NCBI RefSeq assembly: GCF_018882205.1
Contig: NZ_JACVOU010000005.1
Span: 1 to 64,000, forward strand
Length of the DNA: 64,000 nt
Direction: 5' to 3'
DNA from: Polynucleobacter bastaniensis
GTDB taxonomy: Bacteria; Pseudomonadota; Gammaproteobacteria; Burkholderiales; Burkholderiaceae
Under the pieces are notes generated by a model. The model ran no database searches, had not been told where the DNA came from, and saw only the letters and a program-made list of their open reading frames with translations. Below are positions 1 to 64,000 of this stretch, in pieces; within the stretch, counting starts at the first letter, position 1, and each line of letters begins with the position of its first letter. The translations under genes and the position numbers were made by a program.

Positions 1-66
1 TGAACTGACCTGATTTTTAGTACCACCCTAGAAGAGAGGATTTTTGATAATCTTCACCTTAAAGGA

Positions 67-357
67 GTGCTAAATATGGCAAAAGGTCAGCGTCTTAAAC
101 CCGAGCAAATCGTCACCTTATTGCGTCAAATCGATGTTTTAACCACCAATGGCAAAACCCTAGCCCAGGCTTGTAAAGAAGTGGGTACGGTTGAGCAAAG
201 CTATTACCGTTGGCGCAAGATCTACGGCGGTATGAAAGTCGATCAGGCTCGTAAGTACAAAGATCTAGAGCTAGAAAATACCCGCTTAAAGAAGCTTGTT
301 GCCGATCTCTCCTTGCGCGAGGTCATGCTTAAGGAAGTCATTAAGGGAAACTTCTAA
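67..357 (+). CDS. IS3-family transposase OrfA
   Basis: A 96-residue DNA-binding protein of the transposase_8/OrfA type. A helix-turn-helix occupies residues ~10-55 (QIVTLLRQIDVL... SYYRWRKIYGG) and is followed by a basic leucine-zipper-like helix with the typical DLELENTRLKKLVADLSL pattern. It recognises the IS ends and dimerises. The start at 67 gives MLNMAKGQ; the ATG at 76 (MAKGQRLK), preceded by AAGGAG at 61-66, is the more likely start. The gene ends just after a -1 frameshift heptamer, so part of translation probably continues into orfB to make the full transposase. Confidence 0.88.
   Translation: MLNMAKGQRLKPEQIVTLLRQIDVLTTNGKTLAQACKEVGTVEQSYYRWRKIYGGMKVDQARKYKDLELENTRLKKLVADLSLREVMLKEVIKGNF
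345..351 (+). other. Predicted -1 ribosomal frameshift heptamer GGGAAAC
   Basis: GGGAAAC sits four codons from the orfA end, in the correct phase (G GGA AAC) for a -1 slip. After the slip the frame has no stop before orfB. It reads LLSPAKRKTAAQ into the orfB start, and LLSPA(R/K)R is the usual N-terminus of IS407-group OrfB. IS3 elements normally make OrfAB by -1 frameshifting, more often at A AAA AAG. No downstream stimulatory structure was worked out. Confidence 0.65.
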
Positions 358-386
358 GCCCTGCTAAACGCAAAACAGCTGCTCAG

Positions 387-1217
387 GTGTTGATGAATAA
401 ATACTCAACATCAGAGCGCTTAGCTTGTGAATTAGTGGGGCTATCCAGAGCAGCTTATCGTTATATGCCACTGCCTAAAGATGACGAAGAGCCCCTACGG
501 GCTGAAGTCATCCGTATGGCGAGCACCTATGGCCGATATGGTTATCGATTTATTGCTGGGATGATGCGTAATGCCGGCTGGGGACAAGCTACGACAAGCA
601 AGGTAGCTCGTATCTGGCGGCAAGAGGGTCTGAAGATCCCACAAAAGCAACCTCCTAGAGGTAGGCTCTGGTTTAACGATGGCAGTTGTATGCGGCTTCG
701 AGCCAACTATCCCAATCATGTTTGGAGTTATGACTTTGTGTTCATTAGAGATGCGTATGGTGGCAAGATCCGGATGCTCACCCTGATTGATGAGTTCACT
801 AGAAAGTGTTTAACGATCCACTGCGCTAGAAGAATTGGATCGATCCAGGTGATTGAACAACTGGCCAACGCCATGATTGACAACGGTATCCCGCAATATA
901 TTCGATCGGACAATGGCCCAGAATTTATTGCTAAAGAGCTACGTAGTTGGTTATCTGGGGTTGGAGTGAAAACCGCTTACATTGAACCGGGTAGTCCTTG
1001 GGAGAATGGCTTTTGTGAAAGCTTTAATGGCACCTTCAGAGACAATTTATTAGATGGAGAAATCTTCTATAGCCTAAAAGAAGCCCAGATCATCGTGGGG
1101 GAGTGGGTCAAGCACTATAACCAAGTCAGGCCTCATAGCGCTTTAGGTTACAGACCACCAGCACCTCAAACCCAAGTGCCCAAAATAATCCAGAATCAAC
1201 CCATGTTGCTGCAATGA
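387..1217 (+). CDS. IS3-family transposase OrfB (DDE integrase)
   Basis: This is the catalytic half of the transposase, which cuts and joins DNA. It has an N-terminal HTH_21-type segment (residues ~20-75) and an rve integrase core: the first Asp in VWSYDF, the second in SDNGPEF and the Glu in ENGFCESFNG. The C-terminal HYNQVRPHSALGYRPPAP is typical. The GTG at 387 is only an internal entry point. The frame is open back to 345 and probably joins orfA by frameshifting. The reading frame and DDE residues are intact, so the element may be active. Confidence 0.88.
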   Translation: MLMNKYSTSERLACELVGLSRAAYRYMPLPKDDEEPLRAEVIRMASTYGRYGYRFIAGMMRNAGWGQATTSKVARIWRQEGLKIPQKQPPRGRLWFNDGSCMRLRANYPNHVWSYDFVFIRDAYGGKIRMLTLIDEFTRKCLTIHCARRIGSIQVIEQLANAMIDNGIPQYIRSDNGPEFIAKELRSWLSGVGVKTAYIEPGSPWENGFCESFNGTFRDNLLDGEIFYSLKEAQIIVGEWVKHYNQVRPHSALGYRPPAPQTQVPKIIQNQPMLLQ

Positions 1218-1238
1218 TTTACTATAGAAAAACTCTCT

Positions 1239-1269
1239 TTGGTATTGGACCTAAATTGACAGCAGTTCA
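1239..1269 (-). repeat. Probable right terminal inverted repeat of the IS
   Basis: Read on the minus strand this segment begins TGAACTG, identical to the first 7 bases of the window. The following bases share a T-rich stretch and a later AGAGAG with the left end. The match is imperfect beyond the tip. It lies where an IS3 right end is expected, about 50 bases after orfB. Confidence 0.5.
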
Positions 1270-1693
1270 CGCTGATGATGATGGAAAGCGAATTCTTAAA
1301 ATGAATAAACGAAGGGTTGAGCTAACCTTCAATGAAATCTACTTCCAAAGTGTTACTCATAGCAAGTTGGCAATTGATGAGTTTGGAGACGAGGTTTCTC
1401 TTGATTACAGATATGTGACCCCTATGCGTTCAGACTACGGAACAAGAATTGCCCAAAAAATGAAACCTCTTGAGGCGGAGGTCATGAAGGCTATAAATAA
1501 GCTGGAATGGCCGTCAAAAAATGAGATACAAAATGAGATGGGTGGTAAATCCACCAAACTTAAAACGGTTATAGATTCGTTGATTACAAGAGGTGATTTA
1601 GAAGAAGCCCATCTTCCGCCAACAGAAAAAAGGAAAGGTAGAAAAACTTATATAGCAATTAAATCGGATGATATGGGAGCTTCCAATGATTGA
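1270..1693 (+). pseudogene. 3' fragment of a gene interrupted by the IS (winged-helix end of a replication-type protein?)
   Basis: The open frame runs from 1214, but its first 18 or so codons lie inside the IS, so the native gene must have started left of the window. About 140 residues remain. The last ~75 look like a winged helix (PLEAEVMKAINKLEWPSKNE, a basic turn, then VIDSLITRGDLEEA and a basic tail), the kind of domain found at the C-terminus of RepA-like or primase/helicase proteins of mobile elements. That function is a guess. An overlapping gene starts at 1686, which points to an original operon. Confidence 0.55.
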
Positions 1694-1850
1694 GAATATT
1701 GAGTCAACTTACTGGATTCTCTTAGAGAAAATTCTAGTAATCCAGAAAGAATACTTTCTTCCTTCTTTCTGTCATGGAAGTGGATTGAAACCCAATAATC
1801 CAGTTTGCACTAGTAATCCAGAACTAACATTTGGGGAGCATTCAGCATGA
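1686..1850 (+). CDS. Small hypothetical protein (54 aa)
   Basis: The ATG at 1686 overlaps the end of the upstream fragment by 8 bases, and the stop at 1848-1850 overlaps the next ATG (ATGA). This chained arrangement suggests translational coupling in a compact mobile-element operon. The protein is short, with a Phe/Leu-rich middle and a single Cys in CHGSG, and no recognisable domain. The DNA here holds three copies of TAATCCAG (1738, 1796, 1814), so the stretch may also be a regulatory or replication-associated sequence that is merely open in this frame. Confidence 0.35.
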   Translation: MIENIESTYWILLEKILVIQKEYFLPSFCHGSGLKPNNPVCTSNPELTFGEHSA

Positions 1851-2113
1851 CTCGCACAAAAGAATCCCCTATACAACAAGCACCCATAACGATAGTTGAG
1901 GATGCTACCCCTCGTATTAATCTTGCAACTAGCGATGATGTCAGGCGTGAAATGGCAAAAGTCTATAGGGAGTCTAGGGTTGGAAAAATAGCCACTTCAG
2001 AAGCGACTCGATTAGTTTATATGCTCACACAGATACTTAAAGCCCATGAGGTATATGTTTTAGAGCAGAAGCTCCTAGCCCTCGAATTAGCCCATCTGGA
2101 GGTAAATAGATGA
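1847..2113 (+). CDS. Hypothetical protein, mobile-element operon (88 aa)
   Basis: The protein has a disordered N-terminus (~25 residues, TKESPIQQAPIT) and a helical rest. The helical part (DDVRREMAKVYRESRVGKIATSEATRLVYMLTQILKAHEVYVLEQKL) resembles small accessory proteins often found next to replication or packaging genes in phages and integrative elements, where an RxxMAxVYR...GKI...A..L.YML pattern recurs. No catalytic residues are seen. It overlaps both neighbours by 4 bases (ATGA). The function is unknown. Confidence 0.65.
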   Translation: MTRTKESPIQQAPITIVEDATPRINLATSDDVRREMAKVYRESRVGKIATSEATRLVYMLTQILKAHEVYVLEQKLLALELAHLEVNR

Positions 2114-2304
2114 CCCTTAAAAGTCGACTACAAAAGCTGTCCGATAAGCTAAAGCCTGTAACAACCAAAATCTTCTATATGGGTTGGGCAGACTGCACAT
2201 GGACTCAATCTGAAGGCCTTGTTAGGCAGGCTAACGAATCTAAAGAAGACTTCTGCAACAGGGTCTACCAAACTACTAAGAAACAGTACCTTTGGTTTGA
2301 TTAG
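2110..2304 (+). CDS. Small hypothetical protein (64 aa)
   Basis: This is the last gene of the coupled chain, starting 4 bases before the previous stop. It has a basic N-terminal helix (LKSRLQKLSDKLKPVT), a short central segment with WADCTW, and a polar C-terminal part rich in Gln, Lys and Asn that ends YLWFD. No domain was recognised. Its coupling to the 88-residue gene implies a shared job in the same mobile element. Confidence 0.55.
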   Translation: MTLKSRLQKLSDKLKPVTTKIFYMGWADCTWTQSEGLVRQANESKEDFCNRVYQTTKKQYLWFD

Positions 2305-2470
2305 GCCCAAAGAAATATCATCGCAGCATTCATCCGGATGTAATCATCTTATTCTGTTCAGTCCAATAAGATAATCTACAAATTTTTGCTTCAATAAAAA
2401 ATTAAGAGCGTCTCTTGCAAAAAAAATTAATTGATATAAAACTACCACATAGTTTTCTTAGCATTTCGTT

Positions 2471-3580
2471 CTAAAATTTAAATTTCAGAAAATATCTTTC
2501 AAAGATTTTGAAGCTTATTGGGGCGATTGCCAATGAAATTGAAAGATATGCCAGCAAGGTAATCTCATCCGAAATTTTAAAAAATATGCTATTCAATTTA
2601 GCTAGTATTGAATGCCAAACATAAATTCCATAACAATAAAATCCGGACCAACTAAAGAATGAAAAACATCTAGCTAAATTACTGGACCCCCCTTTTTCAT
2701 CAAGGCCCAGTAAAGTCAAAACAATTAGCATTGCCACTACAGAACCAATACCCATAGGAAGTACGATGCCAAACGAAGATGCAATTTTAGAGATAAAACC
2801 CCAGTCCCAGAAAAATCCTCCAGTAATACCATGGGTATCTAGTATTTTTCTTAATACGCCGCCAAAGCCTAGGTTTTGCATTTCCCAGACAATGAATATG
2901 AAAGAAAAAATAAGGGCTACTTTAACAATTGATGCATAACGAAACTTTAAAGGCTTAATAAAGGCCACAGAAAAACCAAAAATAAAAAGTCCAATATTGC
3001 TAAATAGTGTCCTTGGCTGTATGGCCATATCTCCTGATTTCATGGCCCACCAGCCACTAAATAAAAAAGCAAATATGAACAATGGCAATAGTAGAAATCT
3101 TGCTTTAAAGAAAATTATCGGCATTAAAAAAATTGCAAATAAATAAAAATGGAGTTCTGTAGCTACTGACCACAACGGTCCAGATAGAGACATGTCATTG
3201 AAGTGAGAAATAAATAAAAACTGCTTAATAACAGAGGTTGGAACATCTTCAGCAATAAAAGATGCAATTAAGCCAATAATGAGGGCTAAATAAGCTAATG
3301 GCAAAATCCTAAGTGCTCTATTAAGTAAAAATTTTACGTACCCTTTATAACTAGGAGAATAGTGTTGCTGTAGAAAGCTTTTGGCTATTAAATAGCCGCT
3401 GATAGAAAAGAAAATCCATACCCAAAAAGCACCATTTATGTAGATTGGTAAGCCACCTATCCTCAAAACTGTATTTTCAGATATTGAATGCCCCCAAATA
3501 ACACCCAAACAAGCAATGCCACGCATGACATCTATTGAATTGCTGAGGCTAGGTGTAATAGCGTAAGTAGAATTATTCAA
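2471..3580 (-). CDS. Acyltransferase-3 family membrane protein
   Basis: A 369-residue integral membrane protein of the acyltransferase_3 (OafA/NodX/WecH-like) family. These enzymes O-acylate cell-surface sugars such as O-antigen, capsule or peptidoglycan. The N-terminal block IDVMRGIACLGVIWGHS carries the conserved catalytic-type His. It is followed by FFSISGYLIAKSFL and the RALRILPLAYLAL segment typical of the family, then about ten hydrophobic helices. There is no extracellular SGNH domain. The gene is A/T-rich and sits alone between mobile genes and tRNA-Arg, which suggests horizontal acquisition and a role in surface variation. The acceptor is unknown. Confidence 0.8.
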   Translation of the reverse strand: MNNSTYAITPSLSNSIDVMRGIACLGVIWGHSISENTVLRIGGLPIYINGAFWVWIFFSISGYLIAKSFLQQHYSPSYKGYVKFLLNRALRILPLAYLALIIGLIASFIAEDVPTSVIKQFLFISHFNDMSLSGPLWSVATELHFYLFAIFLMPIIFFKARFLLLPLFIFAFLFSGWWAMKSGDMAIQPRTLFSNIGLFIFGFSVAFIKPLKFRYASIVKVALIFSFIFIVWEMQNLGFGGVLRKILDTHGITGGFFWDWGFISKIASSFGIVLPMGIGSVVAMLIVLTLLGLDEKGGSSNLARCFSFFSWSGFYCYGIYVWHSILAKLNSIFFKISDEITLLAYLSISLAIAPISFKIFERYFLKFKF

Positions 3581-3956
3581 AAGATTCCAGCCAAATTAAA
3601 ACAGGCAATAAGTGATAAGCAGACTTCTTATCTAAATTCTAACTAAAAATGCGATTTCGCCAGCCTCCCAAGGTGATAGCACCTCCTCGATATTTCATAT
3701 CAACCCCTTCAGCACCCACTTAAAGATTTACTCAATGTAAGCCTTGTGAGACCAATTGTGGAAACAAATAGAAAAAGAGGTAATTAAGCCCTTTGATAAA
3801 GAATCAATATCTATCAAGTTAATAAACTTTCGAAATCTATACATTTCCCAAACTAATTTTGGTCCCCTGATGGTCCCCCAAGTAGGGTATAAATACTCCT
3901 AGGTACGAGTACCGAGTATTAGAGCGCTGTTAAAAGCATTAGTTTATATGAATTTT
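3581..3956. other. Gene-free stretch left of tRNA-Arg
   Basis: No convincing gene was found. The stretch contains the upstream region of the acyltransferase gene and, at 3860-3877, a pair of TGGTCCC repeats like those inside the neighbouring island. It may be the end of a second integrated element. Confidence 0.5.
3860..3877 (+). repeat. TGGTCCC direct-repeat pair outside the island
   Basis: Two TGGTCCC copies lie at 3860-3866 and 3871-3877, 11 bases apart. The same spacing occurs in pairs at 4085/4096 and 12633/12644 within the island. The distance from this pair to the duplicated tRNA core (132 bases) almost equals that of the right-end pair (129). That suggests an integrase arm-site of another element abutting from the left. 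Confidence 0.55.
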
Positions 3957-4033
<77 letters not shown>

Positions 4034-4084
4034 AATATATAAATCAATAAGTTGCAAGCAACTATGAACGCAAGAGTCTCGGAT

Positions 4085-4102
4085 TGGTCCCTTTTTGGTC
4101 CC
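4085..4102 (+). repeat. TGGTCCC direct-repeat pair at the left island end
   Basis: Copies at 4085-4091 and 4096-4102 are 11 bases apart and end 11 bases before the integrase ATG. The position and one-helical-turn spacing fit arm-type binding sites of the integrase, which could also let it repress its own promoter. Confidence 0.6.
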
Positions 4103-4113
4103 CGAGGTAAACA

Positions 4114-5160
4114 ATGGCGTCACTTCAAAAGCGAAATGGCTCTTACCGAGTCCGCATTAAGCGAGTCGGTCAAAACACCCTTTCCAAGACATTTTACAAC
4201 CGTTTAGAGGCGGTGCAATGGGCTAAGCAAACAGAGGCTGAGCTGAGGTTGGGGCTGTATGTGGAACCAGATGGACCCGCAAAGCCTAGCTCTGAGGTGC
4301 TATTTGAGCGGGCAGCCATACACTATATGAAGACCCACTCTATTCACAAGAAAATAGTCCGTTGTGAAACATCCCGCCTACGCATTCTCATTAAACGCTG
4401 GGGACATTTACCAGTTGAGCAAGTAAATAAATTGGCGGTTCTTGCCTTGAGAGATGACCTACTCAAACTAGGCCGCTCTGGGGAGACTATCAACCACTAC
4501 TTCAATACCATCTCAAAGCTCTTCCAAATGCTAGAGGGTGACTGGGACTTACCCATACCAAATCCCACCAAAGGGATTAAGAGAATGCCAGCTCCACAAG
4601 GCAGAACTAAAAGAGTTTATGGGCAAGTTGAAAAAATACTGATCTCAACCTGTAATGAATTGGGATACAGTCTTTTGCGTTCCATCATTGAATTTGCTAT
4701 TGCCACAGGTATGAGACGTGGAGAATTGATGGGCTTACATTGGACCGACATTGATATTCCTAACCGAAGAGCTTATTTGCATACCACTAAGAATGGGGAG
4801 CCACGCAAAGTTCCTCTGACCTTGGATGCAATAGCTATCTTGGAGTCGTTAATGGCAATGGGTACAAAAGAGGTATTTCCGATGAGTATGAGTGTGCTTC
4901 GTAATCAATTTGAAAAAGTGAGGGTCAAGGCACAAGAGGCTTGGTCAGAGGTGGGAAACAATCCATTTGATGGTCTACGTTTCCATGACTTACGGCATGA
5001 GGCATTGAGCCGCTTATCTGATTTAGGTCTTAACGTTATTGAGTTATCCCATATTAGCGGGCATAAAACCGTAGCAATGCTCAATCGCTATACCCATCCA
5101 TCGCATGAAGCCATCCTCAAAAGACTGGATGCTGCTGAAAAAATATCCGTGAAAACATGA
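4114..5160 (+). CDS. Tyrosine-type site-specific integrase
   Basis: This 348-residue phage/ICE-type integrase would excise and insert the island at tRNA-Arg. An N-terminal arm-binding segment (residues ~1-50, with QKRNGSYRVRIKR) is followed by a SAM-like core-binding domain (~60-150) and the catalytic domain. The catalytic set is visible: R202 (in GMRRGE), K226, H291-x-x-R294 (HDLRH), H317 (SGHKT) and the nucleophile Y326 (LNRYTH). The gene starts 80 bases from the tRNA, immediately after a TGGTCCC pair. It appears intact, so the island may still be mobile. Confidence 0.94.
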   Translation: MASLQKRNGSYRVRIKRVGQNTLSKTFYNRLEAVQWAKQTEAELRLGLYVEPDGPAKPSSEVLFERAAIHYMKTHSIHKKIVRCETSRLRILIKRWGHLPVEQVNKLAVLALRDDLLKLGRSGETINHYFNTISKLFQMLEGDWDLPIPNPTKGIKRMPAPQGRTKRVYGQVEKILISTCNELGYSLLRSIIEFAIATGMRRGELMGLHWTDIDIPNRRAYLHTTKNGEPRKVPLTLDAIAILESLMAMGTKEVFPMSMSVLRNQFEKVRVKAQEAWSEVGNNPFDGLRFHDLRHEALSRLSDLGLNVIELSHISGHKTVAMLNRYTHPSHEAILKRLDAAEKISVKT

Positions 5161-5335
5161 TTGACCTTGCTATAGTTCTTCCCACCATAGACCATCTGTT
5201 ATCAATGAAGGATTCGCCAAATTTAACATTATTCCTGTAACTCATTGAATTTATTGATATTTACTGAAATTTATTGGAGTTTTCTTCACATAATGGAGGG
5301 AAGCTGGGATGCCGATATATGGTGTTTTTGGCTTC

Positions 5336-6835
5336 TCAGTTCTTTTGCTGAAATCTCCAGAAGGTACTCAAGAACTCATCATGCTGGGAATCTTGGGACT
5401 GATTCTTCATATAGGTGAGATCAAGCTGACCACTCGGGTAGTAGACTGGCTCAAAGTCAGTTTTAAATTGCTCGGGATCTTTAAGCTGTGGAATTGAACC
5501 TAATACCGCCTCATAGGCTTCATGCATGGCAAGTTCTAATACAGGTAGGTGATGTTCTTGGCATATGAATGAGTCATGGACAGGTAAACAAAGAATCTCT
5601 TGGCCTAACAATCTCATCATCACCATTTCTGCAATTTGGGAATCAACAAACTGATATCGCAGGCCAAACCCTTTACCCTTAATTTCCTTAATAATCGGAT
5701 GCTTTTTAATCACACTTGCCTCTAGCTGGGCAGTATTCATTTCCATAATTTTAATTTGCCGACTATTGAGCTTAAAGTTGCCCCTATCATCGTTAATCAT
5801 GGCATTGATATAGGTTTTAATGACTTTTCTTTTAGATTTATATGGCTCAATGTTCTTGTTATATTCCCTCCCCTCATAACGAAGTCCTAAGTCATATAAG
5901 TCACCCTCTGGCAATGGCAAATTAGCATCCCGATACATCATTCTGGGGTGCAACTCTGAATAATCCACCTCCACGGTGGGCAAGCCATTGATTGTGATAT
6001 ATCTTCGGTATTCACTAGGGATAAATTGCCACCAGCCACCGTAAAAGCGACCCCCTTTTTGAAAGCTTCCTCTGGAAAAGATTCGTCTTAATTGAACATG
6101 GAGATAGTTAAATATCCGTGGCTTCTTTTTGTTGTCCCCAAAAGCCCAGTCAAGTTGATATTTATTATTTGTCATCCTCTTTATTAAACCTTCATCAAGA
6201 TGATGCCTATCAATGGATAAGCAAAGCGCATGTTGAACAATGAATCTGTTATAAAACTCAAGATTCTTGCGCCACCTACGAATATCGTTATTGTCTTTAA
6301 AGATGCATTGAGTTTTTGATTTGGTTTTAGGATCAAAATTCTTGAGGACGATTACATCTTGATTTTTAGGGGTAATCTTTCTCCATACATATTTGATCCG
6401 TTCAAATTCCTCAAGGAGTCCACCTACAGCCTTAATAGTCGTTGGAATATTCTCCCCATTCCTATTTTTGAAGCCTCTTTTACGCTCAATCCATCCCAAA
6501 GATTCTAGGGCATCCAATATCCTTAAAACAGCTGTATGACTAAATTCATTCAATTGGTGAGGCTTACTCCCATATGCACCATCGCTTGTTGGGACAGAAA
6601 GTCTGCATTGCTGGTGTCTACTTCCGAATACCTGATAAAGACCCTCAATGATTGAGCGTGCAGCAAATTCATGTGCAATCTGCATTTTTAATTGGGGCTT
6701 ATTCTGAATTACTAATCTACTCTGCAACCTCTCAATAACCATGGATATCTTGTCATCAAAAAAACTATCTTCTGGCATATGAATATGCTTCAAATGCAAG
6801 TTATACGTTTTATTTTTCCAAGCTGTATTAGTCAT
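5336..6835 (-). CDS. Family-A/single-subunit polymerase-like protein of the island (function unknown)
   Basis: A 499-residue soluble protein with no usual annotation. Residues ~85-130 look like a winged helix (SHTAVLRILDALESLGWIER). The C-terminal half carries, in order, the three motifs of family-A DNA polymerases and T7-type RNA polymerases: motif A at 289-298 (EVDYSELHPR, metal-binding D291), motif B at 336-340 and beyond (RKVIK, the RxxxK of the O-helix) and motif C at 419-423 (VHDSF, metal-binding D421). HDSF is the T7 RNA polymerase form; DNA polymerases usually have HDE. No 3'-5' exonuclease domain is evident. A role as the island's replication polymerase or primase is inference. The gene converges with the integrase and closes the leftward gene cluster. 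Confidence 0.7.
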   Translation of the reverse strand: MTNTAWKNKTYNLHLKHIHMPEDSFFDDKISMVIERLQSRLVIQNKPQLKMQIAHEFAARSIIEGLYQVFGSRHQQCRLSVPTSDGAYGSKPHQLNEFSHTAVLRILDALESLGWIERKRGFKNRNGENIPTTIKAVGGLLEEFERIKYVWRKITPKNQDVIVLKNFDPKTKSKTQCIFKDNNDIRRWRKNLEFYNRFIVQHALCLSIDRHHLDEGLIKRMTNNKYQLDWAFGDNKKKPRIFNYLHVQLRRIFSRGSFQKGGRFYGGWWQFIPSEYRRYITINGLPTVEVDYSELHPRMMYRDANLPLPEGDLYDLGLRYEGREYNKNIEPYKSKRKVIKTYINAMINDDRGNFKLNSRQIKIMEMNTAQLEASVIKKHPIIKEIKGKGFGLRYQFVDSQIAEMVMMRLLGQEILCLPVHDSFICQEHHLPVLELAMHEAYEAVLGSIPQLKDPEQFKTDFEPVYYPSGQLDLTYMKNQSQDSQHDEFLSTFWRFQQKN

Positions 6836-7001
6836 GAGTTGAATTAAGACATAACTACCTCATGAGATCAATGGGAATAGAACGGGTACAAAATGGGAAT
6901 ACAACTAGGGCGATATGTATGGGGCTATTTTTCAACATCCATAGGGTAGCGTTTTAAGCGGCAAAGATATATCCAAAAATAGCTAAACATCGTAATAACG
7001 A

Positions 7002-7235
7002 CTACCTCTTGGTTTCAATCATTCCAAGACTAATTGCTAGTTGCTCTAGGAACTTAATATAGGCATTAGTGTCCACAGATCGTTGACGTTCTTCTTTGGT
7101 GCAGCCTTTACCTTGGAAGTTCCAATGGTCAGATCCTTTTGGTGATAGACCCCCATGTAGTCTGCATCGTCCATTGAACATCCCATGCTTTTGGCAATGG
7201 GCATCCTTACCCCTGAGCTTAGCTCCACACAACAT
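7002..7235 (-). CDS. HGG-motif small Cys/His protein (phage/island type)
   Basis: A 77-residue protein with C-x-A-K...C-x-x-H...NGRCRLHGGLSPKG. This pattern is typical of the HGGxSTG small proteins common in phages and integrative elements (usual form CGAKTR...C...NGRCRMHGG-S-T-G). The paired Cys and His residues suggest a zinc knuckle. The C-terminus is helical (AYIKFLEQLAISLGM). The start overlaps the preceding 51-residue gene by 17 bases, implying coupled translation. The role of the family is not established. Confidence 0.7.
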   Translation of the reverse strand: MLCGAKLRGKDAHCQKHGMFNGRCRLHGGLSPKGSDHWNFQGKGCTKEERQRSVDTNAYIKFLEQLAISLGMIETKR

Positions 7236-7374
7236 TCTTAGGTCTCTTGGGTGGATTAGTTATAGCCAGCTCTTGGATACGCTGTCTAATCTGCCCTCTA
7301 GTGAGGATTTTAGGATTTCTGGGTAGAGCTTTAATCCGCTCTTGGATTTGCTCTCTGGTGAGATATGTTTTCAT
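7219..7374 (-). CDS. Small basic protein with two internal repeats (51 aa)
   Basis: The frame runs from ATG at 7374 to TAA at 7219-7221, with GGAAG 6 bases before the start. The product contains two tandem versions of one unit, LTREQIQERIKAL and LTRGQIRQRIQEL, each a probable short helix, and a Pro/Lys-rich tail. It overlaps the next gene by 17 bases. The good ribosome site, the repeats and the coupling support a real gene. The function is unknown; DNA binding is possible given the charge. Confidence 0.6.
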   Translation of the reverse strand: MKTYLTREQIQERIKALPRNPKILTRGQIRQRIQELAITNPPKRPKNVVWS

Positions 7375-7411
7375 GACTAGCTTCCGAAGGTTGTTACAGC
7401 TAATATTTTAT

Positions 7412-10399
7412 CTACTTTCTCACCCACTTCCAATCATGAATTGCTTCAAGTCTTTTAATCCGCTCTACAGAAAGCTTATTTTGAGATTTGGTAGACCGTA
7501 CTTTGCTACACCAGCCTCCCAAAGGGTAGCCATCATCAGTTTTATATCTATTTGGAACGTCCGAGCTATTCATTTTTTGAACATATTTCAAAAGCTCATT
7601 AAAACCCTTTTCCCATATATCATTTTTGACATCCCACGACCATTCTGGAAGAGACTCCAATTTTTTTACTCTATCCACAGGAAGTTTATCCTTCCAGTTT
7701 CTTTGTGTAATTACCCATTTCCCTAAAGGATAATTGCTAGTTAAATCATAAGATTTTGGAACCAAAGATGTTCCATTTATTTTGACATATTTTTCTAACT
7801 CGGAAAAGCCAATCTCCCATTTATCGCTTTTCGCATTCCATGACCAACCTTTTACAAGTTGTAACTTAGAAATTCTATCTATGCTTAATTTGCCTTGTTT
7901 ATATCTAGCCCTTTGAGTTCCAGCCCACATAAAAAGGTTTGTACCATTTAAAAGCATTAAGTCTTGAGGTATTTGCAATATTTCTTGATTTTGTTTTTCC
8001 GATAACTCTCTCAAGCTTAAAAAATTATCCTCCCAGCTATCATTTATAAAGTCCCAAGACCAGCCGTTCAAAGATTCTAATCTTCTAATTCGCTCTTCGC
8101 TAAGCTCAAGTTTTCTTACCCTTTGACCGCTAACCCAGTCCATGACTTTTTTCTCAAAATCAGATTCGTATTTACTAGGATTACGGGCAGTACCCTTAAG
8201 TTTTACGTATTCTTCAAGAATTTTAAACTTTGCTTCCCAAAGTTCATCCTTTGGATCCCATGACCAAGCTTTAATAAGCTCAAGTCTTGCTATCTTCTCA
8301 GCATTCAATTTACCAGAGCTATATAATCTCCTTTGACTAATCACCCAGTCTCTAAGGTTAAAAGTATTGAACTCTCGTTCATAGAATGTTAACTGACCCT
8401 TCTCCTCAATATATTTTTCAAGTAGCCCATACCAAAATTCCCATGAGGCAGTAACCTGCTCTACTAAATATGTACTAATTTCTTCGCCAAATTTTTTATC
8501 AATATCTACTGGCAAGTCAATAGTAATTTTTGAAAAAACATTCGGTGAGATCTTGCCTCCGCCTTTGCGTCCCAACTCTGTTCTGATTTCATTTAGCTCA
8601 TCTGCCAATACATCATCATGTGACTTTAGGGCATTCAACACATCCCAAATAGGCTTAAAGTTACCCTCCTCTAGGGCTTGTTCTGGATCGTCACTATTGG
8701 CTATAAAGACTGGAAGGATAATAGTTCCAGCCTTCTTGTTCTCACTTAAACGAATCGCCCTCCCAACGGCTTGAATGATGTCAATCTGACTGCTTCTTGG
8801 ATCTATGAATGCCACACCATCCAAAGATGGCACATCGACACCTTCTGATAAGCATCTTGCATTAGTTAGCAGACCCCTTTGGTCGTCCTTGAGGCTCTTT
8901 AATTGAGATAGCTTTCGCCTTCTTTTATCTGTAGGCATCTCGCCAGAGACAAAGTCAGATTTCAACTCACCACTTGGCTTATGCTTTTCATCAATCCAGC
9001 CAAGAACCTTATGAATATTCTGTGAGAAATCTTCAGCACGGCTAACCCTGCTATGAAAGCTAATTAACCTATGGAGGTCATAGTCTTTAATCGCCTTTAA
9101 AAGCCCGACCTGAGCAGCCAGAGACTCAGCATCCATTTCAATGTCACAGTCTGCCTTTAGTAGCTCCTTGTTCTCAATCCACGCTGAAATAGTTGGATCA
9201 TCAACCCCAATAATGACTACCCGATAGTCAGTTAATAGACCTCGTTTGATCGCCTCACCAAAGCTCAGAGCAAATAACTGCTTTCCAAAGATTGCCTCAT
9301 CATCCATTCCAACAACTTCAACACCACGATCCTCAGCAGCCTTCTTAACGCTGGAGGAGTAGGTTCTGGGAGTGGCGGTAGTGAATAGCCTCTTCTTAGC
9401 CCTAATCTTTTCTTCATCCAAGATGGTTGAGAAGTCACCTGATACCTTGCCAGCACAACGGTGAGCTTCATCAGCAATAGCTAAATCAAATGCAGGAACG
9501 GCTTTGTCTGATTGCGCTTCAGCAATGAGTGGTGACGATTGGTATGTTGAGAGGATCACCTTCTTGCCAGACCCATTAAGGAACGCTGTGATCTCGCCAG
9601 CATTAGAGGTAACTGGGAATGCAAGATCGGCAATGGAATGAACCGCTTCATCTGAACCTCTCCTACCTACGGATTCATCAGAACATACGCAAAGAACCTG
9701 AAACTCTTCATTGGCAGCCAATGTCCATTCATGTAGGGTCTGGGAAAGCAAACCAAGCGAAGGCAGGAGAACAAGCGTTGAATCAACACCGAGCTTTTCT
9801 TTAATCCACAGGGTTGTAAACGTCTTCCCAGTACCACAGGCCATGATCAGCTGACCACGATCTACATCCTTAAAGTTTAAAGCTACCGCATCTATAGCTT
9901 CAATTTGGTGTTCCCTTGGCTTAGGCTTCTCTTTTCGCTTTGCCTTTGGCAGATCATCTAGATTGGCTGGGTATTCAATGTCCGCATCTTCAAAATGGGA
10001 TAGCAGGAAGCGAGTGACAGGCTTATCTTGAGCATCACAGACTTGTTTGGCATTAGGTCCAATTAAGTCTGTAGTGGCAATTAGCAGCCTTTTATCAATT
10101 CCATCTCTATTAGACTCACTAATGAAGGAATCAACATCGGCTTTAGTGATTGAGGTAGTGGCTGCATAACACTTAGCCTGAACAGCCCAGTTCTCACCAT
10201 TTTTATGTTTAAAGACTAGATCAATACCGCAGTCACGACCCCAGCTATCTGGATATTCATCCCAAAGCCAAACCTGATCCACTTGGGTAGACCATTCAGG
10301 ATCATTCTTGAGAAACCATTTAACAAAATGCTCAAACTGCTTTCCACGCTTACCATAATCAGGATCAAGGCTTAGGAGAAATTCATTAAATGTTGCCAT
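7412..10399 (-). CDS. Nuclease-helicase with HA repeats (Mrr-like N-terminus, SF2 helicase)
   Basis: A 995-residue protein. The N-terminal domain (~1-120) has a PD-(D/E)XK Mrr-like core: GID ending at D60, then QAK at 74-76. A superfamily-2 helicase follows: Walker A ACGTGKT at ~187-193, DEAH at ~310-313, TATP at ~341, then the C-lobe with RCLSEGVDVP and the arginine-finger motif QAVGRAIR. From ~680 to the end come five helicase-associated (HA) repeats, each closing on W-x-W (AWSWD, GWSWD, GWSWN, EWSWD, DWKWV). This resembles solo restriction/defence helicases that translocate on and cut foreign DNA. No methyltransferase gene lies nearby. A defence role is inferred; a role in island replication is the alternative. 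Confidence 0.85.
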   Translation of the reverse strand: MATFNEFLLSLDPDYGKRGKQFEHFVKWFLKNDPEWSTQVDQVWLWDEYPDSWGRDCGIDLVFKHKNGENWAVQAKCYAATTSITKADVDSFISESNRDGIDKRLLIATTDLIGPNAKQVCDAQDKPVTRFLLSHFEDADIEYPANLDDLPKAKRKEKPKPREHQIEAIDAVALNFKDVDRGQLIMACGTGKTFTTLWIKEKLGVDSTLVLLPSLGLLSQTLHEWTLAANEEFQVLCVCSDESVGRRGSDEAVHSIADLAFPVTSNAGEITAFLNGSGKKVILSTYQSSPLIAEAQSDKAVPAFDLAIADEAHRCAGKVSGDFSTILDEEKIRAKKRLFTTATPRTYSSSVKKAAEDRGVEVVGMDDEAIFGKQLFALSFGEAIKRGLLTDYRVVIIGVDDPTISAWIENKELLKADCDIEMDAESLAAQVGLLKAIKDYDLHRLISFHSRVSRAEDFSQNIHKVLGWIDEKHKPSGELKSDFVSGEMPTDKRRRKLSQLKSLKDDQRGLLTNARCLSEGVDVPSLDGVAFIDPRSSQIDIIQAVGRAIRLSENKKAGTIILPVFIANSDDPEQALEEGNFKPIWDVLNALKSHDDVLADELNEIRTELGRKGGGKISPNVFSKITIDLPVDIDKKFGEEISTYLVEQVTASWEFWYGLLEKYIEEKGQLTFYEREFNTFNLRDWVISQRRLYSSGKLNAEKIARLELIKAWSWDPKDELWEAKFKILEEYVKLKGTARNPSKYESDFEKKVMDWVSGQRVRKLELSEERIRRLESLNGWSWDFINDSWEDNFLSLRELSEKQNQEILQIPQDLMLLNGTNLFMWAGTQRARYKQGKLSIDRISKLQLVKGWSWNAKSDKWEIGFSELEKYVKINGTSLVPKSYDLTSNYPLGKWVITQRNWKDKLPVDRVKKLESLPEWSWDVKNDIWEKGFNELLKYVQKMNSSDVPNRYKTDDGYPLGGWCSKVRSTKSQNKLSVERIKRLEAIHDWKWVRK

Positions 10400-10423
10400 C
10401 TACTTAATTGGAGGGGTCTTGCC

Positions 10424-11098
10424 CTAAAAACAATTCGTCACCGAACCCGCAGTTGTGCATGTCATCATTTTGTTATTTGGAAGCATATAGGTCCGAGTTT
10501 GCATAGGAGCAACTGGAGGTTGCAAAGGGGCAAGTCCATTTGCCTGTCTATAGGCATCTGCGGGACTCTGACCACTTGTCATCCTTTGACCCATATCCAT
10601 TAACTTCATAGATGCATCAATTCTTCTTTGCTTATCAGCTTTATCATATGCTTGTTTTTGCTCAAGAAACTGCGCTTGGTTTTGTTGTGCTTGCTGACGG
10701 GCCTGATCAATTTGCAATCTACAAGAAGCATACTCAGGGGATTTAGGCTTAAAACCATACTTAATACAAGTTGCCCCGTCTGGATCTGCACCTGCGACAG
10801 CTGTATCTTTTCTCTCCATCAACTCCAAAACACAATTACCAAAAGATTCAGTTTTTCTCTTAAATCCCATATCAGAGCATGAAGCTTCTTCGGATGACGT
10901 AATGCTATTAGATTCCTGTATTTTCTTTGAATTAGGTCCAGAGCTTCCATTTACACAAGCATCAAGCTGGTCTTTAGTTGCTGAGTTACCTAGCTTTTCA
11001 AGACATTCAAAACGAGAAGGGCCAGCGTAAGAAAACTCTACGAAAGCCAGAAAACAGATGTTAACCAAAAATACTATTTTGAAAGTTGAAGTACGCAT
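10424..11098 (-). CDS. Exported protein with two Cys-GFK-Cys motifs
   Basis: A 224-residue protein with an N-terminal signal peptide (hydrophobic IVFLVNICFLAFVEF, cleavage near SYA-G). It contains two copies of a C-x3-GFK-x9-C motif (CSDMGFKRKTESFGNC and CIKYGFKPKSPEYASC), then a Gln-rich coiled stretch (~130-155) and a C-terminal part ending with two Cys in TCTTAGSVTNC. The start lies 25 bases inside the end of the upstream HiPIP gene, so the two are coupled. The motif also occurs in both upstream genes. Probably periplasmic; the function is unknown. Confidence 0.7.
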   Translation of the reverse strand: MRTSTFKIVFLVNICFLAFVEFSYAGPSRFECLEKLGNSATKDQLDACVNGSSGPNSKKIQESNSITSSEEASCSDMGFKRKTESFGNCVLELMERKDTAVAGADPDGATCIKYGFKPKSPEYASCRLQIDQARQQAQQNQAQFLEQKQAYDKADKQRRIDASMKLMDMGQRMTSGQSPADAYRQANGLAPLQPPVAPMQTRTYMLPNNKMMTCTTAGSVTNCF

Positions 11099-11562
11099 TT
11101 TGCATAACCCTCAGTTCCAGATTTAAATCCCAAATCTGCACATTGTGCTTTAGCAGCATCAATACTCATACTTGTATTACGCATATTTTGCGGAGCGGGA
11201 TTGGCTGTCTGCGGTGCAGGAGCAGAGTAATTTTGTGGTGGTGCGGAACCTGAATACCCTGCCTTTCTAGCGTATGCAGAACACCACCCACTAGCACTTA
11301 CATTTTTACCTGCGAATAGCGGGCAACCACCATATGAGGATCCTATGGAGCCTTGATATAAGGCACAGTTATAACATCCTTGATCTGTTGAAAACTTAGC
11401 ATATTTTGCCCTATCAACATTCATCGCATTTTCTTTGTAGCCCAAAGCGTTTGCATTTATATCAGACTCAGAGAGCATTACTTGAGAATTGACATTTTTA
11501 CTTAGGCAAGTTCCAAGCAGAGAAATTGAATAAATCGTAAAAAATCTTCTATTAATAATCAC
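11074..11562 (-). CDS. High-potential iron-sulfur protein (HiPIP) with a C-terminal Cys-GFK motif
   Basis: A 162-residue exported electron carrier. The middle (~50-101) matches HiPIP closely: AKYAKF, then the [4Fe-4S] ligands C63-x2-C66, C80 and C94 in CYNCALYQG, GGCPLF and GWCSAY. The N-terminus has a twin-arginine-like NRRFF followed by a hydrophobic stretch, consistent with Tat export of a folded cluster protein. A Pro/Ala-rich linker (~105-130) leads to CADLGFKSGTEGYAKC, the motif shared with both neighbouring genes. HiPIPs normally donate electrons in periplasmic respiration or photosynthesis; finding one fused to this motif on an island is unusual. Confidence 0.82.
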   Translation of the reverse strand: MIINRRFFTIYSISLLGTCLSKNVNSQVMLSESDINANALGYKENAMNVDRAKYAKFSTDQGCYNCALYQGSIGSSYGGCPLFAGKNVSASGWCSAYARKAGYSGSAPPQNYSAPAPQTANPAPQNMRNTSMSIDAAKAQCADLGFKSGTEGYAKCVLQLSK

Positions 11563-11577
11563 AGGATAGCCATCTTG

Positions 11578-12033
11578 TTACTTAGTAAATTTTAGTACGC
11601 AATTACCAAATTGCTCAGTACCTTGCTTGAATCCTAAATCAACGCATTTTGATTTAGCTTGTTCAATAGATAATAATGTTGTTACGGGAGGTTTTTGTAC
11701 GGGGCTTGCAGGGGGTGCTGAATAACTTTGCATACCGTTACATTGATATTTCCAATAAGTAGTGCCTGCAAGCGGATTATCGGGCCTTGATTTTGTGGGT
11801 TGTCCTTTTAATCCACCATAGGAGGAGCAATTTTGCGAAGCTCTCTGCTCAACCTGAGGATAGCCAGTACCAGAAAAAGCAGCTAACTCACCAACATAAC
11901 CATTGCTAGAAGAGGGTCCCTTCCATATCGCTCCAAACGTATTATGGTCTTGGATTCCCGAAATATACCCAGCACAGCCAAGCAAGGGTATTTGAATCAA
12001 AAGAATTGAGGCAAAGGAAGCAAGTCTTTTCAT
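11578..12033 (-). CDS. Putative lipoprotein with a C-terminal Cys-GFK motif
   Basis: A 151-residue lipoprotein. The signal ends in LLGC at residues ~17-20, giving lipidation at Cys. The mature part starts with Gly/Ser-rich sequence and a region with YVGELAAFSGTG and two Cys (QNCSSYGG, YQCNG) that resembles DUF4189-like secreted domains only weakly. After a Pro-rich linker it ends in CVDLGFKQGTEQFGNC. It is the first gene of the trio; the HiPIP gene follows after 15 bases. No enzymatic residues were recognised. Confidence 0.72.
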   Translation of the reverse strand: MKRLASFASILLIQIPLLGCAGYISGIQDHNTFGAIWKGPSSSNGYVGELAAFSGTGYPQVEQRASQNCSSYGGLKGQPTKSRPDNPLAGTTYWKYQCNGMQSYSAPPASPVQKPPVTTLLSIEQAKSKCVDLGFKQGTEQFGNCVLKFTK

Positions 12034-12171
12034 TTTTTAGTATTACCTTTTTTTAAACGATACCATTTTTTGCCTTCCAAATGTCCAAAATACTGTGCAA
12101 GACAAATATGGGACTCCTAAGCTTAATTTAGGGGTACGGGTACGGTGGGGTCTGGGTTCTAGGAAATCAGC

Positions 12172-12185
12172 AAGGGGTACCCCTT
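12172..12185. promoter_or_regulatory. Perfect 14-bp palindrome, possible operator
   Basis: AAGGGGTACCCCTT is a perfect palindrome between the divergent lipoprotein operon (start 12033) and the 118-residue gene (start 12222). A related GGGGTACGGG lies 40 bases to the left. The location suits a dimeric repressor; no regulator gene is evident nearby. Confidence 0.35.
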
Positions 12186-12221
12186 AATGCTAATCTGAGG
12201 ATTACTTAATGGAAATGGACT

Positions 12222-12578
12222 ATGGACTGGAATCTTACAAACAAGCAGAAAGATCAACTGCTAGAGTTATTGAATAGCTTAGGCAGCCATTCTGTCTATC
12301 CAGTCGCTTACGTTAAGGACAAACTTATTGGCTGTGGTGTGCCAGTAAAAATTAATGAAATTGATAATGAACTACTCATAGGCTCTATAAGAGTAAAAGA
12401 AATTGATCCTGAATTTGGAAAGCCGGGAATCTACCCTTCCCACATCCTACAAGCTGCTATAGATGACCATGGTTATAGGGATGAAATAGTCTCAGAAATG
12501 ACTGGGCGAGGATTCTACTTCCGTGATTGCCTAGAGCAACTAGCATTTAAATGGGGTATCCGAAAAAACTACCTGTGA
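12222..12578 (+). CDS. Hypothetical protein at the right island end (118 aa)
   Basis: A soluble, acidic protein with no recognised domain. The N-terminal helix TNKQKDQLLELLNSLGSHSVYPVAYVKDKL is followed by mixed sequence and GYRDEIVSEMTGRGFYFRDCLEQLAFKWGI near the end. It is divergent from the exported-protein operon and the only non-integrase gene reading toward the right end. It could be a regulator or an accessory excision factor by position, but nothing in the sequence shows this. Confidence 0.55.
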   Translation: MDWNLTNKQKDQLLELLNSLGSHSVYPVAYVKDKLIGCGVPVKINEIDNELLIGSIRVKEIDPEFGKPGIYPSHILQAAIDDHGYRDEIVSEMTGRGFYFRDCLEQLAFKWGIRKNYL

Positions 12579-12632
12579 ATATGGACAAGCAAATGATTCG
12601 CCCCTGACCAGAGAACGAACTTATTAATAATT

Positions 12633-12650
12633 TGGTCCCCGTTTGGTCCC
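12633..12650 (+). repeat. TGGTCCC direct-repeat pair at the right island end
   Basis: Copies at 12633-12639 and 12644-12650 have the same 11-base spacing and orientation as the left-end pair. They lie 129 bases from the right attachment core. A second arm-type integrase site is the likely meaning. Confidence 0.6.
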
Positions 12651-12761
12651 CTAGTTTTAAAAAATTATTGTATAAACAGGTTTGGTACCGAGATTCTGTA
12701 ATTTTAGAGCGGGCAACCTATTGATTTTGATGGTTCAAGGCGAAGCCGAACAGTCCTGATA

Positions 12762-12803
<42 letters not shown>

Positions 12804-12839
12804 TTATATGCTGGGTGTAACTAGAACAATAAGGGAAAG

Positions 12840-12916
12840 TGGTCGGAGTACAAGGATTCGAACCTTGGACCCCCTGCTCCCAAAGCAGGTGCGCTACCAG
12901 GCTGCGCTACACTCCG
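12840..12916 (-). tRNA. tRNA-Pro (anticodon UGG)
   Basis: The cloverleaf reads on the minus strand: acceptor CGGAGTG pairs with TACTCCG (one G-T), the anticodon stem CCTGC/GCAGG encloses the loop TTTGGGA with anticodon TGG, and the T-loop is TTCGAAT. The discriminator A and CCA are encoded. The remnant of tRNA-Arg follows after 36 bases, so the two probably formed one transcript before the island inserted. Confidence 0.96.
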
Positions 12917-12976
12917 ACGGAATCAATATTCTACACTGAGATGACCTACAGGGGCAAATACTGTAAGATTCGGGGC

Positions 12977-13342
12977 ATGGAAGCCTTATTTTTAAGCAAA
13001 TTCAGAAAGCAACTCAGGGGCTTCCTTGCCCTCAGTTTTCTGCTTGCCAGCTTACTGGGCACCCACTGGATTGGCTTTGCTCACGGCATTGCTCACTCCG
13101 GAATCCATCACCAAAATATTGAATTAAGTTGCACAGACCAAGCGCCAGCCCTTGGCCATAGTTTTTCTAGTTGTCATTTGCTTGATGCACTCACACTTGC
13201 TGGCTTTGTTGCCTCAACTCCAAACTTATTCCTTGGCACCAACCTCTTTCATGAGATGCAATTGGTATCCAATGATTCTTCACTAGCTCAAACTCAAATT
13301 GGGCTTTATCAATCTAGAGCTCCACCTAGCTTCATTCTGTAA
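12977..13342 (+). CDS. Small His-rich membrane/exported protein upstream of the TonB receptor
   Basis: A 121-residue protein from the ATG at 12977 (MEALFLSKF). The longer frame from 12839 runs through antisense tRNA-Pro and is not real. The N-terminal hydrophobic segment FLALSFLLASLLGTHWIGF is a signal or anchor. It is followed by a His cluster (AHGIAHSGIHHQ) and a later CHLLD. It lies 90 bases before a ZnuD-like receptor gene on the same strand. Small His-rich proteins beside metal receptors often relate to zinc or copper handling; that link is inferred from context only. Confidence 0.6.
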   Translation: MEALFLSKFRKQLRGFLALSFLLASLLGTHWIGFAHGIAHSGIHHQNIELSCTDQAPALGHSFSSCHLLDALTLAGFVASTPNLFLGTNLFHEMQLVSNDSSLAQTQIGLYQSRAPPSFIL

Positions 13343-13432
13343 TTCATCATCACGCCAGGCTAATGCTTGGCCTACCGATTTATTCAATGCATCCACCTTA
13401 CTAGGTGCATTTTTCAGAATGAAGGCTTTACT

Positions 13433-15535
13433 ATGTGGCACCCCCATCATTGTTTAGGCAAGCAAAAACTCATTTTTATTCTTATCTCTAGCTTATTGAG
13501 CTCAGTCACTCTCGCTCAATCAGCTGCCCCAAGCTTGGAAATCACTGCCACAGGATCACAAGAGGCTACTCAAAGCATTCTGACGCCAACCAAGGTTTTG
13601 CAAGGCGATGAGCTTCTCAATAAATTAGGTGCAACTCTAGGCGCCACACTAGCCAATGAGCTTGGTGTCTCTGCTACAGGATATGGCGCAGGCTCATCTC
13701 GACCAGTCATTCGAGGTCTTGAAGGTGCACGTGTACAAATTTTGCAAAATGGTCTCTCCGTTGGCGATGTATCTAACATCTCACAAGATCATGCCGTGGG
13801 AAACAATATGCAAAATGCGCACCAAGTTGAGATTCTTCGTGGTGCAGCTGCCCTACTCTATGGCTCAGGATCAAGCGGTGGACTAGTTAATGTGATCAAC
13901 GATCGCATCCTCACCAATTTGCCTGATAGACCAACTGGCGCTGTCAATACCAGCTATGAGACTGTAAATAATGGCAGATCTGGAGCATTAGAGGTAGATG
14001 GTGCTTTTGGCTCAATAGCAGTACACGTAGATACCGCAATGAATAATGCCAATAATTACCGCATACCAGGCAACTCAACACAATCGCAGGGTGAGCCTAC
14101 TGGAGGGTGGACTGTTCCACCGGATGGAAACGGCGGCAATAACTATTCTGGTAACTTACCCAATAGCTTCAGTAAGCAGAATAATTTAGGTGTTGGCGTT
14201 TCTTATATAGGTGAATCTGGCTACACCGGAGTTTCTGTAGAGCGCTTAAATAATAACTACGGCATTCCGACGCCTGAAGGAGGATCGATTAACCAATCGC
14301 AAAATCGATATGACGTTCAGCATCAAACTCGAGATCCATTTGCGGGATTTTCATCTTTGAAATTGAGTGCAGCCAATTCGAATTACAACCATACTGAATT
14401 TAATAACGTGGGTAGCGCTGCTGCAGTTTGGAAGAACATTGCCAATGAGGCTCGCCTAGAATTGGCTCACAATCCGATAGCTGGATGGAAAGGTACTTTT
14501 GGAGCTCAAGTCTCTGCTGCCTCTCTCAATGCTACCGAAGTGGGTACAGGTAGTTATGCCATTGTTCCTCCAACCAAAACCAATTCTAATGCCTTATTTT
14601 GGATCGAGGAAGGCAAGTGGAATTCTTTACAAGGCAGCCTGGGGCTACGCTATAACAATGTTGCCCAGAATCCGAATTTGGGTACAGCCTTAGAGACTCA
14701 GCCTACAGTCGCCCCTGCCGGAACTACTCCTAGTATTACTCTGCAGAATCGCAAATTTAATCTCATGTCCTATTCTGCCGGTAGCTTATGGAATTTCATG
14801 CAAGGGTATGGAACTGGGGTAGCTTATACCGTGTCACAAAGAGCACCGAGTGCTCAAGAACTCTATTCTTATGGCGCACATGAATCCACTGCCACCTTTG
14901 ATATTGGTAATCCCAATTTGGGTAAGGAGACCTCACATAACTTAGAGTTCAATATTCAGAAGACTAGTGGATTATTGAGGAGCAAGGCAAGTGTCTATGC
15001 CAACCGTTTTAATAACTATATTTATGGTTATTACACTGGTAGCACTATTAATAATGGTGGGCAAGGTGATGGCTTTAACGTAGTGACTGCGCAGCAAGCT
15101 GCAGCGACCATTAAAGGTATTGAAGGTGAACTTACCTACAACTGGAATCAGACTGGCTTAGGCAGTCGCGTATTCGGCGATGCTTCACAAGGGACTTTTG
15201 ATGCGGGAGGTAATCTACCCCTACAGCCTGCACCACGCTTAGGCGCAGAGTTAGCACACCAAAAAAATGGCTGGCTTACGAGTACGACTTACATCTACAG
15301 CTATCAACAGAATCGCTTGGCAAGCTGGGAGCAAGGCCCTGCTCCAAGCTATAACTTATTAAATGCTGGCATCTCTTATACAGAAAAAGTAAGAGATGTA
15401 AATTGGACTGTGTATATGAATCTGAAGAACTTGCTCAATGAGCAAGTTCGGTATGCTACGACGCCAATGGCTGTCAGGTTATATGCACCTCAACCCGGTA
15501 GGAGTCTCATGATTGGCTTGCGAGGAACCTTCTAA
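13433..15535 (+). CDS. znuD: TonB-dependent outer-membrane receptor, ZnuD-like
   Basis: A 700-residue outer-membrane receptor that imports a metal or metal complex with energy from TonB-ExbBD. The start at 13433 is supported by GAAGG 7 bases upstream. A signal peptide (LIFILISSLLSSVTLAQS) is followed by the plug domain (~35-150) with SRPVIRGLEGARVQILQNG, then NISQDHAVGNN and VEILRGAAALLYGSGSSGG. The DHA segment is like the SPDHA region of ZnuD zinc receptors. The rest is a 22-strand barrel ending in an aromatic residue (LRGTF). Its small His-rich upstream neighbour fits a metal role. No Zur box was recognised. Zinc is likely, but other substrates cannot be excluded. Confidence 0.75.
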   Translation: MWHPHHCLGKQKLIFILISSLLSSVTLAQSAAPSLEITATGSQEATQSILTPTKVLQGDELLNKLGATLGATLANELGVSATGYGAGSSRPVIRGLEGARVQILQNGLSVGDVSNISQDHAVGNNMQNAHQVEILRGAAALLYGSGSSGGLVNVINDRILTNLPDRPTGAVNTSYETVNNGRSGALEVDGAFGSIAVHVDTAMNNANNYRIPGNSTQSQGEPTGGWTVPPDGNGGNNYSGNLPNSFSKQNNLGVGVSYIGESGYTGVSVERLNNNYGIPTPEGGSINQSQNRYDVQHQTRDPFAGFSSLKLSAANSNYNHTEFNNVGSAAAVWKNIANEARLELAHNPIAGWKGTFGAQVSAASLNATEVGTGSYAIVPPTKTNSNALFWIEEGKWNSLQGSLGLRYNNVAQNPNLGTALETQPTVAPAGTTPSITLQNRKFNLMSYSAGSLWNFMQGYGTGVAYTVSQRAPSAQELYSYGAHESTATFDIGNPNLGKETSHNLEFNIQKTSGLLRSKASVYANRFNNYIYGYYTGSTINNGGQGDGFNVVTAQQAAATIKGIEGELTYNWNQTGLGSRVFGDASQGTFDAGGNLPLQPAPRLGAELAHQKNGWLTSTTYIYSYQQNRLASWEQGPAPSYNLLNAGISYTEKVRDVNWTVYMNLKNLLNEQVRYATTPMAVRLYAPQPGRSLMIGLRGTF

Positions 15536-15543
15536 GTTTTCGC

Positions 15544-16071
15544 CTATTTTAGATAGGCCATTAGTAAAGCTCCAAATCCTCCTGAGCCAAGAATCACTAA
15601 TACTGGATTAATCTTGGTTCTGAGAATGAGATACAGAGTGACTAGGGCAAGAGCCAAGGTAATACTGCTCACTACAGATGCTTTGGCAACCGCGTAAACA
15701 CCAGAAGACATTAGCCCAATAGAAATGGGCTCAAGCGCATTTTGAATAGATCGACGCCAAGGACTTTCTCCAAAACGATTCCATAAGCGCCCGACATAAA
15801 AACAAAGAACGCTTGAAGGCAAAAAGAAGGATAGCAAGACTACCCCCGCACCGATGAGTCCAGCAATTTGATAGCCAATGACTAGAACCATCAACATATT
15901 AGGGCCAGGCGCTAACTGGCCAATACTATAAATATGAACAAATTGGGTGTGGTCGATACCAAACTGATGTGCGAGTATGGTTTGCATCTCCGGTAACACG
16001 GCAGTACCGCCACCAACCGCAAGAATGGAAAGCAAAGCAAAGGTCCAAGCTAAGTGAATCAATAGGCTCAT
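15544..16071 (-). CDS. chrA: CHR-family transporter, C-terminal-half subunit
   Basis: A 175-residue membrane protein, half the length of classical ChrA, so a short-chain CHR protein that works with its partner encoded just upstream. Family signs are AVGGGTAVLPEMQ near the N-terminus and the GQLAPGPNMLMV motif. About five to six helices are visible. It overlaps the partner by 4 bases (ATGA). CHR proteins export chromate or related oxyanions. Here the pair is the tail of an operon that begins with ppk2, so another anion is possible. Confidence 0.85.
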   Translation of the reverse strand: MSLLIHLAWTFALLSILAVGGGTAVLPEMQTILAHQFGIDHTQFVHIYSIGQLAPGPNMLMVLVIGYQIAGLIGAGVVLLSFFLPSSVLCFYVGRLWNRFGESPWRRSIQNALEPISIGLMSSGVYAVAKASVVSSITLALALVTLYLILRTKINPVLVILGSGGFGALLMAYLK

Positions 16072-16640
16072 TGAGTTTGACCTGGTCGATACAGATAGAG
16101 TGATATCGGTGCCATGATGAGGATCACATATGGCAATGAAAGCTTAAAGATACTCATCAATATAAATGTGACAACAATAATGGCCAATGACTTCACATGA
16201 CGCCAGTGAGCATCACCGATTTTGTAGGTAATTGCAGCTAGTAAGCCAGTGGCAGCTGCTGCAATCCCAGCTAAGATGAAATTGATTGAAGGATGGTCTG
16301 CGGCACTAGCGTAAATCATGCCAAACCCAAGCACGAGCAATGCGCCCGGAAATATTAAGCCTAAGGTAGCGATGATGGCACCTAGAGCCCCGCGCAGGTG
16401 ATCTCCAGCGAGCACTGCTAAGTTCACGGAATTTAAGCCCGGCATTGTCTGACTAATAGCTAGATAAGCCATGAACTCATCCTCACTGAGCCACTTGCGC
16501 TTTTCAACCAAGAGAATACGTTCGTAGGCGATGATGCCCCCGCCAAAGCTGACAGCGCCAATAATCAAAAACTGAATAAATAGATCGCCTAAGCTTGGAG
16601 ACTTCGCAAGCTGCACATCATCTTGAATCTGAGAGCTCAC
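16068..16640 (-). CDS. chrA: CHR-family transporter, N-terminal-half subunit
   Basis: A 190-residue membrane protein complementary to the next gene. It has the CHR signatures VSFGGGIIAYERILLVEKRKW and AISQTMPGLNSVNLAVLAG, with five to six helices. The start is GTG at 16640 and overlaps the CYTH gene stop (GTGA), so translation is coupled to the polyphosphate genes upstream. Together the two short proteins should form the usual antiparallel heterodimer. The substrate is not shown by sequence. Confidence 0.85.
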   Translation of the reverse strand: MSSQIQDDVQLAKSPSLGDLFIQFLIIGAVSFGGGIIAYERILLVEKRKWLSEDEFMAYLAISQTMPGLNSVNLAVLAGDHLRGALGAIIATLGLIFPGALLVLGFGMIYASAADHPSINFILAGIAAAATGLLAAITYKIGDAHWRHVKSLAIIVVTFILMSIFKLSLPYVILIMAPISLYLYRPGQTQ

Positions 16641-17464
16641 TCAGGTTTTCCGTATACCAAAGCTGTTTTAGTACTACCAATTTCCAACCAGCTAGCGAGC
16701 TCAATTTGTAGTTTCTTAAAAAATTTATCGGCACGTCGATGAGCCTTTTCTTGGCCTCGGTTTGCATCGTTGACTCGATAAGAAAAAGCCAACTCTCCAA
16801 CAATCGGATCTCCCACACTCTTCATCCAAATCGCAATCTCACAATGTGCTTGTACGCCATCACCAAATACTAAGTTGCCTATTGGTAAACAGGCCTCAAG
16901 AATCTTATTGGTACGACCACCCACAATTCGAATGGGTGATTTTTTATCGATCGGTAAGGCCGTCAAACCGGGAAAATACTTAGCAACACTAGCTAAGGAT
17001 TTTTCAAACAGACTGTCAATAGGCACTGCATCCAAAATTGCGTTGTTGGAGTAAATCGCTCTGCTTGTACCGATCGTATCGCCTCGTAGAATCTCTTCCT
17101 TTAGGCGTAAACGTGATTTGATTGTTTTCTTAGGTGATGGATCAAATTCATGGGACTTCTGTAAATCACCCGTACGGCACTTTAAAGTTACCTCACACCA
17201 ATCATCTACCCAAATATTTTGACGAGACTCACGGACACGCAAAATAATATTGTTTCGTCTGAAATCCTCACCTGGGGTATCGTAAAAGTAAATATTACGT
17301 AAACCAGTTGTAGCGTTATCTAAGTGAAAAAATTCCACCTTGCTTTTTTTGCAAAACTGAAGGATTTGATCGCTCAAAGTAGTAATGCGGCTGCGCCTAT
17401 CCAAGCCCTGAGGCTTAATCAGAAGCTTGAATTCTCTATTGGTAATGCCTTGCTTTGGTTTCAA
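16637..17464 (-). CDS. CYTH-like domain protein (polyphosphate/triphosphate-linked)
   Basis: A 275-residue soluble protein. It shows the alternating charged strands of the CYTH/VTC tunnel fold: NREFKLLIKP near the start, then NIYFYDTPG, NIILRVRESR, WCEVTLKCRTGD, later SPIRIVGGRTNK and CEIAIWMKSV. These supply the inward-facing Glu, Arg and Lys residues that bind triphosphate and two metals. It follows ppk2 after 58 bases and overlaps the CHR gene, giving a ppk2-CYTH-chr-chr operon. It may hydrolyse or bind short polyphosphate; a VTC-like role is less likely without membrane segments. The conservation of the first EXEXK motif is loose (NREFKL), so enzyme activity is uncertain. Confidence 0.68.
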   Translation of the reverse strand: MKPKQGITNREFKLLIKPQGLDRRSRITTLSDQILQFCKKSKVEFFHLDNATTGLRNIYFYDTPGEDFRRNNIILRVRESRQNIWVDDWCEVTLKCRTGDLQKSHEFDPSPKKTIKSRLRLKEEILRGDTIGTSRAIYSNNAILDAVPIDSLFEKSLASVAKYFPGLTALPIDKKSPIRIVGGRTNKILEACLPIGNLVFGDGVQAHCEIAIWMKSVGDPIVGELAFSYRVNDANRGQEKAHRRADKFFKKLQIELASWLEIGSTKTALVYGKPE

Positions 17465-17522
17465 GTGCTACTCCCCTTAATAAATACTGAGAGATTAACA
17501 CTTCGAGGTCTATATTAGAAAG

Positions 17523-18428
17523 TCAATAGATCTCGGGAACGTACATATCTTTTGGCACCGGTCCACGGAGATAGTCAGGGTTGTGAACCCGTTCTGGCAG
17601 AGTAATCTCAGGATGCTCAATTTCCTTGTAGGGAATTTGAGTCAGCAGATGCGAAATACAATTAAGACGGGCTTTTTTCTTGTCGTTTGCAGCCACAACC
17701 CACCAAGGCGCCTCAGGAATATTCGTGCGCTCTAGCATGGTCTCTTTTGCCTTGGTATAGTCCTCCCAACGACGGCGAGCATCTAAGTCCATTGGACTCA
17801 GTTTCCATTGCTTTAATGGATCATGAATCCGTACCATGAAACGGCTATATTGTTCATCGTCTGAGATAGAGAACCAGTATTTAATCAAAATGATTCCAGA
17901 ACGGATAATCATGCGCTCAAACTCAGGGACTGTACGTAAGAACTCCTCGTACTCGACATCAGTACAAAATCCCATAACTTTTTCAACACCAGCACGGTTG
18001 TACCAGCTTCGATCAAACAAGACGATCTCACCACCAGCAGGCAAGTTTGATACGTAGCGCTGAAAGTACCATTGGGTTTTTTCACGCTCGCTAGGTGCAG
18101 TCAATGCGACGACTTTGCAAACGCGGGGGTTAAGACGTTGCGTAATTCGTTTGATCGCGCCACCCTTACCTGCAGAATCACGACCTTCAAATAAAACAGC
18201 GACCTTGAGTTTGTTTTCTACTACCCAATCTTGGAGTTTGACCAACTCACCCTGCAGGCGAAACAATTCCTTAAAGTAGACATTTCGAGGTATGACAGAG
18301 GCGCTTCCGCTATCAGGTGATAAGCGATCATCATCGAGCTCCATTTCGAGCTCTTCATCCATGCTATCAAGAATGTCTTCTCGAGCACTCTTGTACCAAT
18401 CATCTATTTCTTTATGCTTTGATGTCAT
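17523..18428 (-). CDS. ppk2: Polyphosphate kinase 2 (PPK2, class I-like)
   Basis: A 301-residue enzyme that transfers phosphate between polyphosphate and nucleotides, usually making GTP or ATP from the diphosphates. Walker A lies at 81-90 (EGRDSAGKGG). The lid region has the FDRSWYNRAGVE motif at ~138-149, and Arg-rich lid residues follow in WKLSPMDLDARRRWEDY. An acidic N-terminal extension (~1-45) precedes the kinase domain. It is the first gene of a four-gene leftward operon and has a strong Pho box 41-58 bases upstream of the start, so it should be induced by phosphate starvation. Confidence 0.93.
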   Translation of the reverse strand: MTSKHKEIDDWYKSAREDILDSMDEELEMELDDDRLSPDSGSASVIPRNVYFKELFRLQGELVKLQDWVVENKLKVAVLFEGRDSAGKGGAIKRITQRLNPRVCKVVALTAPSEREKTQWYFQRYVSNLPAGGEIVLFDRSWYNRAGVEKVMGFCTDVEYEEFLRTVPEFERMIIRSGIILIKYWFSISDDEQYSRFMVRIHDPLKQWKLSPMDLDARRRWEDYTKAKETMLERTNIPEAPWWVVAANDKKKARLNCISHLLTQIPYKEIEHPEITLPERVHNPDYLRGPVPKDMYVPEIY

Positions 18429-18468
18429 AACTCTTTCCGATACTGATAAGTCGTTGTACCCCTAGGAT

Positions 18469-18486
18469 ATGACACTTTTATTACAT
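18469..18486 (-). promoter_or_regulatory. Pho box upstream of ppk2
   Basis: The minus strand reads ATGTAAT AAAA GTGTCAT, two PhoB half-sites (5/7 and 6/7 against CTGTCAT) with the standard 4-base spacer. A TACAAC -10 element lies 10 bases further toward ppk2, the usual arrangement in which the box replaces the -35. Confidence 0.75.
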
Positions 18487-18493
18487 ATGCTGT

Positions 18494-19282
18494 TTATAAG
18501 GTTTTAGTAATTGCTTCCTGGCAATAGAGAGCAAGTTCCTTGCGATCCGGATTACTTGAATTACTCGTTAAATACGGCTCTATTAGGTTTAAATGCACCT
18601 CTATATCCTGGCGGCTAGAAATGACATTAGACATCGATTCCAGCAGACCCATATCGCCAATAAAGGCAGCGGCATCGCTCCTCAGACCCGTTGATCTCGA
18701 CCGGTAAGTAATAGCTATCGGCAAGACTGGTGCATGAGCCAAGATGGCGGATTCAAATAAATTGGGCTTAAACGGCAATACTGATTCCCCAGAGGTAGAT
18801 GTACCCTCAGGAAAGATACAGACCGACTCTACTTTGAGGGCTTGGGCCATCTGGTCTACTACCTGCCTCGCATGGCGCGCACTATCTCTACGAATAAAGA
18901 CGGTGCCCAGCTGCTGTGCCATCCATCCAAATACAGGCCATCCTCGCACCTCCGATTTAGCAACAAAACGGACCGGTCTAAATGCATTAATCACATGAAT
19001 ATCCAACCATGAGATGTGATTTGATGCCAGCAAATGGGGGCTAGAGTGCAATTTCTCGGCACCTATCACTCGTAACTGGATATGAAAGATTTTTAATAAT
19101 CTCTTAGACCATTGTTGTATGTGGCGGTCCTTCTGATCTCGATTGAGGAAGGGGAAAAGGAAAGATAGCGTGCATACTCCGCAATTGACATGCAACAGGA
19201 TTTGCATCCAAATCCAATAGCGAAGCCAAATACTCGGGGTTGAGGTGGGTTTTGGTGCGGGGCTTGATTGGAAATACTTCAT
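18494..19282 (-). CDS. 1-acyl-glycerol-3-phosphate/lyso-lipid acyltransferase (PlsC/OlsA family)
   Basis: A 262-residue membrane-associated acyltransferase. It has the NHxxxxD box (NHISWLD, ~89-95), a GTVFIRRD block and FPEGTS (~158). An N-terminal hydrophobic segment anchors it. PlsC makes phosphatidate; the close relative OlsA adds the second acyl chain to lyso-ornithine lipid. An OlsB-like gene lies 2.4 kb away and the gene is divergent from the lipid-remodelling operon, sharing an 84-base intergenic region with a Pho box. OlsA is therefore plausible, but the sequence does not separate the two activities. Confidence 0.85.
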   Translation of the reverse strand: MKYFQSSPAPKPTSTPSIWLRYWIWMQILLHVNCGVCTLSFLFPFLNRDQKDRHIQQWSKRLLKIFHIQLRVIGAEKLHSSPHLLASNHISWLDIHVINAFRPVRFVAKSEVRGWPVFGWMAQQLGTVFIRRDSARHARQVVDQMAQALKVESVCIFPEGTSTSGESVLPFKPNLFESAILAHAPVLPIAITYRSRSTGLRSDAAAFIGDMGLLESMSNVISSRQDIEVHLNLIEPYLTSNSSNPDRKELALYCQEAITKTL

Positions 19283-19313
19283 GTTTAACCGTAATATAAA
19301 TCAAGTCATCAAA

Positions 19314-19331
19314 CTGTCGCAAAAGTGTCAT
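19314..19331 (+). promoter_or_regulatory. Pho box upstream of the plcP-agt lipid operon
   Basis: CTGTCGC AAAA GTGTCAT gives half-sites of 5/7 and 6/7 with a 4-base spacer, 36-53 bases before the plcP ATG. CATAAT at 19340-19345 is a good -10. It lies in the divergent interval and could also affect the acyltransferase gene. Confidence 0.78.
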
Positions 19332-19366
19332 GATGCCTTCATAATGAATCGGCTTAATACGTACTC

Positions 19367-20176
19367 ATGACGCATTACAGAGCGATTTGGATTTCAGATA
19401 TACACCTCGGAACATCAGGGTGTCAGGTAAATTACCTCCTCGATTTCTTAAAGCACAATGAAGCCGATCAGATTTACCTAGTAGGCGATATTATCGATGG
19501 CTGGCGCTTAAAACAGTCGTTTTACTGGCCACAGACCCACAATGATGTCGTTCAAAAACTACTACGCAAAGCCCGTAAGGGTTCTGAAGTCATTTACATT
19601 CCTGGCAACCATGACGAAGCGGCTCGACAATACTTTGGCATGTCCTTTGGTGATATCAAGGTTCAAGAAGAGGTCATACATACAACCTTAGATGGACGTA
19701 AGCTGTGGGTAACCCATGGCGATTTATTTGATGGTGTCATGCAATACGCCAAATGGCTCGCCTATGTCGGCGACTCTCTGTATACCTTTATTTTGTACAT
19801 CAATCGCTATTTTAATATGTTGCGTGTCAGGATGGGACTGCAGTACTGGTCTCTCTCCCAATATCTCAAGCATCAAGTAAAAAATGCTGTCAGCTATATC
19901 GCAGACTTTGAGCACATCATGGCCAGAGAAGCCCGTCTAAGAAATTGTGATGGCGTCGTCTGCGGCCATATCCATAAAGCAGAAATTCGTGAAATCGATG
20001 GTCTGCTGTATTGCAACGATGGTGACTGGGTCGAAAGCTTATCAGCCCTTGTAGAAACCACAACTGGTGAACTCAAAATTATCTACTGGACACATATACA
20101 CGGTGATCTAGTAGAGGCACCTGAAATTACTCACCAACCCGAGCTATCAACACTGATTAAAGAGGTTACCGTATGA
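19367..20176 (+). CDS. plcP: PlcP-type phospholipase C (metallophosphoesterase, lipid remodelling)
   Basis: A 269-residue calcineurin-like phosphoesterase. Metal ligands are visible: D11 and H13 (SDIHLG), D41 (VGDIIDGW), N81-H82 (PGNHDE), H117 (THGDLFD) and the late GHIH. Such proteins are often annotated as LpxH-like UDP-diacylglucosamine hydrolases. This one, however, matches the longer PlcP family of rhizobia and marine bacteria (HLGTSGCQ, GWRLKQSFYWPQTHNDVVQKLLRKARKG). PlcP removes head groups from phospholipids during phosphate starvation, leaving diacylglycerol. The following gene is its usual partner glycosyltransferase (4-base overlap), and a Pho box precedes the operon. Confidence 0.82.
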   Translation: MTHYRAIWISDIHLGTSGCQVNYLLDFLKHNEADQIYLVGDIIDGWRLKQSFYWPQTHNDVVQKLLRKARKGSEVIYIPGNHDEAARQYFGMSFGDIKVQEEVIHTTLDGRKLWVTHGDLFDGVMQYAKWLAYVGDSLYTFILYINRYFNMLRVRMGLQYWSLSQYLKHQVKNAVSYIADFEHIMAREARLRNCDGVVCGHIHKAEIREIDGLLYCNDGDWVESLSALVETTTGELKIIYWTHIHGDLVEAPEITHQPELSTLIKEVTV

Positions 20177-21201
20177 AAATTATGATCATTACTGATGCAT
20201 GGGATCCACAAGTTAATGGTGTTGTGAGAACACTCAAACAAACTAGAGCTGAACTTATTGGCATGGGTCATGAAGTTGAGATGATTACCCCGACTGGCTT
20301 TAAGTCCATCCCCTGCCCCACCTACCCAGATATTGCCCTGTCCTTATTTCCCGGCAAGGAAGTGGCTCGCCGCATTAAAGAATTTGCACCAGATGCAATG
20401 CATATTGCTACTGAGGGTCCTTTAGGCTTATCAGCTCGCTCTTATGCCGTAAAGAATAATTTGCCATTCTCTACGGCCTATCACACCCGCTTTCCTGAAT
20501 ATGTCAAAGCCCGTACCGGAATTCCCCTGAGCATTACTTATGCTTTTATTCGTTGGTTTCATGGCCCTTCGATGGCAGTAATGGCGCCAACCATTGTTGT
20601 TAAAGATGATCTTGAGAAGTTTGGACTTAAAAATGTCGTATTGTGGTCACGGGGTGTGGATTTAGACATCTTCAAAATGCAAGAATCTAAATCTCTCAAT
20701 AGCGCTCACCCGATCTTTTTATATGTTGGTCGCGTTGCAGTAGAGAAAAATATCAATGCCTTCCTAGAAATAGATCTACCAGGCTCCAAATGGGTTGTTG
20801 GTGATGGTCCTGCAATGGCCAGCATTAAAGAAAAATACCCCAACATCAATTACCTAGGCGTATTACAACAAGAAGAGTTGGCCAAGGTATACGCTGCCGC
20901 CGATGTTTTTGTCTTCCCAAGCAAAACCGATACTTTTGGGCTAGTCATACTAGAGGCTATGGCTTGTGGCACTCCAGTTGCAGCCTATCCAGTGACAGGT
21001 CCAATTGATGTTTTAGGTAACTCTGCTGCTGGCGCAATGCACGAAGATCTTCAAATAGCTTGTATGCAAGCTTTGAAGATTCCTCGTGAATTAGCTCGCT
21101 CTCATGCTGAGAAGTTTTCTTGGAGAGCAGCTTCGGAGCAGTTTGCCAACCATCTAAAGCCCGTACCCTCCACAGCAGTTCATACCACTGCCCTCGCTTA
21201 A
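20173..21201 (+). CDS. agt: Glycosyltransferase family 4, Agt-like (glycolipid synthesis)
   Basis: A 342-residue GT-B enzyme. The N-terminal Rossmann lobe has DAWDPQVNGVVRTLKQT and PTYPDIALSLFPG; the middle has HIATEGPLGLSAR and YHTRFPEYVKAR. The C-terminal nucleotide-sugar lobe has WSRGVDLDIF, FVFPSKTDTFGLVILEAMACGTP (the E-x7-E region). These blocks match the Agt enzymes that add a sugar to diacylglycerol in phosphate-starved bacteria. It overlaps plcP by 4 bases. The sugar donor cannot be read from sequence. A mannosyltransferase of phosphatidylinositol is the main alternative, unlikely in this lineage. Confidence 0.82.
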   Translation: MKIMIITDAWDPQVNGVVRTLKQTRAELIGMGHEVEMITPTGFKSIPCPTYPDIALSLFPGKEVARRIKEFAPDAMHIATEGPLGLSARSYAVKNNLPFSTAYHTRFPEYVKARTGIPLSITYAFIRWFHGPSMAVMAPTIVVKDDLEKFGLKNVVLWSRGVDLDIFKMQESKSLNSAHPIFLYVGRVAVEKNINAFLEIDLPGSKWVVGDGPAMASIKEKYPNINYLGVLQQEELAKVYAAADVFVFPSKTDTFGLVILEAMACGTPVAAYPVTGPIDVLGNSAAGAMHEDLQIACMQALKIPRELARSHAEKFSWRAASEQFANHLKPVPSTAVHTTALA

Positions 21202-21210
21202 GAATTTATT

Positions 21211-21612
21211 TTGACAGCGCCCTATAACATTAAGCAAAACCCCCATAAAGGCAATCGGGGGCTCACGCGCGCGTGGCATGCAGCTAAGAATTCTTGGTGC
21301 GGCATAGTCTATGCATTTCAAGAGGAAAGTGCTTTTAGACAAGAACTGTTCCTGCTGATAGTGCTGAGCCCAATTGCCCTTTTCTTACCAGTTAATCCTC
21401 TTGAGAAATGTGCCCTGATTGCATCGCTCATCATGGTTTTAGTGGTCGAGCTACTCAATTCCAGTGTCGAGGCGGCTATCGATCGTATTTCATTTGATCA
21501 TCATGATCTATCGAAAAGAGCAAAAGATTTTGGCTCAGCTGCAGTCATGCTCGCCTTACTGATTTCCGTTCTATTGTGGGTAACGATTTGCATACCTCTG
21601 GTCATCAATTAG
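21211..21612 (+). CDS. dgkA: Diacylglycerol kinase
   Basis: A 133-residue membrane enzyme that converts diacylglycerol to phosphatidate. Three helices are present, and the signature EESAFRQE and VVELLNSSVEAAIDR...HHDLSKRAKDFGSAAV carries the catalytic Glu residues. The start is TTG at 21211, 9 bases after agt; the N-terminal NPHKGNRGL typical of the family supports it. In this operon it would recycle diacylglycerol released by PlcP that is not glycosylated, competing with Agt for the same substrate. Confidence 0.94.
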   Translation: MTAPYNIKQNPHKGNRGLTRAWHAAKNSWCGIVYAFQEESAFRQELFLLIVLSPIALFLPVNPLEKCALIASLIMVLVVELLNSSVEAAIDRISFDHHDLSKRAKDFGSAAVMLALLISVLLWVTICIPLVIN

Positions 21613-21632
21613 TTTAATACTTAAGGAACACT

Positions 21633-22568
21633 ATGTCTGATATTCCAAATCCCCTTGCTGCATTTGATCTTTTTAATTCTCGCTTTGAAGTAAAGCCAAA
21701 AAAGACTAAAAAGAGTAAAACTGAGGCATTTAAAAAACTCTTTTCTAAAAAAATTACGAAGAAATTATTTGGTAAGAAATTTGCTACTAAAGCTAGAGCT
21801 GAGCTGAGTTCTATAGAGCCTGTAGCTGAGAAGACATTAACCAAGCCAAAGCGCCCTGCATTTCAAATTACTTGGGCTAGTAATACGAGTGAGATTAAAG
21901 AGGCTCAGCGCCTACGCTACAAGGTGTTTGCAGAAGAAATGGGGGCTAATCTTCCAAGCAATCCAGAGAACCTCGATATTGATGAATTCGATGCCTACTG
22001 CGACCATTTACTGATACGTGATCAGGAATCATTAAGAGTTGTTGGCACCTATCGCGTTCTCCCTCCGCACAAAGCTTTAGAAATAGGACGCCTCTACTCA
22101 GATTCTGAGTTTGATTTAAGCCGCTTGGATCACTTGCGCCCTAAACTAGTTGAGCTCGGTAGATCTTGCGTACACGAAGACTTTCGTTCTGGCGCAGTCA
22201 TCATGGCTTTGTGGAGCGGCTTAGCGCAATACATGCTAAAACACGATTATGAAATCATGCTTGGTTGTGCCAGCATACCTATGGCTGATGGCGGTCATTT
22301 TGCAGCCAGCCTGTACAACTCGTTAAGCAATGATCAGATGGCGCCAGTTGAGAATCATGCTTTTCCTCGCTTACCCTTGCCACTGGAGCGACTTAATGGC
22401 GGCTTAGATGTAGAGCCCCCACCCTTGATCAAAGGTTATTTGAAGTTGGGCGCTAAGATTTGTAGCGCACCAGCCTGGGATCCAGATTTCAACACAGCTG
22501 ATGTATTGACTATGTTGCGCCTATCGGAAATCAATCCTCGCTACGCTAAACACTTCTTCGGGCAGTAA
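21633..22568 (+). CDS. olsB: Ornithine N-acyltransferase-like GNAT protein (OlsB family)
   Basis: A 311-residue protein of the acyl-homoserine-lactone-synthase/OlsB branch of GNAT enzymes. The N-terminal ~65 residues are Lys-rich and probably flexible. The domain starts at ITWASNTSEIKEAQRLRYKVFAEEMG, continues with LRVVGTYRVLPP and LVELGRSCVHEDFRSGAVIMALWSGLAQY, and ends with the GCASIPMADGGHFAASLYNSL region seen in OlsB. OlsB puts a 3-hydroxyacyl group on ornithine, giving the lyso form of the phosphorus-free ornithine lipid. Its place behind plcP-agt-dgkA supports a phosphate-saving role. The gene has its own AAGGA ribosome site. Confidence 0.75.
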   Translation: MSDIPNPLAAFDLFNSRFEVKPKKTKKSKTEAFKKLFSKKITKKLFGKKFATKARAELSSIEPVAEKTLTKPKRPAFQITWASNTSEIKEAQRLRYKVFAEEMGANLPSNPENLDIDEFDAYCDHLLIRDQESLRVVGTYRVLPPHKALEIGRLYSDSEFDLSRLDHLRPKLVELGRSCVHEDFRSGAVIMALWSGLAQYMLKHDYEIMLGCASIPMADGGHFAASLYNSLSNDQMAPVENHAFPRLPLPLERLNGGLDVEPPPLIKGYLKLGAKICSAPAWDPDFNTADVLTMLRLSEINPRYAKHFFGQ

Positions 22569-22571
22569 GAA

Positions 22572-24110
22572 TTACTTTAAGCTAATGCTGTAAGGTCGGC
22601 CGATGCGTTCCCATTCGGCCGCTTCTTTTTGAAGGCTAAATTCCGTTAAGGGATGTTCTCTAGCCCAGTCTTTGGAGAGACTAACCAAATAGTCCCCATT
22701 GTGCTCAGAGACCTTTACTTTGGGTAAGTTGACATCACTGCGCCCACGGCAAAGTACTTGCGCAAGCCGCATGCAAAATAACATACGCCAATCAGAGAAA
22801 GAGACATTGTTGGCTAACTTCCCTAACTTACCGGTGTGGCCAATCAATAAGGCGGCTAGTCTAGCTTGATCGTTCTTTGAGAAACCCGGCATATCAGCAT
22901 TACCAGCAATGTATGCAGAATGTTTATGATATCCGTTATGTGAAATTGATAAGCCGATTTCATGAAGATTAGCGGCCCATTGCAATAAAGCGATGTTATC
23001 CGCCCTACTCTCTTCCTCAGGTCTAGGTAACTGCGCTAAAAACTCAGCAGCTAGATTGCCAACACGCTTAGCTTGTTCTCGATCTACAGCGTAACGCTGC
23101 ATAAATTGCTCAACTGTTACAAAGCGCATATCCTCATGCTGAGAGCGGCCCAATAGGTCATAAAGGACACCGATTCTCAAAGCGGCATCAGTGACCTCCA
23201 TAGACTCAATACCAAGCTCATCAAATACAGCAATCATGATGGCAAGGCCACCGGGCCAAACTGAGCGCCTGTCGTCCTTGAGGCCTGGTAACTCGACCTG
23301 GTTGATATGCTCATATTTAAGCAGGTGCTTTTTCATGGCTCTTAAGCCATCGCGAGTAATCAACCCATCGGTACCATCTTTCTGGCCATTGAAGTTATTC
23401 TCCGCAATGAGTTCTGCTAAGGCGCGTGCGGTTCCTGAAGAGCCGATCACTTGTTTCCAGCCGGCATTCAGATACGCCCCAGAAATGACCTGAATTTCTC
23501 TTCTAGCCGCCAGCTCTGCCTCTTTGAAGGCATGAGAATCGACATTGCCCTTTGGAAAAAATCTGAGGCTATGAGAAACACATCCGATATAGAGGCTTTC
23601 CATCAACTTGGGCTCGTAACCTTTGCCAATGATCAACTCAGTAGAGCCTCCACCAATATCTACCACCAAGCGATTACCCTGCACTGCGGGCACTTCATGC
23701 GCAGCACCGATATAGATTAGGCGCGCCTCTTCTACGCCTGCGATCACTTCAATGGGGAAACCTAAGGCTCCCTCGGCTTCTTGGATAAAGTGAGGTGCAT
23801 TCTTGGCCACTCGTAAGGTGTTGGTGGCAACAGCACGCACATTGGCAGGATCAAAGCCCCGAATACGCTCACCAAAACGCCGAATTGCCGCAATTCCTCG
23901 CTGATAAGCGTCATTGCCCAATAATTTATTGTCAGTTAAGCCAGCAGCCAGGCGGACAGACTCACGCAGCGTATCAATCGGACGCAGCTGTGTACCTGAA
24001 GGCGTCTTGACAACTTGGGCTACCAGCATACGAAAGCTATTAGAGCCAAGGTCAACTGCAGCGACTAGCTCAGTTGCATTCATTACAGATTTATTTTGAT
24101 GTAAGGCCAC
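22572..24110 (-). CDS. ppx: Exopolyphosphatase (Ppx/GppA family)
   Basis: A 512-residue ASKHA-fold phosphatase that releases phosphate from polyphosphate ends. It shows the phosphate-1 loop (VAAVDLGSNSFRMLVAQV), FPIEVIAGVEEARLIYIG, VVDIGGGSTELIIG and SSGTARAL. The C-terminal helical HD-like part starts around residue 325. The first ATG (24110) gives MALHQNKSVMNATELV; ATG 24083 (MNATELV) is equally likely. The gene converges with olsB (3-base gap) and has a Pho box 44-61 bases upstream, linking it to the same regulon as ppk2. Confidence 0.93.
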   Translation of the reverse strand: MALHQNKSVMNATELVAAVDLGSNSFRMLVAQVVKTPSGTQLRPIDTLRESVRLAAGLTDNKLLGNDAYQRGIAAIRRFGERIRGFDPANVRAVATNTLRVAKNAPHFIQEAEGALGFPIEVIAGVEEARLIYIGAAHEVPAVQGNRLVVDIGGGSTELIIGKGYEPKLMESLYIGCVSHSLRFFPKGNVDSHAFKEAELAARREIQVISGAYLNAGWKQVIGSSGTARALAELIAENNFNGQKDGTDGLITRDGLRAMKKHLLKYEHINQVELPGLKDDRRSVWPGGLAIMIAVFDELGIESMEVTDAALRIGVLYDLLGRSQHEDMRFVTVEQFMQRYAVDREQAKRVGNLAAEFLAQLPRPEEESRADNIALLQWAANLHEIGLSISHNGYHKHSAYIAGNADMPGFSKNDQARLAALLIGHTGKLGKLANNVSFSDWRMLFCMRLAQVLCRGRSDVNLPKVKVSEHNGDYLVSLSKDWAREHPLTEFSLQKEAAEWERIGRPYSISLK

Positions 24111-24153
24111 AACATTTCCAATAGAAGCAGGTTTTCTTGAATGTGTCTATCTT

Positions 24154-24171
24154 ATGAAACTCTAATGACAC
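24154..24171 (-). promoter_or_regulatory. Pho box upstream of ppx
   Basis: The minus strand reads GTGTCAT TAGA GTTTCAT, half-sites 6/7 and 5/7 with a 4-base spacer. The downstream -10 is weak, so confidence is lower than at ppk2. Confidence 0.62.
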
Positions 24172-24208
24172 ATTCGTGAAACAAGACCCTAGTCTACTGG
24201 GAAGTAGC

Positions 24209-24421
24209 TTAAGTAGCTAAATTTTGCTCTGGGCTAAAGCAATCCTGACTTCCAAAACTGCAGAAAATACAGCAGTCTCCTGATCTAGGCTTCAAAATGG
24301 TGCTGCAGCTAGGGCAGCGATATAAATGCTGAGAATAGCCTTGCGAGATCTCTAGGGTTTCTTGTGCACGGCAGTTGGGGCAAGTAATAGTTGTGTGTAC
24401 TGAATTCACAGTGACGATCAT
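24209..24421 (-). CDS. Cys-rich GDCC-FCS small protein, zinc-ribbon-like
   Basis: A 70-residue protein with a CPNC...CPSC zinc-ribbon pair (residues ~14-17 and ~36-39) followed by SGDCCIFCSFGSQDC. The GDCCxFCSYG block recurs in small proteobacterial proteins, often near metal-resistance genes. The Cys spacing suggests binding of zinc or another thiophilic metal. It stands alone between ppx and a divergent gene. The function is not established. Confidence 0.72.
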   Translation of the reverse strand: MIVTVNSVHTTITCPNCRAQETLEISQGYSQHLYRCPSCSTILKPRSGDCCIFCSFGSQDCFSPEQNLAT

Positions 24422-24532
24422 GAACTGGAACTATTACAGAATGAAGACATTTATTCGGATCGACCAATCTTCACCGAACCGTCACACTTAAGGAGCATGA
24501 TTAGGGTTTAGATTCACTACAGGAGATATGAG

Positions 24533-24952
24533 ATGCTGTATCAAATTATCCCTCTTGAAATGGGCTCTCTAGTCCAAAGATATATCTTTCAAAAACAGAA
24601 TAAAGAAATTAAATGTGGAACGGTTTGGAAGCTTGGCTCCATCACCACCCCTACCAAGCCAAAGTTCATCAGTCACTATCAAGCTCAAGTAGGAATTTGT
24701 ATTGCCGACATTCCTGGGGCAGAAATCAGCAAGACTTATGATGGGGAGAAGGTAATCTACTTTTCTGAGACCATTGATGAAGATGAGCAAGATGAGCTTA
24801 CGGATATTTTCTATGGAAAATCAAAAAAGTTTTCCGGGGAATACGCACATGTCTTTCAAGATCTGGGGTGGAAAGAATTAGGAGAGAATACCTATATCTT
24901 CGGTGAGCTAGAAATTAAAGAGATCAGCGATGAACCTCAGCAATATAAATAA
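24533..24952 (+). CDS. Hypothetical protein (139 aa)
   Basis: A soluble acidic protein without recognised domains. It seems to form a beta-rich N-terminal part (LYQIIPLEMGSLVQRYIF, then VGICIADIPGAEI) and an acidic loop (ETIDEDEQDELTD), ending in ELEIKEISDEPQQYK. The start has GGAGA 5 bases upstream. The phosphoesterase gene follows after 27 bases on the same strand and may be cotranscribed. Nothing shows a function. Confidence 0.6.
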   Translation: MLYQIIPLEMGSLVQRYIFQKQNKEIKCGTVWKLGSITTPTKPKFISHYQAQVGICIADIPGAEISKTYDGEKVIYFSETIDEDEQDELTDIFYGKSKKFSGEYAHVFQDLGWKELGENTYIFGELEIKEISDEPQQYK

Positions 24953-24979
24953 ACAAGCAAGCGGATAATTTCTAAACAA

Positions 24980-25948
24980 ATGAAATCTTTCAAAACAATA
25001 CGCTTAAGCGTATTTTTTCTCACTATCACCATAGCAAGCTTTTCAACGGTTGCCATCGGCCAGACATTTAAGTTCATAGCTCTGGGTGATATGCCCTACT
25101 CACCACCCAAAGATTTTCAACGCTTTGAAACCTTAATTACAGAAATAAACGGACTAAAACCCAGTTTCAGTATATTTATTGGGGATACAAAATCTGGCTC
25201 ATCACTCTGTAGTGATGAGCATAACCAAATTATCAAATCCTATTTTTCAAGCTTTAATGCACCCTTGGTCTACAGCCCAGGAGATAACGAATGGACTGAC
25301 TGCCACCGACCTTTAGCTGGTGCGTACGATCCATTGGAAAGACTAGAAGCTCTTAGGTCGGTATTTTTTAGCACTAATCAAAGCCTAGGTAAAAATACCC
25401 TACGTCTTCAAAGGCAATCTGATCTAGACCCTAAGTATTCCAAGTATGTGGAAAACGCTTACTGGGTTAAAAATAATTTTTTGTTTGTCAGCATTCATAT
25501 ACCCGGTTCCAATAACAATAACGAGGGTACAGAGTCAGCAATCAAAGAATATCAAGGTAGAAATCAAGCTAATCTGGCATGGATTGATCGGGCATTTAAT
25601 TTGGCTACCCAAAGAAATTTGAGCGGTATCATATTTGCCTATCAAGCTGATATGTTTTACCAGCCTAGCCAACTGACAAGCACCGATAGTGGCTATCGCG
25701 ATACATTAGAAAGCCTCATATCTAGATCGGAGATTTTTAATAAACCAGTGTTATTGATTCATGGTGATAGTCATCGACTCATCATTGACCAGCCCCTCTA
25801 TCGTAAGAATCAAAAAAGAGTACTAGAAAATGTATTACGACTTCAGGTGATGGGAGCTGAACAAGTTCAAGCCGTTGAAGTTCAGGTTAATCCTGCGCAA
25901 GAACAGCCCTTTAGCTTCAAACCAATTATTCTCAAAAAAAATAACTAG
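24980..25948 (+). CDS. Exported metallophosphoesterase (calcineurin-like)
   Basis: A 322-residue protein with an N-terminal signal peptide (hydrophobic LSVFFLTITIASFSTVAIG, cut near IGQ). Calcineurin-type metal motifs are present: ALGDMPY, FIGDTKSG, SPGDNEWTDC and the late LIHGDSHRLI. The usual final GHxH is replaced by GDSH, as in a subgroup of periplasmic phosphoesterases. It probably hydrolyses phosphoesters outside the cytoplasm. No Pho box was seen in front, but the surrounding genes are phosphate-related. The substrate is unknown. Confidence 0.8.
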   Translation: MKSFKTIRLSVFFLTITIASFSTVAIGQTFKFIALGDMPYSPPKDFQRFETLITEINGLKPSFSIFIGDTKSGSSLCSDEHNQIIKSYFSSFNAPLVYSPGDNEWTDCHRPLAGAYDPLERLEALRSVFFSTNQSLGKNTLRLQRQSDLDPKYSKYVENAYWVKNNFLFVSIHIPGSNNNNEGTESAIKEYQGRNQANLAWIDRAFNLATQRNLSGIIFAYQADMFYQPSQLTSTDSGYRDTLESLISRSEIFNKPVLLIHGDSHRLIIDQPLYRKNQKRVLENVLRLQVMGAEQVQAVEVQVNPAQEQPFSFKPIILKKNN

Positions 25949-25955
25949 CAAAATC

Positions 25956-26972
25956 TTATTTCAGTTTCATCTGTAATTGGATAAACTCACAAACTTGAGG
26001 CGTAAATGGAACTGGGTGCCCTGCATTCTCGACCACGAATGTGATTAATCCGGGTATTGCAGCCTTTGCAGAGATTACTCTCTGGCGCGTACATATCTTT
26101 GAGTCGGCTCCATAAATAAGCGCCACTTTTCCTTTGTAGCCCTCCATTGCCTCATGAAAGTTCATTCCCCATACATCGGCTTTGTAACTTAAATCGAAGT
26201 GGCCTGGTAACTGAACATCTGTAAATGCCCTCTCATCCACCCTCAGATCTTTTGCCAATTGTTTGACTTCCTTAAAACCTACTTCATTTTTCATTGATTT
26301 ATATAAAGAATAGAGTGCGGTCCAATTCACAGTTAAGGCAATATCATTCAAAATGATTTCGGATATTCTTTTTCCCAGTGCTTTCGTTAAGTACATAGCT
26401 AGCACACCACCCATGCTGGTGCCCAAGATGGTGAATTGAGTGCTCGATGAATGGTTACTCAAAAGCATCTTTATTAGGCTTTGAATGTCTGATAAGTAAA
26501 GAGACATAGTGTAGTTTTGAAACAAAGCAATGGACTCAGAATCCCCTCTCCCAGGAAAATCAACGCTAACTACTTTGCAATCTTCAAATCTTAAAAAATG
26601 GGTATGCAATGCACTAAAGGAATCTTTGGTCTCCAAGAGGCCAGGCAAACAAAGTAATACTTTTTCTGCATCGATATTCCCGGAGATGCTATAGGCAAGC
26701 TTTCTGTTACCTCCTTCATCTGCGACATCAAAATACCGAGTTTCTGGCAGAGTAAGGTCTATCTTTGGCTTTGTAAGCACCTCAGGCCGAGTGAGCTCTT
26801 CTTCAGTATCTAACTCAAGTACTTCTGAGGGTGCATGGAAAAGATCAGGTACAAACCCAAACTTCTCTGCTGTGGTGACTGGGGTGATGTGTTTTATCTC
26901 TTGAGTGAACCCAAGGACCTTAGAAACTGTAAGCCTTAAATCTACCAGCGAATCGTATAACTTTCTTTTCAT
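25956..26972 (-). CDS. Alpha/beta-hydrolase
   Basis: A 338-residue cytoplasmic hydrolase with an ~85-residue N-terminal extension. The core has LLCLPGLLETKDSF (oxyanion region), VDFPGRGDSE, the nucleophile elbow LGTSMGGVLA, an acid in IYGADSKIC and the His in ENAGHPVPF. It belongs to the broad lipase/esterase/haloalkane-type group. The substrate cannot be named. It converges with the phosphoesterase gene (7-base gap) and stands upstream of phoA in the same direction. Confidence 0.82.
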   Translation of the reverse strand: MKRKLYDSLVDLRLTVSKVLGFTQEIKHITPVTTAEKFGFVPDLFHAPSEVLELDTEEELTRPEVLTKPKIDLTLPETRYFDVADEGGNRKLAYSISGNIDAEKVLLCLPGLLETKDSFSALHTHFLRFEDCKVVSVDFPGRGDSESIALFQNYTMSLYLSDIQSLIKMLLSNHSSSTQFTILGTSMGGVLAMYLTKALGKRISEIILNDIALTVNWTALYSLYKSMKNEVGFKEVKQLAKDLRVDERAFTDVQLPGHFDLSYKADVWGMNFHEAMEGYKGKVALIYGADSKICTRQRVISAKAAIPGLITFVVENAGHPVPFTPQVCEFIQLQMKLK

Positions 26973-27134
26973 TCAGGCCAAGTCCATTCATAACAAGAGA
27001 TTACTTGTCAGCATTCATTGTGAACTATAAAGGCATCGAACAATAGTAATGAATCAATAAAGTGCAAAAGTAGGTAGACTGAGTTCTGAGTTCCATTAAA
27101 AGTAACTAATCTTAGATATCGTTCATTTGACTTA

Positions 27135-28880
27135 CTAACGCTTGGTATAACCTAGCCCAAGAGTTTCAACCATTACCTTGAATACCTCTGTGTTATCCAT
27201 AAATCCACGGAACTTTTCTGATCCGGGCCCCATAGCATTGAGCACTGCATCATCAGCTGTGTGAACACCCATCTCTTGATGCGAAGGCAAGTTACCAGTC
27301 ATGTGAATAGCATCTTCTTGTAGCTGAATATATTTAGGGTTAGCAACATACTTGCCAGACTCATCTTTCACTGCTGGCTTAAATGTGCCGTCTAGTTTTG
27401 GATGAAGCGTTTCATAGTGATCGGGATAGTTCCCATAAAAGAAGGCCAAACGTTTGCTCACATCAATCTGATTTGGATAACCTGCCACATCCGCTTTAGG
27501 ATAGTTCGGGTAGCCAGCATCTGCATATACCCCAACCTTTTCCCTTAGGGGTCCTGGTTTAGCATCATTCACAACACCACTGATTGAGCCACTATGGGTA
27601 TGGTCAGGGGTAACAATAATGAGAGTGTCTGGATTTTTCTTCGCAAAATCTTTTGCAATTTGTACGGCATTACTCAGCATGATGGTGTCAAAAGCAGCTC
27701 GCTCCCAATCCAGCGGATGATTAAACTTATCAATTAAGGCAGCTTCAACCATCAAGAAAAAACCATTAGGGTTTTTGGATAAGACATTGATCGCTGCTTG
27801 CGTCATCTCCGTTAAATCAGGCTGATCAGGATATTGCGCCACTGTATTTTTCTTTAAGAAAAGCCGGTCTAATGAACCATCCATATTATCTGGATGAAAT
27901 ACTCCAAATAGCTTTCTAGTTTCTTTAGCATTACCTGCTGCCAATAACTCTTGTTTATTTAAGGCGATTGAATACCCCGAAGAGTTAAATTGGGATACCA
28001 GATTTTTATCATCCTTACGCTTTGACCCTTTAGTAGACTGCGGGTAAAAGTAAGCGGAGCCTCCACCTAAAATGACCTCCGCCCCACTAGCAAATAGTTG
28101 ATCGGCAATGTACGGTTTATCAGCGCGTCTTCTGGTGTGAGCCACCATAGCACCAGGAGTTGCATCCTGTAGCTCGGCATCCGAGACAATGCCAACGGAC
28201 ATTTTAGTTTTGCGCTTAATTAATTCAGAAATAGTTTCCACTTTCGGGTGGGATAGGTTGTCTGCCGCCCTTGAAACATAAACCCCCATAGCGTTCACTG
28301 CAGTCTTATGACCTGTTGTATAAGCGTTCATTGAGTTTGCAGAATCGGTAATGAGTGAGTCAGAGCCTGATGTGCCGATTAGCGCCATATTAGGCATGTC
28401 ATCAAATGACAACTTACCCTGGTATTTACCTTCGGTTATCCCCTTAGATAAAACACGTGCAGATGTTCTGTTGGCGATAGTCATACCATCACCCACAAAA
28501 AGAATGATATTTTTTACTTTTCGAGGGCCGCTGGCATAGATGTCCCAAGTGACTTGGATACTTTCCTGACCCCCCTTAGCAATCAAAGAATACTGACCAG
28601 GCTTTGCTAGCTGAACGTCTCGATAAATCAGGGAACTTCCTTTACCTGATTCATTTGCGATATAGATTGGCTGTGACTTGATCTGCGCCTTGATAGGCGC
28701 ATTATTGAGTTGAATATCCAAATCCTCTAATTTGTACTCTTGATCAAATTCAACTTTGATATCAAATGACGAGCCAACAAGAATCGAAGCCTTGTTGATG
28801 GGGTAAATAGCTGCTGCCTCAACCCAAACTGCCTGGAGAAGAAGGGAAATAAATAAAATTGGATAGGCAATTTTGCTCAT
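27135..28880 (-). CDS. phoA: Alkaline phosphatase (PhoA family)
   Basis: A 581-residue periplasmic enzyme releasing phosphate from monoesters. The signal peptide (FISLLLQAVWVEAAA) is followed by a ~95-residue Ig-like N-terminal domain, which is extra to classical PhoA. The catalytic part has ILFVGDGM (metal-binding D), the nucleophile S180 in TDSANSMNAYTTG, GAEVILGGGS, VEAALIDKFNH and IIVTPDHTHSG. It is longer than E. coli PhoA (~470) because of this extra domain and C-terminal insertions. A palindromic Pho box lies 55-72 bases upstream. Confidence 0.92.
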   Translation of the reverse strand: MSKIAYPILFISLLLQAVWVEAAAIYPINKASILVGSSFDIKVEFDQEYKLEDLDIQLNNAPIKAQIKSQPIYIANESGKGSSLIYRDVQLAKPGQYSLIAKGGQESIQVTWDIYASGPRKVKNIILFVGDGMTIANRTSARVLSKGITEGKYQGKLSFDDMPNMALIGTSGSDSLITDSANSMNAYTTGHKTAVNAMGVYVSRAADNLSHPKVETISELIKRKTKMSVGIVSDAELQDATPGAMVAHTRRRADKPYIADQLFASGAEVILGGGSAYFYPQSTKGSKRKDDKNLVSQFNSSGYSIALNKQELLAAGNAKETRKLFGVFHPDNMDGSLDRLFLKKNTVAQYPDQPDLTEMTQAAINVLSKNPNGFFLMVEAALIDKFNHPLDWERAAFDTIMLSNAVQIAKDFAKKNPDTLIIVTPDHTHSGSISGVVNDAKPGPLREKVGVYADAGYPNYPKADVAGYPNQIDVSKRLAFFYGNYPDHYETLHPKLDGTFKPAVKDESGKYVANPKYIQLQEDAIHMTGNLPSHQEMGVHTADDAVLNAMGPGSEKFRGFMDNTEVFKVMVETLGLGYTKR

Positions 28881-28934
28881 AGGAATAGGTAAATTCTTAT
28901 AGTGAGAGTTGTTGAATTATGATCGCCACTTTTG

Positions 28935-28952
28935 ATGTCATTTTCATGACAT
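28935..28952 (-). promoter_or_regulatory. Pho box upstream of phoA
   Basis: The minus strand reads ATGTCAT GAAA ATGACAT. The first half-site is 6/7 and the second 5/7. The site is also an inverted repeat, so it looks the same from both sides. CATAAT, 13 bases nearer phoA, is a good -10. Confidence 0.65.
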
Positions 28953-29011
28953 CATGGGATTATCGGTCATTCGAATACTTGTAATGCAGACCATGCGGAG
29001 AGTGGCTTGAG

Positions 29012-29509
29012 CTAGCTACTGTAATGAATGCTATGAAGTTTATCTTGAATTTGTAGCTTATTGAGGGTTTCAAACGGCAAGTCAATCAGCAACTCAATTC
29101 GGTTACGCAAACCCATCTCAACCTGCTTAAATACCTGGGATATTTTTTCATCATCGCCAATTTTAGAATCGGCTGGATTGGGAAATCCCCAGTGGGCTGT
29201 TGAGGGATGTCCCGGCCAAATCGGGCACTCCTCAGCTAAAGCTGTGTCACACAAGGTAATAATGAAATCCATTTTGGGAGCGCCCTCGCGACTAAACTCA
29301 TCCCAACTCTTACTTCTCAGAAGCTGAATGGGGTATCCCATGGATTTAGCCATCTCTAAGGCAATCTCGTGAACCAAACCACTTGGCTTCGCGCCAGCAG
29401 AATATCCAGTAAAGCGACCATGACTCAATGTCGTGGTCAGCGCCTCCGCAATAATTGACCGCGCAGAGTTTTCATTGCAAAGAAAGAGGATGTTGTAATG
29501 ATTATCCAT
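29012..29509 (-). CDS. arsC: Arsenate reductase, low-molecular-weight phosphatase fold
   Basis: A 165-residue thioredoxin-dependent-type ArsC/LMW-PTP protein. The P-loop LFLCNENSARSIIAEAL has the nucleophile C11 and the CxxxxxRS pattern. A later Cys in TLCDTALAEECPIWPG and the HWGFPNPAD acid loop match arsenate reductases of proteobacteria. It reduces arsenate to arsenite for export. No arsB or acr3 is adjacent. Its place between phoA and other phosphate genes makes sense, since starvation-induced Pst uptake also brings in arsenate. A protein phosphatase is less likely. Confidence 0.88.
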   Translation of the reverse strand: MDNHYNILFLCNENSARSIIAEALTTTLSHGRFTGYSAGAKPSGLVHEIALEMAKSMGYPIQLLRSKSWDEFSREGAPKMDFIITLCDTALAEECPIWPGHPSTAHWGFPNPADSKIGDDEKISQVFKQVEMGLRNRIELLIDLPFETLNKLQIQDKLHSIHYSS

Positions 29510-29519
29510 GGCTCAATGG

Positions 29520-29702
29520 CTAAACAAGTTCGTCGAGATTTAAAGTGTACTTTTGATCAAGGAGAAATACACTGGCATGGTGTTCACTCTTTTCATATTT
29601 ATTACTCAAAAATTCCTGCTTAATATTGCTAACATCTTCCGTATGCACCCGTAAATTGGGCCGAAATAGAGTTGATAGATTGAGATCGCTATTTGTGTTC
29701 AT
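29520..29702 (-). CDS. Small hypothetical protein (60 aa)
   Basis: The frame is open further upstream, but the ATG at 29702 has a good AGAGGG site 8 bases before it and begins MNTNSDLNLSTLFRPN. The protein is polar, with a charged middle (KQEFLSNKYEKSEHHAS) and a C-terminal LLDQKYTLNLDEL. No domain is known. It precedes arsC by 10 bases on the same strand, so they may be cotranscribed. The longer 109-residue reading from 29849 has no better support. Confidence 0.5.
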   Translation of the reverse strand: MNTNSDLNLSTLFRPNLRVHTEDVSNIKQEFLSNKYEKSEHHASVFLLDQKYTLNLDELV

Positions 29703-29858
29703 AATATTCCCTCTTAAGCAATAGTTGTTGATATTAAGAAGAAAATATTTCAGATTCATTGCAATTTCAGAATTCATTTCCCAAAAAATCAGAGCTTCTT
29801 TTGACATTGATTTGTAATATTCTGCAATTAAAGTAATAGCTTTAGGCATTTAGCTTAA

Positions 29859-30689
29859 ATGCGATCGATTGCCCTCCTCCTAATGCTGATCCCGCTGGCA
29901 TGCAAAGCATTTGAACCACTGAATACGGACGATGCTGGTACAGTGGTTAAGGGTTTAAATCAAATAGAGCAGTATTTTTTTACAACTGCCTCACATGGCG
30001 GCGGATCAGTTAATCCTGCAGATGTGATTACTCCCGGTGAAGAATATTTCGGTGGCCAAGGTGCTAAGGCCTTCCCTTTTACATACACCCGTGGCGTTAC
30101 AGATGATGTCGAAATATCTTTTGGCACTACCTACTTTGCATCCCCAAGGGGCAGCTTTTCGCCCCTATCTAACAAGGTAATCGCCATGAAATGGCGCTTT
30201 GCCGAGGATGATCAGTGGGGTTTAGCAGTTAAACCGAGTATCACGCTGCCTGGATCCCCACAGCAGCAACTTGCTGGATTAGGTCTCGCGTTACCAAATT
30301 ATGGTGTAAATCTGATTGCTTCGCGATATTGGGATGTGGTGGAAATGCACTTCAATGGAATGTATAGCAAATCTCTCTACAACACTAATTACAAGCTAGG
30401 TGCTGGTACGGTAGAAAATAGAACCAATATCTGGTTCTTCTCTATGGCGCCTGTTTGGAAGGTAACAAATACAGTTAGACTGGCACTGGACTTGGGCCTA
30501 ACAACCAATCCACCGAGCACAGAACAATATCTCAGAAACTACGCCTTAATTGCAGCCATCATCTCTGCAAGTGATAGCGTTGATATTGGCATCTCTTACA
30601 TGAAAAGTGCTGCCAACATGGGGATCATTCTGAACAACTCAGGCATCAATGCCTCACGCTCAGAGATCGGATTTACTTGGCGCTTTTAA
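29859..30689 (+). CDS. Outer-membrane beta-barrel protein (transporter-like)
   Basis: A 276-residue exported protein: signal peptide LLLMLIPLACKAF, then EPLNTDDAGTVVKG, a start shared by small outer-membrane barrels annotated as phenol-pathway meta/MetA-type transporters. Alternating aromatic strands run throughout and the chain ends in FTWRF, the C-terminal Phe signal for barrel assembly. The substrate is unknown. The start codon is the ATG at 29859, with AGGCATTTAGC upstream and no strong ribosome site. Confidence 0.65.
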   Translation: MRSIALLLMLIPLACKAFEPLNTDDAGTVVKGLNQIEQYFFTTASHGGGSVNPADVITPGEEYFGGQGAKAFPFTYTRGVTDDVEISFGTTYFASPRGSFSPLSNKVIAMKWRFAEDDQWGLAVKPSITLPGSPQQQLAGLGLALPNYGVNLIASRYWDVVEMHFNGMYSKSLYNTNYKLGAGTVENRTNIWFFSMAPVWKVTNTVRLALDLGLTTNPPSTEQYLRNYALIAAIISASDSVDIGISYMKSAANMGIILNNSGINASRSEIGFTWRF

Positions 30690-30778
30690 CTACCCAAACG
30701 GTGTTGCATATTCCGGTTGCGATAAGCCACTCTGATGTCGTGCCAAATAATCAATGCTTTAATAAAAAATCGTTTCAT
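30686..30778 (-). CDS. Putative 30-residue peptide with a strong ribosome site
   Basis: ATG at 30778 is preceded by GGAGG at 7 bases. The product MKRFFIKALIIWHDIRVAYR continues for 10 more residues and is basic and amphipathic. It converges with the barrel gene, overlapping its stop by 4 bases. The ribosome site is better than that of most genes nearby, which is why it is listed. No homologue is recalled. Confidence 0.42.
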   Translation of the reverse strand: MKRFFIKALIIWHDIRVAYRNRNMQHRLGS

Positions 30779-30896
30779 ATAAACCTCCATAGAATTGATT
30801 AGCATACTTTTCTTATCCTATCGCTTGAGTATTGCAGCTTGATGTCAAATACTTACAATGAACAAATATATTTTTAGCTACTTTAGGTAATTTATT

Positions 30897-31907
30897 TTGA
30901 CTTTAATTCCCACACTTCCCTTCCCTATTAATGGCGTTGTTTTTGCTTGGGCAATGACAACTGATGGAAAGAATTATGAAATCCCATTATTTGATATTGC
31001 AGATGCATTAAATAATTCAGATTTATCAGTTTGGTTGCATCTCAATCTATCCAACTCTCAAGTACAGCGCTGGCTTAAAAATACTCCCCTTATCCCAGAT
31101 CGGGTTGTGGAGATGATCGATGAGGGCGTAACGCGTAGTCGCTTAGAGAGAATTGAAAAGCTAGATGATTGCCTATTGATGGTGATGAATGATTTTGAAC
31201 AAGAGTTTGGGGATGACCTTAGTAACGGTGACTTAGGCACCCTTTGGGCCATTCTTACCCCACGGCTCATGATCTCCTTACGAAATATCCCACTAAGAAC
31301 AACTGATCGTTTGCGATCTGATTTACGCTCCGGATTACTCAACCCCCACTCTGCAATTGAACTCTTCCATGAGCTGATTGATTTACGTGCAGAGTATTTG
31401 CGTAGCCTCCTCATTAATCTATCCGAAACCATGGATGACTTAGAGGAGCTACTCCTAAAAGGTAAAGAGCTGCCTGAGCATGAATTTTTGGGCAGGATTC
31501 GAATTCAATGTAGCCGTCTGAGACGTCAATTCTCACCGGAACTCATTGCCTTACATCGCCTACAAAAACGCCTTCCTTACTGGTTCTCTGAGGACGATAA
31601 GTTCCGCCTCAATGAGGACTTAGAATTGCTCTCCTTCCTGGTGCAGGAAATTTCCAATCTATATGATCGCGCCAAAGTATTGCAGGATGAACAAGCTGCT
31701 CACGTTGCCGAATTCAATGCAAGAAACCTGCAAGTCTTGTCTGTGATGACCGTCATTTTCTTACCTATGACGCTCTTAACCGGCATTATGGGCATGAATA
31801 TGGAGGATCTCCCAGGCCTCAAAGAATCCTTTTATATCGTGATGGCATTGATGGCTAGCGCTGGGGCTGCTGTATATATCGCCCTTAAAATCAGAAAAAT
31901 CATTTAA
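30897..31907 (+). CDS. CorA/ZntB-family divalent cation transporter
   Basis: A 336-residue inner-membrane transporter. A large N-terminal cytoplasmic domain has WLHLNLSN and a long helix (~200-265). Two C-terminal helices are separated by the signature GIMGMNMEDLPG, which contains GMN. The loop and the N-terminal pattern are more like the ZntB branch than magnesium-type CorA. The start is a TTG at 30897 with a weak TAGGTAA site. It stands alone. Whether it moves Mg, Zn or other ions cannot be decided. Confidence 0.88.
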   Translation: MTLIPTLPFPINGVVFAWAMTTDGKNYEIPLFDIADALNNSDLSVWLHLNLSNSQVQRWLKNTPLIPDRVVEMIDEGVTRSRLERIEKLDDCLLMVMNDFEQEFGDDLSNGDLGTLWAILTPRLMISLRNIPLRTTDRLRSDLRSGLLNPHSAIELFHELIDLRAEYLRSLLINLSETMDDLEELLLKGKELPEHEFLGRIRIQCSRLRRQFSPELIALHRLQKRLPYWFSEDDKFRLNEDLELLSFLVQEISNLYDRAKVLQDEQAAHVAEFNARNLQVLSVMTVIFLPMTLLTGIMGMNMEDLPGLKESFYIVMALMASAGAAVYIALKIRKII

Positions 31908-32089
31908 TGCTGAAGCGCTAGATTACTTAAAAAGCTAGCTTTGGGAGCTAGCAACCCAGTGGGGACGGGAATTACCAAGCAAAATTGCCTCCGATCCAGA
32001 TTAAATGCCCTTCCGGATGCGAAAAAAGCAGTTTTGTCATATTACTTTGCTAGCATTTGTCCGTTCTTATTACTTTTACCCGGATATCC

Positions 32090-32314
32090 ATGAGCCAATA
32101 TAAATATGAAGATGCTGTAAAACAGCTACAAGAGTCTGGCGCGATTGGCCTACAAGACTTTAAAAATCTGACTTATGAAGACTTAACTGAGCTACTTGAG
32201 GAAATAAAGGTGTGGTGCCTGTATGCCAACGGTAAGTTAGATAAATTGCCGAAAGAATCTAAGAAGAAAAAAGAAAAGAAAGATAAGAAGGACAAGAAAG
32301 ATAAAAAGGACTAA
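32090..32314 (+). CDS. Small protein with a Lys-rich tail (74 aa)
   Basis: The start at ATG 32090 gives MSQYKYEDAVKQLQESG; the open frame from 32057 adds unsupported residues. A helical, acidic N-terminal part (DLTELLEEIKVWCLYANGKL) leads into a tail made almost entirely of Lys, Glu and Asp (residues ~55-74, repeats of KKDK). Such tails can bind nucleic acid or polyphosphate. It converges with phoR (15-base gap). No family was recognised; whether polyphosphate is a ligand is speculation based on the neighbourhood. Confidence 0.6.
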   Translation: MSQYKYEDAVKQLQESGAIGLQDFKNLTYEDLTELLEEIKVWCLYANGKLDKLPKESKKKKEKKDKKDKKDKKD

Positions 32315-32329
32315 GCAATATTAGTGCCC

Positions 32330-33628
32330 TTAAGCTGAAATACGCTCCTTAGAAAATCGAAGAGTAAAAGTGCTGCCCTGTCCGGGCATACTAGTAATGA
32401 TGAGTTGGGCTTGATGGCGGTTTGCAATATGCTTCACAATTGCCAAGCCCAAACCAGTGCCTCCAGTATCCCTAGATCGACTTCTATCCACGCGATAGAA
32501 GCGCTCAGTCAATCTAGATAGATGCTCTGATGCAATACCCGGCCCCGTGTCAACGACTGAAAACTCGCCTTCACCACGTTCATTTACACTCCATTGCACC
32601 TTAATCGAGGCGGTATCTGGTGTGTAACGAATAGCATTGGAGACTAGATTGCCAAAGGCAGAAAGAATCTCCCGCTCCTCTCCCATCAAGTTATTTGGAT
32701 TCGAGATCTCAAAGCTCAGGATATGATGGCCTTGAGAAAGTGCCTCTGCATCATTCTTTAACAGTGCCATCAGAGTAGTGATACTGATTTCTTGTGTTGG
32801 GGCAGGCAAGGTGTTTGCCTCTAGATTAGCCAAAGTCAATAAGTCTTCCACCAAACTCTTCATTCGCTGAGCCTGAGACATCATCATTTCAAAATATTGA
32901 CTTTGCTGGGATCTATCCAAGTCGAGCGACTGCATGGTCTCTAAAAAACCCATCAAAACAGTAATTGGCGTTCTCATTTCATGCGAAACGTTTGCTACGA
33001 AATCACGTCGCATTGCATCAGCCTTCTGAAGATCAGTTACGTCCTGCACAAGCAAGAGATGTCGTTGATCACCGAATGGGAAAATTTGTAACATCAAACT
33101 CAGATTAGAGTTTGACCCCATTCTCTCCATCAACAATGGATCCTCAAAGGCCCTCTTGTATAAATACTGAATAAATTCTGGGCGTCGAATCAAAAAATTA
33201 ATCTTTTGAAGCGCATCACGCTTGAAACTCAAGCCAAAGAAACGCTCAGCAATGGCATTGCACCACTCAATATGATCTTCACTATCCAGCATCACAATGC
33301 CATTAGGAGAAGCCTGAAAAGCCTCAATGAAACGATTGTGCTGCTGCTCAATAGATAATATTTGCTGTTTGAGATTGCGGACTAAGCGCTGAAGGCGAAA
33401 AAAGATCTCTTCCCAATACCCACTTGGCAAAGGCATGGATTCGACTGAGTCGGATAAGGTAAATTTTCTTAAACGCGCTAAGTTAATGTAGGAATAAATC
33501 AAGGGCACTGCGAGCACAGATATAGCAGCTGCAATCCCCGAAAAGGGGCCTAAATTTGAGGAAGCTATGTACGCCATAAGAAAAGCCAGGCAAATCAGCA
33601 CAATAAAGCGAGAAATAACGGATAACAT
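32330..33628 (-). CDS. phoR: Phosphate-regulon sensor histidine kinase PhoR
   Basis: A 432-residue inner-membrane kinase. Two N-terminal helices (~5-50) with almost no periplasmic loop are followed by a PAS domain (~100-195), the dimerisation helix with phosphorylated H216 (VANVSHEMRTP), and the ATPase domain with N, G1 (VVDTGPGIASEHL), F and G2 (GGTGLGLAIVKH) boxes. PhoR senses phosphate through Pst and PhoU and phosphorylates PhoB. It is the last gene of the pst-pho cluster, separated from phoB by 61 bases. Confidence 0.95.
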   Translation of the reverse strand: MLSVISRFIVLICLAFLMAYIASSNLGPFSGIAAAISVLAVPLIYSYINLARLRKFTLSDSVESMPLPSGYWEEIFFRLQRLVRNLKQQILSIEQQHNRFIEAFQASPNGIVMLDSEDHIEWCNAIAERFFGLSFKRDALQKINFLIRRPEFIQYLYKRAFEDPLLMERMGSNSNLSLMLQIFPFGDQRHLLLVQDVTDLQKADAMRRDFVANVSHEMRTPITVLMGFLETMQSLDLDRSQQSQYFEMMMSQAQRMKSLVEDLLTLANLEANTLPAPTQEISITTLMALLKNDAEALSQGHHILSFEISNPNNLMGEEREILSAFGNLVSNAIRYTPDTASIKVQWSVNERGEGEFSVVDTGPGIASEHLSRLTERFYRVDRSRSRDTGGTGLGLAIVKHIANRHQAQLIITSMPGQGSTFTLRFSKERISA

Positions 33629-33689
33629 TCGACAATCTTAGAGCATCCGCTCTATTGGATCCAAAAACCCAGTTAGGGCATGATTCTAA

Positions 33690-34403
33690 TTAGGTCTGGG
33701 TCGGCATCTTGGTAATTCGATAACCGCTTCCACGAACCGTCTCTATGAAGCGATCAGAGTCCGAAGGAGATAGAGCTGCCCTTAACCTCTTGATATGAAC
33801 ATCGACCGTCCGCTCCTCGATATAGACCTCATTCCCCCAAACCTTATCGAGCAAATTTGCCCGAGAGTGAACCCTTTCAGGATTACTCATCAAAAACTGT
33901 AATAATCGATATTCGGTGGGACCCAAGGGAATAGATTGAGGCTCCATATTGGGCCAAACAGCCGTCACACGATGAGATAGGGGATCCATTCTCAATGGGC
34001 CCACAGCTAAGGGTCCAGCATCTTCTAATGGGGTTTGGCGACGTAAAAGTGCCTTTACGCGTGCGACCAACTCTTTAGGCGAAAAAGGCTTAGTAACGTA
34101 ATCATCGGCACCAGAGTCTAAGCCGAGGACCTTATCGGACTCATCGCTCTTGGCTGTCAACATCAAGATAGGTAAAGAGCGAGTACGCTCATTTGATCTT
34201 AGCTCTTTAGCAAATTGAACACCTGATTTACCAGGGAGCATCCAGTCTAAGATCAAAAGAGAGGGCAGCTGATCTCGCATCATATTCATAGCGAGATCAG
34301 TCTGAAGAGCCCTCTCCACTTCATAGCCAGCATGAGTCAGGTTGATTGCAATGAGTTCAGCAATCGAAGGCTCATCCTCAACAACTAATATTCGGTGAGT
34401 CAT
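33690..34403 (-). CDS. phoB: Phosphate-regulon response regulator PhoB
   Basis: A 237-residue OmpR-type regulator. The receiver domain has the acidic pair in VVEDEPS, phospho-acceptor D53 (ILDWMLPG) and K in YVTKPFSP. The C-terminal winged helix (~135-230) has the recognition region VYIEERTVDVHIKRLRAAL and RGSGYRI. It should bind the Pho boxes described in this window. It lies 21 bases after phoU. Confidence 0.96.
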   Translation of the reverse strand: MTHRILVVEDEPSIAELIAINLTHAGYEVERALQTDLAMNMMRDQLPSLLILDWMLPGKSGVQFAKELRSNERTRSLPILMLTAKSDESDKVLGLDSGADDYVTKPFSPKELVARVKALLRRQTPLEDAGPLAVGPLRMDPLSHRVTAVWPNMEPQSIPLGPTEYRLLQFLMSNPERVHSRANLLDKVWGNEVYIEERTVDVHIKRLRAALSPSDSDRFIETVRGSGYRITKMPTQT

Positions 34404-34424
34404 CTGGGGTTCCGCTTAGATGAG

Positions 34425-35132
34425 TTACGGTTTATTTGCCTCGCGGACTAAATCCTCGTGAGGGATATGGCGAACATCAGAGCCTTTGGCAATGTAAATA
34501 ACGAATTCAGCAATGTTTTTTGAATGGTCACCAATACGCTCAATTGCCTTAGCAATAGTCAACATATCCAAACCTGTTGAAATCGTATGTGGATCTTCCA
34601 TCATGTAGGAAATCAGCTTGCGAACAAAGCCCCTGAACTCTTCATCAATTTGGCGATCTTCCTCCACCACTTCTGCAGCAGCAACGGTATCTAACCTTGC
34701 AAAAGCATCCAAACTACGGCGCAAGAGAGAGATTGCCATTTGTCCAGATAAACGAATTTCAGCAACGTTAATGTTGTGAATAGCTCCCGACTCAATTAAG
34801 CGCTTGGTTCTTTTAGCAACGCGCTCAGCTTCATCGCCAGCACGTTCTAAATTGGTGATTGCTTTCGATACAGCCATGACGAGACGAAGATCTCGCGCAG
34901 TAGGCTGACGACGAGCAATAAGTTCAGTGCAAGCTAAGTCAATCTGAATCTCGAGATCATTCACGAGCTTTTCGTTCTGGATAACCACGTCACAGGTATC
35001 AATATCCATTTGCGTGAAAGCGCGCATTGCCGTTGAAATCTGAGACTCAACGAGTCCACCCATTTCTAATAAACGGCTAGAAAGTGAATTTAAATCTGCG
35101 TCAAACTGTGACGAAAGGTGTTTATCAGGCAT
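34425..35132 (-). CDS. phoU: Phosphate signalling regulator PhoU
   Basis: A 235-residue helical protein with the two three-helix PhoU repeats. Each repeat has a metal-binding E/DxxxD-type segment (ITNLERAGDEAERVAKR and IAKAIERIGDHSKNIAEFV). It links Pst transport to PhoR and keeps PhoR inactive when phosphate is plentiful. The start at 35132 (MPDKHL) is chosen because GGAG lies 6 bases before it; upstream in-frame TTG and ATG codons add four residues at most. Confidence 0.95.
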   Translation of the reverse strand: MPDKHLSSQFDADLNSLSSRLLEMGGLVESQISTAMRAFTQMDIDTCDVVIQNEKLVNDLEIQIDLACTELIARRQPTARDLRLVMAVSKAITNLERAGDEAERVAKRTKRLIESGAIHNINVAEIRLSGQMAISLLRRSLDAFARLDTVAAAEVVEEDRQIDEEFRGFVRKLISYMMEDPHTISTGLDMLTIAKAIERIGDHSKNIAEFVIYIAKGSDVRHIPHEDLVREANKP

Positions 35133-35144
35133 GTGCATCTCCAA

Positions 35145-35936
35145 TTAACCGAAACGGCCAGTAATGTAATCTTCTGTTTCTTTACGCTTAGGCTTGATGA
35201 AGATTTCATCAGTCTTACCGTACTCAATCAAACTGCCAAGATACATATATGCAGTGTAATCTGATACGCGAGCGGCTTGTTGCATATTATGAGTAACAAT
35301 CGCAATGGTGTATTCATGCTTGAGCTCATTAATCAGCTCTTCAATCTTACCGGTAGAGATTGGATCCAAGGCAGAGGTTGGCTCATCAAGCAACATAACC
35401 GAAGGCTTAACAGCCACACCACGGGCAATACACAAACGCTGCTGTTGACCACCGGAAAGTGATAAACCGCTTTGGTTTAACTTGTCTTTTGCTTCATTCC
35501 ACAAAGCAGCTTTATTTAAGGCCCACTCTACACGCTCATCCATTTCGGAGCGGGAAAGTTTTTCATAAAGACGTACACCGAAAGCAATGTTTTCATAAAT
35601 AGACATTGGGAATGGCGTTGGCTTTTGAAAAACCATACCGATTCTTGAGCGCAGTAGATTCACATCTTGATCAGGAGTCAAGATATTCTGGCCATAGAAG
35701 TTAATCTCACCCTCGGCACGTTGGCCTGGATAAAGGCTATACATACGATTCAAGGTTCTGAGCAAAGTAGATTTGCCGCAACCGGAAGGACCAATAAAGG
35801 CGGTAACTTTACCCTCTTCAATGTCCAAGTTAATATTTTGCAAACCCTGAAAGGATCCGTAGAAAAAGTTTAGGTTACGCACTTCGATTGCATTCTTAAC
35901 CGCAGCTGGTGCGTTTTGGCTTGTCGTTTCGTTCAT
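35145..35936 (-). CDS. pstB: Phosphate ABC transporter ATP-binding protein PstB
   Basis: A 263-residue ATPase of the Pst importer. It has Walker [10 protein letters not shown], the Q-loop [13 protein letters not shown], signature LSGGQQQRL, Walker [13 protein letters not shown] and the switch His in VTHNMQQA. The frame opens at 35993, but ATG 35936 is preceded by AAGGAG and gives the usual length (E. coli 257), so it is preferred. The longer form would overlap the pstA stop by one base. Confidence 0.96.
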
Positions 35937-35992
35937 TACTGCTCCTTGACCATCGATCTTGTTTAAGTCAAACATTGTTTTCATATCACTCA

Positions 35993-36859
35993 TTATCCCT
36001 GGACCTTCTCGCGAAATAGCACTCGAGCTAGGATATTAAAGCCCAGTACAGCAAACGTAATTAGTAGTGCACCACCCCATGCAAGCTCTACCCAATTATC
36101 GTAGGGACTCATTGCAAACTGGAAGATCACTACCGGCAAATTCGCCATTGGTGCATTCATATTGGTCGAGAAGAACTGATTATTCAGCGCAGTAAACAAT
36201 AAAGGTGCTGTTTCACCACTCACCCGTGCTAAGGCCAATAAAATACCAGTCATCACACCGCTTTGCGCCGCTCTTAAAGAAATTTTAAAAGCCACTTTCC
36301 ATTTCGGTGTACCCAGAGCATAAGCAGCTTCACGCAAGCTGCCTGGAACTAGGCGCAACATATTCTCCGTAGTGCGAACAACAACTGGAACCGCAATTAA
36401 AGTCAAAGCAAGCGTACCAGCCCAACCTGAGAAGTGACGCACTTGGGCAACTACGAGCGCATACACAAATAAGCCGATCACAATAGATGGGGCAGATAAC
36501 ATAATGTCAGTAACAAAACGGGTTATCCCGGCCACCTTACTTCTATCCCCATATTCAGAAAGATATAAACCAGCCAGCACACCTATTGGCGTACTGATAA
36601 ATGTGCAACTGGCAACAATCATGAGACTTCCGAGAATCGCATTGGCCAAACCGCCACCTTCAGAACCCGGCGCTGGCGTGCTTTGCGTAAACAGAGAAAT
36701 ATCGAGGGCAGCAAAACCTTTGAACAGCAGCACACCCAAAATCCAGAATAAAAAGATCATGCCAATAGTCATGGCACCCATAGAAAGGGTTAGCCCGATC
36801 TTATTCGCACGTTTGCGTTTCGCAAAAAGGGAGAGATCAATATTGGAAAAATTACTCAT
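35993..36859 (-). CDS. pstA: Phosphate ABC transporter permease PstA
   Basis: A 288-residue inner-membrane permease with six helices and the EAA coupling loop ([26 protein letters not shown]). The start at 36859 (MSNFSNID) overlaps the pstC stop as ATGA; the open frame to 36901 would overlap further and is unlikely. It pairs with PstC to form the phosphate channel. Confidence 0.95.
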
Positions 36860-37845
36860 GTTTTTAAACCCTGCTTCTTCTCCATACTGTTGAGCATCCA
36901 CTTAGCCAATGCCAACACAATAAAGGTGATGATGAAAAGCGCCAAACCTAAGGCGAATAAGGAAGATAAATGATTGCCCGCTTCAGCCTCGCCAAACTCA
37001 TTAGCAAGTGTGGAGGCAATGGAAGTACCTGGCGAAAATAAGGATGGCGATAAACGGTGTGCATTACCGATCACAAAGGTTACAGCCATGGTTTCACCAA
37101 GCGCCCTACCTAGACCCAACATCACTCCACCGATCACACCCGCTTTGGTATAAGGCAGCACGACATTCTTGACCACCTCCCAAGTAGTACAACCAATTCC
37201 ATAGGCAGACTCTTTTAATACTGGCGGAACAATTTCAAATACATCGCGCATGACAGAAGCAATAAACGGCAAAATCATCATTGCTAAAATTAAGCCGGCA
37301 CTCAGAATGCCAATGCCATTAAATGCACCTGAAAATAGAATACCCAAACCAGGAATCTGACCCAAGGTTCCGCCCAAGGCTGGCTGGACATATTCAGCGA
37401 ATAAGGGTGCAAAAATAAACAACCCAAACATACCGTAAATAATGGAAGGTACAGCTGCCAGCAACTCCACCGCAGTTCCTAAGGGTCGACGGAGAGAGCT
37501 TGGACATAATTCGGTTAGGAAAACCGCAATACCAAAGCTCAGAGGAACGGCAATCAATAAAGCAATGATAGACGTGGCTAAGGTGCCATAGATCGCAATT
37601 AGACCGCCAAACTTACCCTGGACGACATCCCATTCTTCGCTAAAGAAAAAACCGATGCCGAAGGTACTCAAAGCGGGCCAAGCGTTAGTGATTAGCGAAA
37701 TAATAATACCGAGCAAGGTGATTAAGACAGTCAAAGCAAAGAATTGAGTAATTCCATGAAAAAGGAAATCCTGAATACGCTGTACCTTAGCAATGCTAAG
37801 CGCCTGTGGCGTCGGAGCTGAGTGAGACTGGGTCGATTCAATCAT
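36856..37845 (-). CDS. pstC: Phosphate ABC transporter permease PstC
   Basis: A 329-residue permease. An N-terminal helix, [16 protein letters not shown] and the EAA loop ([26 protein letters not shown]) identify it. It lies 86 bases after pstS, with a stable stem-loop in between, and is coupled to pstA by a 4-base overlap. Confidence 0.95.
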
Positions 37846-37869
37846 GATTATGCTTATTTAAATATTGAA

Positions 37870-37894
37870 ACAGCCCCACTTTAGATGGGGCTGT
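37870..37894 (-). terminator. Stem-loop between pstS and pstC (partial terminator/processing site)
   Basis: ACAGCCCCA and TGGGGCTGT form a 9-bp stem with a 7-base loop. On the minus strand it is followed by TTCAATATTT, a broken T-tract. Such a hairpin would let more pstS than pstCAB message accumulate, matching the need for excess binding protein. Confidence 0.7.
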
Positions 37895-37931
37895 TATTTA
37901 GTAATGATTAAGAAATCTTAATCATCCAACC

Positions 37932-38954
37932 TTACTTAGTAACAACCTTAGAAAATACGTTCTTACGAATGAAATCAGTTGTTACGTCAGGCATTGGAAC
38001 GTAATCCAACTCTAAGGCCATGTTCTTACCTTCTTTAAATCCAAAGTCAAAGAACTTCATTACTTCGGCAGCATTCGCCTTGTTGTCTGGGTTCTTGTAC
38101 AAGAGAATGAAGGATGCACCAGTGATTGGCCATGACTTAGCACCAGAAGCATTGGTAATAAATGTACCCATGCCTGGAATCTTTGCCCAATCTGTACCAG
38201 CAGCAGCAGCTGCAAAAGTTACATCATCAGGCTGAACATAATTACCATCTTTGTTCTTCAAAGCGATGTGAGTCATTTTGTTTTTCTTGGCATAGGCATA
38301 CTCAACGTAACCAACTGAGTTCTTCACGCGAGAAACGTTAGCTGCTACACCCTCATTGCCTTTACCACCAACAGATGAAGCGGCTGGCCATTTAACGGAA
38401 GCGCCTGCACCAACAGCATCTTTCCAGAGGGTGCTAGTTTTAGCTAAGTAGTCAGTAAAAATCGCTGTTGTACCAGAACCGTCAGCACGGTGAACAACGG
38501 TGATTGGGCCAGAAGGGATTTTTACACCAGGGTTCATCAAAGCAATACGCTTATCACCCCAATCAGAAATAACACCTTGGAAAATATCAGCCAAGGTTGG
38601 ACCATCCAACTTCATCTCTCCAGGCTTTACACCATCCACGTTCATCACTGGCACTACACCGCCGATGATGGCTGGAAACTGAACCATGCCATCTTTTTCT
38701 AATTCATCAAATTTAACTGGATTATCAGTTGCACCGAAATCAACGGTCTTTGCTTTGATCTGCTTGATACCACCGGAAGAACCGATAGATTGGTAGTTCA
38801 GGTTAGAACCGGTTTTTGCTTTATAGGCTTCAGCCCATTTAGCGTAAATTGGGTATGGAAATGTTGCGCCAGCACCAGTCATGTCGGCTGCGAATGCAGC
38901 CGGGGCAAATGAAATCGCGCTAATAAGCAACGCTTTTTTCAAAAATGAGTTCAT
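37932..38954 (-). CDS. pstS: Phosphate-binding periplasmic protein PstS
   Basis: A 340-residue substrate-binding protein. Signal peptide ALLISAISFAPAAFA, then DMTGAGATFPYPIYAKWAEAY with the phosphate-binding loops (GATFPYP, SIGSSGG, ATDNPV, HRADGSGTTAIF). It delivers phosphate to PstCAB and is the first gene of the operon, with a Pho box 61-78 bases upstream. Confidence 0.97.
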   Translation of the reverse strand: MNSFLKKALLISAISFAPAAFAADMTGAGATFPYPIYAKWAEAYKAKTGSNLNYQSIGSSGGIKQIKAKTVDFGATDNPVKFDELEKDGMVQFPAIIGGVVPVMNVDGVKPGEMKLDGPTLADIFQGVISDWGDKRIALMNPGVKIPSGPITVVHRADGSGTTAIFTDYLAKTSTLWKDAVGAGASVKWPAASSVGGKGNEGVAANVSRVKNSVGYVEYAYAKKNKMTHIALKNKDGNYVQPDDVTFAAAAAGTDWAKIPGMGTFITNASGAKSWPITGASFILLYKNPDNKANAAEVMKFFDFGFKEGKNMALELDYVPMPDVTTDFIRKNVFSKVVTK

Positions 38955-39014
38955 GTGAATCGTTCCTCAGATAAATTACGCAACATTGCGGTATGAGGAC
39001 GATACGATGTATGT

Positions 39015-39032
39015 ATGACTCTTTTATGACAA
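39015..39032 (-). promoter_or_regulatory. Pho box upstream of pstS
   Basis: The minus strand reads TTGTCAT AAAA GAGTCAT, half-sites 6/7 and 5/7 with a 4-base spacer. TATCGT about 10 bases further on could be the -10. Confidence 0.78.
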
Positions 39033-39069
39033 GTATCTAAATCGATATTAATACAATAAAATCAATAAC

Positions 39070-40413
39070 TTATGATTTTGGTACTAGATCGGCAATACTT
39101 TTAGCCGCGCTCGTGGCCACATTATTGTCCTGAGCTTCAACCATGACCCGCAGGACCGGTTCTGTGCCGGAAGCGCGGATAAGCACCCTACCCGTACCTT
39201 GGAGATCGCTTTCGACTTGGCTTATCTGGGATTTGAGGGCGGTATCGGACTTCCAGTCATATCCGGACTTGAATTTGATATTGAGGAGTACTTGAGGGAA
39301 GAGTTTTACAGAGTCTAAGAACTGGACCAAGCCTTTTTTAGCCTGACTCATCGCTGCCAGCACCTGCAATGCGGCAATAATGCCATCACCGGTTGAGTGT
39401 TGATCTAAGCAAAGCAGATGACCTGAACCTTCACCACCAATAATCCAACCTTGTTGTTTGAGTAACTCCAAGACATAACGATCACCAACATTAGCGCGCT
39501 CAAAACCAATTCCTAAACCTTTAATGGCATTCTCTACTGCTAAGTTCGTCATCAAGGTGCCAACTACTCCACCAATGTCTTGGCCGCGATCAATCCGGTC
39601 TTTTGCCAGAACGTATAAAAGTTCATCGCCATTAAATAATCGGCCAGAGGCATCGACCATTTGCAAGCGATCGGCATCACCATCTAATGCAATACCGAGA
39701 TCTGCGTTAGTTTCTTTTACCTTCGCAATTAATGCGGCTGGGGCTGTTGCGCCAAAGCCATCATTAATGTTGCGACCATCCGGATTTACTCCAATCGAAA
39801 TGACTTCTGCACCTAACTCATGAAAGACATGAGGGGCGATATGGTACGCAGCACCATGTGCACAATCTACAACCAACTTCATTCCCTTAAGATTGAGCTC
39901 TCCAGGAAAAGTCGATTTACAGAACTCAATATAACGACCGGTAGCATCATCAATACGAAATGCTTTACCTAATTCTTTTGAGCTGACACAGCCCATCGGT
40001 TTAGTAAGCTCAGCTTCAATAGCCAATTCAAACTCATCACTTAACTTGCCACCTTCTGCAGAGAAGAATTTGATACCGTTATCTTGATAAGGATTGTGTG
40101 AAGCAGAAATGACTACACCTGCAGATAAACGCAATGCTTTAGTAAGGTAAGCAACCCCAGGGGTTGGCATTGGGCCACATAGCATGACATCAACACCAGC
40201 AGCAGCAAAACCCGCTTCTAAAGCCGCCTCTAATAAGTAACCTGATACACGGGTATCTTTACCAATCAGAATCTTGCAACGCTCTCCAGGCTTTGCCTGG
40301 CTACTCAGCACTATGCCTGCAGCATAGCCAAGGCGAGTAATGAACTCCGGAACAATCGGAAATTGCCCTACTTCACCGCGAATGCCGTCAGTGCCAAAGT
40401 ATTGTTTTTTCAT
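39070..40413 (-). CDS. glmM: Phosphoglucosamine mutase
   Basis: A 447-residue enzyme that interconverts glucosamine-6-phosphate and glucosamine-1-phosphate for peptidoglycan and LPS. It shows the N-terminal FGTDGIRG, active-site serine loop [19 protein letters not shown] (phosphoserine near 105), metal loop [17 protein letters not shown] and the phosphate-binding [14 protein letters not shown]. It follows folP after 52 bases, as is usual in proteobacteria. Confidence 0.97.
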
Positions 40414-40465
40414 GGGCTTAATTATAAAACTTGTGACCTTTTATCTGGCAAGGTTTATCAAGTAG

Positions 40466-41338
40466 CTAGCCTTGAATAGCTTCCCAGAGCTTCAAGGAGT
40501 CGACAGTCTCCTGAACGTCATGGACGCGAATGATACGAGCCGCTCGATCGGCAGCCAGAATGGCGGCTGCCACACTAGGCGCTACGCGGTCATTAGTGTC
40601 GCGACCGGTTAATTTACCCAGCATCGATTTACGTGACATCCCTGCCAGCACCGCATAACCTAACTGTGAGAATTGATCAAAATGGGCCAACATCTTAAGG
40701 TTGTGCTCTAGGCTTTTACCAAAGCCAAAACCAGGGTCAATGGCGATTCGGTTTTGAGCGACGCCCTTCTCTTGTAGTAATTGTGAGCGCTCTTGCAAAA
40801 ACTGTTTTACTTCTTCGATGACGTCTTGATAATCAGGATCAAATTGCATAGTTTGTGGATCGCGCTGCATATGCATGAGGATAAGACCGCACTGCTTATT
40901 TGGATTGAGCTGATCACTCTCGATGATGACCTCTACCGCACCCTCTTGTCGCAATGCCCAGATGTCATTGACGCAATCGACTCCAATACTAAGAGCTTGG
41001 CGCATGGTCTCGGCTTTATAGGTATCAATTGATAATGCGACACCACAATCTTTTAAAGCTTCTATGACTGGTAAGACGCGATCTAATTCTTCTTGAAGGG
41101 AGACGGGTTCAGCACCAGGGCGAGTCGACTCACCACCGATATCAATGAGGTCTGCACCATCGGCGATCATGCGCTCTGCTCGAGCAATAGCATCACTTGG
41201 GGTTCTAAACTTGCCGCCATCCGAAAAGGAATCTGGCGTGGCATTCAGAATGCCCATCACTAACGGGCGCTGACGTTTGCTAAAGTCAAAAAGAAAACGC
41301 CCGCAACACCATGTTGCGGGCAGAGTTTGCTTACTCAC
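40466..41338 (-). CDS. folP: Dihydropteroate synthase
   Basis: A 290-residue TIM-barrel enzyme joining p-aminobenzoate to dihydropterin diphosphate for folate. Motifs: VMGILNATPDSFSDGGKF, DLIDIGGESTRPGA, CGVALSIDTYK, IDPGFGFGKSLEHN, AGMSRKSMLG and the C-terminal RIIRVHDV. The open frame extends upstream inside ftsH, but homologues begin near CGRF. The GTG at 41338 (MSKQTLPATWCCGRF), 4 bases after the ftsH stop, is the most sensible start. Its first codons contain a terminator-like hairpin. Confidence 0.93.
   Translation of the reverse strand: MSKQTLPATWCCGRFLFDFSKRQRPLVMGILNATPDSFSDGGKFRTPSDAIARAERMIADGADLIDIGGESTRPGAEPVSLQEELDRVLPVIEALKDCGVALSIDTYKAETMRQALSIGVDCVNDIWALRQEGAVEVIIESDQLNPNKQCGLILMHMQRDPQTMQFDPDYQDVIEEVKQFLQERSQLLQEKGVAQNRIAIDPGFGFGKSLEHNLKMLAHFDQFSQLGYAVLAGMSRKSMLGKLTGRDTNDRVAPSVAAAILAADRAARIIRVHDVQETVDSLKLWEAIQG
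41281..41321 (-). terminator. Intrinsic terminator of ftsH lying inside the start of folP
   Basis: On the minus strand GCCCGCAACA and TGTTGCGGGC form a perfect 10-bp stem with a 3-base loop (41299-41321), followed by GTTTTCTTTTTG. This is a textbook Rho-independent terminator. It falls 17 bases after the proposed folP start and so could attenuate folP-glmM transcription. Confidence 0.8.
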
Positions 41339-41342
41339 CTTG

Positions 41343-43220
41343 CTAAGCAGTTGCTGGGGCAGCCCCGGCAGCAGGACCCGGCGTACCAGCAGAGTTACCA
41401 AACTGAGTTGCTGGTGGTGGCTTCGGAGCGCGTGGTGGGCGACCTTCCATGATGTCGGTAATCTGCTCAGCATCAATGGTTTCCCATTCAAGCAAAGCAG
41501 CAACCATCGCTTCAACCTTGTCACGGTTTTGCTCGAGGATTGATCTTGCCAATGCGTACTGGCTATCCACCAAGGCACGAATCTCTGCATCCACCTTTTG
41601 CTGAGTCAACTCTGAAACTGTCTTCGAGCTATTGCGCCCAAAAATACTTTCAGACTCGGTATCGACATAGACCATCGTACCCAGGCTATCACTCATGCCA
41701 TAACGGGTGACCATATCACGTGCCATTTTGGTAGCACGCTCAAAGTCATTTGAGGCGCCAGTGCTCATTGAATGCAAGAACACTTCTTCAGCAGCACGGC
41801 CACCAAACAAAATAGCTAACTCTTCCAACATGCGATCTTTGTATAGGTTCACACGATCAAACTCAGGCAACTGCCATGTCACACCTAAAGCCATGCCGCG
41901 CGGCATGATGGTGACCTTATGGACCGGATCTGCCTTAGGCAAGACCTTGGCAACTACCGCATGTCCAGACTCGTGATACGCCGTGTTGCGACGCTCTTCT
42001 TCACGCATCACTGCAGACTTGCGCTCAGGACCCATATAAATCTTGTCTTTTGCATCTTCAAAGTCTTTCATATCAACGGCACGCTTATTGCGACGTGCTG
42101 CAAATAATGCAGACTCATTAACCAAGTTAGCTAAATCTGCGCCCGAGAAACCAGGGGTGCCGCGTGCCAATACCGCTGCATCCACATCGGGATCAATGGG
42201 AACTTTGCGCATATGCACTTGCAAGATTTGCTCACGACCACGAATATCTGGCAAACCAACGTGTACCTGACGATCAAAACGTCCTGGACGCAACAAGGCC
42301 TTATCCAATACATCGGAACGGTTAGTAGCTGCAACCACGATGACGCCGCTATTGCTTTCAAAACCATCCATCTCAACTAACATTTGGTTGAGAGTTTGTT
42401 CACGCTCATCATTGCCGCCGCCCATACCGGCACCACGATGACGACCAACCGCATCGATCTCATCAATGAAGATGATGCAAGGAGAATTTTTCTTGGCGTT
42501 CTCAAACATGTCACGCACGCGTGAGGCGCCAACACCAACAAACATTTCTACAAAGTCTGAACCAGAGATGGAGAAGAACGGCACTTTTGCTTCACCTGCA
42601 ATCGCACGCGCCAACAAGGTCTTACCAGTACCCGGAGGGCCAACAAGTAATACGCCATGCGGAATGCGACCACCAAGCTTTTGAAACTTTTGCGGATCTT
42701 TAAGGAAGTCGACGATCTCGAACACTTCTTCTTTTGCTTCATCGCAACCAGCGACATCAGCAAAAGTAACCGTATTGCTATTCTCATCAATCAAGCGTGC
42801 TTTGGATTTGCCGAAGGAGAATGCACCACCCTTACCGCCACCTTGCATCTGACGCATCATGAAGAACCAGAAACCAATAATCAATAAAGTAGGTCCGAGG
42901 TAATACAAAGCAGAAACCAACATATTCGGTTCGTCATCTGCTTTACCAGTCACCTGAACACCAAACTTCATCAAGTCGCCAACCATCCAAATATCCCCTG
43001 GGGAAATGATTGAATATTTGTTGCCGTCGTTTGGAGTCACTTGCAATGTGCGACCTTGCACGTCCACTCGCTTGACTTTGCCTGCCTTGGCATCGTCCAT
43101 GAATTGAGAATACGTGACTTGATTCTGGTCCTTTGGCTTGTCGAACTGTTTAAAAACAGTAAACAAGACTAAACCCACAATGAGCCACACGCCGATTTTT
43201 TGCAACATATTGCTATTCAA
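41343..43220 (-). CDS. ftsH: ATP-dependent zinc metalloprotease FtsH
   Basis: A 625-residue membrane AAA+ protease that degrades misfolded membrane proteins and regulators such as LpxC. Two N-terminal helices (~7-22 and ~105-125) flank a periplasmic domain. The AAA module has GPPGTGKT, Walker [14 protein letters not shown] and the SRH region [21 protein letters not shown]; the protease has HESGHA. The C-terminus is a Pro/Ala-rich tail. It lies between rlmE and folP as in other betaproteobacteria. Confidence 0.97.
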
Positions 43221-43328
43221 AAGGAGACCTTTGCCGGATTAATCCGGGAGTTAAAGCGGATTGCTATACCTAAGTATTTGATTCTACTACTAGGCTTTTT
43301 CAATAGCGAAGAGCTAATTTATTTTATA

Positions 43329-43349
43329 AACCCCTTCTTTTGGGGGGTT
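43329..43349 (-). terminator. Hairpin at the rlmE stop codon
   Basis: On the minus strand AACCCC pairs with GGGGTT around an A-rich loop, followed by TATAAAATAAATT. It overlaps the rlmE stop. The T-run is imperfect, so it may terminate only part of the transcripts before ftsH. Confidence 0.5.
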
Positions 43350-44022
43350 ATTTGAGTGATTTAAGGTCTCGGCCGAGCAAAAAGATTTCTGAAGACTTGG
43401 CTCTAGAGGCTTTTGGCTTTCTGGAAGCTACTGTTTTAAAGACCTTTTTAAAGGATTCGACGATCTGACTATAGCCGCTGCCGTTAAAGCACTTAATCAA
43501 TAGAGCCCCATCAGACTTGAGGTGCTGAACCGAAAAATCCAAGGCAATTTCGGCCAAAAAGGCCATTCGGGCAGCATCTGCAACCCCTACTCCGGATAAA
43601 TTAGGGGCCATATCGGACATCACAAAGTCGACTTTTCCATCTGCATTCGCGGGTAAAAGCGCCTCTAGCGCCTTTAAACCCTCATCCTCACGAAAATCTC
43701 CCTGAATAAAGGAAACGTCCGCAATATCCTCCATCGGCAGAATATCGATCGCAATAATGATTCCGTCCGGCTTGCCAGATTCAATATTGGGGTTATTTTT
43801 ACCAAGTTCAGTCAAGCGATTACGAGCGTACTGAGACCAGCTCCCGGGAGCGCTCCCGAGATCCACAATGGTCATACCCGCCTTGATGAGTCGGTCCTGC
43901 TCATCTATTTCGCTCAACTTATAGACTGCTCGTGCGCGATAACCTTCTTTTTGGGCCATCTTCACATACGGATCATTGAGGTGATCCTGCAACCAACTTT
44001 TATTAAATTTATTCTTTGCCAC
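43348..44022 (-). CDS. rlmE: 23S rRNA 2'-O-ribose U2552 methyltransferase
   Basis: A 224-residue RrmJ/FtsJ methyltransferase. It has the substrate-binding [32 protein letters not shown] motif [13 protein letters not shown], and the catalytic K-D-K-E set: K in [10 protein letters not shown] in [11 protein letters not shown] in [10 protein letters not shown] and a late E in SSEIF. It is divergent from yhbY and 127 bases upstream of ftsH in the same direction, the common proteobacterial order. Confidence 0.96.
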
Positions 44023-44154
44023 AACTTACCCACTTTCGTCGTCTATTTTCCTTGTTTATGCTGTACAAGGCAAAAAGAATCGACTGGAAACATCTTGATA
44101 TTGACTCATACAAGGCCGAAAGCCCTGTTTTACATGCCCTAATGCTCTATCATC

Positions 44155-44787
44155 ATGCCCATGACAGCACTTACTATTACTCCCGGACAACGCAAATCCC
44201 TTAAAGCTGACGCTCATGGGCTCAGCCCAGTCGTCATGGTTGGTGGCGATGGCTTGAGCCCTGCGGTGATTAAAGAGGCTAAATCAGCCATCTCTCATCA
44301 CGGCTTGATTAAAGTTCGTGTTTTTGACGATGATCGTGAAGCGCGTATTGCTATCTATGAAGAGCTCTGCGACAAACTGGGTGCTGCACCCGTTCAGCAC
44401 ATTGGAAAATTACTGGTGCTCTGGAAGCCGATTGATATTGTCGATGCAGCACTCGTCAATTTGAGCCGATCTAGCAAGCAAACCAAGAAAACATTACAAG
44501 CGCCGCGCACTAAGCGCCAACCAAATCGCGTGGTAGCGAAAGCTGGTGTTCGCACTAGCACTTCCGAGAGATCAGATCGACGCTCAGCAGCAAGTAAATC
44601 CCCTTTTGAAAGAGTAGCCGCAGTCAAAAACGCTGCCCCCAAGAAACGGGTTCTACGTGCTGATGCTGCTGAATCAAAAATTGGTTGGTCATCTCCGGGT
44701 TACCGCAAGGCAGTTGCAGCACCCGCTCCCATCAAGAAACGCAAAGTACGCATGAGCAGCACCAAGAAGAAATCATTGGGCTCTTGA
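44155..44787 (+). CDS. yhbY: YhbY-family ribosome-associated RNA-binding protein, extended
   Basis: A CRM-domain protein (residues ~4-100) with the GxxG RNA-binding loop (VVMVGGDGLSPAVI) and KVRVFDDDREAR. It assists assembly of the large ribosomal subunit. E. coli YhbY is ~97 residues; this one has 210 because of a long basic Lys/Arg/Ala/Ser tail (~105-210), typical of betaproteobacterial versions, which probably binds RNA non-specifically. Either ATG 44155 or ATG 44161 may be used. Divergent from rlmE. Confidence 0.93.
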   Translation: MPMTALTITPGQRKSLKADAHGLSPVVMVGGDGLSPAVIKEAKSAISHHGLIKVRVFDDDREARIAIYEELCDKLGAAPVQHIGKLLVLWKPIDIVDAALVNLSRSSKQTKKTLQAPRTKRQPNRVVAKAGVRTSTSERSDRRSAASKSPFERVAAVKNAAPKKRVLRADAAESKIGWSSPGYRKAVAAPAPIKKRKVRMSSTKKKSLGS

Positions 44788-44817
44788 TCTTCAGAGGATT
44801 AAAAGTGCTGTAGTTAA

Positions 44818-44841
44818 AAACGTCGCTAGTCGGCGTTTTTT
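44818..44841 (+). terminator. Rho-independent terminator of yhbY
   Basis: ACGTCG and CGGCGT form a short stem (one G-T) with loop CTAGT, followed by TTTTTTATT. It starts 31 bases after the yhbY stop. Confidence 0.75.
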
Positions 44842-44894
44842 ATTGCTTACTTTTTAACTTACTTTTGACTTACTCTTTGATCTATCTCTTTGAT

Positions 44895-45380
44895 CTATCT
44901 CTTAGTCAGTCGCCAAGCTAAGAAGATTCCCAAAAGACTTTGCAGCATAAACAGAATGCTGGAGACGCCATGCAGCCTTCCGAACAAGGTGGCTGAGGGG
45001 GAGAGCATGACTGGTATGCCTTGAAGGAGGGCATCATCTCGCAAGGTATTCATCCAGGGAATCAAGATAAAGCTAGCTGAGATTGCACACAGCAACATTG
45101 CCAACAAGATCCAGCGAATGATCTTGAATTGATTGAGACCGCGATTCACGAGGAGATTGGCTAGAACCATCAGACCAATACACACAATCAAACTAAGATA
45201 AGCCTCTAATTTAAAGATGCTGCCAGCAACCATTCCGGCAGCTTGACGATCAGTCATTGTGCTGAAGATAGCTGGGGCGACTAAGTAGCCCACAGTGAGG
45301 AGACTACCTACCCATAAACCAGCAATCACAATAAAGAGTCTTTGAGCCACTAGGTGCTTTGGGGTCTCTAAAGTCTGCAT
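44895..45380 (-). CDS. DUF4149-type membrane protein
   Basis: A 161-residue inner-membrane protein with four hydrophobic helices. The first contains GLWVGSLLTVGYLVAPAIF, the signature of DUF4149 proteins that regularly sit beside greA in betaproteobacteria. The third loop has PWMNTLRD, and FGRLHGVSSILF follows. The function is unknown. It lies 17 bases after greA and is probably cotranscribed. Confidence 0.85.
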   Translation of the reverse strand: MQTLETPKHLVAQRLFIVIAGLWVGSLLTVGYLVAPAIFSTMTDRQAAGMVAGSIFKLEAYLSLIVCIGLMVLANLLVNRGLNQFKIIRWILLAMLLCAISASFILIPWMNTLRDDALLQGIPVMLSPSATLFGRLHGVSSILFMLQSLLGIFLAWRLTKR

Positions 45381-45397
45381 ATCAGCCCTGCTTTATA

Positions 45398-45874
45398 TTA
45401 GATGTAACGAACCGCGAGAATCTCTACTTCGCGATTACCGCCAGGAGCCTGCACTGCAACCACATCGCCCTCTTCTTTGCTAATTAAGGCGCGAGCAATA
45501 GGTGAGCTAATCGAGATTTTATTTACCGCAATATCGGCCTCATCATCACCGACAATTTGATAAGTCAGCTTCGTGCCATCTTCTAGGTCTTCAAGATCAA
45601 CGGTTGCACCGAATACGATACGACCATTCACATCTAAAGTTGCTGGATCAATGATTTGCGCTGCGGATAACTTACCCTCAAGCTCCTGAATCCGACCTTC
45701 AATAAAGCCCTGCTTCTCTTTGGCAGCATCGTACTCCGCATTCTCAGAAAGGTCACCTTGAGCACGCGCCTCAGATATGGCATTGATCACAGATGGGCGC
45801 TCTACATGCTTTAGGCGATGTAACTCTTCTTTGAGGAGCTCTGCGCCACGTTTAGTAATAGGGATTGTGTTCAT
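45398..45874 (-). CDS. greA: Transcription elongation factor GreA
   Basis: A 158-residue factor that enters the RNA polymerase secondary channel and stimulates transcript cleavage after backtracking. The N-terminal coiled coil (~1-75) carries the tip acids in [22 protein letters not shown]. The C-terminal globular domain ends [25 protein letters not shown] 45874 ([10 protein letters not shown]) is the real start; the longer frame overlaps carB. It is the downstream neighbour of carB. Confidence 0.97.
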
Positions 45875-45893
45875 GCTTCTTACCTCATGTAAT

Positions 45894-48800
45894 TTAATTG
45901 AGAGTCTTGTGTAGATTTTGCAATGAATACACCTCAAGCGACTCTTTGTTGCCATTTTGCGAAGCCAATAAACCGTCCATCACCGCACGTGCCGCACTAA
46001 TTGTGGTGTAGTAAGTCACATTATTAGCTTGAGCGCTAGTACGAATGGAGCGTGAATCTGCAATTGCGGTTCGCGTCTCATCAACAGTGGTAAATACCAG
46101 GGAGATCTCACCATTCTTTATCAAATCAACAATGTGTGGACGACCATCCTTGACCTTGTTAACTACGCGCACTGGTAAGCCAGCCGCCTCAATCGCTGCA
46201 GCAGTACCTTTAGTAGCAACCATAGGGAATCCCAGTTGATGCAAAAGCATAGCCACTTCAACTGCTTTAGGTTTATCGCTATCTTTCACAGTTAACAATA
46301 CAGTGCCACTCTTAGGCAATTTAATTCCGGCACCTAATTGGGATTTGAAGAGCGCTTCACCGAAAGTCTTACCAACACCCATGACCTCACCAGTTGAGCG
46401 CATCTCTGGTCCTAAGATCGGATCAATACCTGGGAACTTGTTAAACGGGAATACAGCTTCTTTTACTGAGTAATAAGCTGGCTTTACTTCATTCAGAATG
46501 CCCTGCTGCTCCAGAGTTTGACCCACCATGCAGCGAGCTGCAATCTTGGCTAACTGCAATCCCGTTGCTTTTGATACGAATGGCACGGTACGAGAAGCGC
46601 GCGGGTTTACCTCGAGCACATAAATGACGTCTTTACCATCGACGTGCTGAATCGCAAACTGCACGTTCATCAAACCCACCACGTTCAGACCTTTAGCCAT
46701 CGCCGCAGTTTGACGTTTGATTTCTGCAATCGTCTCATCCGATAAGGAGTATGGCGGCAATGAACAAGCAGAGTCGCCTGAGTGAACACCGGCTTGCTCA
46801 ATGTGCTCCATCACACCGCCGATAAATACCTGCTGACCATCACTAATGCAATCTACATCACACTCAATCGCGTCATTCAAGAAACGATCTAGCAAGACTG
46901 GTGAGTCGTGAGAAACCTTGACCGCTTCACGCATATAGCGCTCAAGATCACGGCCATCATGAACGATTTCCATCGCGCGGCCACCCAATACGTAGGAAGG
47001 ACGTACTACCAATGGGTAACCAATTTCTTCAGCAAGCTTCAGAGCCTCATCTTCTGCACGGGCGGTGCGATTCGGCGGCTGACGCAAATTCAACTCATGT
47101 AATAGCTTCTGGAAACGCTCGCGGTCTTCTGCTGCATCAATCATGTCTGGTGATGTACCGATGATTGGTACGCCATTGGCCTCAAGATCCAAAGCCAATT
47201 TCAAGGGAGTCTGACCGCCATACTGAACGATGACGCCTTTTGGCTTTTCAATGGCGACGATCTCTAAAACATCTTCTAGTGTCAATGGCTCAAAATATAG
47301 ACGGTCAGATGTATCGTAGTCAGTAGAAACTGTTTCTGGATTGCAGTTCACCATAATGGTTTCATAACCATCTTCACGCATTGCTAAGGCTGCGTGTACG
47401 CAGCAGTAGTCAAACTCAATACCTTGACCGATACGGTTAGGACCGCCGCCCAAAACCATAATTTTGTCTTTAGTACTTGGCTGAGATTCACACTCGCCAT
47501 GCTCTGCTTCGTAGGTTGAATACAGATACGCCGTGTTCGTAGAGAACTCAGCAGCACAGGTATCTACCCGCTTGTAGACTGGCACTACTTTAAGGCGGTG
47601 ACGTGCTGCGCGAACGGAAGAAGCATCTACGCCCAATAATTTCGCTAAGCGACGATCTGAGAAACCTTTTTGCTTAATGAAGCGCAACTCAGGCGCTGAC
47701 AAGCTATCGAGCTTGCGCTGCTTGAGCTCAGTCTCCATGGTGATGAGTTCTTCGATTTGCTCTAAGAACCAAGGGTCAACCTTAGTCTCGTTGTAAACCT
47801 CATCCAAGCCCATGCCCATACGGAAAGCGTCTGCTAAATACCAAATGCGGTCTGGGCCTGGCTCACCAATTTCTTGAATGATGTCGTCTAAGTCTGTAGA
47901 AACTTCATCAAGACCATCAACACCAACCTCTAAACCGCGTAGCGCTTTTTGGAAAGACTCTTGGAAGGTGCGACCAATGGCCATCACCTCGCCTACAGAC
48001 TTCATCTGTGTAGTTAAACGAGAATCTGCTTGCGGGAATTTCTCAAAGGCAAAGCGAGGGATCTTCGTGACCACGTAATCGATTGATGGCTCAAAGGATG
48101 CTGGAGTAGCGCCACCGGTGATGTCGTTCTTCAGCTCATCTAAGGTGTAGCCTACCGCTAACTTCGCAGCAATCTTGGCGATTGGAAAACCAGTTGCTTT
48201 TGAAGCCAAGGCAGATGATCGAGAAACACGGGGGTTCATCTCAATGACGATCATGCGGCCATCAACAGGGTTAATTGAGAACTGCACGTTTGAACCACCA
48301 GTATCCACACCAATCTCACGCAAGACGGCAATCGAGGCGTTGCGCAAAATTTGATACTCTTTATCCGTCAAGGTTTGTGCAGGAGCAACCGTGATCGAAT
48401 CACCGGTATGCACACCCATCGGGTCTAAGTTTTCGATTGAGCACACAATGATGCAGTTATCAGCACGGTCACGCACCACTTCCATCTCGAACTCTTTCCA
48501 ACCTAGGAGAGACTCTTCAATCAAGAGCTCACGGGTTGGCGATAAATCTAAACCGCGTTTACAAATCTCTTCAAATTCTTCACGGTTGTACGCGATACCA
48601 CCGCCTGATCCACCCATCGTGAATGAAGGCCGAATGACTACTGGGAAACCTAAACTGTCTGTCTCCTTCTGAATGCGTTGCTGTACTTCATGCGCCTCAT
48701 CCATGGAGTGCGCAATCCCAGACTTCGCAGAACCCAGACCAATCTTGGTCATCGCATCTTTAAACTTCTGACGGTCTTCCGCTTTATCAATCGCCTCTGG

Positions 48801-49157
48801 CGAGGCGCCAATCAGTTCGCAACCGTATTTCTCGAGAACACCATGGCGATGTAAATCGAGTGCGCAGTTCAAAGCAGTTTGACCGCCCATCGTTGGCAAA
48901 ATGGCATCGGGTTTTTCAGTGGCAATAATGCGCTCCACTACTTCCCAAGTAATTGGCTCGATGTATGTCACATCTGCCATCTCAGGATCAGTCATGATGG
49001 TGGCAGGGTTGCTGTTCACCAAAATCACTTTGTAACCTTCGTCACGCAACGCTTTACAAGCTTGCGCACCAGAATAATCAAACTCACAGGCTTGTCCAAT
49101 CACAATTGGACCAGCGCCAATAATCAGGATGCTCTTAATGTCGCTACGCTTAGGCAT
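45894..49157 (-). CDS. carB: Carbamoyl-phosphate synthase large subunit
   Basis: A 1087-residue enzyme making carbamoyl phosphate from bicarbonate, ammonia and two ATP for arginine and pyrimidines. Two homologous ATP-grasp halves (~1-400 and ~560-940) each have the glycine-rich loop ([24 protein letters not shown]) and the [16 protein letters not shown] or [16 protein letters not shown] segment. An oligomerisation domain lies between, and an MGS-like allosteric domain forms the C-terminus (~945-1080). The start overlaps the carA stop by one base. Confidence 0.98.
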
Positions 49158-50359
49158 TATTTGCCTCCCTTATTACCAACAGCGGCAACATTCATGAGCT
49201 CCACAAAACGATCAAATAAATAGGCAATATCGTGAGGGCCTGGTGAGGCCTCAGGATGCCCCTGGAAACATAAAGCGGGCTTATCTTTCCAAGCCAAACC
49301 TTGTAGTGATCCATCAAATAAAGAAACATGCGTGACACGAATGTTGTCAGGCAAAGTATTGGCATCAACAGCAAAACCATGATTCTGAGAAGTAATTGCT
49401 ACGCGTCCCGTATCCAAATCTTTTACTGGGTGGTTTGCGCCATGGTGACCAAACTTCATCTTCAAGGTTTTAGCACCAGCAGCTAAGCCCATAATTTGGT
49501 GACCCAAGCAAATGCCAAAAGTCGGAATGCCCTTTTCGATAATTTCTTTAGCAGCAGCAATCGCGTAATCACAAGGACCGGGATCTCCAGGGCCATTTGA
49601 GAAGAACACACCATCTGGATTCATTGCTAACACTTCGGCGGCGGTAGTTTGCGCAGGAACAATGGTTAACTCACAACCACGCTCAGTAAGCATGCGCAAG
49701 ATATTGCGCTTCACACCAAAGTCATAGGCAAGGACTTTTTTGATTGGCTTACTGACATCTAAAGAGCGATAGGCAGGTTTGTCATCAGGGCCATGCAGGT
49801 CCCATTCAGCTTCACGCCATTGGTGTGGGGTTTTTGTTGTTACCACTTTAGCCAGATCTAAACCAGCCATACCCGGGAAGGCTTTGGCCAACTCTAAGGC
49901 CTTCTTGCCTAGGGTCTCTACGTTATCACCCAGCTTGCCAGCCACAATCGCGCCAGACTGAGCGCCCTTATCGCGCAGGATACGAGTGAGCTTGCGGGTA
50001 TCGATACCAGAGATGCCTACTACCCCTGCTTTTGTGAGGTAGCTATCCAGAGTTTCTTCAGAGCGGAAATTCGAGACACGCTTAGAAAGATCTTTCACAA
50101 CCAAGCCAGCCGCATGAATCTGATCGGACTCAGCGTCTTGACTATTTACCCCAACGTTGCCGATATGTGGATAAGTTAAGGTAACAATTTGGCGTGAGTA
50201 GCTTGGATCAGTGATGATCTCTTGATAGCCAGTAAGTGCGGTATTGAAAACAACTTCGCCGGTAGTTTCGCCAGGGGCGCCAATACTAAGACCTGAAAAT
50301 ATAGTGCCGTCAGCTAAAGCCAACACGGCGGGAGGAAAAGAAGGAAGCAAGGGTGACAA
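49157..50359 (-). CDS. carA: Carbamoyl-phosphate synthase small subunit
   Basis: A 400-residue glutamine amidotransferase subunit that feeds ammonia to CarB. The N-terminal domain has [15 protein letters not shown]. The class-I amidotransferase domain has the nucleophile Cys in GICLGHQ, the triad His in [12 protein letters not shown] and its Glu. It immediately precedes carB with a 1-base overlap. Confidence 0.98.
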
Positions 50360-50542
50360 ACCATCTCCAGTCCCTGCTCCATCCGACGCTCAACACCCCA
50401 AAAAGACCAACCCAGGACTGTTTGTGCGGGAGGTGAGTGTCTTTAAGCGCTAGGGTAATTTATTAAGTTTTGAACCTCTGAATCATACCAGTTTTGCCTA
50501 TAAACCCTTGGATTCCCAGGCAATTGGGCTTGCAAGGTAATC

Positions 50543-50570
50543 AGCCCCTGAGTCACACGACCAAGGGGCT
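50543..50570 (-). terminator. Stem-loop between prpE and carA
   Basis: AGCCCCT and AGGGGCT can pair over a 14-base loop, 25 bases after the prpE stop. On the plus strand it is followed by TATTTTTG, on the minus strand by no T-run, so it is a weak terminator candidate for prpE. The rest of 50360-50594 holds the carA leader and no gene. Confidence 0.4.
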
Positions 50571-50594
50571 TATTTTTGATGCACCAGGCTAGGT

Positions 50595-52484
50595 TTAAGG
50601 CTTTGCGCTTTGCTCGATGATGGTCTTAATTTGAGCTAAAACGGTTTGATCTTCCATCGTGCTGATATCACCAGGATCGCGCCCTTCAGCTATGGCCTGG
50701 AGAGCACGGCGAACGATTTTGCCCGAGCGGGTCTTAGGCAAAGCTGTAACTACATAAACTCGACCTGGGCGAGCAATCGCACCTAAAGTAGTGTCTACGG
50801 TTTTCATGCACTCTGCCTCTAAGGTGGCAATGTTCGAGGAGTCCCTTGGAATTACAAAGGCGATTGCAGCTTGTCCCTTAAGCTTGTCCTCAATACCCAC
50901 CACTGCCACTTCAGAGATATTCGGATGACCAGAAATACTTTCTTCGATCTCACGGGTGCCCAAGCGATGACCAGCAACGTTAATCACATCATCGGTTCGA
51001 CCTAAGATAAAGAAGTAGCCATCCGCATCCTTGATACCCCAGTCAAACGTAGAGTAAATCATCTTGCCAGGGATAGTTTCCCAATAAGTACTCACAAAAC
51101 GCTTATCGTCACCCCAGACTGTTTGCATGCAGCCTGGAGGTAAAGGACCTTCAATCGCAATCACGCCCTTCCGATCTGGACCCAACTCTTCCGAAGTAGC
51201 ATCATCCAATAGCTTCATGTTGTAACCGAATGATGGGACACCAGGTGAGCCAAACTTATGTGGCATCACTTCTACGCCACGCTGAATTGCCAACATCGGC
51301 CAACCTGTTTCTGTCTGCCAGTAGTTATCTACGATCGGCTTCTTGATCGCATCATGTATCCAGGTTGCCGTTGGCTCATCCAAAGGCTCGCCTGCTAAAA
51401 ATAAAGCACGCAAGCTCGAGAGATCGTATTTAGTTAAGAAGGCAGGATCTTGTTTCTTGAGAACACGAACTGCAGTTGGTGCAGAGAACATGACTGAGAC
51501 TTTGTACTTCTCAACCAGTTTCCACCAAATCCCTGCATCAGGACGTAAGGGTGTGCCTTCGTAAAGAATGGTGGCCATGCCATTAATCAATGGTGCGTAA
51601 ATGATGTAGCTATGACCTACCACCCAACCAATATCTGAGGTACAGAACATGGTCTCACCAGGATTACCGCAGAAGATGTGTTTCATGGTGGAGGCCAAAG
51701 CCACTGCGTAACCACCGGTGTCGCGTTGCACACCCTTAGGCTTACCGGTAGTGCCAGAGGTATACAAAATATAGGAGGTGTGGGTTGCATCTACCCACTC
51801 AATCGGGACTAAATCATTGAGGTGTTTCTGGCGCTCAGTTGTGTAATTCAAATCGCGACCAGCCACTGCGGTAAACTCAGTCAGGCCACGATTGACGATC
51901 AGAACTTTTTCAGGCTTGTAGCTTGCGAGCTTGATGGCCTCATCGAGCAAAGGCTTATATGGGACTGCCTTACCACCACGCGCGCCCGCTTCCGCAGTGA
52001 CAATCATTTTCGGTTTAGCATCGTCAATGCGTGATGCCAAACTATGCGATGCAAAGCCACCAAACACCACTGAGTGAATTGCACCAATACGTGCACAAGC
52101 GAGCATTGCGAAACAGGCCTCAGCAATCATCGGCATGTAAATCAACACGCGATCGCCCTTTTGCACGCCGTTCGCTTTGTAGATGGCAGCAATACGATTA
52201 ACTTCTTCGTATAGCTCTTTAAATGTATATGCTTTTTCTAGATTAGTTTCTGTTGAAACAGCGACTAGCGCGATTTGGTCGGCGCGATCTTTAAGATGAC
52301 GGTCAACTGCGTTGTAGCAGAGGTTAGTCAGTCCACCCTCAAACCATTTAGCAAATGGAGGGTTTGCGTAATCCAGAACTTTATTAAATGGTTTTTCCCA
52401 ATGAATGAGTTTTGCCTGCTCTCCCCAGAATCCATCTGGGTCTTTAATGGAGCGTTCGTGTTCCGACTTGTAGGACATGGTCAA
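50595..52484 (-). CDS. prpE: Propionyl-CoA synthetase (acetyl-CoA synthetase family)
   Basis: A 629-residue AMP-forming acyl-CoA ligase. The core has YTSGTTGKPKGVQRDTGGYAVAL, TSDIGWVVGHSYIIY, NYWQTETGWPM, YSTFDWGIKDADGYFFILGRTDDVINVAGHRLGTREIE and the catalytic Lys near TRSGKIVRRAL. The RDTGGYAVAL segment and overall pattern fit PrpE better than Acs. It activates propionate, or acetate less well. ATG 52478 (MSYKSE) is an alternative start. No other propionate genes are adjacent. Confidence 0.9.
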   Translation of the reverse strand: MTMSYKSEHERSIKDPDGFWGEQAKLIHWEKPFNKVLDYANPPFAKWFEGGLTNLCYNAVDRHLKDRADQIALVAVSTETNLEKAYTFKELYEEVNRIAAIYKANGVQKGDRVLIYMPMIAEACFAMLACARIGAIHSVVFGGFASHSLASRIDDAKPKMIVTAEAGARGGKAVPYKPLLDEAIKLASYKPEKVLIVNRGLTEFTAVAGRDLNYTTERQKHLNDLVPIEWVDATHTSYILYTSGTTGKPKGVQRDTGGYAVALASTMKHIFCGNPGETMFCTSDIGWVVGHSYIIYAPLINGMATILYEGTPLRPDAGIWWKLVEKYKVSVMFSAPTAVRVLKKQDPAFLTKYDLSSLRALFLAGEPLDEPTATWIHDAIKKPIVDNYWQTETGWPMLAIQRGVEVMPHKFGSPGVPSFGYNMKLLDDATSEELGPDRKGVIAIEGPLPPGCMQTVWGDDKRFVSTYWETIPGKMIYSTFDWGIKDADGYFFILGRTDDVINVAGHRLGTREIEESISGHPNISEVAVVGIEDKLKGQAAIAFVIPRDSSNIATLEAECMKTVDTTLGAIARPGRVYVVTALPKTRSGKIVRRALQAIAEGRDPGDISTMEDQTVLAQIKTIIEQSAKP

Positions 52485-52513
52485 CCTAAATGAGTAAATT
52501 AAAGTGTCTGGAC

Positions 52514-53914
52514 TTACTGAATCTTGCTAGTTCCCTTGCTAGTGGAAGTTTTGGGAGTCGAGCTAGTTGTATTCGAAGATCCATTTTTCGCAGATTTTGC
52601 AAGTCCTGTCGATGCGGATTTATGCTGAGTTGCAGCATTATTTGCAGAAGAATTACCCTTAGTGGCACCTTTTCCAGTCTTTGCCGCTGCGCACTTAGTC
52701 CCTTTTGCACAATTTTTAGGCGCTGACTTATCCAAATTGAGACTGCCGTTTTCAGCTAAAGCCACTGAGATATCGCCAGGACGCTGGTGAGTTTTAGGCA
52801 CTAAAACTGTTGAACCCGCCCGAATTCTCATACCTTTGGGGATGCCATTAACTGTTCTTAAAGTGTCTACATCAACACCAAGCGTTTTTGCGGCTTGGTC
52901 GACTGATTCAGTTCTCGTCACTTGTACTGCCGACCAAGAAGATAGTGGCTTAGTGTATTTTTTGAGGTTTTCCTGGAAGACCTCGGCATGGCCAAACGGC
53001 AATAAAATTTGCTGATTAGCGTTACTCAAGATGACCGGCTTATTAAATGAGGGGTTCAGACTATGAAACTCGTCCTCCGGAATTTCACTCAGCTTAATTA
53101 CTAAGGCCACGTCGATATCTGACCCCACATCTACGGCAACAAAGTAGGGATGATTTTCTAGATCCGGAAGAACAATGCCATAGGCTTTGGGATCTAAAAC
53201 AATCTGCCGGTAGGCCATGAGCTTTGGCACATAGTTGCGGGTCTCATTAGGCATCTTGAGACTCAGGTAATCCGTGGGGAGTCCAGCAGCAAGATTACGT
53301 TTTTGCGCTTTTGAGACATTGCCTGCACCCCAGTTATAGGCCGCTAGAGCAAGATCCCAGCTGCCAAATTGTTTGTGTAGACGCTGCAGATAATCTAATG
53401 CCGCATCAGTTGATTGCAAGACATCCCTGCGCTCATCTCTAAAGACGTTTTGCGTTAAGCGAAAATCTTTACCAGTTGCAGGCATAAATTGCCACAAGCC
53501 CATCGCCTTTGCACTAGATTTGGCATGTGTCACAAATGCACTCTCGACAAACGGAAGCAAAGCGATCTCGGTTGGCATCTTGCGTGCATTCACCTCTTGT
53601 ACGATATAAAACAGATAGCGTGATGAGCGAGCCATTGAGCGATGAACATAGTCTGGGCGCGCACTGAGCCAACGCACTTGTTCGATCTCCAGCGGCGTAT
53701 TCATGGGCTCCATCTCAAAACCATCCCGAATCCGAATCCAGAGGTTGCTCGATGGCGCATACAGATCGCTGACAGATTGATTTTTGAGGTTTACCCGCTG
53801 CGCGTTAGAGGCCCGCGGATCCTGACGCGTCGGCACATCGGAGGACCAATCTCCAGTGCTAGCACAGCCCGTTAACAATGTAATCAGCAATATCACCGCA
53901 TAGCGCCACAACAT
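52514..53914 (-). CDS. mltD: Membrane-bound lytic transglycosylase D, LysM-containing
   Basis: A 466-residue lipoprotein that cuts peptidoglycan glycan strands. Lipobox LLTGC at residues ~15-19 when read from ATG 53914 (MLWRYAV), which overlaps the gloB stop by one base. The SLT domain (~85-210) has the catalytic Glu in LPFVESAF, then AKSAKAMGLWQFMPATG and AAYNWGAGNV. A LysM-type repeat follows (~320-380, VTRTESVDQAAKTLGVDVDTLRTVNG). The last ~90 residues are a low-complexity Ser/Thr/Lys/Ala tail. Confidence 0.93.
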   Translation of the reverse strand: MLWRYAVILLITLLTGCASTGDWSSDVPTRQDPRASNAQRVNLKNQSVSDLYAPSSNLWIRIRDGFEMEPMNTPLEIEQVRWLSARPDYVHRSMARSSRYLFYIVQEVNARKMPTEIALLPFVESAFVTHAKSSAKAMGLWQFMPATGKDFRLTQNVFRDERRDVLQSTDAALDYLQRLHKQFGSWDLALAAYNWGAGNVSKAQKRNLAAGLPTDYLSLKMPNETRNYVPKLMAYRQIVLDPKAYGIVLPDLENHPYFVAVDVGSDIDVALVIKLSEIPEDEFHSLNPSFNKPVILSNANQQILLPFGHAEVFQENLKKYTKPLSSWSAVQVTRTESVDQAAKTLGVDVDTLRTVNGIPKGMRIRAGSTVLVPKTHQRPGDISVALAENGSLNLDKSAPKNCAKGTKCAAAKTGKGATKGNSSANNAATQHKSASTGLAKSAKNGSSNTTSSTPKTSTSKGTSKIQ

Positions 53915-54723
53915 CAGAACCGATCCTTCCACGCCCGAATTACCGCCAATACATGGGCAGGCGTAGGCAGAGATTTTTCGCCGGAGACCTCAAGAGCGGC
54001 ATCAATCACAGCCTTTTGATCACATCGCATGAATGGATTGACTTGCAATTCTTGTCCGATGGTCGTTGGTAATGTTGGAAGGTGCTGATCGCGCAGAGCC
54101 TTAGCAGTTTGAGCCCAAGTAATCAGATTGGCATTATTGGGCTCAACCGCCAGCGCAAAGCGAATATTGGATAAGGTGTATTCATGGGTGCAATACACCA
54201 GAGTGTTTTTGGGTAAGGCAATGAACTTCGCGAGAGACTGGCTCATCTGCGTTGGGGTGCCCTCAAACAATCGACCACAGCCAGACGCAAATAAGGTATC
54301 ACCACAGAACAGCATAGGCTCAACTACATTGGCCTGCATGTTCGCAAAGTAAGCAATGTGACTCAAAGTGTGGCCAGGCACTTCGTAAACCTCCAGGCTC
54401 ATACGTGGGGCAGCGATTTCAACTTTGTCGCCTTCCATCAGGGCATGTGTACGACCCGGAATATCGATCGCAGCTGGGCCATAAACTGGGATAGTCGAAC
54501 CAAGGGTATTGAGTAAAGTAACAATGCCACCGGTATGGTCTGCATGGTGATGGGTAATTAAAATACCAGTCAGGGTCAGTTTATTTTGATCAAGATATTG
54601 CAGTACGGGGGCAGCATCACCAGGATCGACGATCAAGGCAGACTCGCCATCATGGATACACCAGAGGTAATTGTCATCAAAAGCCGGTATCGGCCAAACT
54701 TGCAATAAAGTATTCTTCACCAT
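53914..54723 (-). CDS. gloB: Hydroxyacylglutathione hydrolase (glyoxalase II)
   Basis: A 269-residue metallo-beta-lactamase-fold enzyme that completes methylglyoxal detoxification. It has the metal motif THHHADHTGG, a His in PGHTLSHIAYF, Asp in FCGDTLFASGCGRLFEGT and TLVYCTHEYTLSN, and the C-terminal GloB helix with NPFMRCD. The ATG at 54723 (MVKNTLLQVWPIPAFDDNYLW) is the natural start; the extended frame to 54804 runs into the divergent gene. Confidence 0.95.
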   Translation of the reverse strand: MVKNTLLQVWPIPAFDDNYLWCIHDGESALIVDPGDAAPVLQYLDQNKLTLTGILITHHHADHTGGIVTLLNTLGSTIPVYGPAAIDIPGRTHALMEGDKVEIAAPRMSLEVYEVPGHTLSHIAYFANMQANVVEPMLFCGDTLFASGCGRLFEGTPTQMSQSLAKFIALPKNTLVYCTHEYTLSNIRFALAVEPNNANLITWAQTAKALRDQHLPTLPTTIGQELQVNPFMRCDQKAVIDAALEVSGEKSLPTPAHVLAVIRAWKDRF

Positions 54724-54728
54724 AGTCC

Positions 54729-55544
54729 ATGATACCAAGCCCACCCACCCCCTCTCAGATGCCCGCACCACCATGGAGTTCGTGGGAAAAGTGGCTTCAG
54801 TCACCTCCAGGGCGCTATGTACTCGCCTGGGAACAAAAATGCTTTAATCAAATCGTAGCCGACGTCTTTGGTTTTTATGCCGTACAAATTGGTTTGCCGC
54901 AAATCAACACCTTGGCAGAAAACCGGATGCCATTGCACGCGCTACTGATTAACGCTCATGATCGCCAAAAACAGGCTGGGCAGTTTAATTGGCATCAGAT
55001 TGAGGGCAATGCCAATGAGTTGCCCTTTGCTTCTGAATCCATTGATTTGTTGGTGATGCCACATGTCTTGGAATTTGCCGCTGATCCTCATCAAATTCTG
55101 CGAGAGGCTGAGCGCGTCCTTCGCCCTGAGGGCCGCTTGATTATTTCCGGATTTAATCCAGCTAGTCTGTGGGGTATGCGCCAATATCTCAGCAGATTAA
55201 TCGGCACCCCCTATTTACCAAGGGATGGTCAATTTATTGGCCTTCTCAGAATTAAGGACTGGTTGCAGCTCCTGAACTTCTCGCTGGATAGAGGCCATTT
55301 CGGTTGCTATAAACTCCCCTTGAGTGGTGAGTCAGGCATGGCCAGAATGGACTTTATGGAGCCAGCTGGCGACCGCTGGTGGCCTATTTTTGGGGCAGTC
55401 TTCTTAGTTTCGGCTATTAAGCGCCAGCAAGGCATCCGCCTGATCGGACAAGTCCAAGGTCTGCGCATCCCAGCGATTACTCAATTGAACCCTGTAGCTG
55501 AAAGTCGCCAGCAGTTGGCAAACCAGCAAGACCGAGTAAATTAA
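54729..55544 (+). CDS. SAM-dependent methyltransferase
   Basis: A class-I methyltransferase of up to 271 residues. The UbiE-like core has [50 protein letters not shown]. The usual GxGxG loop is poorly preserved (LLINAHDRQ in its place), typical of this family found between gloB and rnhA in betaproteobacteria. The substrate is unknown. ATG 54729 lies only 5 bases from the gloB start; ATG 54759 ([12 protein letters not shown]) is a better match to where homologues begin. rnhA follows after 4 bases. Confidence 0.82.
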
Positions 55545-55548
55545 CGCC

Positions 55549-56004
55549 ATGTCCCACGCCAAACCACTCCCTCATATTGTTATTTACACCGATGGCGCCT
55601 GTAAAGGCAATCCGGGTCCTGGCGGCTGGGGTGCCGTTCTTCGCTCAGGCGGCCATGAAAAGCACCTTCACGGTGGTGCCGAACACACCACCAACAATCG
55701 GATGGAAATAAGCGCCGTCATTCATGCGCTGCGAGCCCTGAAGCAGACTAGCTCGGTAGAGCTATGGACCGACTCTCAATATGTACAAAAGGGCGTGACT
55801 GAGTGGTTGGAGGGGTGGAAAAAGAGAGGCTGGAAGACCGCTAGTAAAGATCCCGTCAAAAACGCTGATTTATGGCAAGAATTAGATGCCCTTATTCCCG
55901 ACCATCAGATCTCCTGGCATTGGGTTCGTGGACACAATGGCCACCCTGGGAATGAGCTGGCAGACCTATTGGCAAACAAAGGTGTAGAAGAATTTCTGCC
56001 CTAA
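55549..56004 (+). CDS. rnhA: Ribonuclease HI
   Basis: A 151-residue enzyme that cuts RNA in RNA-DNA hybrids. The DEDD residues are visible: D in [13 protein letters not shown] in [13 protein letters not shown] in LWTDSQYV and D in [10 protein letters not shown], with the catalytic His in [10 protein letters not shown]. Length and motifs are normal. Confidence 0.97.
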
Positions 56005-56124
56005 TTGGGATCGAGGTGCTGCCGCCCCATGTTGATGAGCCTTGTGAGAGAATAATCTCGTTCAAGGGCGACAAAGATGACTCCCTACTAAACCGATATA
56101 AAACTAAGAAAAAATACCTAGACT

Positions 56125-57486
56125 GTGTCAAAAATTGAATTAGCCCTTGATAAAGCAGTCGCTTCACTGCCAAAGCTCAAAAACTGGGTGATGGGCCGCC
56201 TGTGTGCACTGTGGAAAAAAACTTCCCCATACCTACGCCTTGATAAGCTCAAAAAATTAGACTTCACTACCGTTAAAGCATTTACCCTGAAATACAAATG
56301 GCGTATTTTGCTTGTACTTGTCGTGTTGTACGCTGGATCTAAAACCTATGACTATTTCTTTCCCGCCCCCGAGAAAAAAGGTGGGGTCGTTACCATCACT
56401 TCAGTTGTAGTCGATAAAAAAGTGGTTCCGCTCATTATTGAAGCCACTGGCACAATCGTGAGCAATAGCATTGTAGATATCCGCCCAATGGTAACCAACA
56501 CCGTTGCCAAGATTCATATTAAGGATGGAGAAGAAGTTAAAGAGGGGCAACTCCTGTTTACTTTAGACAACCGTAATGACAAAGCAAATTACGAAAGATT
56601 AAAAGCCTTAGCTGATGACGCGCAGAACCAATACTTGCGCGCCAAAGAATTAGTTGCTAAAAACTTTATCTCTAAGGCAGGCTTAGAAACCTCTCTCGCG
56701 AATGCGAAGGCTGCTCAAGCTGCAGCTCGTTCTGCAGAGGTTCAGCTCTCTTTTGATTCCATCCGCTCTCCAATTACTGGTCGCGCAGGCATTGTGAATG
56801 TCTTCCCAGGGTCTCTGGTGCAAGCAAGTAACGTCGTCAGTACTGCAACGAGCTCAACCGCAACCACTAGCGTTGGCTCTATGGTCACCATTACCCAACT
56901 TAATCCGATTAACGTCCAATTTGTGATCCCAGAAAAAGATATCCCCCTTTTGCTGGAGAATCAACTTGATGGTGAGCCACTCGCCGTGAAAGTCACCGTG
57001 GGCGATTCTGGCAAAAGAACCTATCAAGGCAAAGTCTTGGTGATTGATAACCAAGTAGATCCCTCTATTGCAGCAGTTCGAGTCAAGGCGCAAATCCCGA
57101 ACGACGCTATGACTTTGCTGCCTGGACAATTTGCACGCGTTTCTCTAGTGGCTAGCGATTTAAAAGATGCGCTTGTAGTTCCCTCACAAGCTATTGTGAT
57201 TAATCCCCGTGGCAGGTTGGTCTACACAGTAGATAAAGATGGCAAAGCAGTATCCAAGCCAGTTAAAGTCGTTTATGAATACCAAGGTAATTCCGTTGTT
57301 ACCGGTATTGAGTCGGGCGATCGAGTGGTAGTAGAGGGCAAGCAAAACTTAAGACCTGGCGGTAAAACCAAGGAGGCTAAGGAAGCGAAAGGTGCGAACT
57401 CAGCGGCGGCAACCCCTCCCCCTGATCCCTCAAAGGCTTCAGAGACTAAAGCTCCAGCCACCCCTTCTGCAGCAGATAAGAAATGA
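56125..57486 (+). CDS. RND efflux periplasmic adaptor (HlyD/MexA-like)
   Basis: A 453-residue membrane-fusion protein. An N-terminal anchor (~66-80, ILLVLVVLYAGS) follows an unusually long cytoplasmic lead of ~60 residues. The lipoyl/hairpin part (~110-215) has VDIRPMVTNTVAKIHIKDGEEVKEGQLLF and SPITGRAGIV, then the beta-barrel and a Pro/Ala-rich tail. The start is GTG 56125. It overlaps the permease gene by 4 bases. It links the inner-membrane pump to an outer channel encoded elsewhere. Confidence 0.9.
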   Translation: MSKIELALDKAVASLPKLKNWVMGRLCALWKKTSPYLRLDKLKKLDFTTVKAFTLKYKWRILLVLVVLYAGSKTYDYFFPAPEKKGGVVTITSVVVDKKVVPLIIEATGTIVSNSIVDIRPMVTNTVAKIHIKDGEEVKEGQLLFTLDNRNDKANYERLKALADDAQNQYLRAKELVAKNFISKAGLETSLANAKAAQAAARSAEVQLSFDSIRSPITGRAGIVNVFPGSLVQASNVVSTATSSTATTSVGSMVTITQLNPINVQFVIPEKDIPLLLENQLDGEPLAVKVTVGDSGKRTYQGKVLVIDNQVDPSIAAVRVKAQIPNDAMTLLPGQFARVSLVASDLKDALVVPSQAIVINPRGRLVYTVDKDGKAVSKPVKVVYEYQGNSVVTGIESGDRVVVEGKQNLRPGGKTKEAKEAKGANSAAATPPPDPSKASETKAPATPSAADKK

Positions 57487-60400
57487 CCCTATCTGAGTTA
57501 TGTATTCGCCGTCCGGTAATGACGGTACTGCTTTCGGTGTCAACAGTAATTGCTGGGGTAATCGCTTATCTCAGCATTCCAGTCGCGGCATTGCCTAGCT
57601 TTAACACACCGGTTATTTCTGTGAGCGCATCTTTACCAGGAGCTTCACCAGAAAATATGGCCTCGGCTGTAGCGCTACCATTAGAAAAAGAGTTCTCTAC
57701 CATTGATGGCGTTAAGGTCATCAGCTCTACCAACTCTCTTGGTAGTACTAGTGTTACCCTCGAGTTCAATACCGATCGTGATATCGATAAGGCCGCAGTC
57801 GATGTTCAGGCCGCACTGCTGCGCGCTCAAAAACGCCTGCCGATCGAAATGACGGTACCGCCCTCTTACCGTAAAGTGAATCCTGCCGATACCCCAATTT
57901 TGGTAGTGAGAATGCAATCCCCTTCAGTGAGTCTCTCAGATTTAAATGACTACGCAGAAAATCTTCTCTCACCGAACCTGTCAACTATCGGCGGTGTCGC
58001 ACAAGTCATCGTCTACGGAGCAAAGCGTTATGCCATCCGCGTGCGTGTTAACCCAGATGCCCTAGGCAATCGCAATCTCACAATGGAAGATGTCTCGGTT
58101 GCGATCAACAAAGCCAATGCAAATAGTCCTTTAGGTGTTTTAGATGGTCCCCGCCAATCCATCACGATTTATGCCAACCCGCAATTGGTTAGGCCGGAAG
58201 AATTCGGCAACCTCATTATTAGCCAGAAGAATGGCTTGCCAATCTACCTCAAAGACGTAGCTGAAGTAATTGAAAGCTATGAGGATGTGAAAACCTTAGC
58301 CAGTGTGAACGGTGAAAGATCAATTGCAATTGCTGTGTTGCGTCAGCCGAACGCCAATACGGTTGAAGTGGTTAAGTCAGTCAAAGAATTGCTGCCGAAA
58401 CTTCAAAAGCAAATGCCAGACTCGGTTCAGTTGCAGCTCGCGAATGATCGCTCGCTTTCTATTATTGAAGCAATACATGATGTCAATATTACCTTAGCAC
58501 TGACGGTGCTTTTAGTGGTGCTTGTGATGTTCTTATTCTTAAAACATCTTTCTGCCACCATCATTCCCTCGATCAGCCTACCTATTTCGCTAATTGGTGC
58601 TTTCTCCCTATTATATTTTTTAGGCTACAGCCTAGACAATATTTCTCTACTCGGCATTACCTTGGCAGTGGGCTTAGTCGTCGATGACGCAATTGTCGTT
58701 ATAGAAAATATCATGCGCCACATTGAGGAAGGCATGGATCCACTCAAAGCCTCTCTCAAAGGAAGTAAAGAAGTTGGATTTACGATTTTTTCCATCTCAC
58801 TTTCTTTAGTGGCCGTATTTATCCCGCTCTTCTTTTTGTCTGGTCCTATTGGCCTCTTGTTTAGAGAGTTCGCGGTGGTGGTATCGCTCTCGATTCTGGT
58901 ATCCGCAGTGGTATCACTCACGATAGTCCCCATGCTGTGCAGTCGCTTTTTGCCAAAACCAGGGCAGCACGCTAAAGAATATGCCATCAATAAAAAGTTT
59001 GATCGCTTTTTCGATTGGATGCTCAAGACCTATGTTCATTATTTAGACCTAGCATTACTACATCGAAAAAAAGTATTGTGGGGCGCCCTTTCTACTTTTG
59101 TAATTACGATTGTTTTGTTTATGACTAGCCCCACAGGATTTTTCCCAGAGGAAGATATTGGCCAAATTTCGGTCACTACTGAGGCATCCGAGGACATCTC
59201 CTTCAAGGCGATGCTCATCCTGCAAGATCGAGCAGCAGCCATAGTCAGTAATGATCCCAATGTAGAGAGCTCTATTTCGATAGTCGGTGGAGGCAATAGC
59301 TCAGGCAGTAATACTGGACGTATCTTTGTCGTTTTAAAGCCTAAGGGTGATCGACCCAAGATGGCCAAAGTAATGGAAGAACTTAGAACCAAGTTCAGGG
59401 AAATTCCTGGGCTACAGGTGTTCATGCGCCCGGTACAAAATTTACAACTCGGTGGCCGAGGCAGTAAAAGTCGCTATCAATTTACATTGCAAAGCGTAGG
59501 CTTTGAAGGTGTAAATGAGTGGGCAGATAAGTTGATGCAAAAAATGCGTGCTGACCCCATCTTCCGCGACGTCACCAGCGACTCACAGCTCAAAGGTCTT
59601 AATGTCAAAATTGATATTGATCGTGAGAAAGCAGCCAGCGCTGGCGTCTCAATCACCGATATCCGTGCCGCTTTGTATAACTCCTTTGGCCAAAAACAAG
59701 TCTCCACAATTTATACCCCCGTAAATACTTATTACGTCATTCTGGAAACTGCAGAAGAGGATCGTCAGTATGAGACCGATCTCAATAAAGTTTTTGTTCG
59801 TGGCCGTGCAACTGATAAGCTTATACCACTCTCAAGCGTAGCCAGCTTTACCAGAAGTATTGGTCCTACCGCTGTCAACCACCAAGGGCAAATCCCTGCC
59901 GTCACTTTATCGTTCAATCTAGCGCCAGATGTGTTCTTGGGTGATGCTACTAAAAAGATTGAAGCCTACACCAGTGAAATTAAATTACCGACATCAATCA
60001 TTACCAGTTACGGTGGTGACGCTGCTGTATTCAAGAGTAATCAGTCGGGACAATTAATCTTAATTTTTGCAGCCTTAGGTGTAATTTATATTCTCTTGGG
60101 AGTGCTGTACGAGAGTTATATTCATCCGCTAACGATCTTGGCGGGTCTGCCCTCAGCAGCGATTGGCGCGATCTTGGCACTGCGTATTTTTGGATTTGAG
60201 CTCACTATCATCGCCTCGATTGGTATCTTACTACTGATTGGTATCGTGAAGAAGAATGCGATCTTAATGATTGACTTTGCTTTGGATGCACAACGTAATC
60301 AAGGCATGTCCCCTGAGAAAGCAATTCGGGAGGCCTGTATTTTGCGCTTCCGCCCAATCATGATGACTACTTTTGCCGCCTTGATGGGCGTTCTCCCCAT

Positions 60401-60581
60401 TGCCCTTGGAATTGGTGCTGGCGCAGAGCTGCGTCAGCCCTTAGGAATCAGCGTAGCAGGCGGATTAATCTTCTCGCAGTTTGTTACGCTCATCATTACC
60501 CCGGTGATTTATCTGTATCTAGATAAGTATGCGGGTAACGGCCCCCTTGAAATCCCCCCATCCGTCTTAGAAGGCACCTAA
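57483..60581 (+). CDS. RND efflux transporter permease (HAE1 type)
   Basis: A 1032-residue inner-membrane pump. Twelve helices flank two large periplasmic domains. It has the N-terminal IRRPVMTVLLSVSTVIAGVIAY, helix-4 proton-relay LAVGLVVDDAIVVIENI with its Asp pair, and the second-half GIVKKNAILMIDFALDAQR. It resembles multidrug (MdtB/C, MexB-like) rather than heavy-metal pumps. It should use the adaptor encoded just upstream. The substrates cannot be predicted. Confidence 0.94.
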   Translation: MTLSELCIRRPVMTVLLSVSTVIAGVIAYLSIPVAALPSFNTPVISVSASLPGASPENMASAVALPLEKEFSTIDGVKVISSTNSLGSTSVTLEFNTDRDIDKAAVDVQAALLRAQKRLPIEMTVPPSYRKVNPADTPILVVRMQSPSVSLSDLNDYAENLLSPNLSTIGGVAQVIVYGAKRYAIRVRVNPDALGNRNLTMEDVSVAINKANANSPLGVLDGPRQSITIYANPQLVRPEEFGNLIISQKNGLPIYLKDVAEVIESYEDVKTLASVNGERSIAIAVLRQPNANTVEVVKSVKELLPKLQKQMPDSVQLQLANDRSLSIIEAIHDVNITLALTVLLVVLVMFLFLKHLSATIIPSISLPISLIGAFSLLYFLGYSLDNISLLGITLAVGLVVDDAIVVIENIMRHIEEGMDPLKASLKGSKEVGFTIFSISLSLVAVFIPLFFLSGPIGLLFREFAVVVSLSILVSAVVSLTIVPMLCSRFLPKPGQHAKEYAINKKFDRFFDWMLKTYVHYLDLALLHRKKVLWGALSTFVITIVLFMTSPTGFFPEEDIGQISVTTEASEDISFKAMLILQDRAAAIVSNDPNVESSISIVGGGNSSGSNTGRIFVVLKPKGDRPKMAKVMEELRTKFREIPGLQVFMRPVQNLQLGGRGSKSRYQFTLQSVGFEGVNEWADKLMQKMRADPIFRDVTSDSQLKGLNVKIDIDREKAASAGVSITDIRAALYNSFGQKQVSTIYTPVNTYYVILETAEEDRQYETDLNKVFVRGRATDKLIPLSSVASFTRSIGPTAVNHQGQIPAVTLSFNLAPDVFLGDATKKIEAYTSEIKLPTSIITSYGGDAAVFKSNQSGQLILIFAALGVIYILLGVLYESYIHPLTILAGLPSAAIGAILALRIFGFELTIIASIGILLLIGIVKKNAILMIDFALDAQRNQGMSPEKAIREACILRFRPIMMTTFAALMGVLPIALGIGAGAELRQPLGISVAGGLIFSQFVTLIITPVIYLYLDKYAGNGPLEIPPSVLEGT

Positions 60582-61291
60582 TGCGTCAAGTGATTCTCGA
60601 TACCGAAACAACTGGCCTGAATCCTGCTACAGGTGATCGCATTGTTGAAATTGCTTGCGTTGAAATGGTGGGCCGTCGCTTAACCGATCGCACCTTTCAT
60701 TACTACATTAATCCTGAGCGTGATATCGATGCCGGCGCTTTTGCAGTTCATGGACTCTCTCGTGAGTTCCTATCAGACAAACCCGTGTTCTCACATATTG
60801 TGGAAGAGTTGATTGAGTTTGTTGATGGCGCTGAAGTAGTTATTCATAACGCAGCGTTTGACTTAGGCTTTCTTGATAATGAATTTGCACTGCTCAAGCG
60901 CCCAGCTTTTAGAGGTCTTGCCTCCAAAATTACCGACACCCTACTTGATGCCCGTCAGATGTTTCCAGGCAAGCGTAATTCGCTTGACGCCCTCTGTGAG
61001 CGCTTTGCAATTAGCAATCAACATAGAACCTTGCACGGCGCCTTATTGGATGCTCAGTTATTGGCTGAAGTCTACGTAGCGATGACGCGTGGGCAAGAAG
61101 ACTTATCCATTGATCTGATTGATTACACCGTTGGCACTGATGCCTCAGGACAAGCCAAAGCCTTGCCAACTAAGCTTAAGATCGTGACAGCGAGTGAAGA
61201 AGATTGCCAGTTACATGAAAAGATCTTGGCTGAAATTGCCAAGGCAAGCAAGAAGGATTCCGTTTGGAGCCCTTCTGCTGTCGCTAGTTAA
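60581..61291 (+). CDS. dnaQ: DNA polymerase III epsilon subunit
   Basis: A 236-residue proofreading 3'-5' exonuclease. ExoI DTETTGLNPATGDRIVEIA, ExoII VIHNAAFDLGFLDNE and ExoIII HGALLDAQLLAEVY supply the DEDD metal ligands and the catalytic His. The C-terminal part binds the alpha subunit. ATG 60581 shares one base with the permease stop (TAATG), so it is coupled to the efflux genes, an arrangement that looks accidental rather than functional. Confidence 0.96.
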   Translation: MRQVILDTETTGLNPATGDRIVEIACVEMVGRRLTDRTFHYYINPERDIDAGAFAVHGLSREFLSDKPVFSHIVEELIEFVDGAEVVIHNAAFDLGFLDNEFALLKRPAFRGLASKITDTLLDARQMFPGKRNSLDALCERFAISNQHRTLHGALLDAQLLAEVYVAMTRGQEDLSIDLIDYTVGTDASGQAKALPTKLKIVTASEEDCQLHEKILAEIAKASKKDSVWSPSAVAS

Positions 61292-61302
61292 TCAATATTC
61301 GA

Positions 61303-61962
61303 TTAACTGATAGCGCGACGGATTTCATCCTTCTTAGGTTTAGATCCTGTAACCGATTCTGTATCGTGCTCGGTCGTATTCTCGATCGTCTCAATAAGTG
61401 CTTCTTGCATTCGAATATTATCTTTAGGGCAAATGGGTGCGCCATAAGTAGCCCACTTTTTTAATAGCGTTACCTCGTATCCGCACTGGCTACATTTGGC
61501 TTTATTGCGACTTGCATTGCTCGGTCTTGGGGGCGGAAAAACAATTGCTTGATGTGGATATGGCCCAAGCTCTTGACTAATCATCATGAGGCGCACCATC
61601 AACTCTTCGGTCGCATGAGCCATTCTGGCAGGACCCTCTAAACCAACAGTCTGAGCAATACCCTTGAAGTCCTCGCCATGACCGCTAAAGCAATCATCTA
61701 CGGCATGGCATAACTCATGTACCAAAGTGTCCAAGAGCTGAACGGGATCATCCAACTTAGGTGAAATGAAGATCTCGTTCACTCCACCACCAGAGCACTC
61801 GCGTGGCCAACATTGTCCCAAGGTTGTTCTGGGGCTGCTAGAGGCTGGAAAGCCACAAGACACTCTTACTGGCGGTATAGCATATCCCGCCTTTGAAAAT
61901 ACCGGCTCTAGATGTCTTACGGCATCTTGCAACCAAGATTCTCTTACGGAGTGGTGCTTCAT
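61303..61962 (-). CDS. SprT-like zinc metalloprotease-domain protein
   Basis: A 219-residue protein. The gluzincin-like motif VHELCHAVDD, with a third ligand in SGHGEDFKGIAQ, marks an SprT domain (~15-115). A C-terminal zinc ribbon (KCSQCGYEV ... PICPKD) follows. Bacterial SprT-like proteins are poorly studied; the eukaryotic relative Spartan cuts DNA-protein crosslinks. It converges with dnaQ (11-base gap). Confidence 0.85.
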   Translation of the reverse strand: MKHHSVRESWLQDAVRHLEPVFSKAGYAIPPVRVSCGFPASSSPRTTLGQCWPRECSGGGVNEIFISPKLDDPVQLLDTLVHELCHAVDDCFSGHGEDFKGIAQTVGLEGPARMAHATEELMVRLMMISQELGPYPHQAIVFPPPRPSNASRNKAKCSQCGYEVTLLKKWATYGAPICPKDNIRMQEALIETIENTTEHDTESVTGSKPKKDEIRRAIS

Positions 61963-61973
61963 TTGTCGATCGC

Positions 61974-62951
61974 TTAATCAAGCTTGATATTGGCGGATTT
62001 GATTGCTTTATCCCAATAAGGCAATTCTTTTTTCAGTAAGGCATCCATCTGTGGGGGCGTGAGATAACGCAACTCAACACCAGCCGCATCAGAGCGCTCT
62101 CTGACCTCAGGCAGAGCGAGACTTTTCTTAACAGACTCAGTCAACTTAGCAATGACTGAAGCTGGCGTGCCAGCTGGCGCATATAAAGCTACCCAAGATT
62201 CCAATTGGAAAGTGGGTAAGCCTGCTTCAGCAGTAGTTGGCACGTTGGGCATTCCTGGGTGACGGCTTTTGCCTGTAACAGCCAAGCCTTTCAGCTTGCC
62301 ACTTTGTACGTGCTGCATTACTGAAGGTGGCGTCGTGATAAATACTTGCACCTGACCTGCCAAAACATCCTGTATTGCAGGGCCAGAACCTTTGTACGGT
62401 ACATGAACGATATCCACACCTGTATTTTGCTTAAAGATTTCTGTGCCAATATGAGATACAGAGCCATTACCCTGCGAGGCGTAATTGAGCTTTCCGGGAT
62501 TGGCTTTAGCGTAAGCAATCAATTCTTTTAAATTATTTACAGGTACTGAAGGATGTACTGCAATCACATTCGTAGAAACTGTCAGGAGTCCAACTGGAGA
62601 AAAATCTTTAACTGGGTCCCACGGTAATTTATCCATCAAGGAAGGATTGCCAACGTGGTATCCAGAATAAGAAATCAACAAGGTGTATCCATCGGGCTTA
62701 GCCTTAGCCACATATTGATAAGCCGTATTTCCACTGGCACCTGGCTTGTTATCCACAATCACTGGCTGACCAATCACCCGAGTTAAGGGCTCACTCAATA
62801 AACGCGCCGAGGTATCTACTAAGCCTCCAGGCGGGTTCGGCACAACCAAGGTAATAGGTCGATCTGGAAATGGCTGAGCATGAGCCAGGTTAGAGCCTAA
62901 TGCAATACTGATAATGGCTAAAGAACGGTAAATGAGTTTGATTGATTTCAT
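61974..62951 (-). CDS. Tripartite tricarboxylate transporter substrate-binding protein (TctC/Bug family)
   Basis: A 325-residue periplasmic binding protein. Signal peptide IISIALGSNLAHA, then PFPDRPITLVVPNPPGGLVDTSARLL and the family blocks VIVDNKPGASGNTAYQYVAKAKPDGYTLL and GTEIFKQNTGVDIVHVPYKGSGPA. These proteins bind small carboxylates. ATG 62951 has GGAG 6 bases upstream and is preferred to 62963. No tctAB genes are nearby, as is common for the many orphan Bug proteins of Burkholderiales. Confidence 0.92.
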   Translation of the reverse strand: MKSIKLIYRSLAIISIALGSNLAHAQPFPDRPITLVVPNPPGGLVDTSARLLSEPLTRVIGQPVIVDNKPGASGNTAYQYVAKAKPDGYTLLISYSGYHVGNPSLMDKLPWDPVKDFSPVGLLTVSTNVIAVHPSVPVNNLKELIAYAKANPGKLNYASQGNGSVSHIGTEIFKQNTGVDIVHVPYKGSGPAIQDVLAGQVQVFITTPPSVMQHVQSGKLKGLAVTGKSRHPGMPNVPTTAEAGLPTFQLESWVALYAPAGTPASVIAKLTESVKKSLALPEVRERSDAAGVELRYLTPPQMDALLKKELPYWDKAIKSANIKLD

Positions 62952-62994
62952 ATTGATCTCCAAAAACTGGGTTTCATTTGTCGAGTATTACTAA

Positions 62995-64000
62995 TTATCG
63001 CTGCCCTACTTTGACATCACCAAAAATGGCCTGAGCTTCACGCGGTAAGCAGCGCCAGTAACGCTCATTTGAAGGCACGATGCCACCTAAGGCTGCAGCA
63101 GCCTCCCAAGCCCAACGGGGCTTGTACAAAAATGCACGTGCCAGAGCGATTAAATCCGCATCGCCTTTTTGCAAAATATCTTCAGCTTGCTTAGGGTCAG
63201 TAATCAAACCCACTGTCATTGTCGGAATACCAGACTTGTCTTTCACAATTTTGGCAAATGGCACTTGGTAATTTGGTCCAATCGCAATCTTTTGTAATGG
63301 AGAAATCCCCCCTGATGAAATATGCACAAAATCACATCCCAAGGGCTTTAGTCGAGCAGCAAAATCAGCTGTTTCTTCGGGCGTCCAACCACCCTCAATC
63401 CAATCACTTGCAGATATACGAATGCCTAAAACACCTTGATAGGCTTTTCGTACTGCCGCAAATAATTCCAATGGAAAGCGAATGCGGTTCTCATAAGAGC
63501 CGCCATATTCATCTGTACGTTGATTGGCAATGGGCGACAAAAACTGATGCAAGAGATAGCCATGGGCACCATGCAACTCAACACCATCGATCCCAATCCG
63601 CTCAGAGCGCTGCGCTGCAATAACAAATGCAGTAATGAGCCCAGCTAACTCTGTTTTAGAGAGCTCGTGTGGCAAACGTTCATCCTTGAGCTGTGGGATA
63701 GCCGAAGGAGCAACCATGTCCCAGCCGCCCTGCTCCTTGGAGAGTAATTGACCGCCAGCCCAAGGGCTTGCACTGGAAGCTTTACGGCCAGCATGCGCCA
63801 ACTGAATAAACACGGGAGTGGCTGGAGCCAAACTCCGGGCTCTCGTGAGCTTGTCTTTCAGGGCCGCTTCTGTGCGGTCATCCCACAGACCCAGGCATAC
63901 AGGGGTAATCCGTCCCTCAGGGGTCACACCGGTGGCTTCGATGATGAAAAGTCCCGCCCCGCTATTGAGGAGATTACCCCAGTGCATGAGATGCCAATCC
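62995..64000 (-). CDS. NADH:flavin oxidoreductase, Old Yellow Enzyme family (5' end outside window)
   Basis: At least 334 residues of an FMN-dependent TIM-barrel ene-reductase, close to the YqjM/NamA group. It has GVELHGAHGYLLHQFLSPIANQRTDEYGGSYENR (substrate His-Gly-Ala-His), GIRISASDWIEGGW and LIALARAFLYKPRWAWEAA. The reading frame stays open to base 64000 (DWHLMHWGNL), and the FMN-binding N-terminal ~40 residues lie beyond the window. The internal ATG at 63987 is not the start. Confidence 0.92.
   Translation of the reverse strand, partial: DWHLMHWGNLLNSGAGLFIIEATGVTPEGRITPVCLGLWDDRTEAALKDKLTRARSLAPATPVFIQLAHAGRKASSASPWAGGQLLSKEQGGWDMVAPSAIPQLKDERLPHELSKTELAGLITAFVIAAQRSERIGIDGVELHGAHGYLLHQFLSPIANQRTDEYGGSYENRIRFPLELFAAVRKAYQGVLGIRISASDWIEGGWTPEETADFAARLKPLGCDFVHISSGGISPLQKIAIGPNYQVPFAKIVKDKSGIPTMTVGLITDPKQAEDILQKGDADLIALARAFLYKPRWAWEAAAALGGIVPSNERYWRCLPREAQAIFGDVKVGQR

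Follow-up and report, generated by a model that had tools for sequence, protein, structure and literature searches.

Evidence for a predicted PhoB-controlled membrane-lipid replacement operon, plcP-agt-dgkA-olsB, in Polynucleobacter

In Polynucleobacter bastaniensis, a stretch of 64,000 nucleotides (hereafter the window) carries the four genes plcP, agt, dgkA and olsB in close succession behind two tandem Pho boxes. A membrane-lipid replacement operon under the control of PhoB is the best explanation of this locus, with a probability of roughly 85%. The gene families, the gene order, the conservation of the box, the distinctness of the first product from LpxH, and a pattern of co-loss and relocation were observed directly. 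The locus supports the phosphate-starvation membrane remodelling unit that a preliminary description of this DNA had proposed, with products and induction predicted. At low phosphate, phosphorylated PhoB, which is encoded in the window, would bind the two boxes and start an almost leaderless plcP-agt-dgkA-olsB transcript. PlcP would split phospholipids into diacylglycerol (DAG) and a phospho-headgroup, Agt would glycosylate DAG to a phosphorus-free glycolipid, and DgkA would convert surplus DAG to phosphatidate. OlsB would make lyso-ornithine lipid, to be turned into ornithine lipid by the divergently encoded OlsA. PhoB binding, co-transcription, the enzyme activities, their products and the role of DgkA are all predictions from sequence. 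Precedents for such lipid replacement are described in parts of several publications (PMC8528852, PMC9239053, PMC5082522, PMC3972451, PMC4796936).

All four open reading frames are on the forward strand. The product of plcP (19367-20176) is a PlcP-type calcineurin-like phosphoesterase according to Pfam/NCBIfam models, a phylogenetic tree, its metal-site motifs and the presence of a separate LpxH. The gene overlaps by 4 bp with agt (20173-21201), which encodes an Agt-like GT4 glycosyltransferase, predicted from family models and its position after plcP to act on diacylglycerol. A gap of 9 bp separates agt from dgkA (21211-21612; TTG start), which encodes a prokaryotic diacylglycerol kinase (DAGK_prokar), and a gap of 20 bp separates dgkA from olsB (21633-22568), an ornithine N-alpha-acyltransferase-like gene (Acetyltransf_5/OlsB). 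A terminator scan of the operon region gave no excess over chance. The preliminary description had listed these four tightly spaced genes, and the profile models agree with its families. Its span took in the operon correctly and left unmentioned the phoBR, phoU/pst, phoA, ppk2 and ppx genes of the window, as well as olsA (18494-19282, reverse strand), which is divergent from plcP and encodes a protein that OlsA models mark as lyso-ornithine-lipid O-acyltransferase-like.

Upstream of plcP there are four direct repeats with a spacing of 11 bp, AGTCAT / TGTCGC / TGTCAT / CTTCAT (19304..19342, forward strand). They form two tandem Pho boxes, as seen from column conservation in 33 ungapped promoters, namely the window and 32 of 34 same-genus promoters (L057, at a contig end, and L066, a remnant, were left out). 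The 7+4+7 Pho box reported earlier, CTGTCGC-AAAA-GTGTCAT at 19314-19331, is present and above chance, but it covers only repeats 2-3 of a site about twice as long. It has 3 mismatches in 14 to CTGTCATNNNNCTGTCAT. By a Pho-box matrix derived from 32 congeneric plcP promoters, with the window left out, the plcP site ranks first in the 64 kb with a score of 22.6, while the best scores in three shuffled windows were 15.7, 16.7 and 11.9. Genome-wide, TGTCATNAAANTGTCAT with at most 2 mismatches has 13 sites versus 1 for a reversed control pattern; a triple-repeat pattern has 6 matches versus 1 for its control, two of the six being at the plcP site. Two pattern matches (L104 and L107) lie inside genes and were taken as chance, and another two (L098 and L099) lie upstream of small unknown ORFs only. 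The previously claimed -10 element (CATAAT, 19340-19345) is misplaced; it overlaps the fourth repeat CTTCAT (19337-19342). The conserved -10-like element, GGCTTAAT, is further on (19351-19358, forward strand): its CTTAAT begins 10 bp past the fourth repeat, and its AAT is identical in 33/33 promoters. Since it lies 8 bp before the plcP ATG, the plcP mRNA may be leaderless or nearly so. The Shine-Dalgarno match before plcP is no longer than 3 nt in 30 of 32 congeners. No sigma-70 -35/-10 pair was found for plcP, and the sigma-70 scan of the region yielded no more than chance.

The next matrix sites in the window lie just upstream of pstS (21.1; 39015-39031), ppk2 (20.8; 18469..18485) and phoA (20.2; 28935-28951), on the reverse strand like the genes that follow here. 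The first belongs to phoU, pstB, pstA, pstC and pstS (34425..38954), each above at least one equivalog cut-off, which adjoin phoB (33690-34403; 318.3 bits, cut-off 296.2) and phoR (32330-33628; 415.7 bits, cut-off 334.2). The phoA-type alkaline phosphatase gene occupies 27135..28880 (PF00245, 251.7 bits), and the polyphosphate kinase 2 gene ppk2 occupies 17523..18428 (371.9 bits, cut-off 301.8). The ppk2 box is well conserved: the best match is 34-47 bp upstream in all 22 congeneric loci scored, and 21 of the 22 exceed the 95th percentile of random stretches. The exopolyphosphatase gene ppx (22572..24110) is convergent with olsB. The Pho-box-like repeats upstream of it (24143..24181, reverse strand) are weaker than the other boxes, scoring 22.3 by a repeat 2-4 matrix (shuffles up to 19.3) and 13.2, within the shuffle range, by a repeat 2-3 matrix. 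Among congeneric ppx upstream regions, 27/29 score >8.6, at varying distance.

The unit extends beyond a single strain and is near genus-wide in Polynucleobacter. Of 34 congeneric loci, 27 retain the four-gene order. Raw matches among 186 congeneric genomes number 173 for plcP and 174 for olsB, some genomes, including G100 and G184 (weak plcP match), being classed by E-value alone. Joint decay of the operon genes is seen in some congeneric genomes, in loci chosen because the match tables showed stops or split matches. For other relatives, the best 80 of at least 578 confirmed stretches were typed, and 79 were scored for boxes (L154 was too short). Here plcP-agt-dgkA and olsB-plcP(-agt) occur as separate arrangements. 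The four-gene order is not general in Burkholderiales: it was found in only 2 of these 80 best loci. One of the two is from Polynucleobacter, and in the other some 860 bp separate olsB from the gene before it.

The first gene is a PlcP-type phospholipase C with predicted hydrolysis activity. Under a competing explanation it would be LpxH or an LpxH-like lipid A enzyme, in an envelope-biogenesis operon placed near Pho genes by accident. The two families do share the metallophosphoesterase superfamily, and the nine best solved-structure matches of PlcP are all named UDP-2,3-diacylglucosamine hydrolase. These names bear out the earlier remark that the gene would normally be mislabelled LpxH, but the LpxH models do not, as TIGR01854 and PRK05340 give 40.7 and 46.8 bits, far under their cut-offs of 190.35 and 134. 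A separate gene elsewhere in the genome, directly 3' of a peptidyl-prolyl isomerase gene (assigned by eye), reaches 229 bits, above the LpxH cut-off. In a tree built without characterised PlcP (S. meliloti, P. aeruginosa, MED193) or characterised Agt, the PlcP-type proteins part from true LpxH with 100/100 support, although the LpxH branches are long; this agrees with the preliminary description, which had called the gene PlcP-type, and the grouping with true LpxH that it had named as refuting was not seen. Moreover, 9 of 144 high-quality congeneric genomes have no plcP or just a remnant of it (in G193 an assembly gap may be the cause), which is unexpected for an essential lipid A gene. Given the sub-cut-off scores, the separate LpxH and the tree, LpxH identity is rejected, and an accidental neighbourhood is hardly credible. 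Residues D11, H13, G40, D41, G80, N81, H82, D83, E84, H117, G200, H201 and H203 are invariant in 20 aligned PlcP sequences. They include the calcineurin-like metal-site motifs DxH, GD, GNH[DE], H and GHxH. Agt has GT4 domains and adjoins plcP downstream, and the proposal that it works like Agt draws on this gene context, not on a sequence model: none of the 25 of 27 matches listed is a model named for proteobacterial Agt. The operon could be PhoB-controlled with a glycosyltransferase that acts on phosphatidylglycerol or an envelope glycan instead of DAG, and PlcP would then mainly feed DgkA and phospholipid turnover. Consistent with this, the closest NCBIfam model is N-acetylglucosaminyl-phosphatidylglycerol synthase (90 bits, cut-off 480), no DAG transferase; with the chaining rule applied, 18 of the 80 best loci have plcP with neither agt nor olsB; and the genome holds another Pho-boxed GT4 (G000:C4), which could be the DAG glycosyltransferase. 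Nevertheless, 51 of the 80 loci (20+19+10+2) have agt immediately after plcP, the second-best model is alpha-monoglucosyl-DAG synthase (MGlcDAG synthase; 65.8 bits, cut-off of 400 not passed), and formation of MGDG and/or GADG has been shown for Agt from P. aeruginosa and from SAR11, in the results described in PMC8528852 and PMC4796936. A non-DAG substrate is thus unlikely.

The most informative result, in our judgement, is that dgkA tracks plcP across congeners. In this genome dgkA is the sole PF01219 gene found. It is absent in 7 of the 144 high-quality congeneric genomes, and none of the seven has an intact plcP. Intact dgkA is kept in G023 and G084 despite a broken plcP, and G100 and G193, with plcP reduced to a remnant or not found, still show a dgkA match. 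Outside the operon, 15 hand-picked dgkA matches in 13 genomes (not a census) comprise 10 orthologues (at least 59% identity) and 5 divergent paralogues. Nine of the 10 relocated orthologues have a Pho box of their own, the one in L224 being the exception, and all 5 paralogues are without one; only a divergent paralogue without a box was seen in G032, G009 and G029. It is possible, and is put forward tentatively, that DgkA in Polynucleobacter belongs to the Pho regulon as a partner dedicated to PlcP and is no general housekeeping kinase. PlcP would then be the main DAG source, so that only cells with a working PlcP would need a DAG kinase. Starvation would induce a loop from phospholipid through DAG to phosphatidate, in parallel with the synthesis of glycolipid and ornithine lipid, and selection would hold dgkA under a Pho box even outside the operon. 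Alternatively, the Pho box may drive plcP-agt only, with dgkA and olsB serving ordinary lipid metabolism from internal promoters. The unit does lack dgkA in 5 of the 34 congeneric loci, and dgkA and olsB sit differently elsewhere in the order. However, the short intergenic gaps and the terminator scan speak against this, the relocated dgkA orthologues mostly carry their own boxes, and olsB is chained with plcP in 23 of the 80 best loci, in three orders. Separate internal promoters are therefore very unlikely. The dgkA pattern makes the role of diacylglycerol kinase in PlcP bacteria directly testable.

Several described systems resemble this one in part. In P. aeruginosa, PA3219-PA3218 also have plcP followed by a GT4 agt with a Pho box ahead, and a second Pho-boxed GT4 elsewhere (PA0842), as described in PMC8528852. 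In the present locus, by contrast, the apparent operon continues with dgkA and olsB, olsA is divergent, two Pho boxes stand in tandem, and there seems to be hardly any leader; the enzyme activities are predicted. Type 2 of the marine plcP neighbourhoods (types 1-6; PMC4796936) likewise has plcP then agt, but none of the types as described there has olsB or dgkA beside plcP. In Pseudomonas putida BIRD-1, PlcP, DagK, OlsA and OlsB, proteins whose counterparts are all encoded here, increase under phosphate stress, and the account given in PMC5082522 describes them as PHO-dependent; their olsA/olsB (0974/0975) lie far from plcP (1390). The preliminary description had found it notable that both phosphorus-free lipid routes occur together with a DAG kinase. 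As joint induction had already been published for BIRD-1, only the one-operon architecture is unusual, and that arrangement occurs in most of the genus. Polynucleobacter has been counted among the most abundant bacteria of fresh waters (PMC5069759). If the operon works as proposed, most of the genus could spare phosphorus by changing its membrane, which bears on phosphorus use in lakes; the literature consulted on such lipid replacement deals with methanotrophs and with bacteria from marine, soil, plant-associated and clinical settings.

The two ornithine-lipid proteins score best on their own models, yet below curated cut-offs, and are named here as OlsA-like and OlsB-like. OlsA reaches 132.2 and 131.4 bits on OlsA models (cut-offs 300), 2.8 to 4.3 times the score of the only other PF01553 protein of the genome (31.0 and 46.8 bits). 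On TIGR00530, a PlsC domain model, the window protein scores higher than the other one, 98.6 against 80.2, both below 102.95. PlsC identity of the divergent acyltransferase is less likely, because the OlsA models point to the second PF01553 protein as the more probable PlsC; the window-type gene is also broken in L065, L066 and L195. No sense-strand Pho box for olsA was found in 15 scorable congeneric upstream regions, loci with a match starting after residue 20 or with a short stretch being dropped, so olsA is probably basally expressed. A sigma-70-like promoter, TTGCGA-18-TATATT (19293..19322, reverse strand), overlaps the Pho repeats; it is weak, as the region has 4 promoter-like sites against 8.6 expected by chance. 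For OlsB the best NCBIfam OlsB models give 175.8 and 175.2 bits (cut-offs 350 and 320). The OlsBA pathway of Burkholderia sensu lato, as described in PMC7814305, has similar OlsB/OlsA acyltransferases, and Pho boxes were predicted there before olsB in 21 of 43 genomes. Here, in contrast, olsB closes the plcP operon, and its product carries a Lys-rich extension at the N-terminus (about 75 aa), which the two aligned relatives from the order lack.

Four plus-strand open reading frames lie where the preliminary description had placed plcP (19367-20176), agt (20173-21201), dgkA (21211-21612) and olsB (21633-22568); the first pair overlaps by 4 bp, and the later gaps are 9 and 20 bp. By curated family matches their products are a calcineurin-like phosphoesterase, a GT4 glycosyltransferase, a prokaryotic diacylglycerol kinase and an OlsB-like GNAT acyltransferase, respectively. 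The Agt, OlsB and OlsA assignments are best model matches scoring under the curated cut-offs. The source assembly is 2.14 Mb, and the window lies on its contig 6. Among the named loci matched, the closest by PlcP is that of Polynucleobacter sp. MWH-Berg-3C6 (87%), whose PlcP nests inside the same-genus rows of the PlcP tree, and the genus is accordingly taken to be Polynucleobacter. OlsB begins with a Lys-rich extension of about 75 residues (21633-21860), perhaps a membrane-binding tail, which is at least partly present in 6 of the 7 aligned congeneric rows (window counted) and absent from two order relatives. One congeneric genome has a second, diverged olsB copy with 69% identity (G147:C1:9782-10690).

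Could the first gene be LpxH? Two LpxH models, with cut-offs of 190.35 and 134, give it 40.7 and 46.8 bits, and the true LpxH is a separate gene elsewhere in the same genome, which passes the cut-off with 229.2 bits and has a peptidyl-prolyl isomerase gene (read by eye) directly in front. Matches to solved structures do carry the hydrolase name: nine are named UDP-2,3-diacylglucosamine hydrolase, at 30-46 bits, with one weaker match in addition. A phylogeny places the protein apart from LpxH, contrary to the clustering that the preliminary description had named as refuting: in a tree of 60 rows, whose long LpxH branches were flagged by the tree tool, 49 PlcP rows split from 11 LpxH rows with 100/100 support. 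Since the tree loci include none of the characterised PlcP proteins, the protein is assigned to PlcP as a candidate, from LpxH exclusion, motif conservation and gene context.

The 7+4+7 Pho box described earlier at 19314-19331 is real, but the full site extends beyond it on both sides. In an ungapped alignment of 32 congeneric plcP promoters and the window, anchored on the start codon, four cores spaced by 11 bp start at -62, -51, -40 and -29, and mean information per column is 1.01 bits from -68 to -1 vs 0.31 farther upstream. The proposed -10, CATAAT, overlaps the fourth repeat; the conserved element is instead GGCTTAAT at -16 to -9, with an AAT identical in all 33 promoters. Because this element ends 8 bp before the ATG, transcription probably starts within a few bases of the start codon. 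The Shine-Dalgarno match is at most 3 nt before plcP in 30 of 32 congeners and at least 4 nt before agt in 31 of 32, a weak test in that the match reaches only 4 nt at most of the other window genes tried (3 nt at ppk2 and olsA). The plcP message is likely leaderless.

A matrix built from repeats 2-3 of the congeneric plcP promoters, window excluded, has its top sites in the 64 kb before plcP (22.6), pstS (21.1), ppk2 (20.8) and phoA (20.2). The next sites, inside agt (13.3) and at ppx (13.2), are within the range of three shuffled windows (best scores 15.7, 16.7 and 11.9). The ppk2 box was found 34-47 bp upstream in all 22 congeneric loci scored (7.5 to 20.8), above 8.6 in 21 of them; 8.6 is the 95th percentile of random 250-bp stretches from the same loci, and the 99th is 20.8 because the random set includes real boxes. 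PhoB, PhoR, PhoU and PstSCAB are all encoded in the window, each above at least one equivalog cut-off. Genome-wide, a simple Pho pattern has 13 sites vs 1 for the control. Five are in the window (plcP, ppk2, phoA, pstS and ppx); four precede a phasin, a PHB depolymerase, a Polyketide_cyc/lipid-transport-family protein and a second GT4; two precede small ORFs without known function, and two are inside genes. The sites just upstream of the phasin (G000:C2:535095-535111) and the PHB depolymerase (G000:C1:224838-224854) suggest that polyhydroxybutyrate turnover may belong to the Pho regulon.

Divergent from plcP is olsA (18494-19282), which the preliminary description does not mention. OlsA models are its best matches, at 132.2 and 131.4 bits (cut-offs 300). 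The same models give 31.0 and 46.8 to the one other PF01553 protein of the genome, which would be the better PlsC candidate; the PlsC domain model favours the window protein (98.6 vs 80.2, both under cut-off). If olsA is correctly assigned, the Pho site has the genes for the two steps of ornithine-lipid synthesis on either side. None of the 15 congeneric loci scored has a Pho box facing olsA, and a weak sigma-70-like promoter in the olsA orientation overlaps the Pho repeats. We infer that OlsB is Pho-induced and OlsA basal.

The order plcP-agt-dgkA-olsB was found in 27 of 34 same-genus loci read, and dgkA is missing between agt and olsB in five. The remaining two are L065, with all four genes and frameshifts in plcP and olsA, and L066, with remnants only. 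Raw matches in 186 congeneric genomes give olsB in 174 and plcP in 173; in two genomes, G027 and G184, the plcP match reaches no more than LpxH strength, and the tree confirms that of G027 as LpxH. Five loci (L194, L195, L197, L065 and L066), from single-contig congeneric genomes of 1.6-1.9 Mb, show joint decay of several genes of the region (stops, frameshifts or a deletion), with fewer genes disrupted in L196 and L198. Some of the genomes, G017, G084 and G088, also have a missing or broken PhoB. Extracts of one paper report ciliate endosymbionts in Polynucleobacter (PMC5018217); the joint decay looks like that expected in them, and its genomes are probably those of host-associated species.

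Among named relatives, the best 80 of at least 578 confirmed loci were typed by gene order as plcP-agt (20), plcP-agt-dgkA (19, including Cupriavidus, Burkholderia, Paraburkholderia, Caballeronia and SAR116), plcP alone (18), olsB-plcP-agt (10), olsB-plcP (10, including Acidovorax, Curvibacter, Limnohabitans and Undibacterium), four-gene (2) and plcP-olsB (1). Thus, the two phosphorus-free routes occur side by side in at least three different orders. A Pho-like match of at least 10/14 occurs in 54 of 79 upstream regions of these relatives vs 7% of random stretches.

The source genome has a single dgkA, inside the apparent operon. Of the 144 congeneric genomes with completeness of 90% or more and contamination of 5% or less, seven (G017, G027, G088, G107, G134, G164 and G184) lack any PF01219 gene, and plcP is intact in none of these: four give no plcP match, two only LpxH-strength matches and one a remnant. 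However, the rule is not strict. G100 keeps a dgkA match with a plcP remnant (by its E-value row), G193, a 170-contig assembly, keeps one with no plcP match, and G023 and G084 have intact dgkA beside broken plcP; G085 and G087 have stops in both genes. The overlap of the losses (plcP absent or remnant in 9 genomes) has p = 1.6e-10 if genomes are independent, but they are not, and with dgkA within the operon one deletion takes out both genes. The losses in G027 and G184 are more telling than in-operon losses. These two group at 100/100 in the PhoB tree with G032, in which the only dgkA lies some 72 kb away from plcP and is a divergent paralogue lacking a box; being sisters in this tree, they may represent one event.

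Fifteen dgkA genes fetched from outside the operon, in 13 genomes, comprise 10 orthologues (59-71% identity) and 5 divergent paralogues (36-48%). In nine of the relocated orthologues, TGACAT-N5-TGTCA[T/C] stands 39-44 bp before the ATG, followed by GCTTAAT (8) or GCTAAAT (1), and eight of these boxes exceed the 95th-percentile score of random stretches (8.6). No box precedes the tenth orthologue (L224) or any of the five paralogues, one with an ambiguous start codon. In locus L228, relocated dgkA and a UDP-glucose dehydrogenase gene point away from each other, as do dgkA and the gene of a similar protein in L229 and L230 (read by eye); in L230, dgkA also adjoins phoB- and phoU-like ORFs (read by eye). 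This neighbourhood fits, since the UDP-glucuronate formed by UDP-glucose dehydrogenase is the donor for glucuronosyl-DAG. At 24533-24952 the window encodes a 139-aa protein of an uncharacterised family that matches neither Pfam nor NCBIfam; a 47% relative lies directly behind the Pho-boxed dgkA of L228, and this family may move together with phosphate genes.

The window operon is a new arrangement of an already known kind. PlcP-Agt is established with Pho boxes in P. aeruginosa (PMC8528852) and also in marine bacteria, where the plcP neighbourhood types described, unlike the window unit, have no olsB or dgkA (PMC4796936). PlcP, DagK, OlsA and OlsB are reported to be jointly raised under phosphate stress in Pseudomonas BIRD-1 and are termed PHO-dependent in that paper's discussion (PMC5082522), glycolipid and ornithine-lipid responses are combined in Agrobacterium (PMC3972451) and Methylosinus (PMC9239053), and Pho boxes are predicted before olsB in Burkholderia s.l. 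(PMC7814305). A search that left out most subscription papers found none joining Polynucleobacter and plcP. One paper pairs dgkA with plcP, naming dgkA in a gene list only, and another, on Burkholderia taxonomy, pairs Polynucleobacter with ornithine lipid; no description of the dgkA evolutionary pattern was found in the literature searched.

A second GT4 (G000:C4:16331-17596; L110:4832-6097), 30% identical to Agt, begins right at a Pho-box match, and the two recall the Agt1/Agt2 pair of P. aeruginosa. The same contig encodes, at G000:C4:23489-24739 (L110:11990-13240, minus strand), a protein matching PF11899/DUF3419 with 332.8 bits, a family that includes the betaine-lipid enzyme BtaA. A third phosphorus-free lipid is therefore possible; the neighbour is a GNAT-like protein and not obviously a BtaB. 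Two window ORFs among the phosphate genes, at 24980-25948 (322 aa) and 16637-17464 (275 aa), match neither Pfam nor NCBIfam models at E 0.001.
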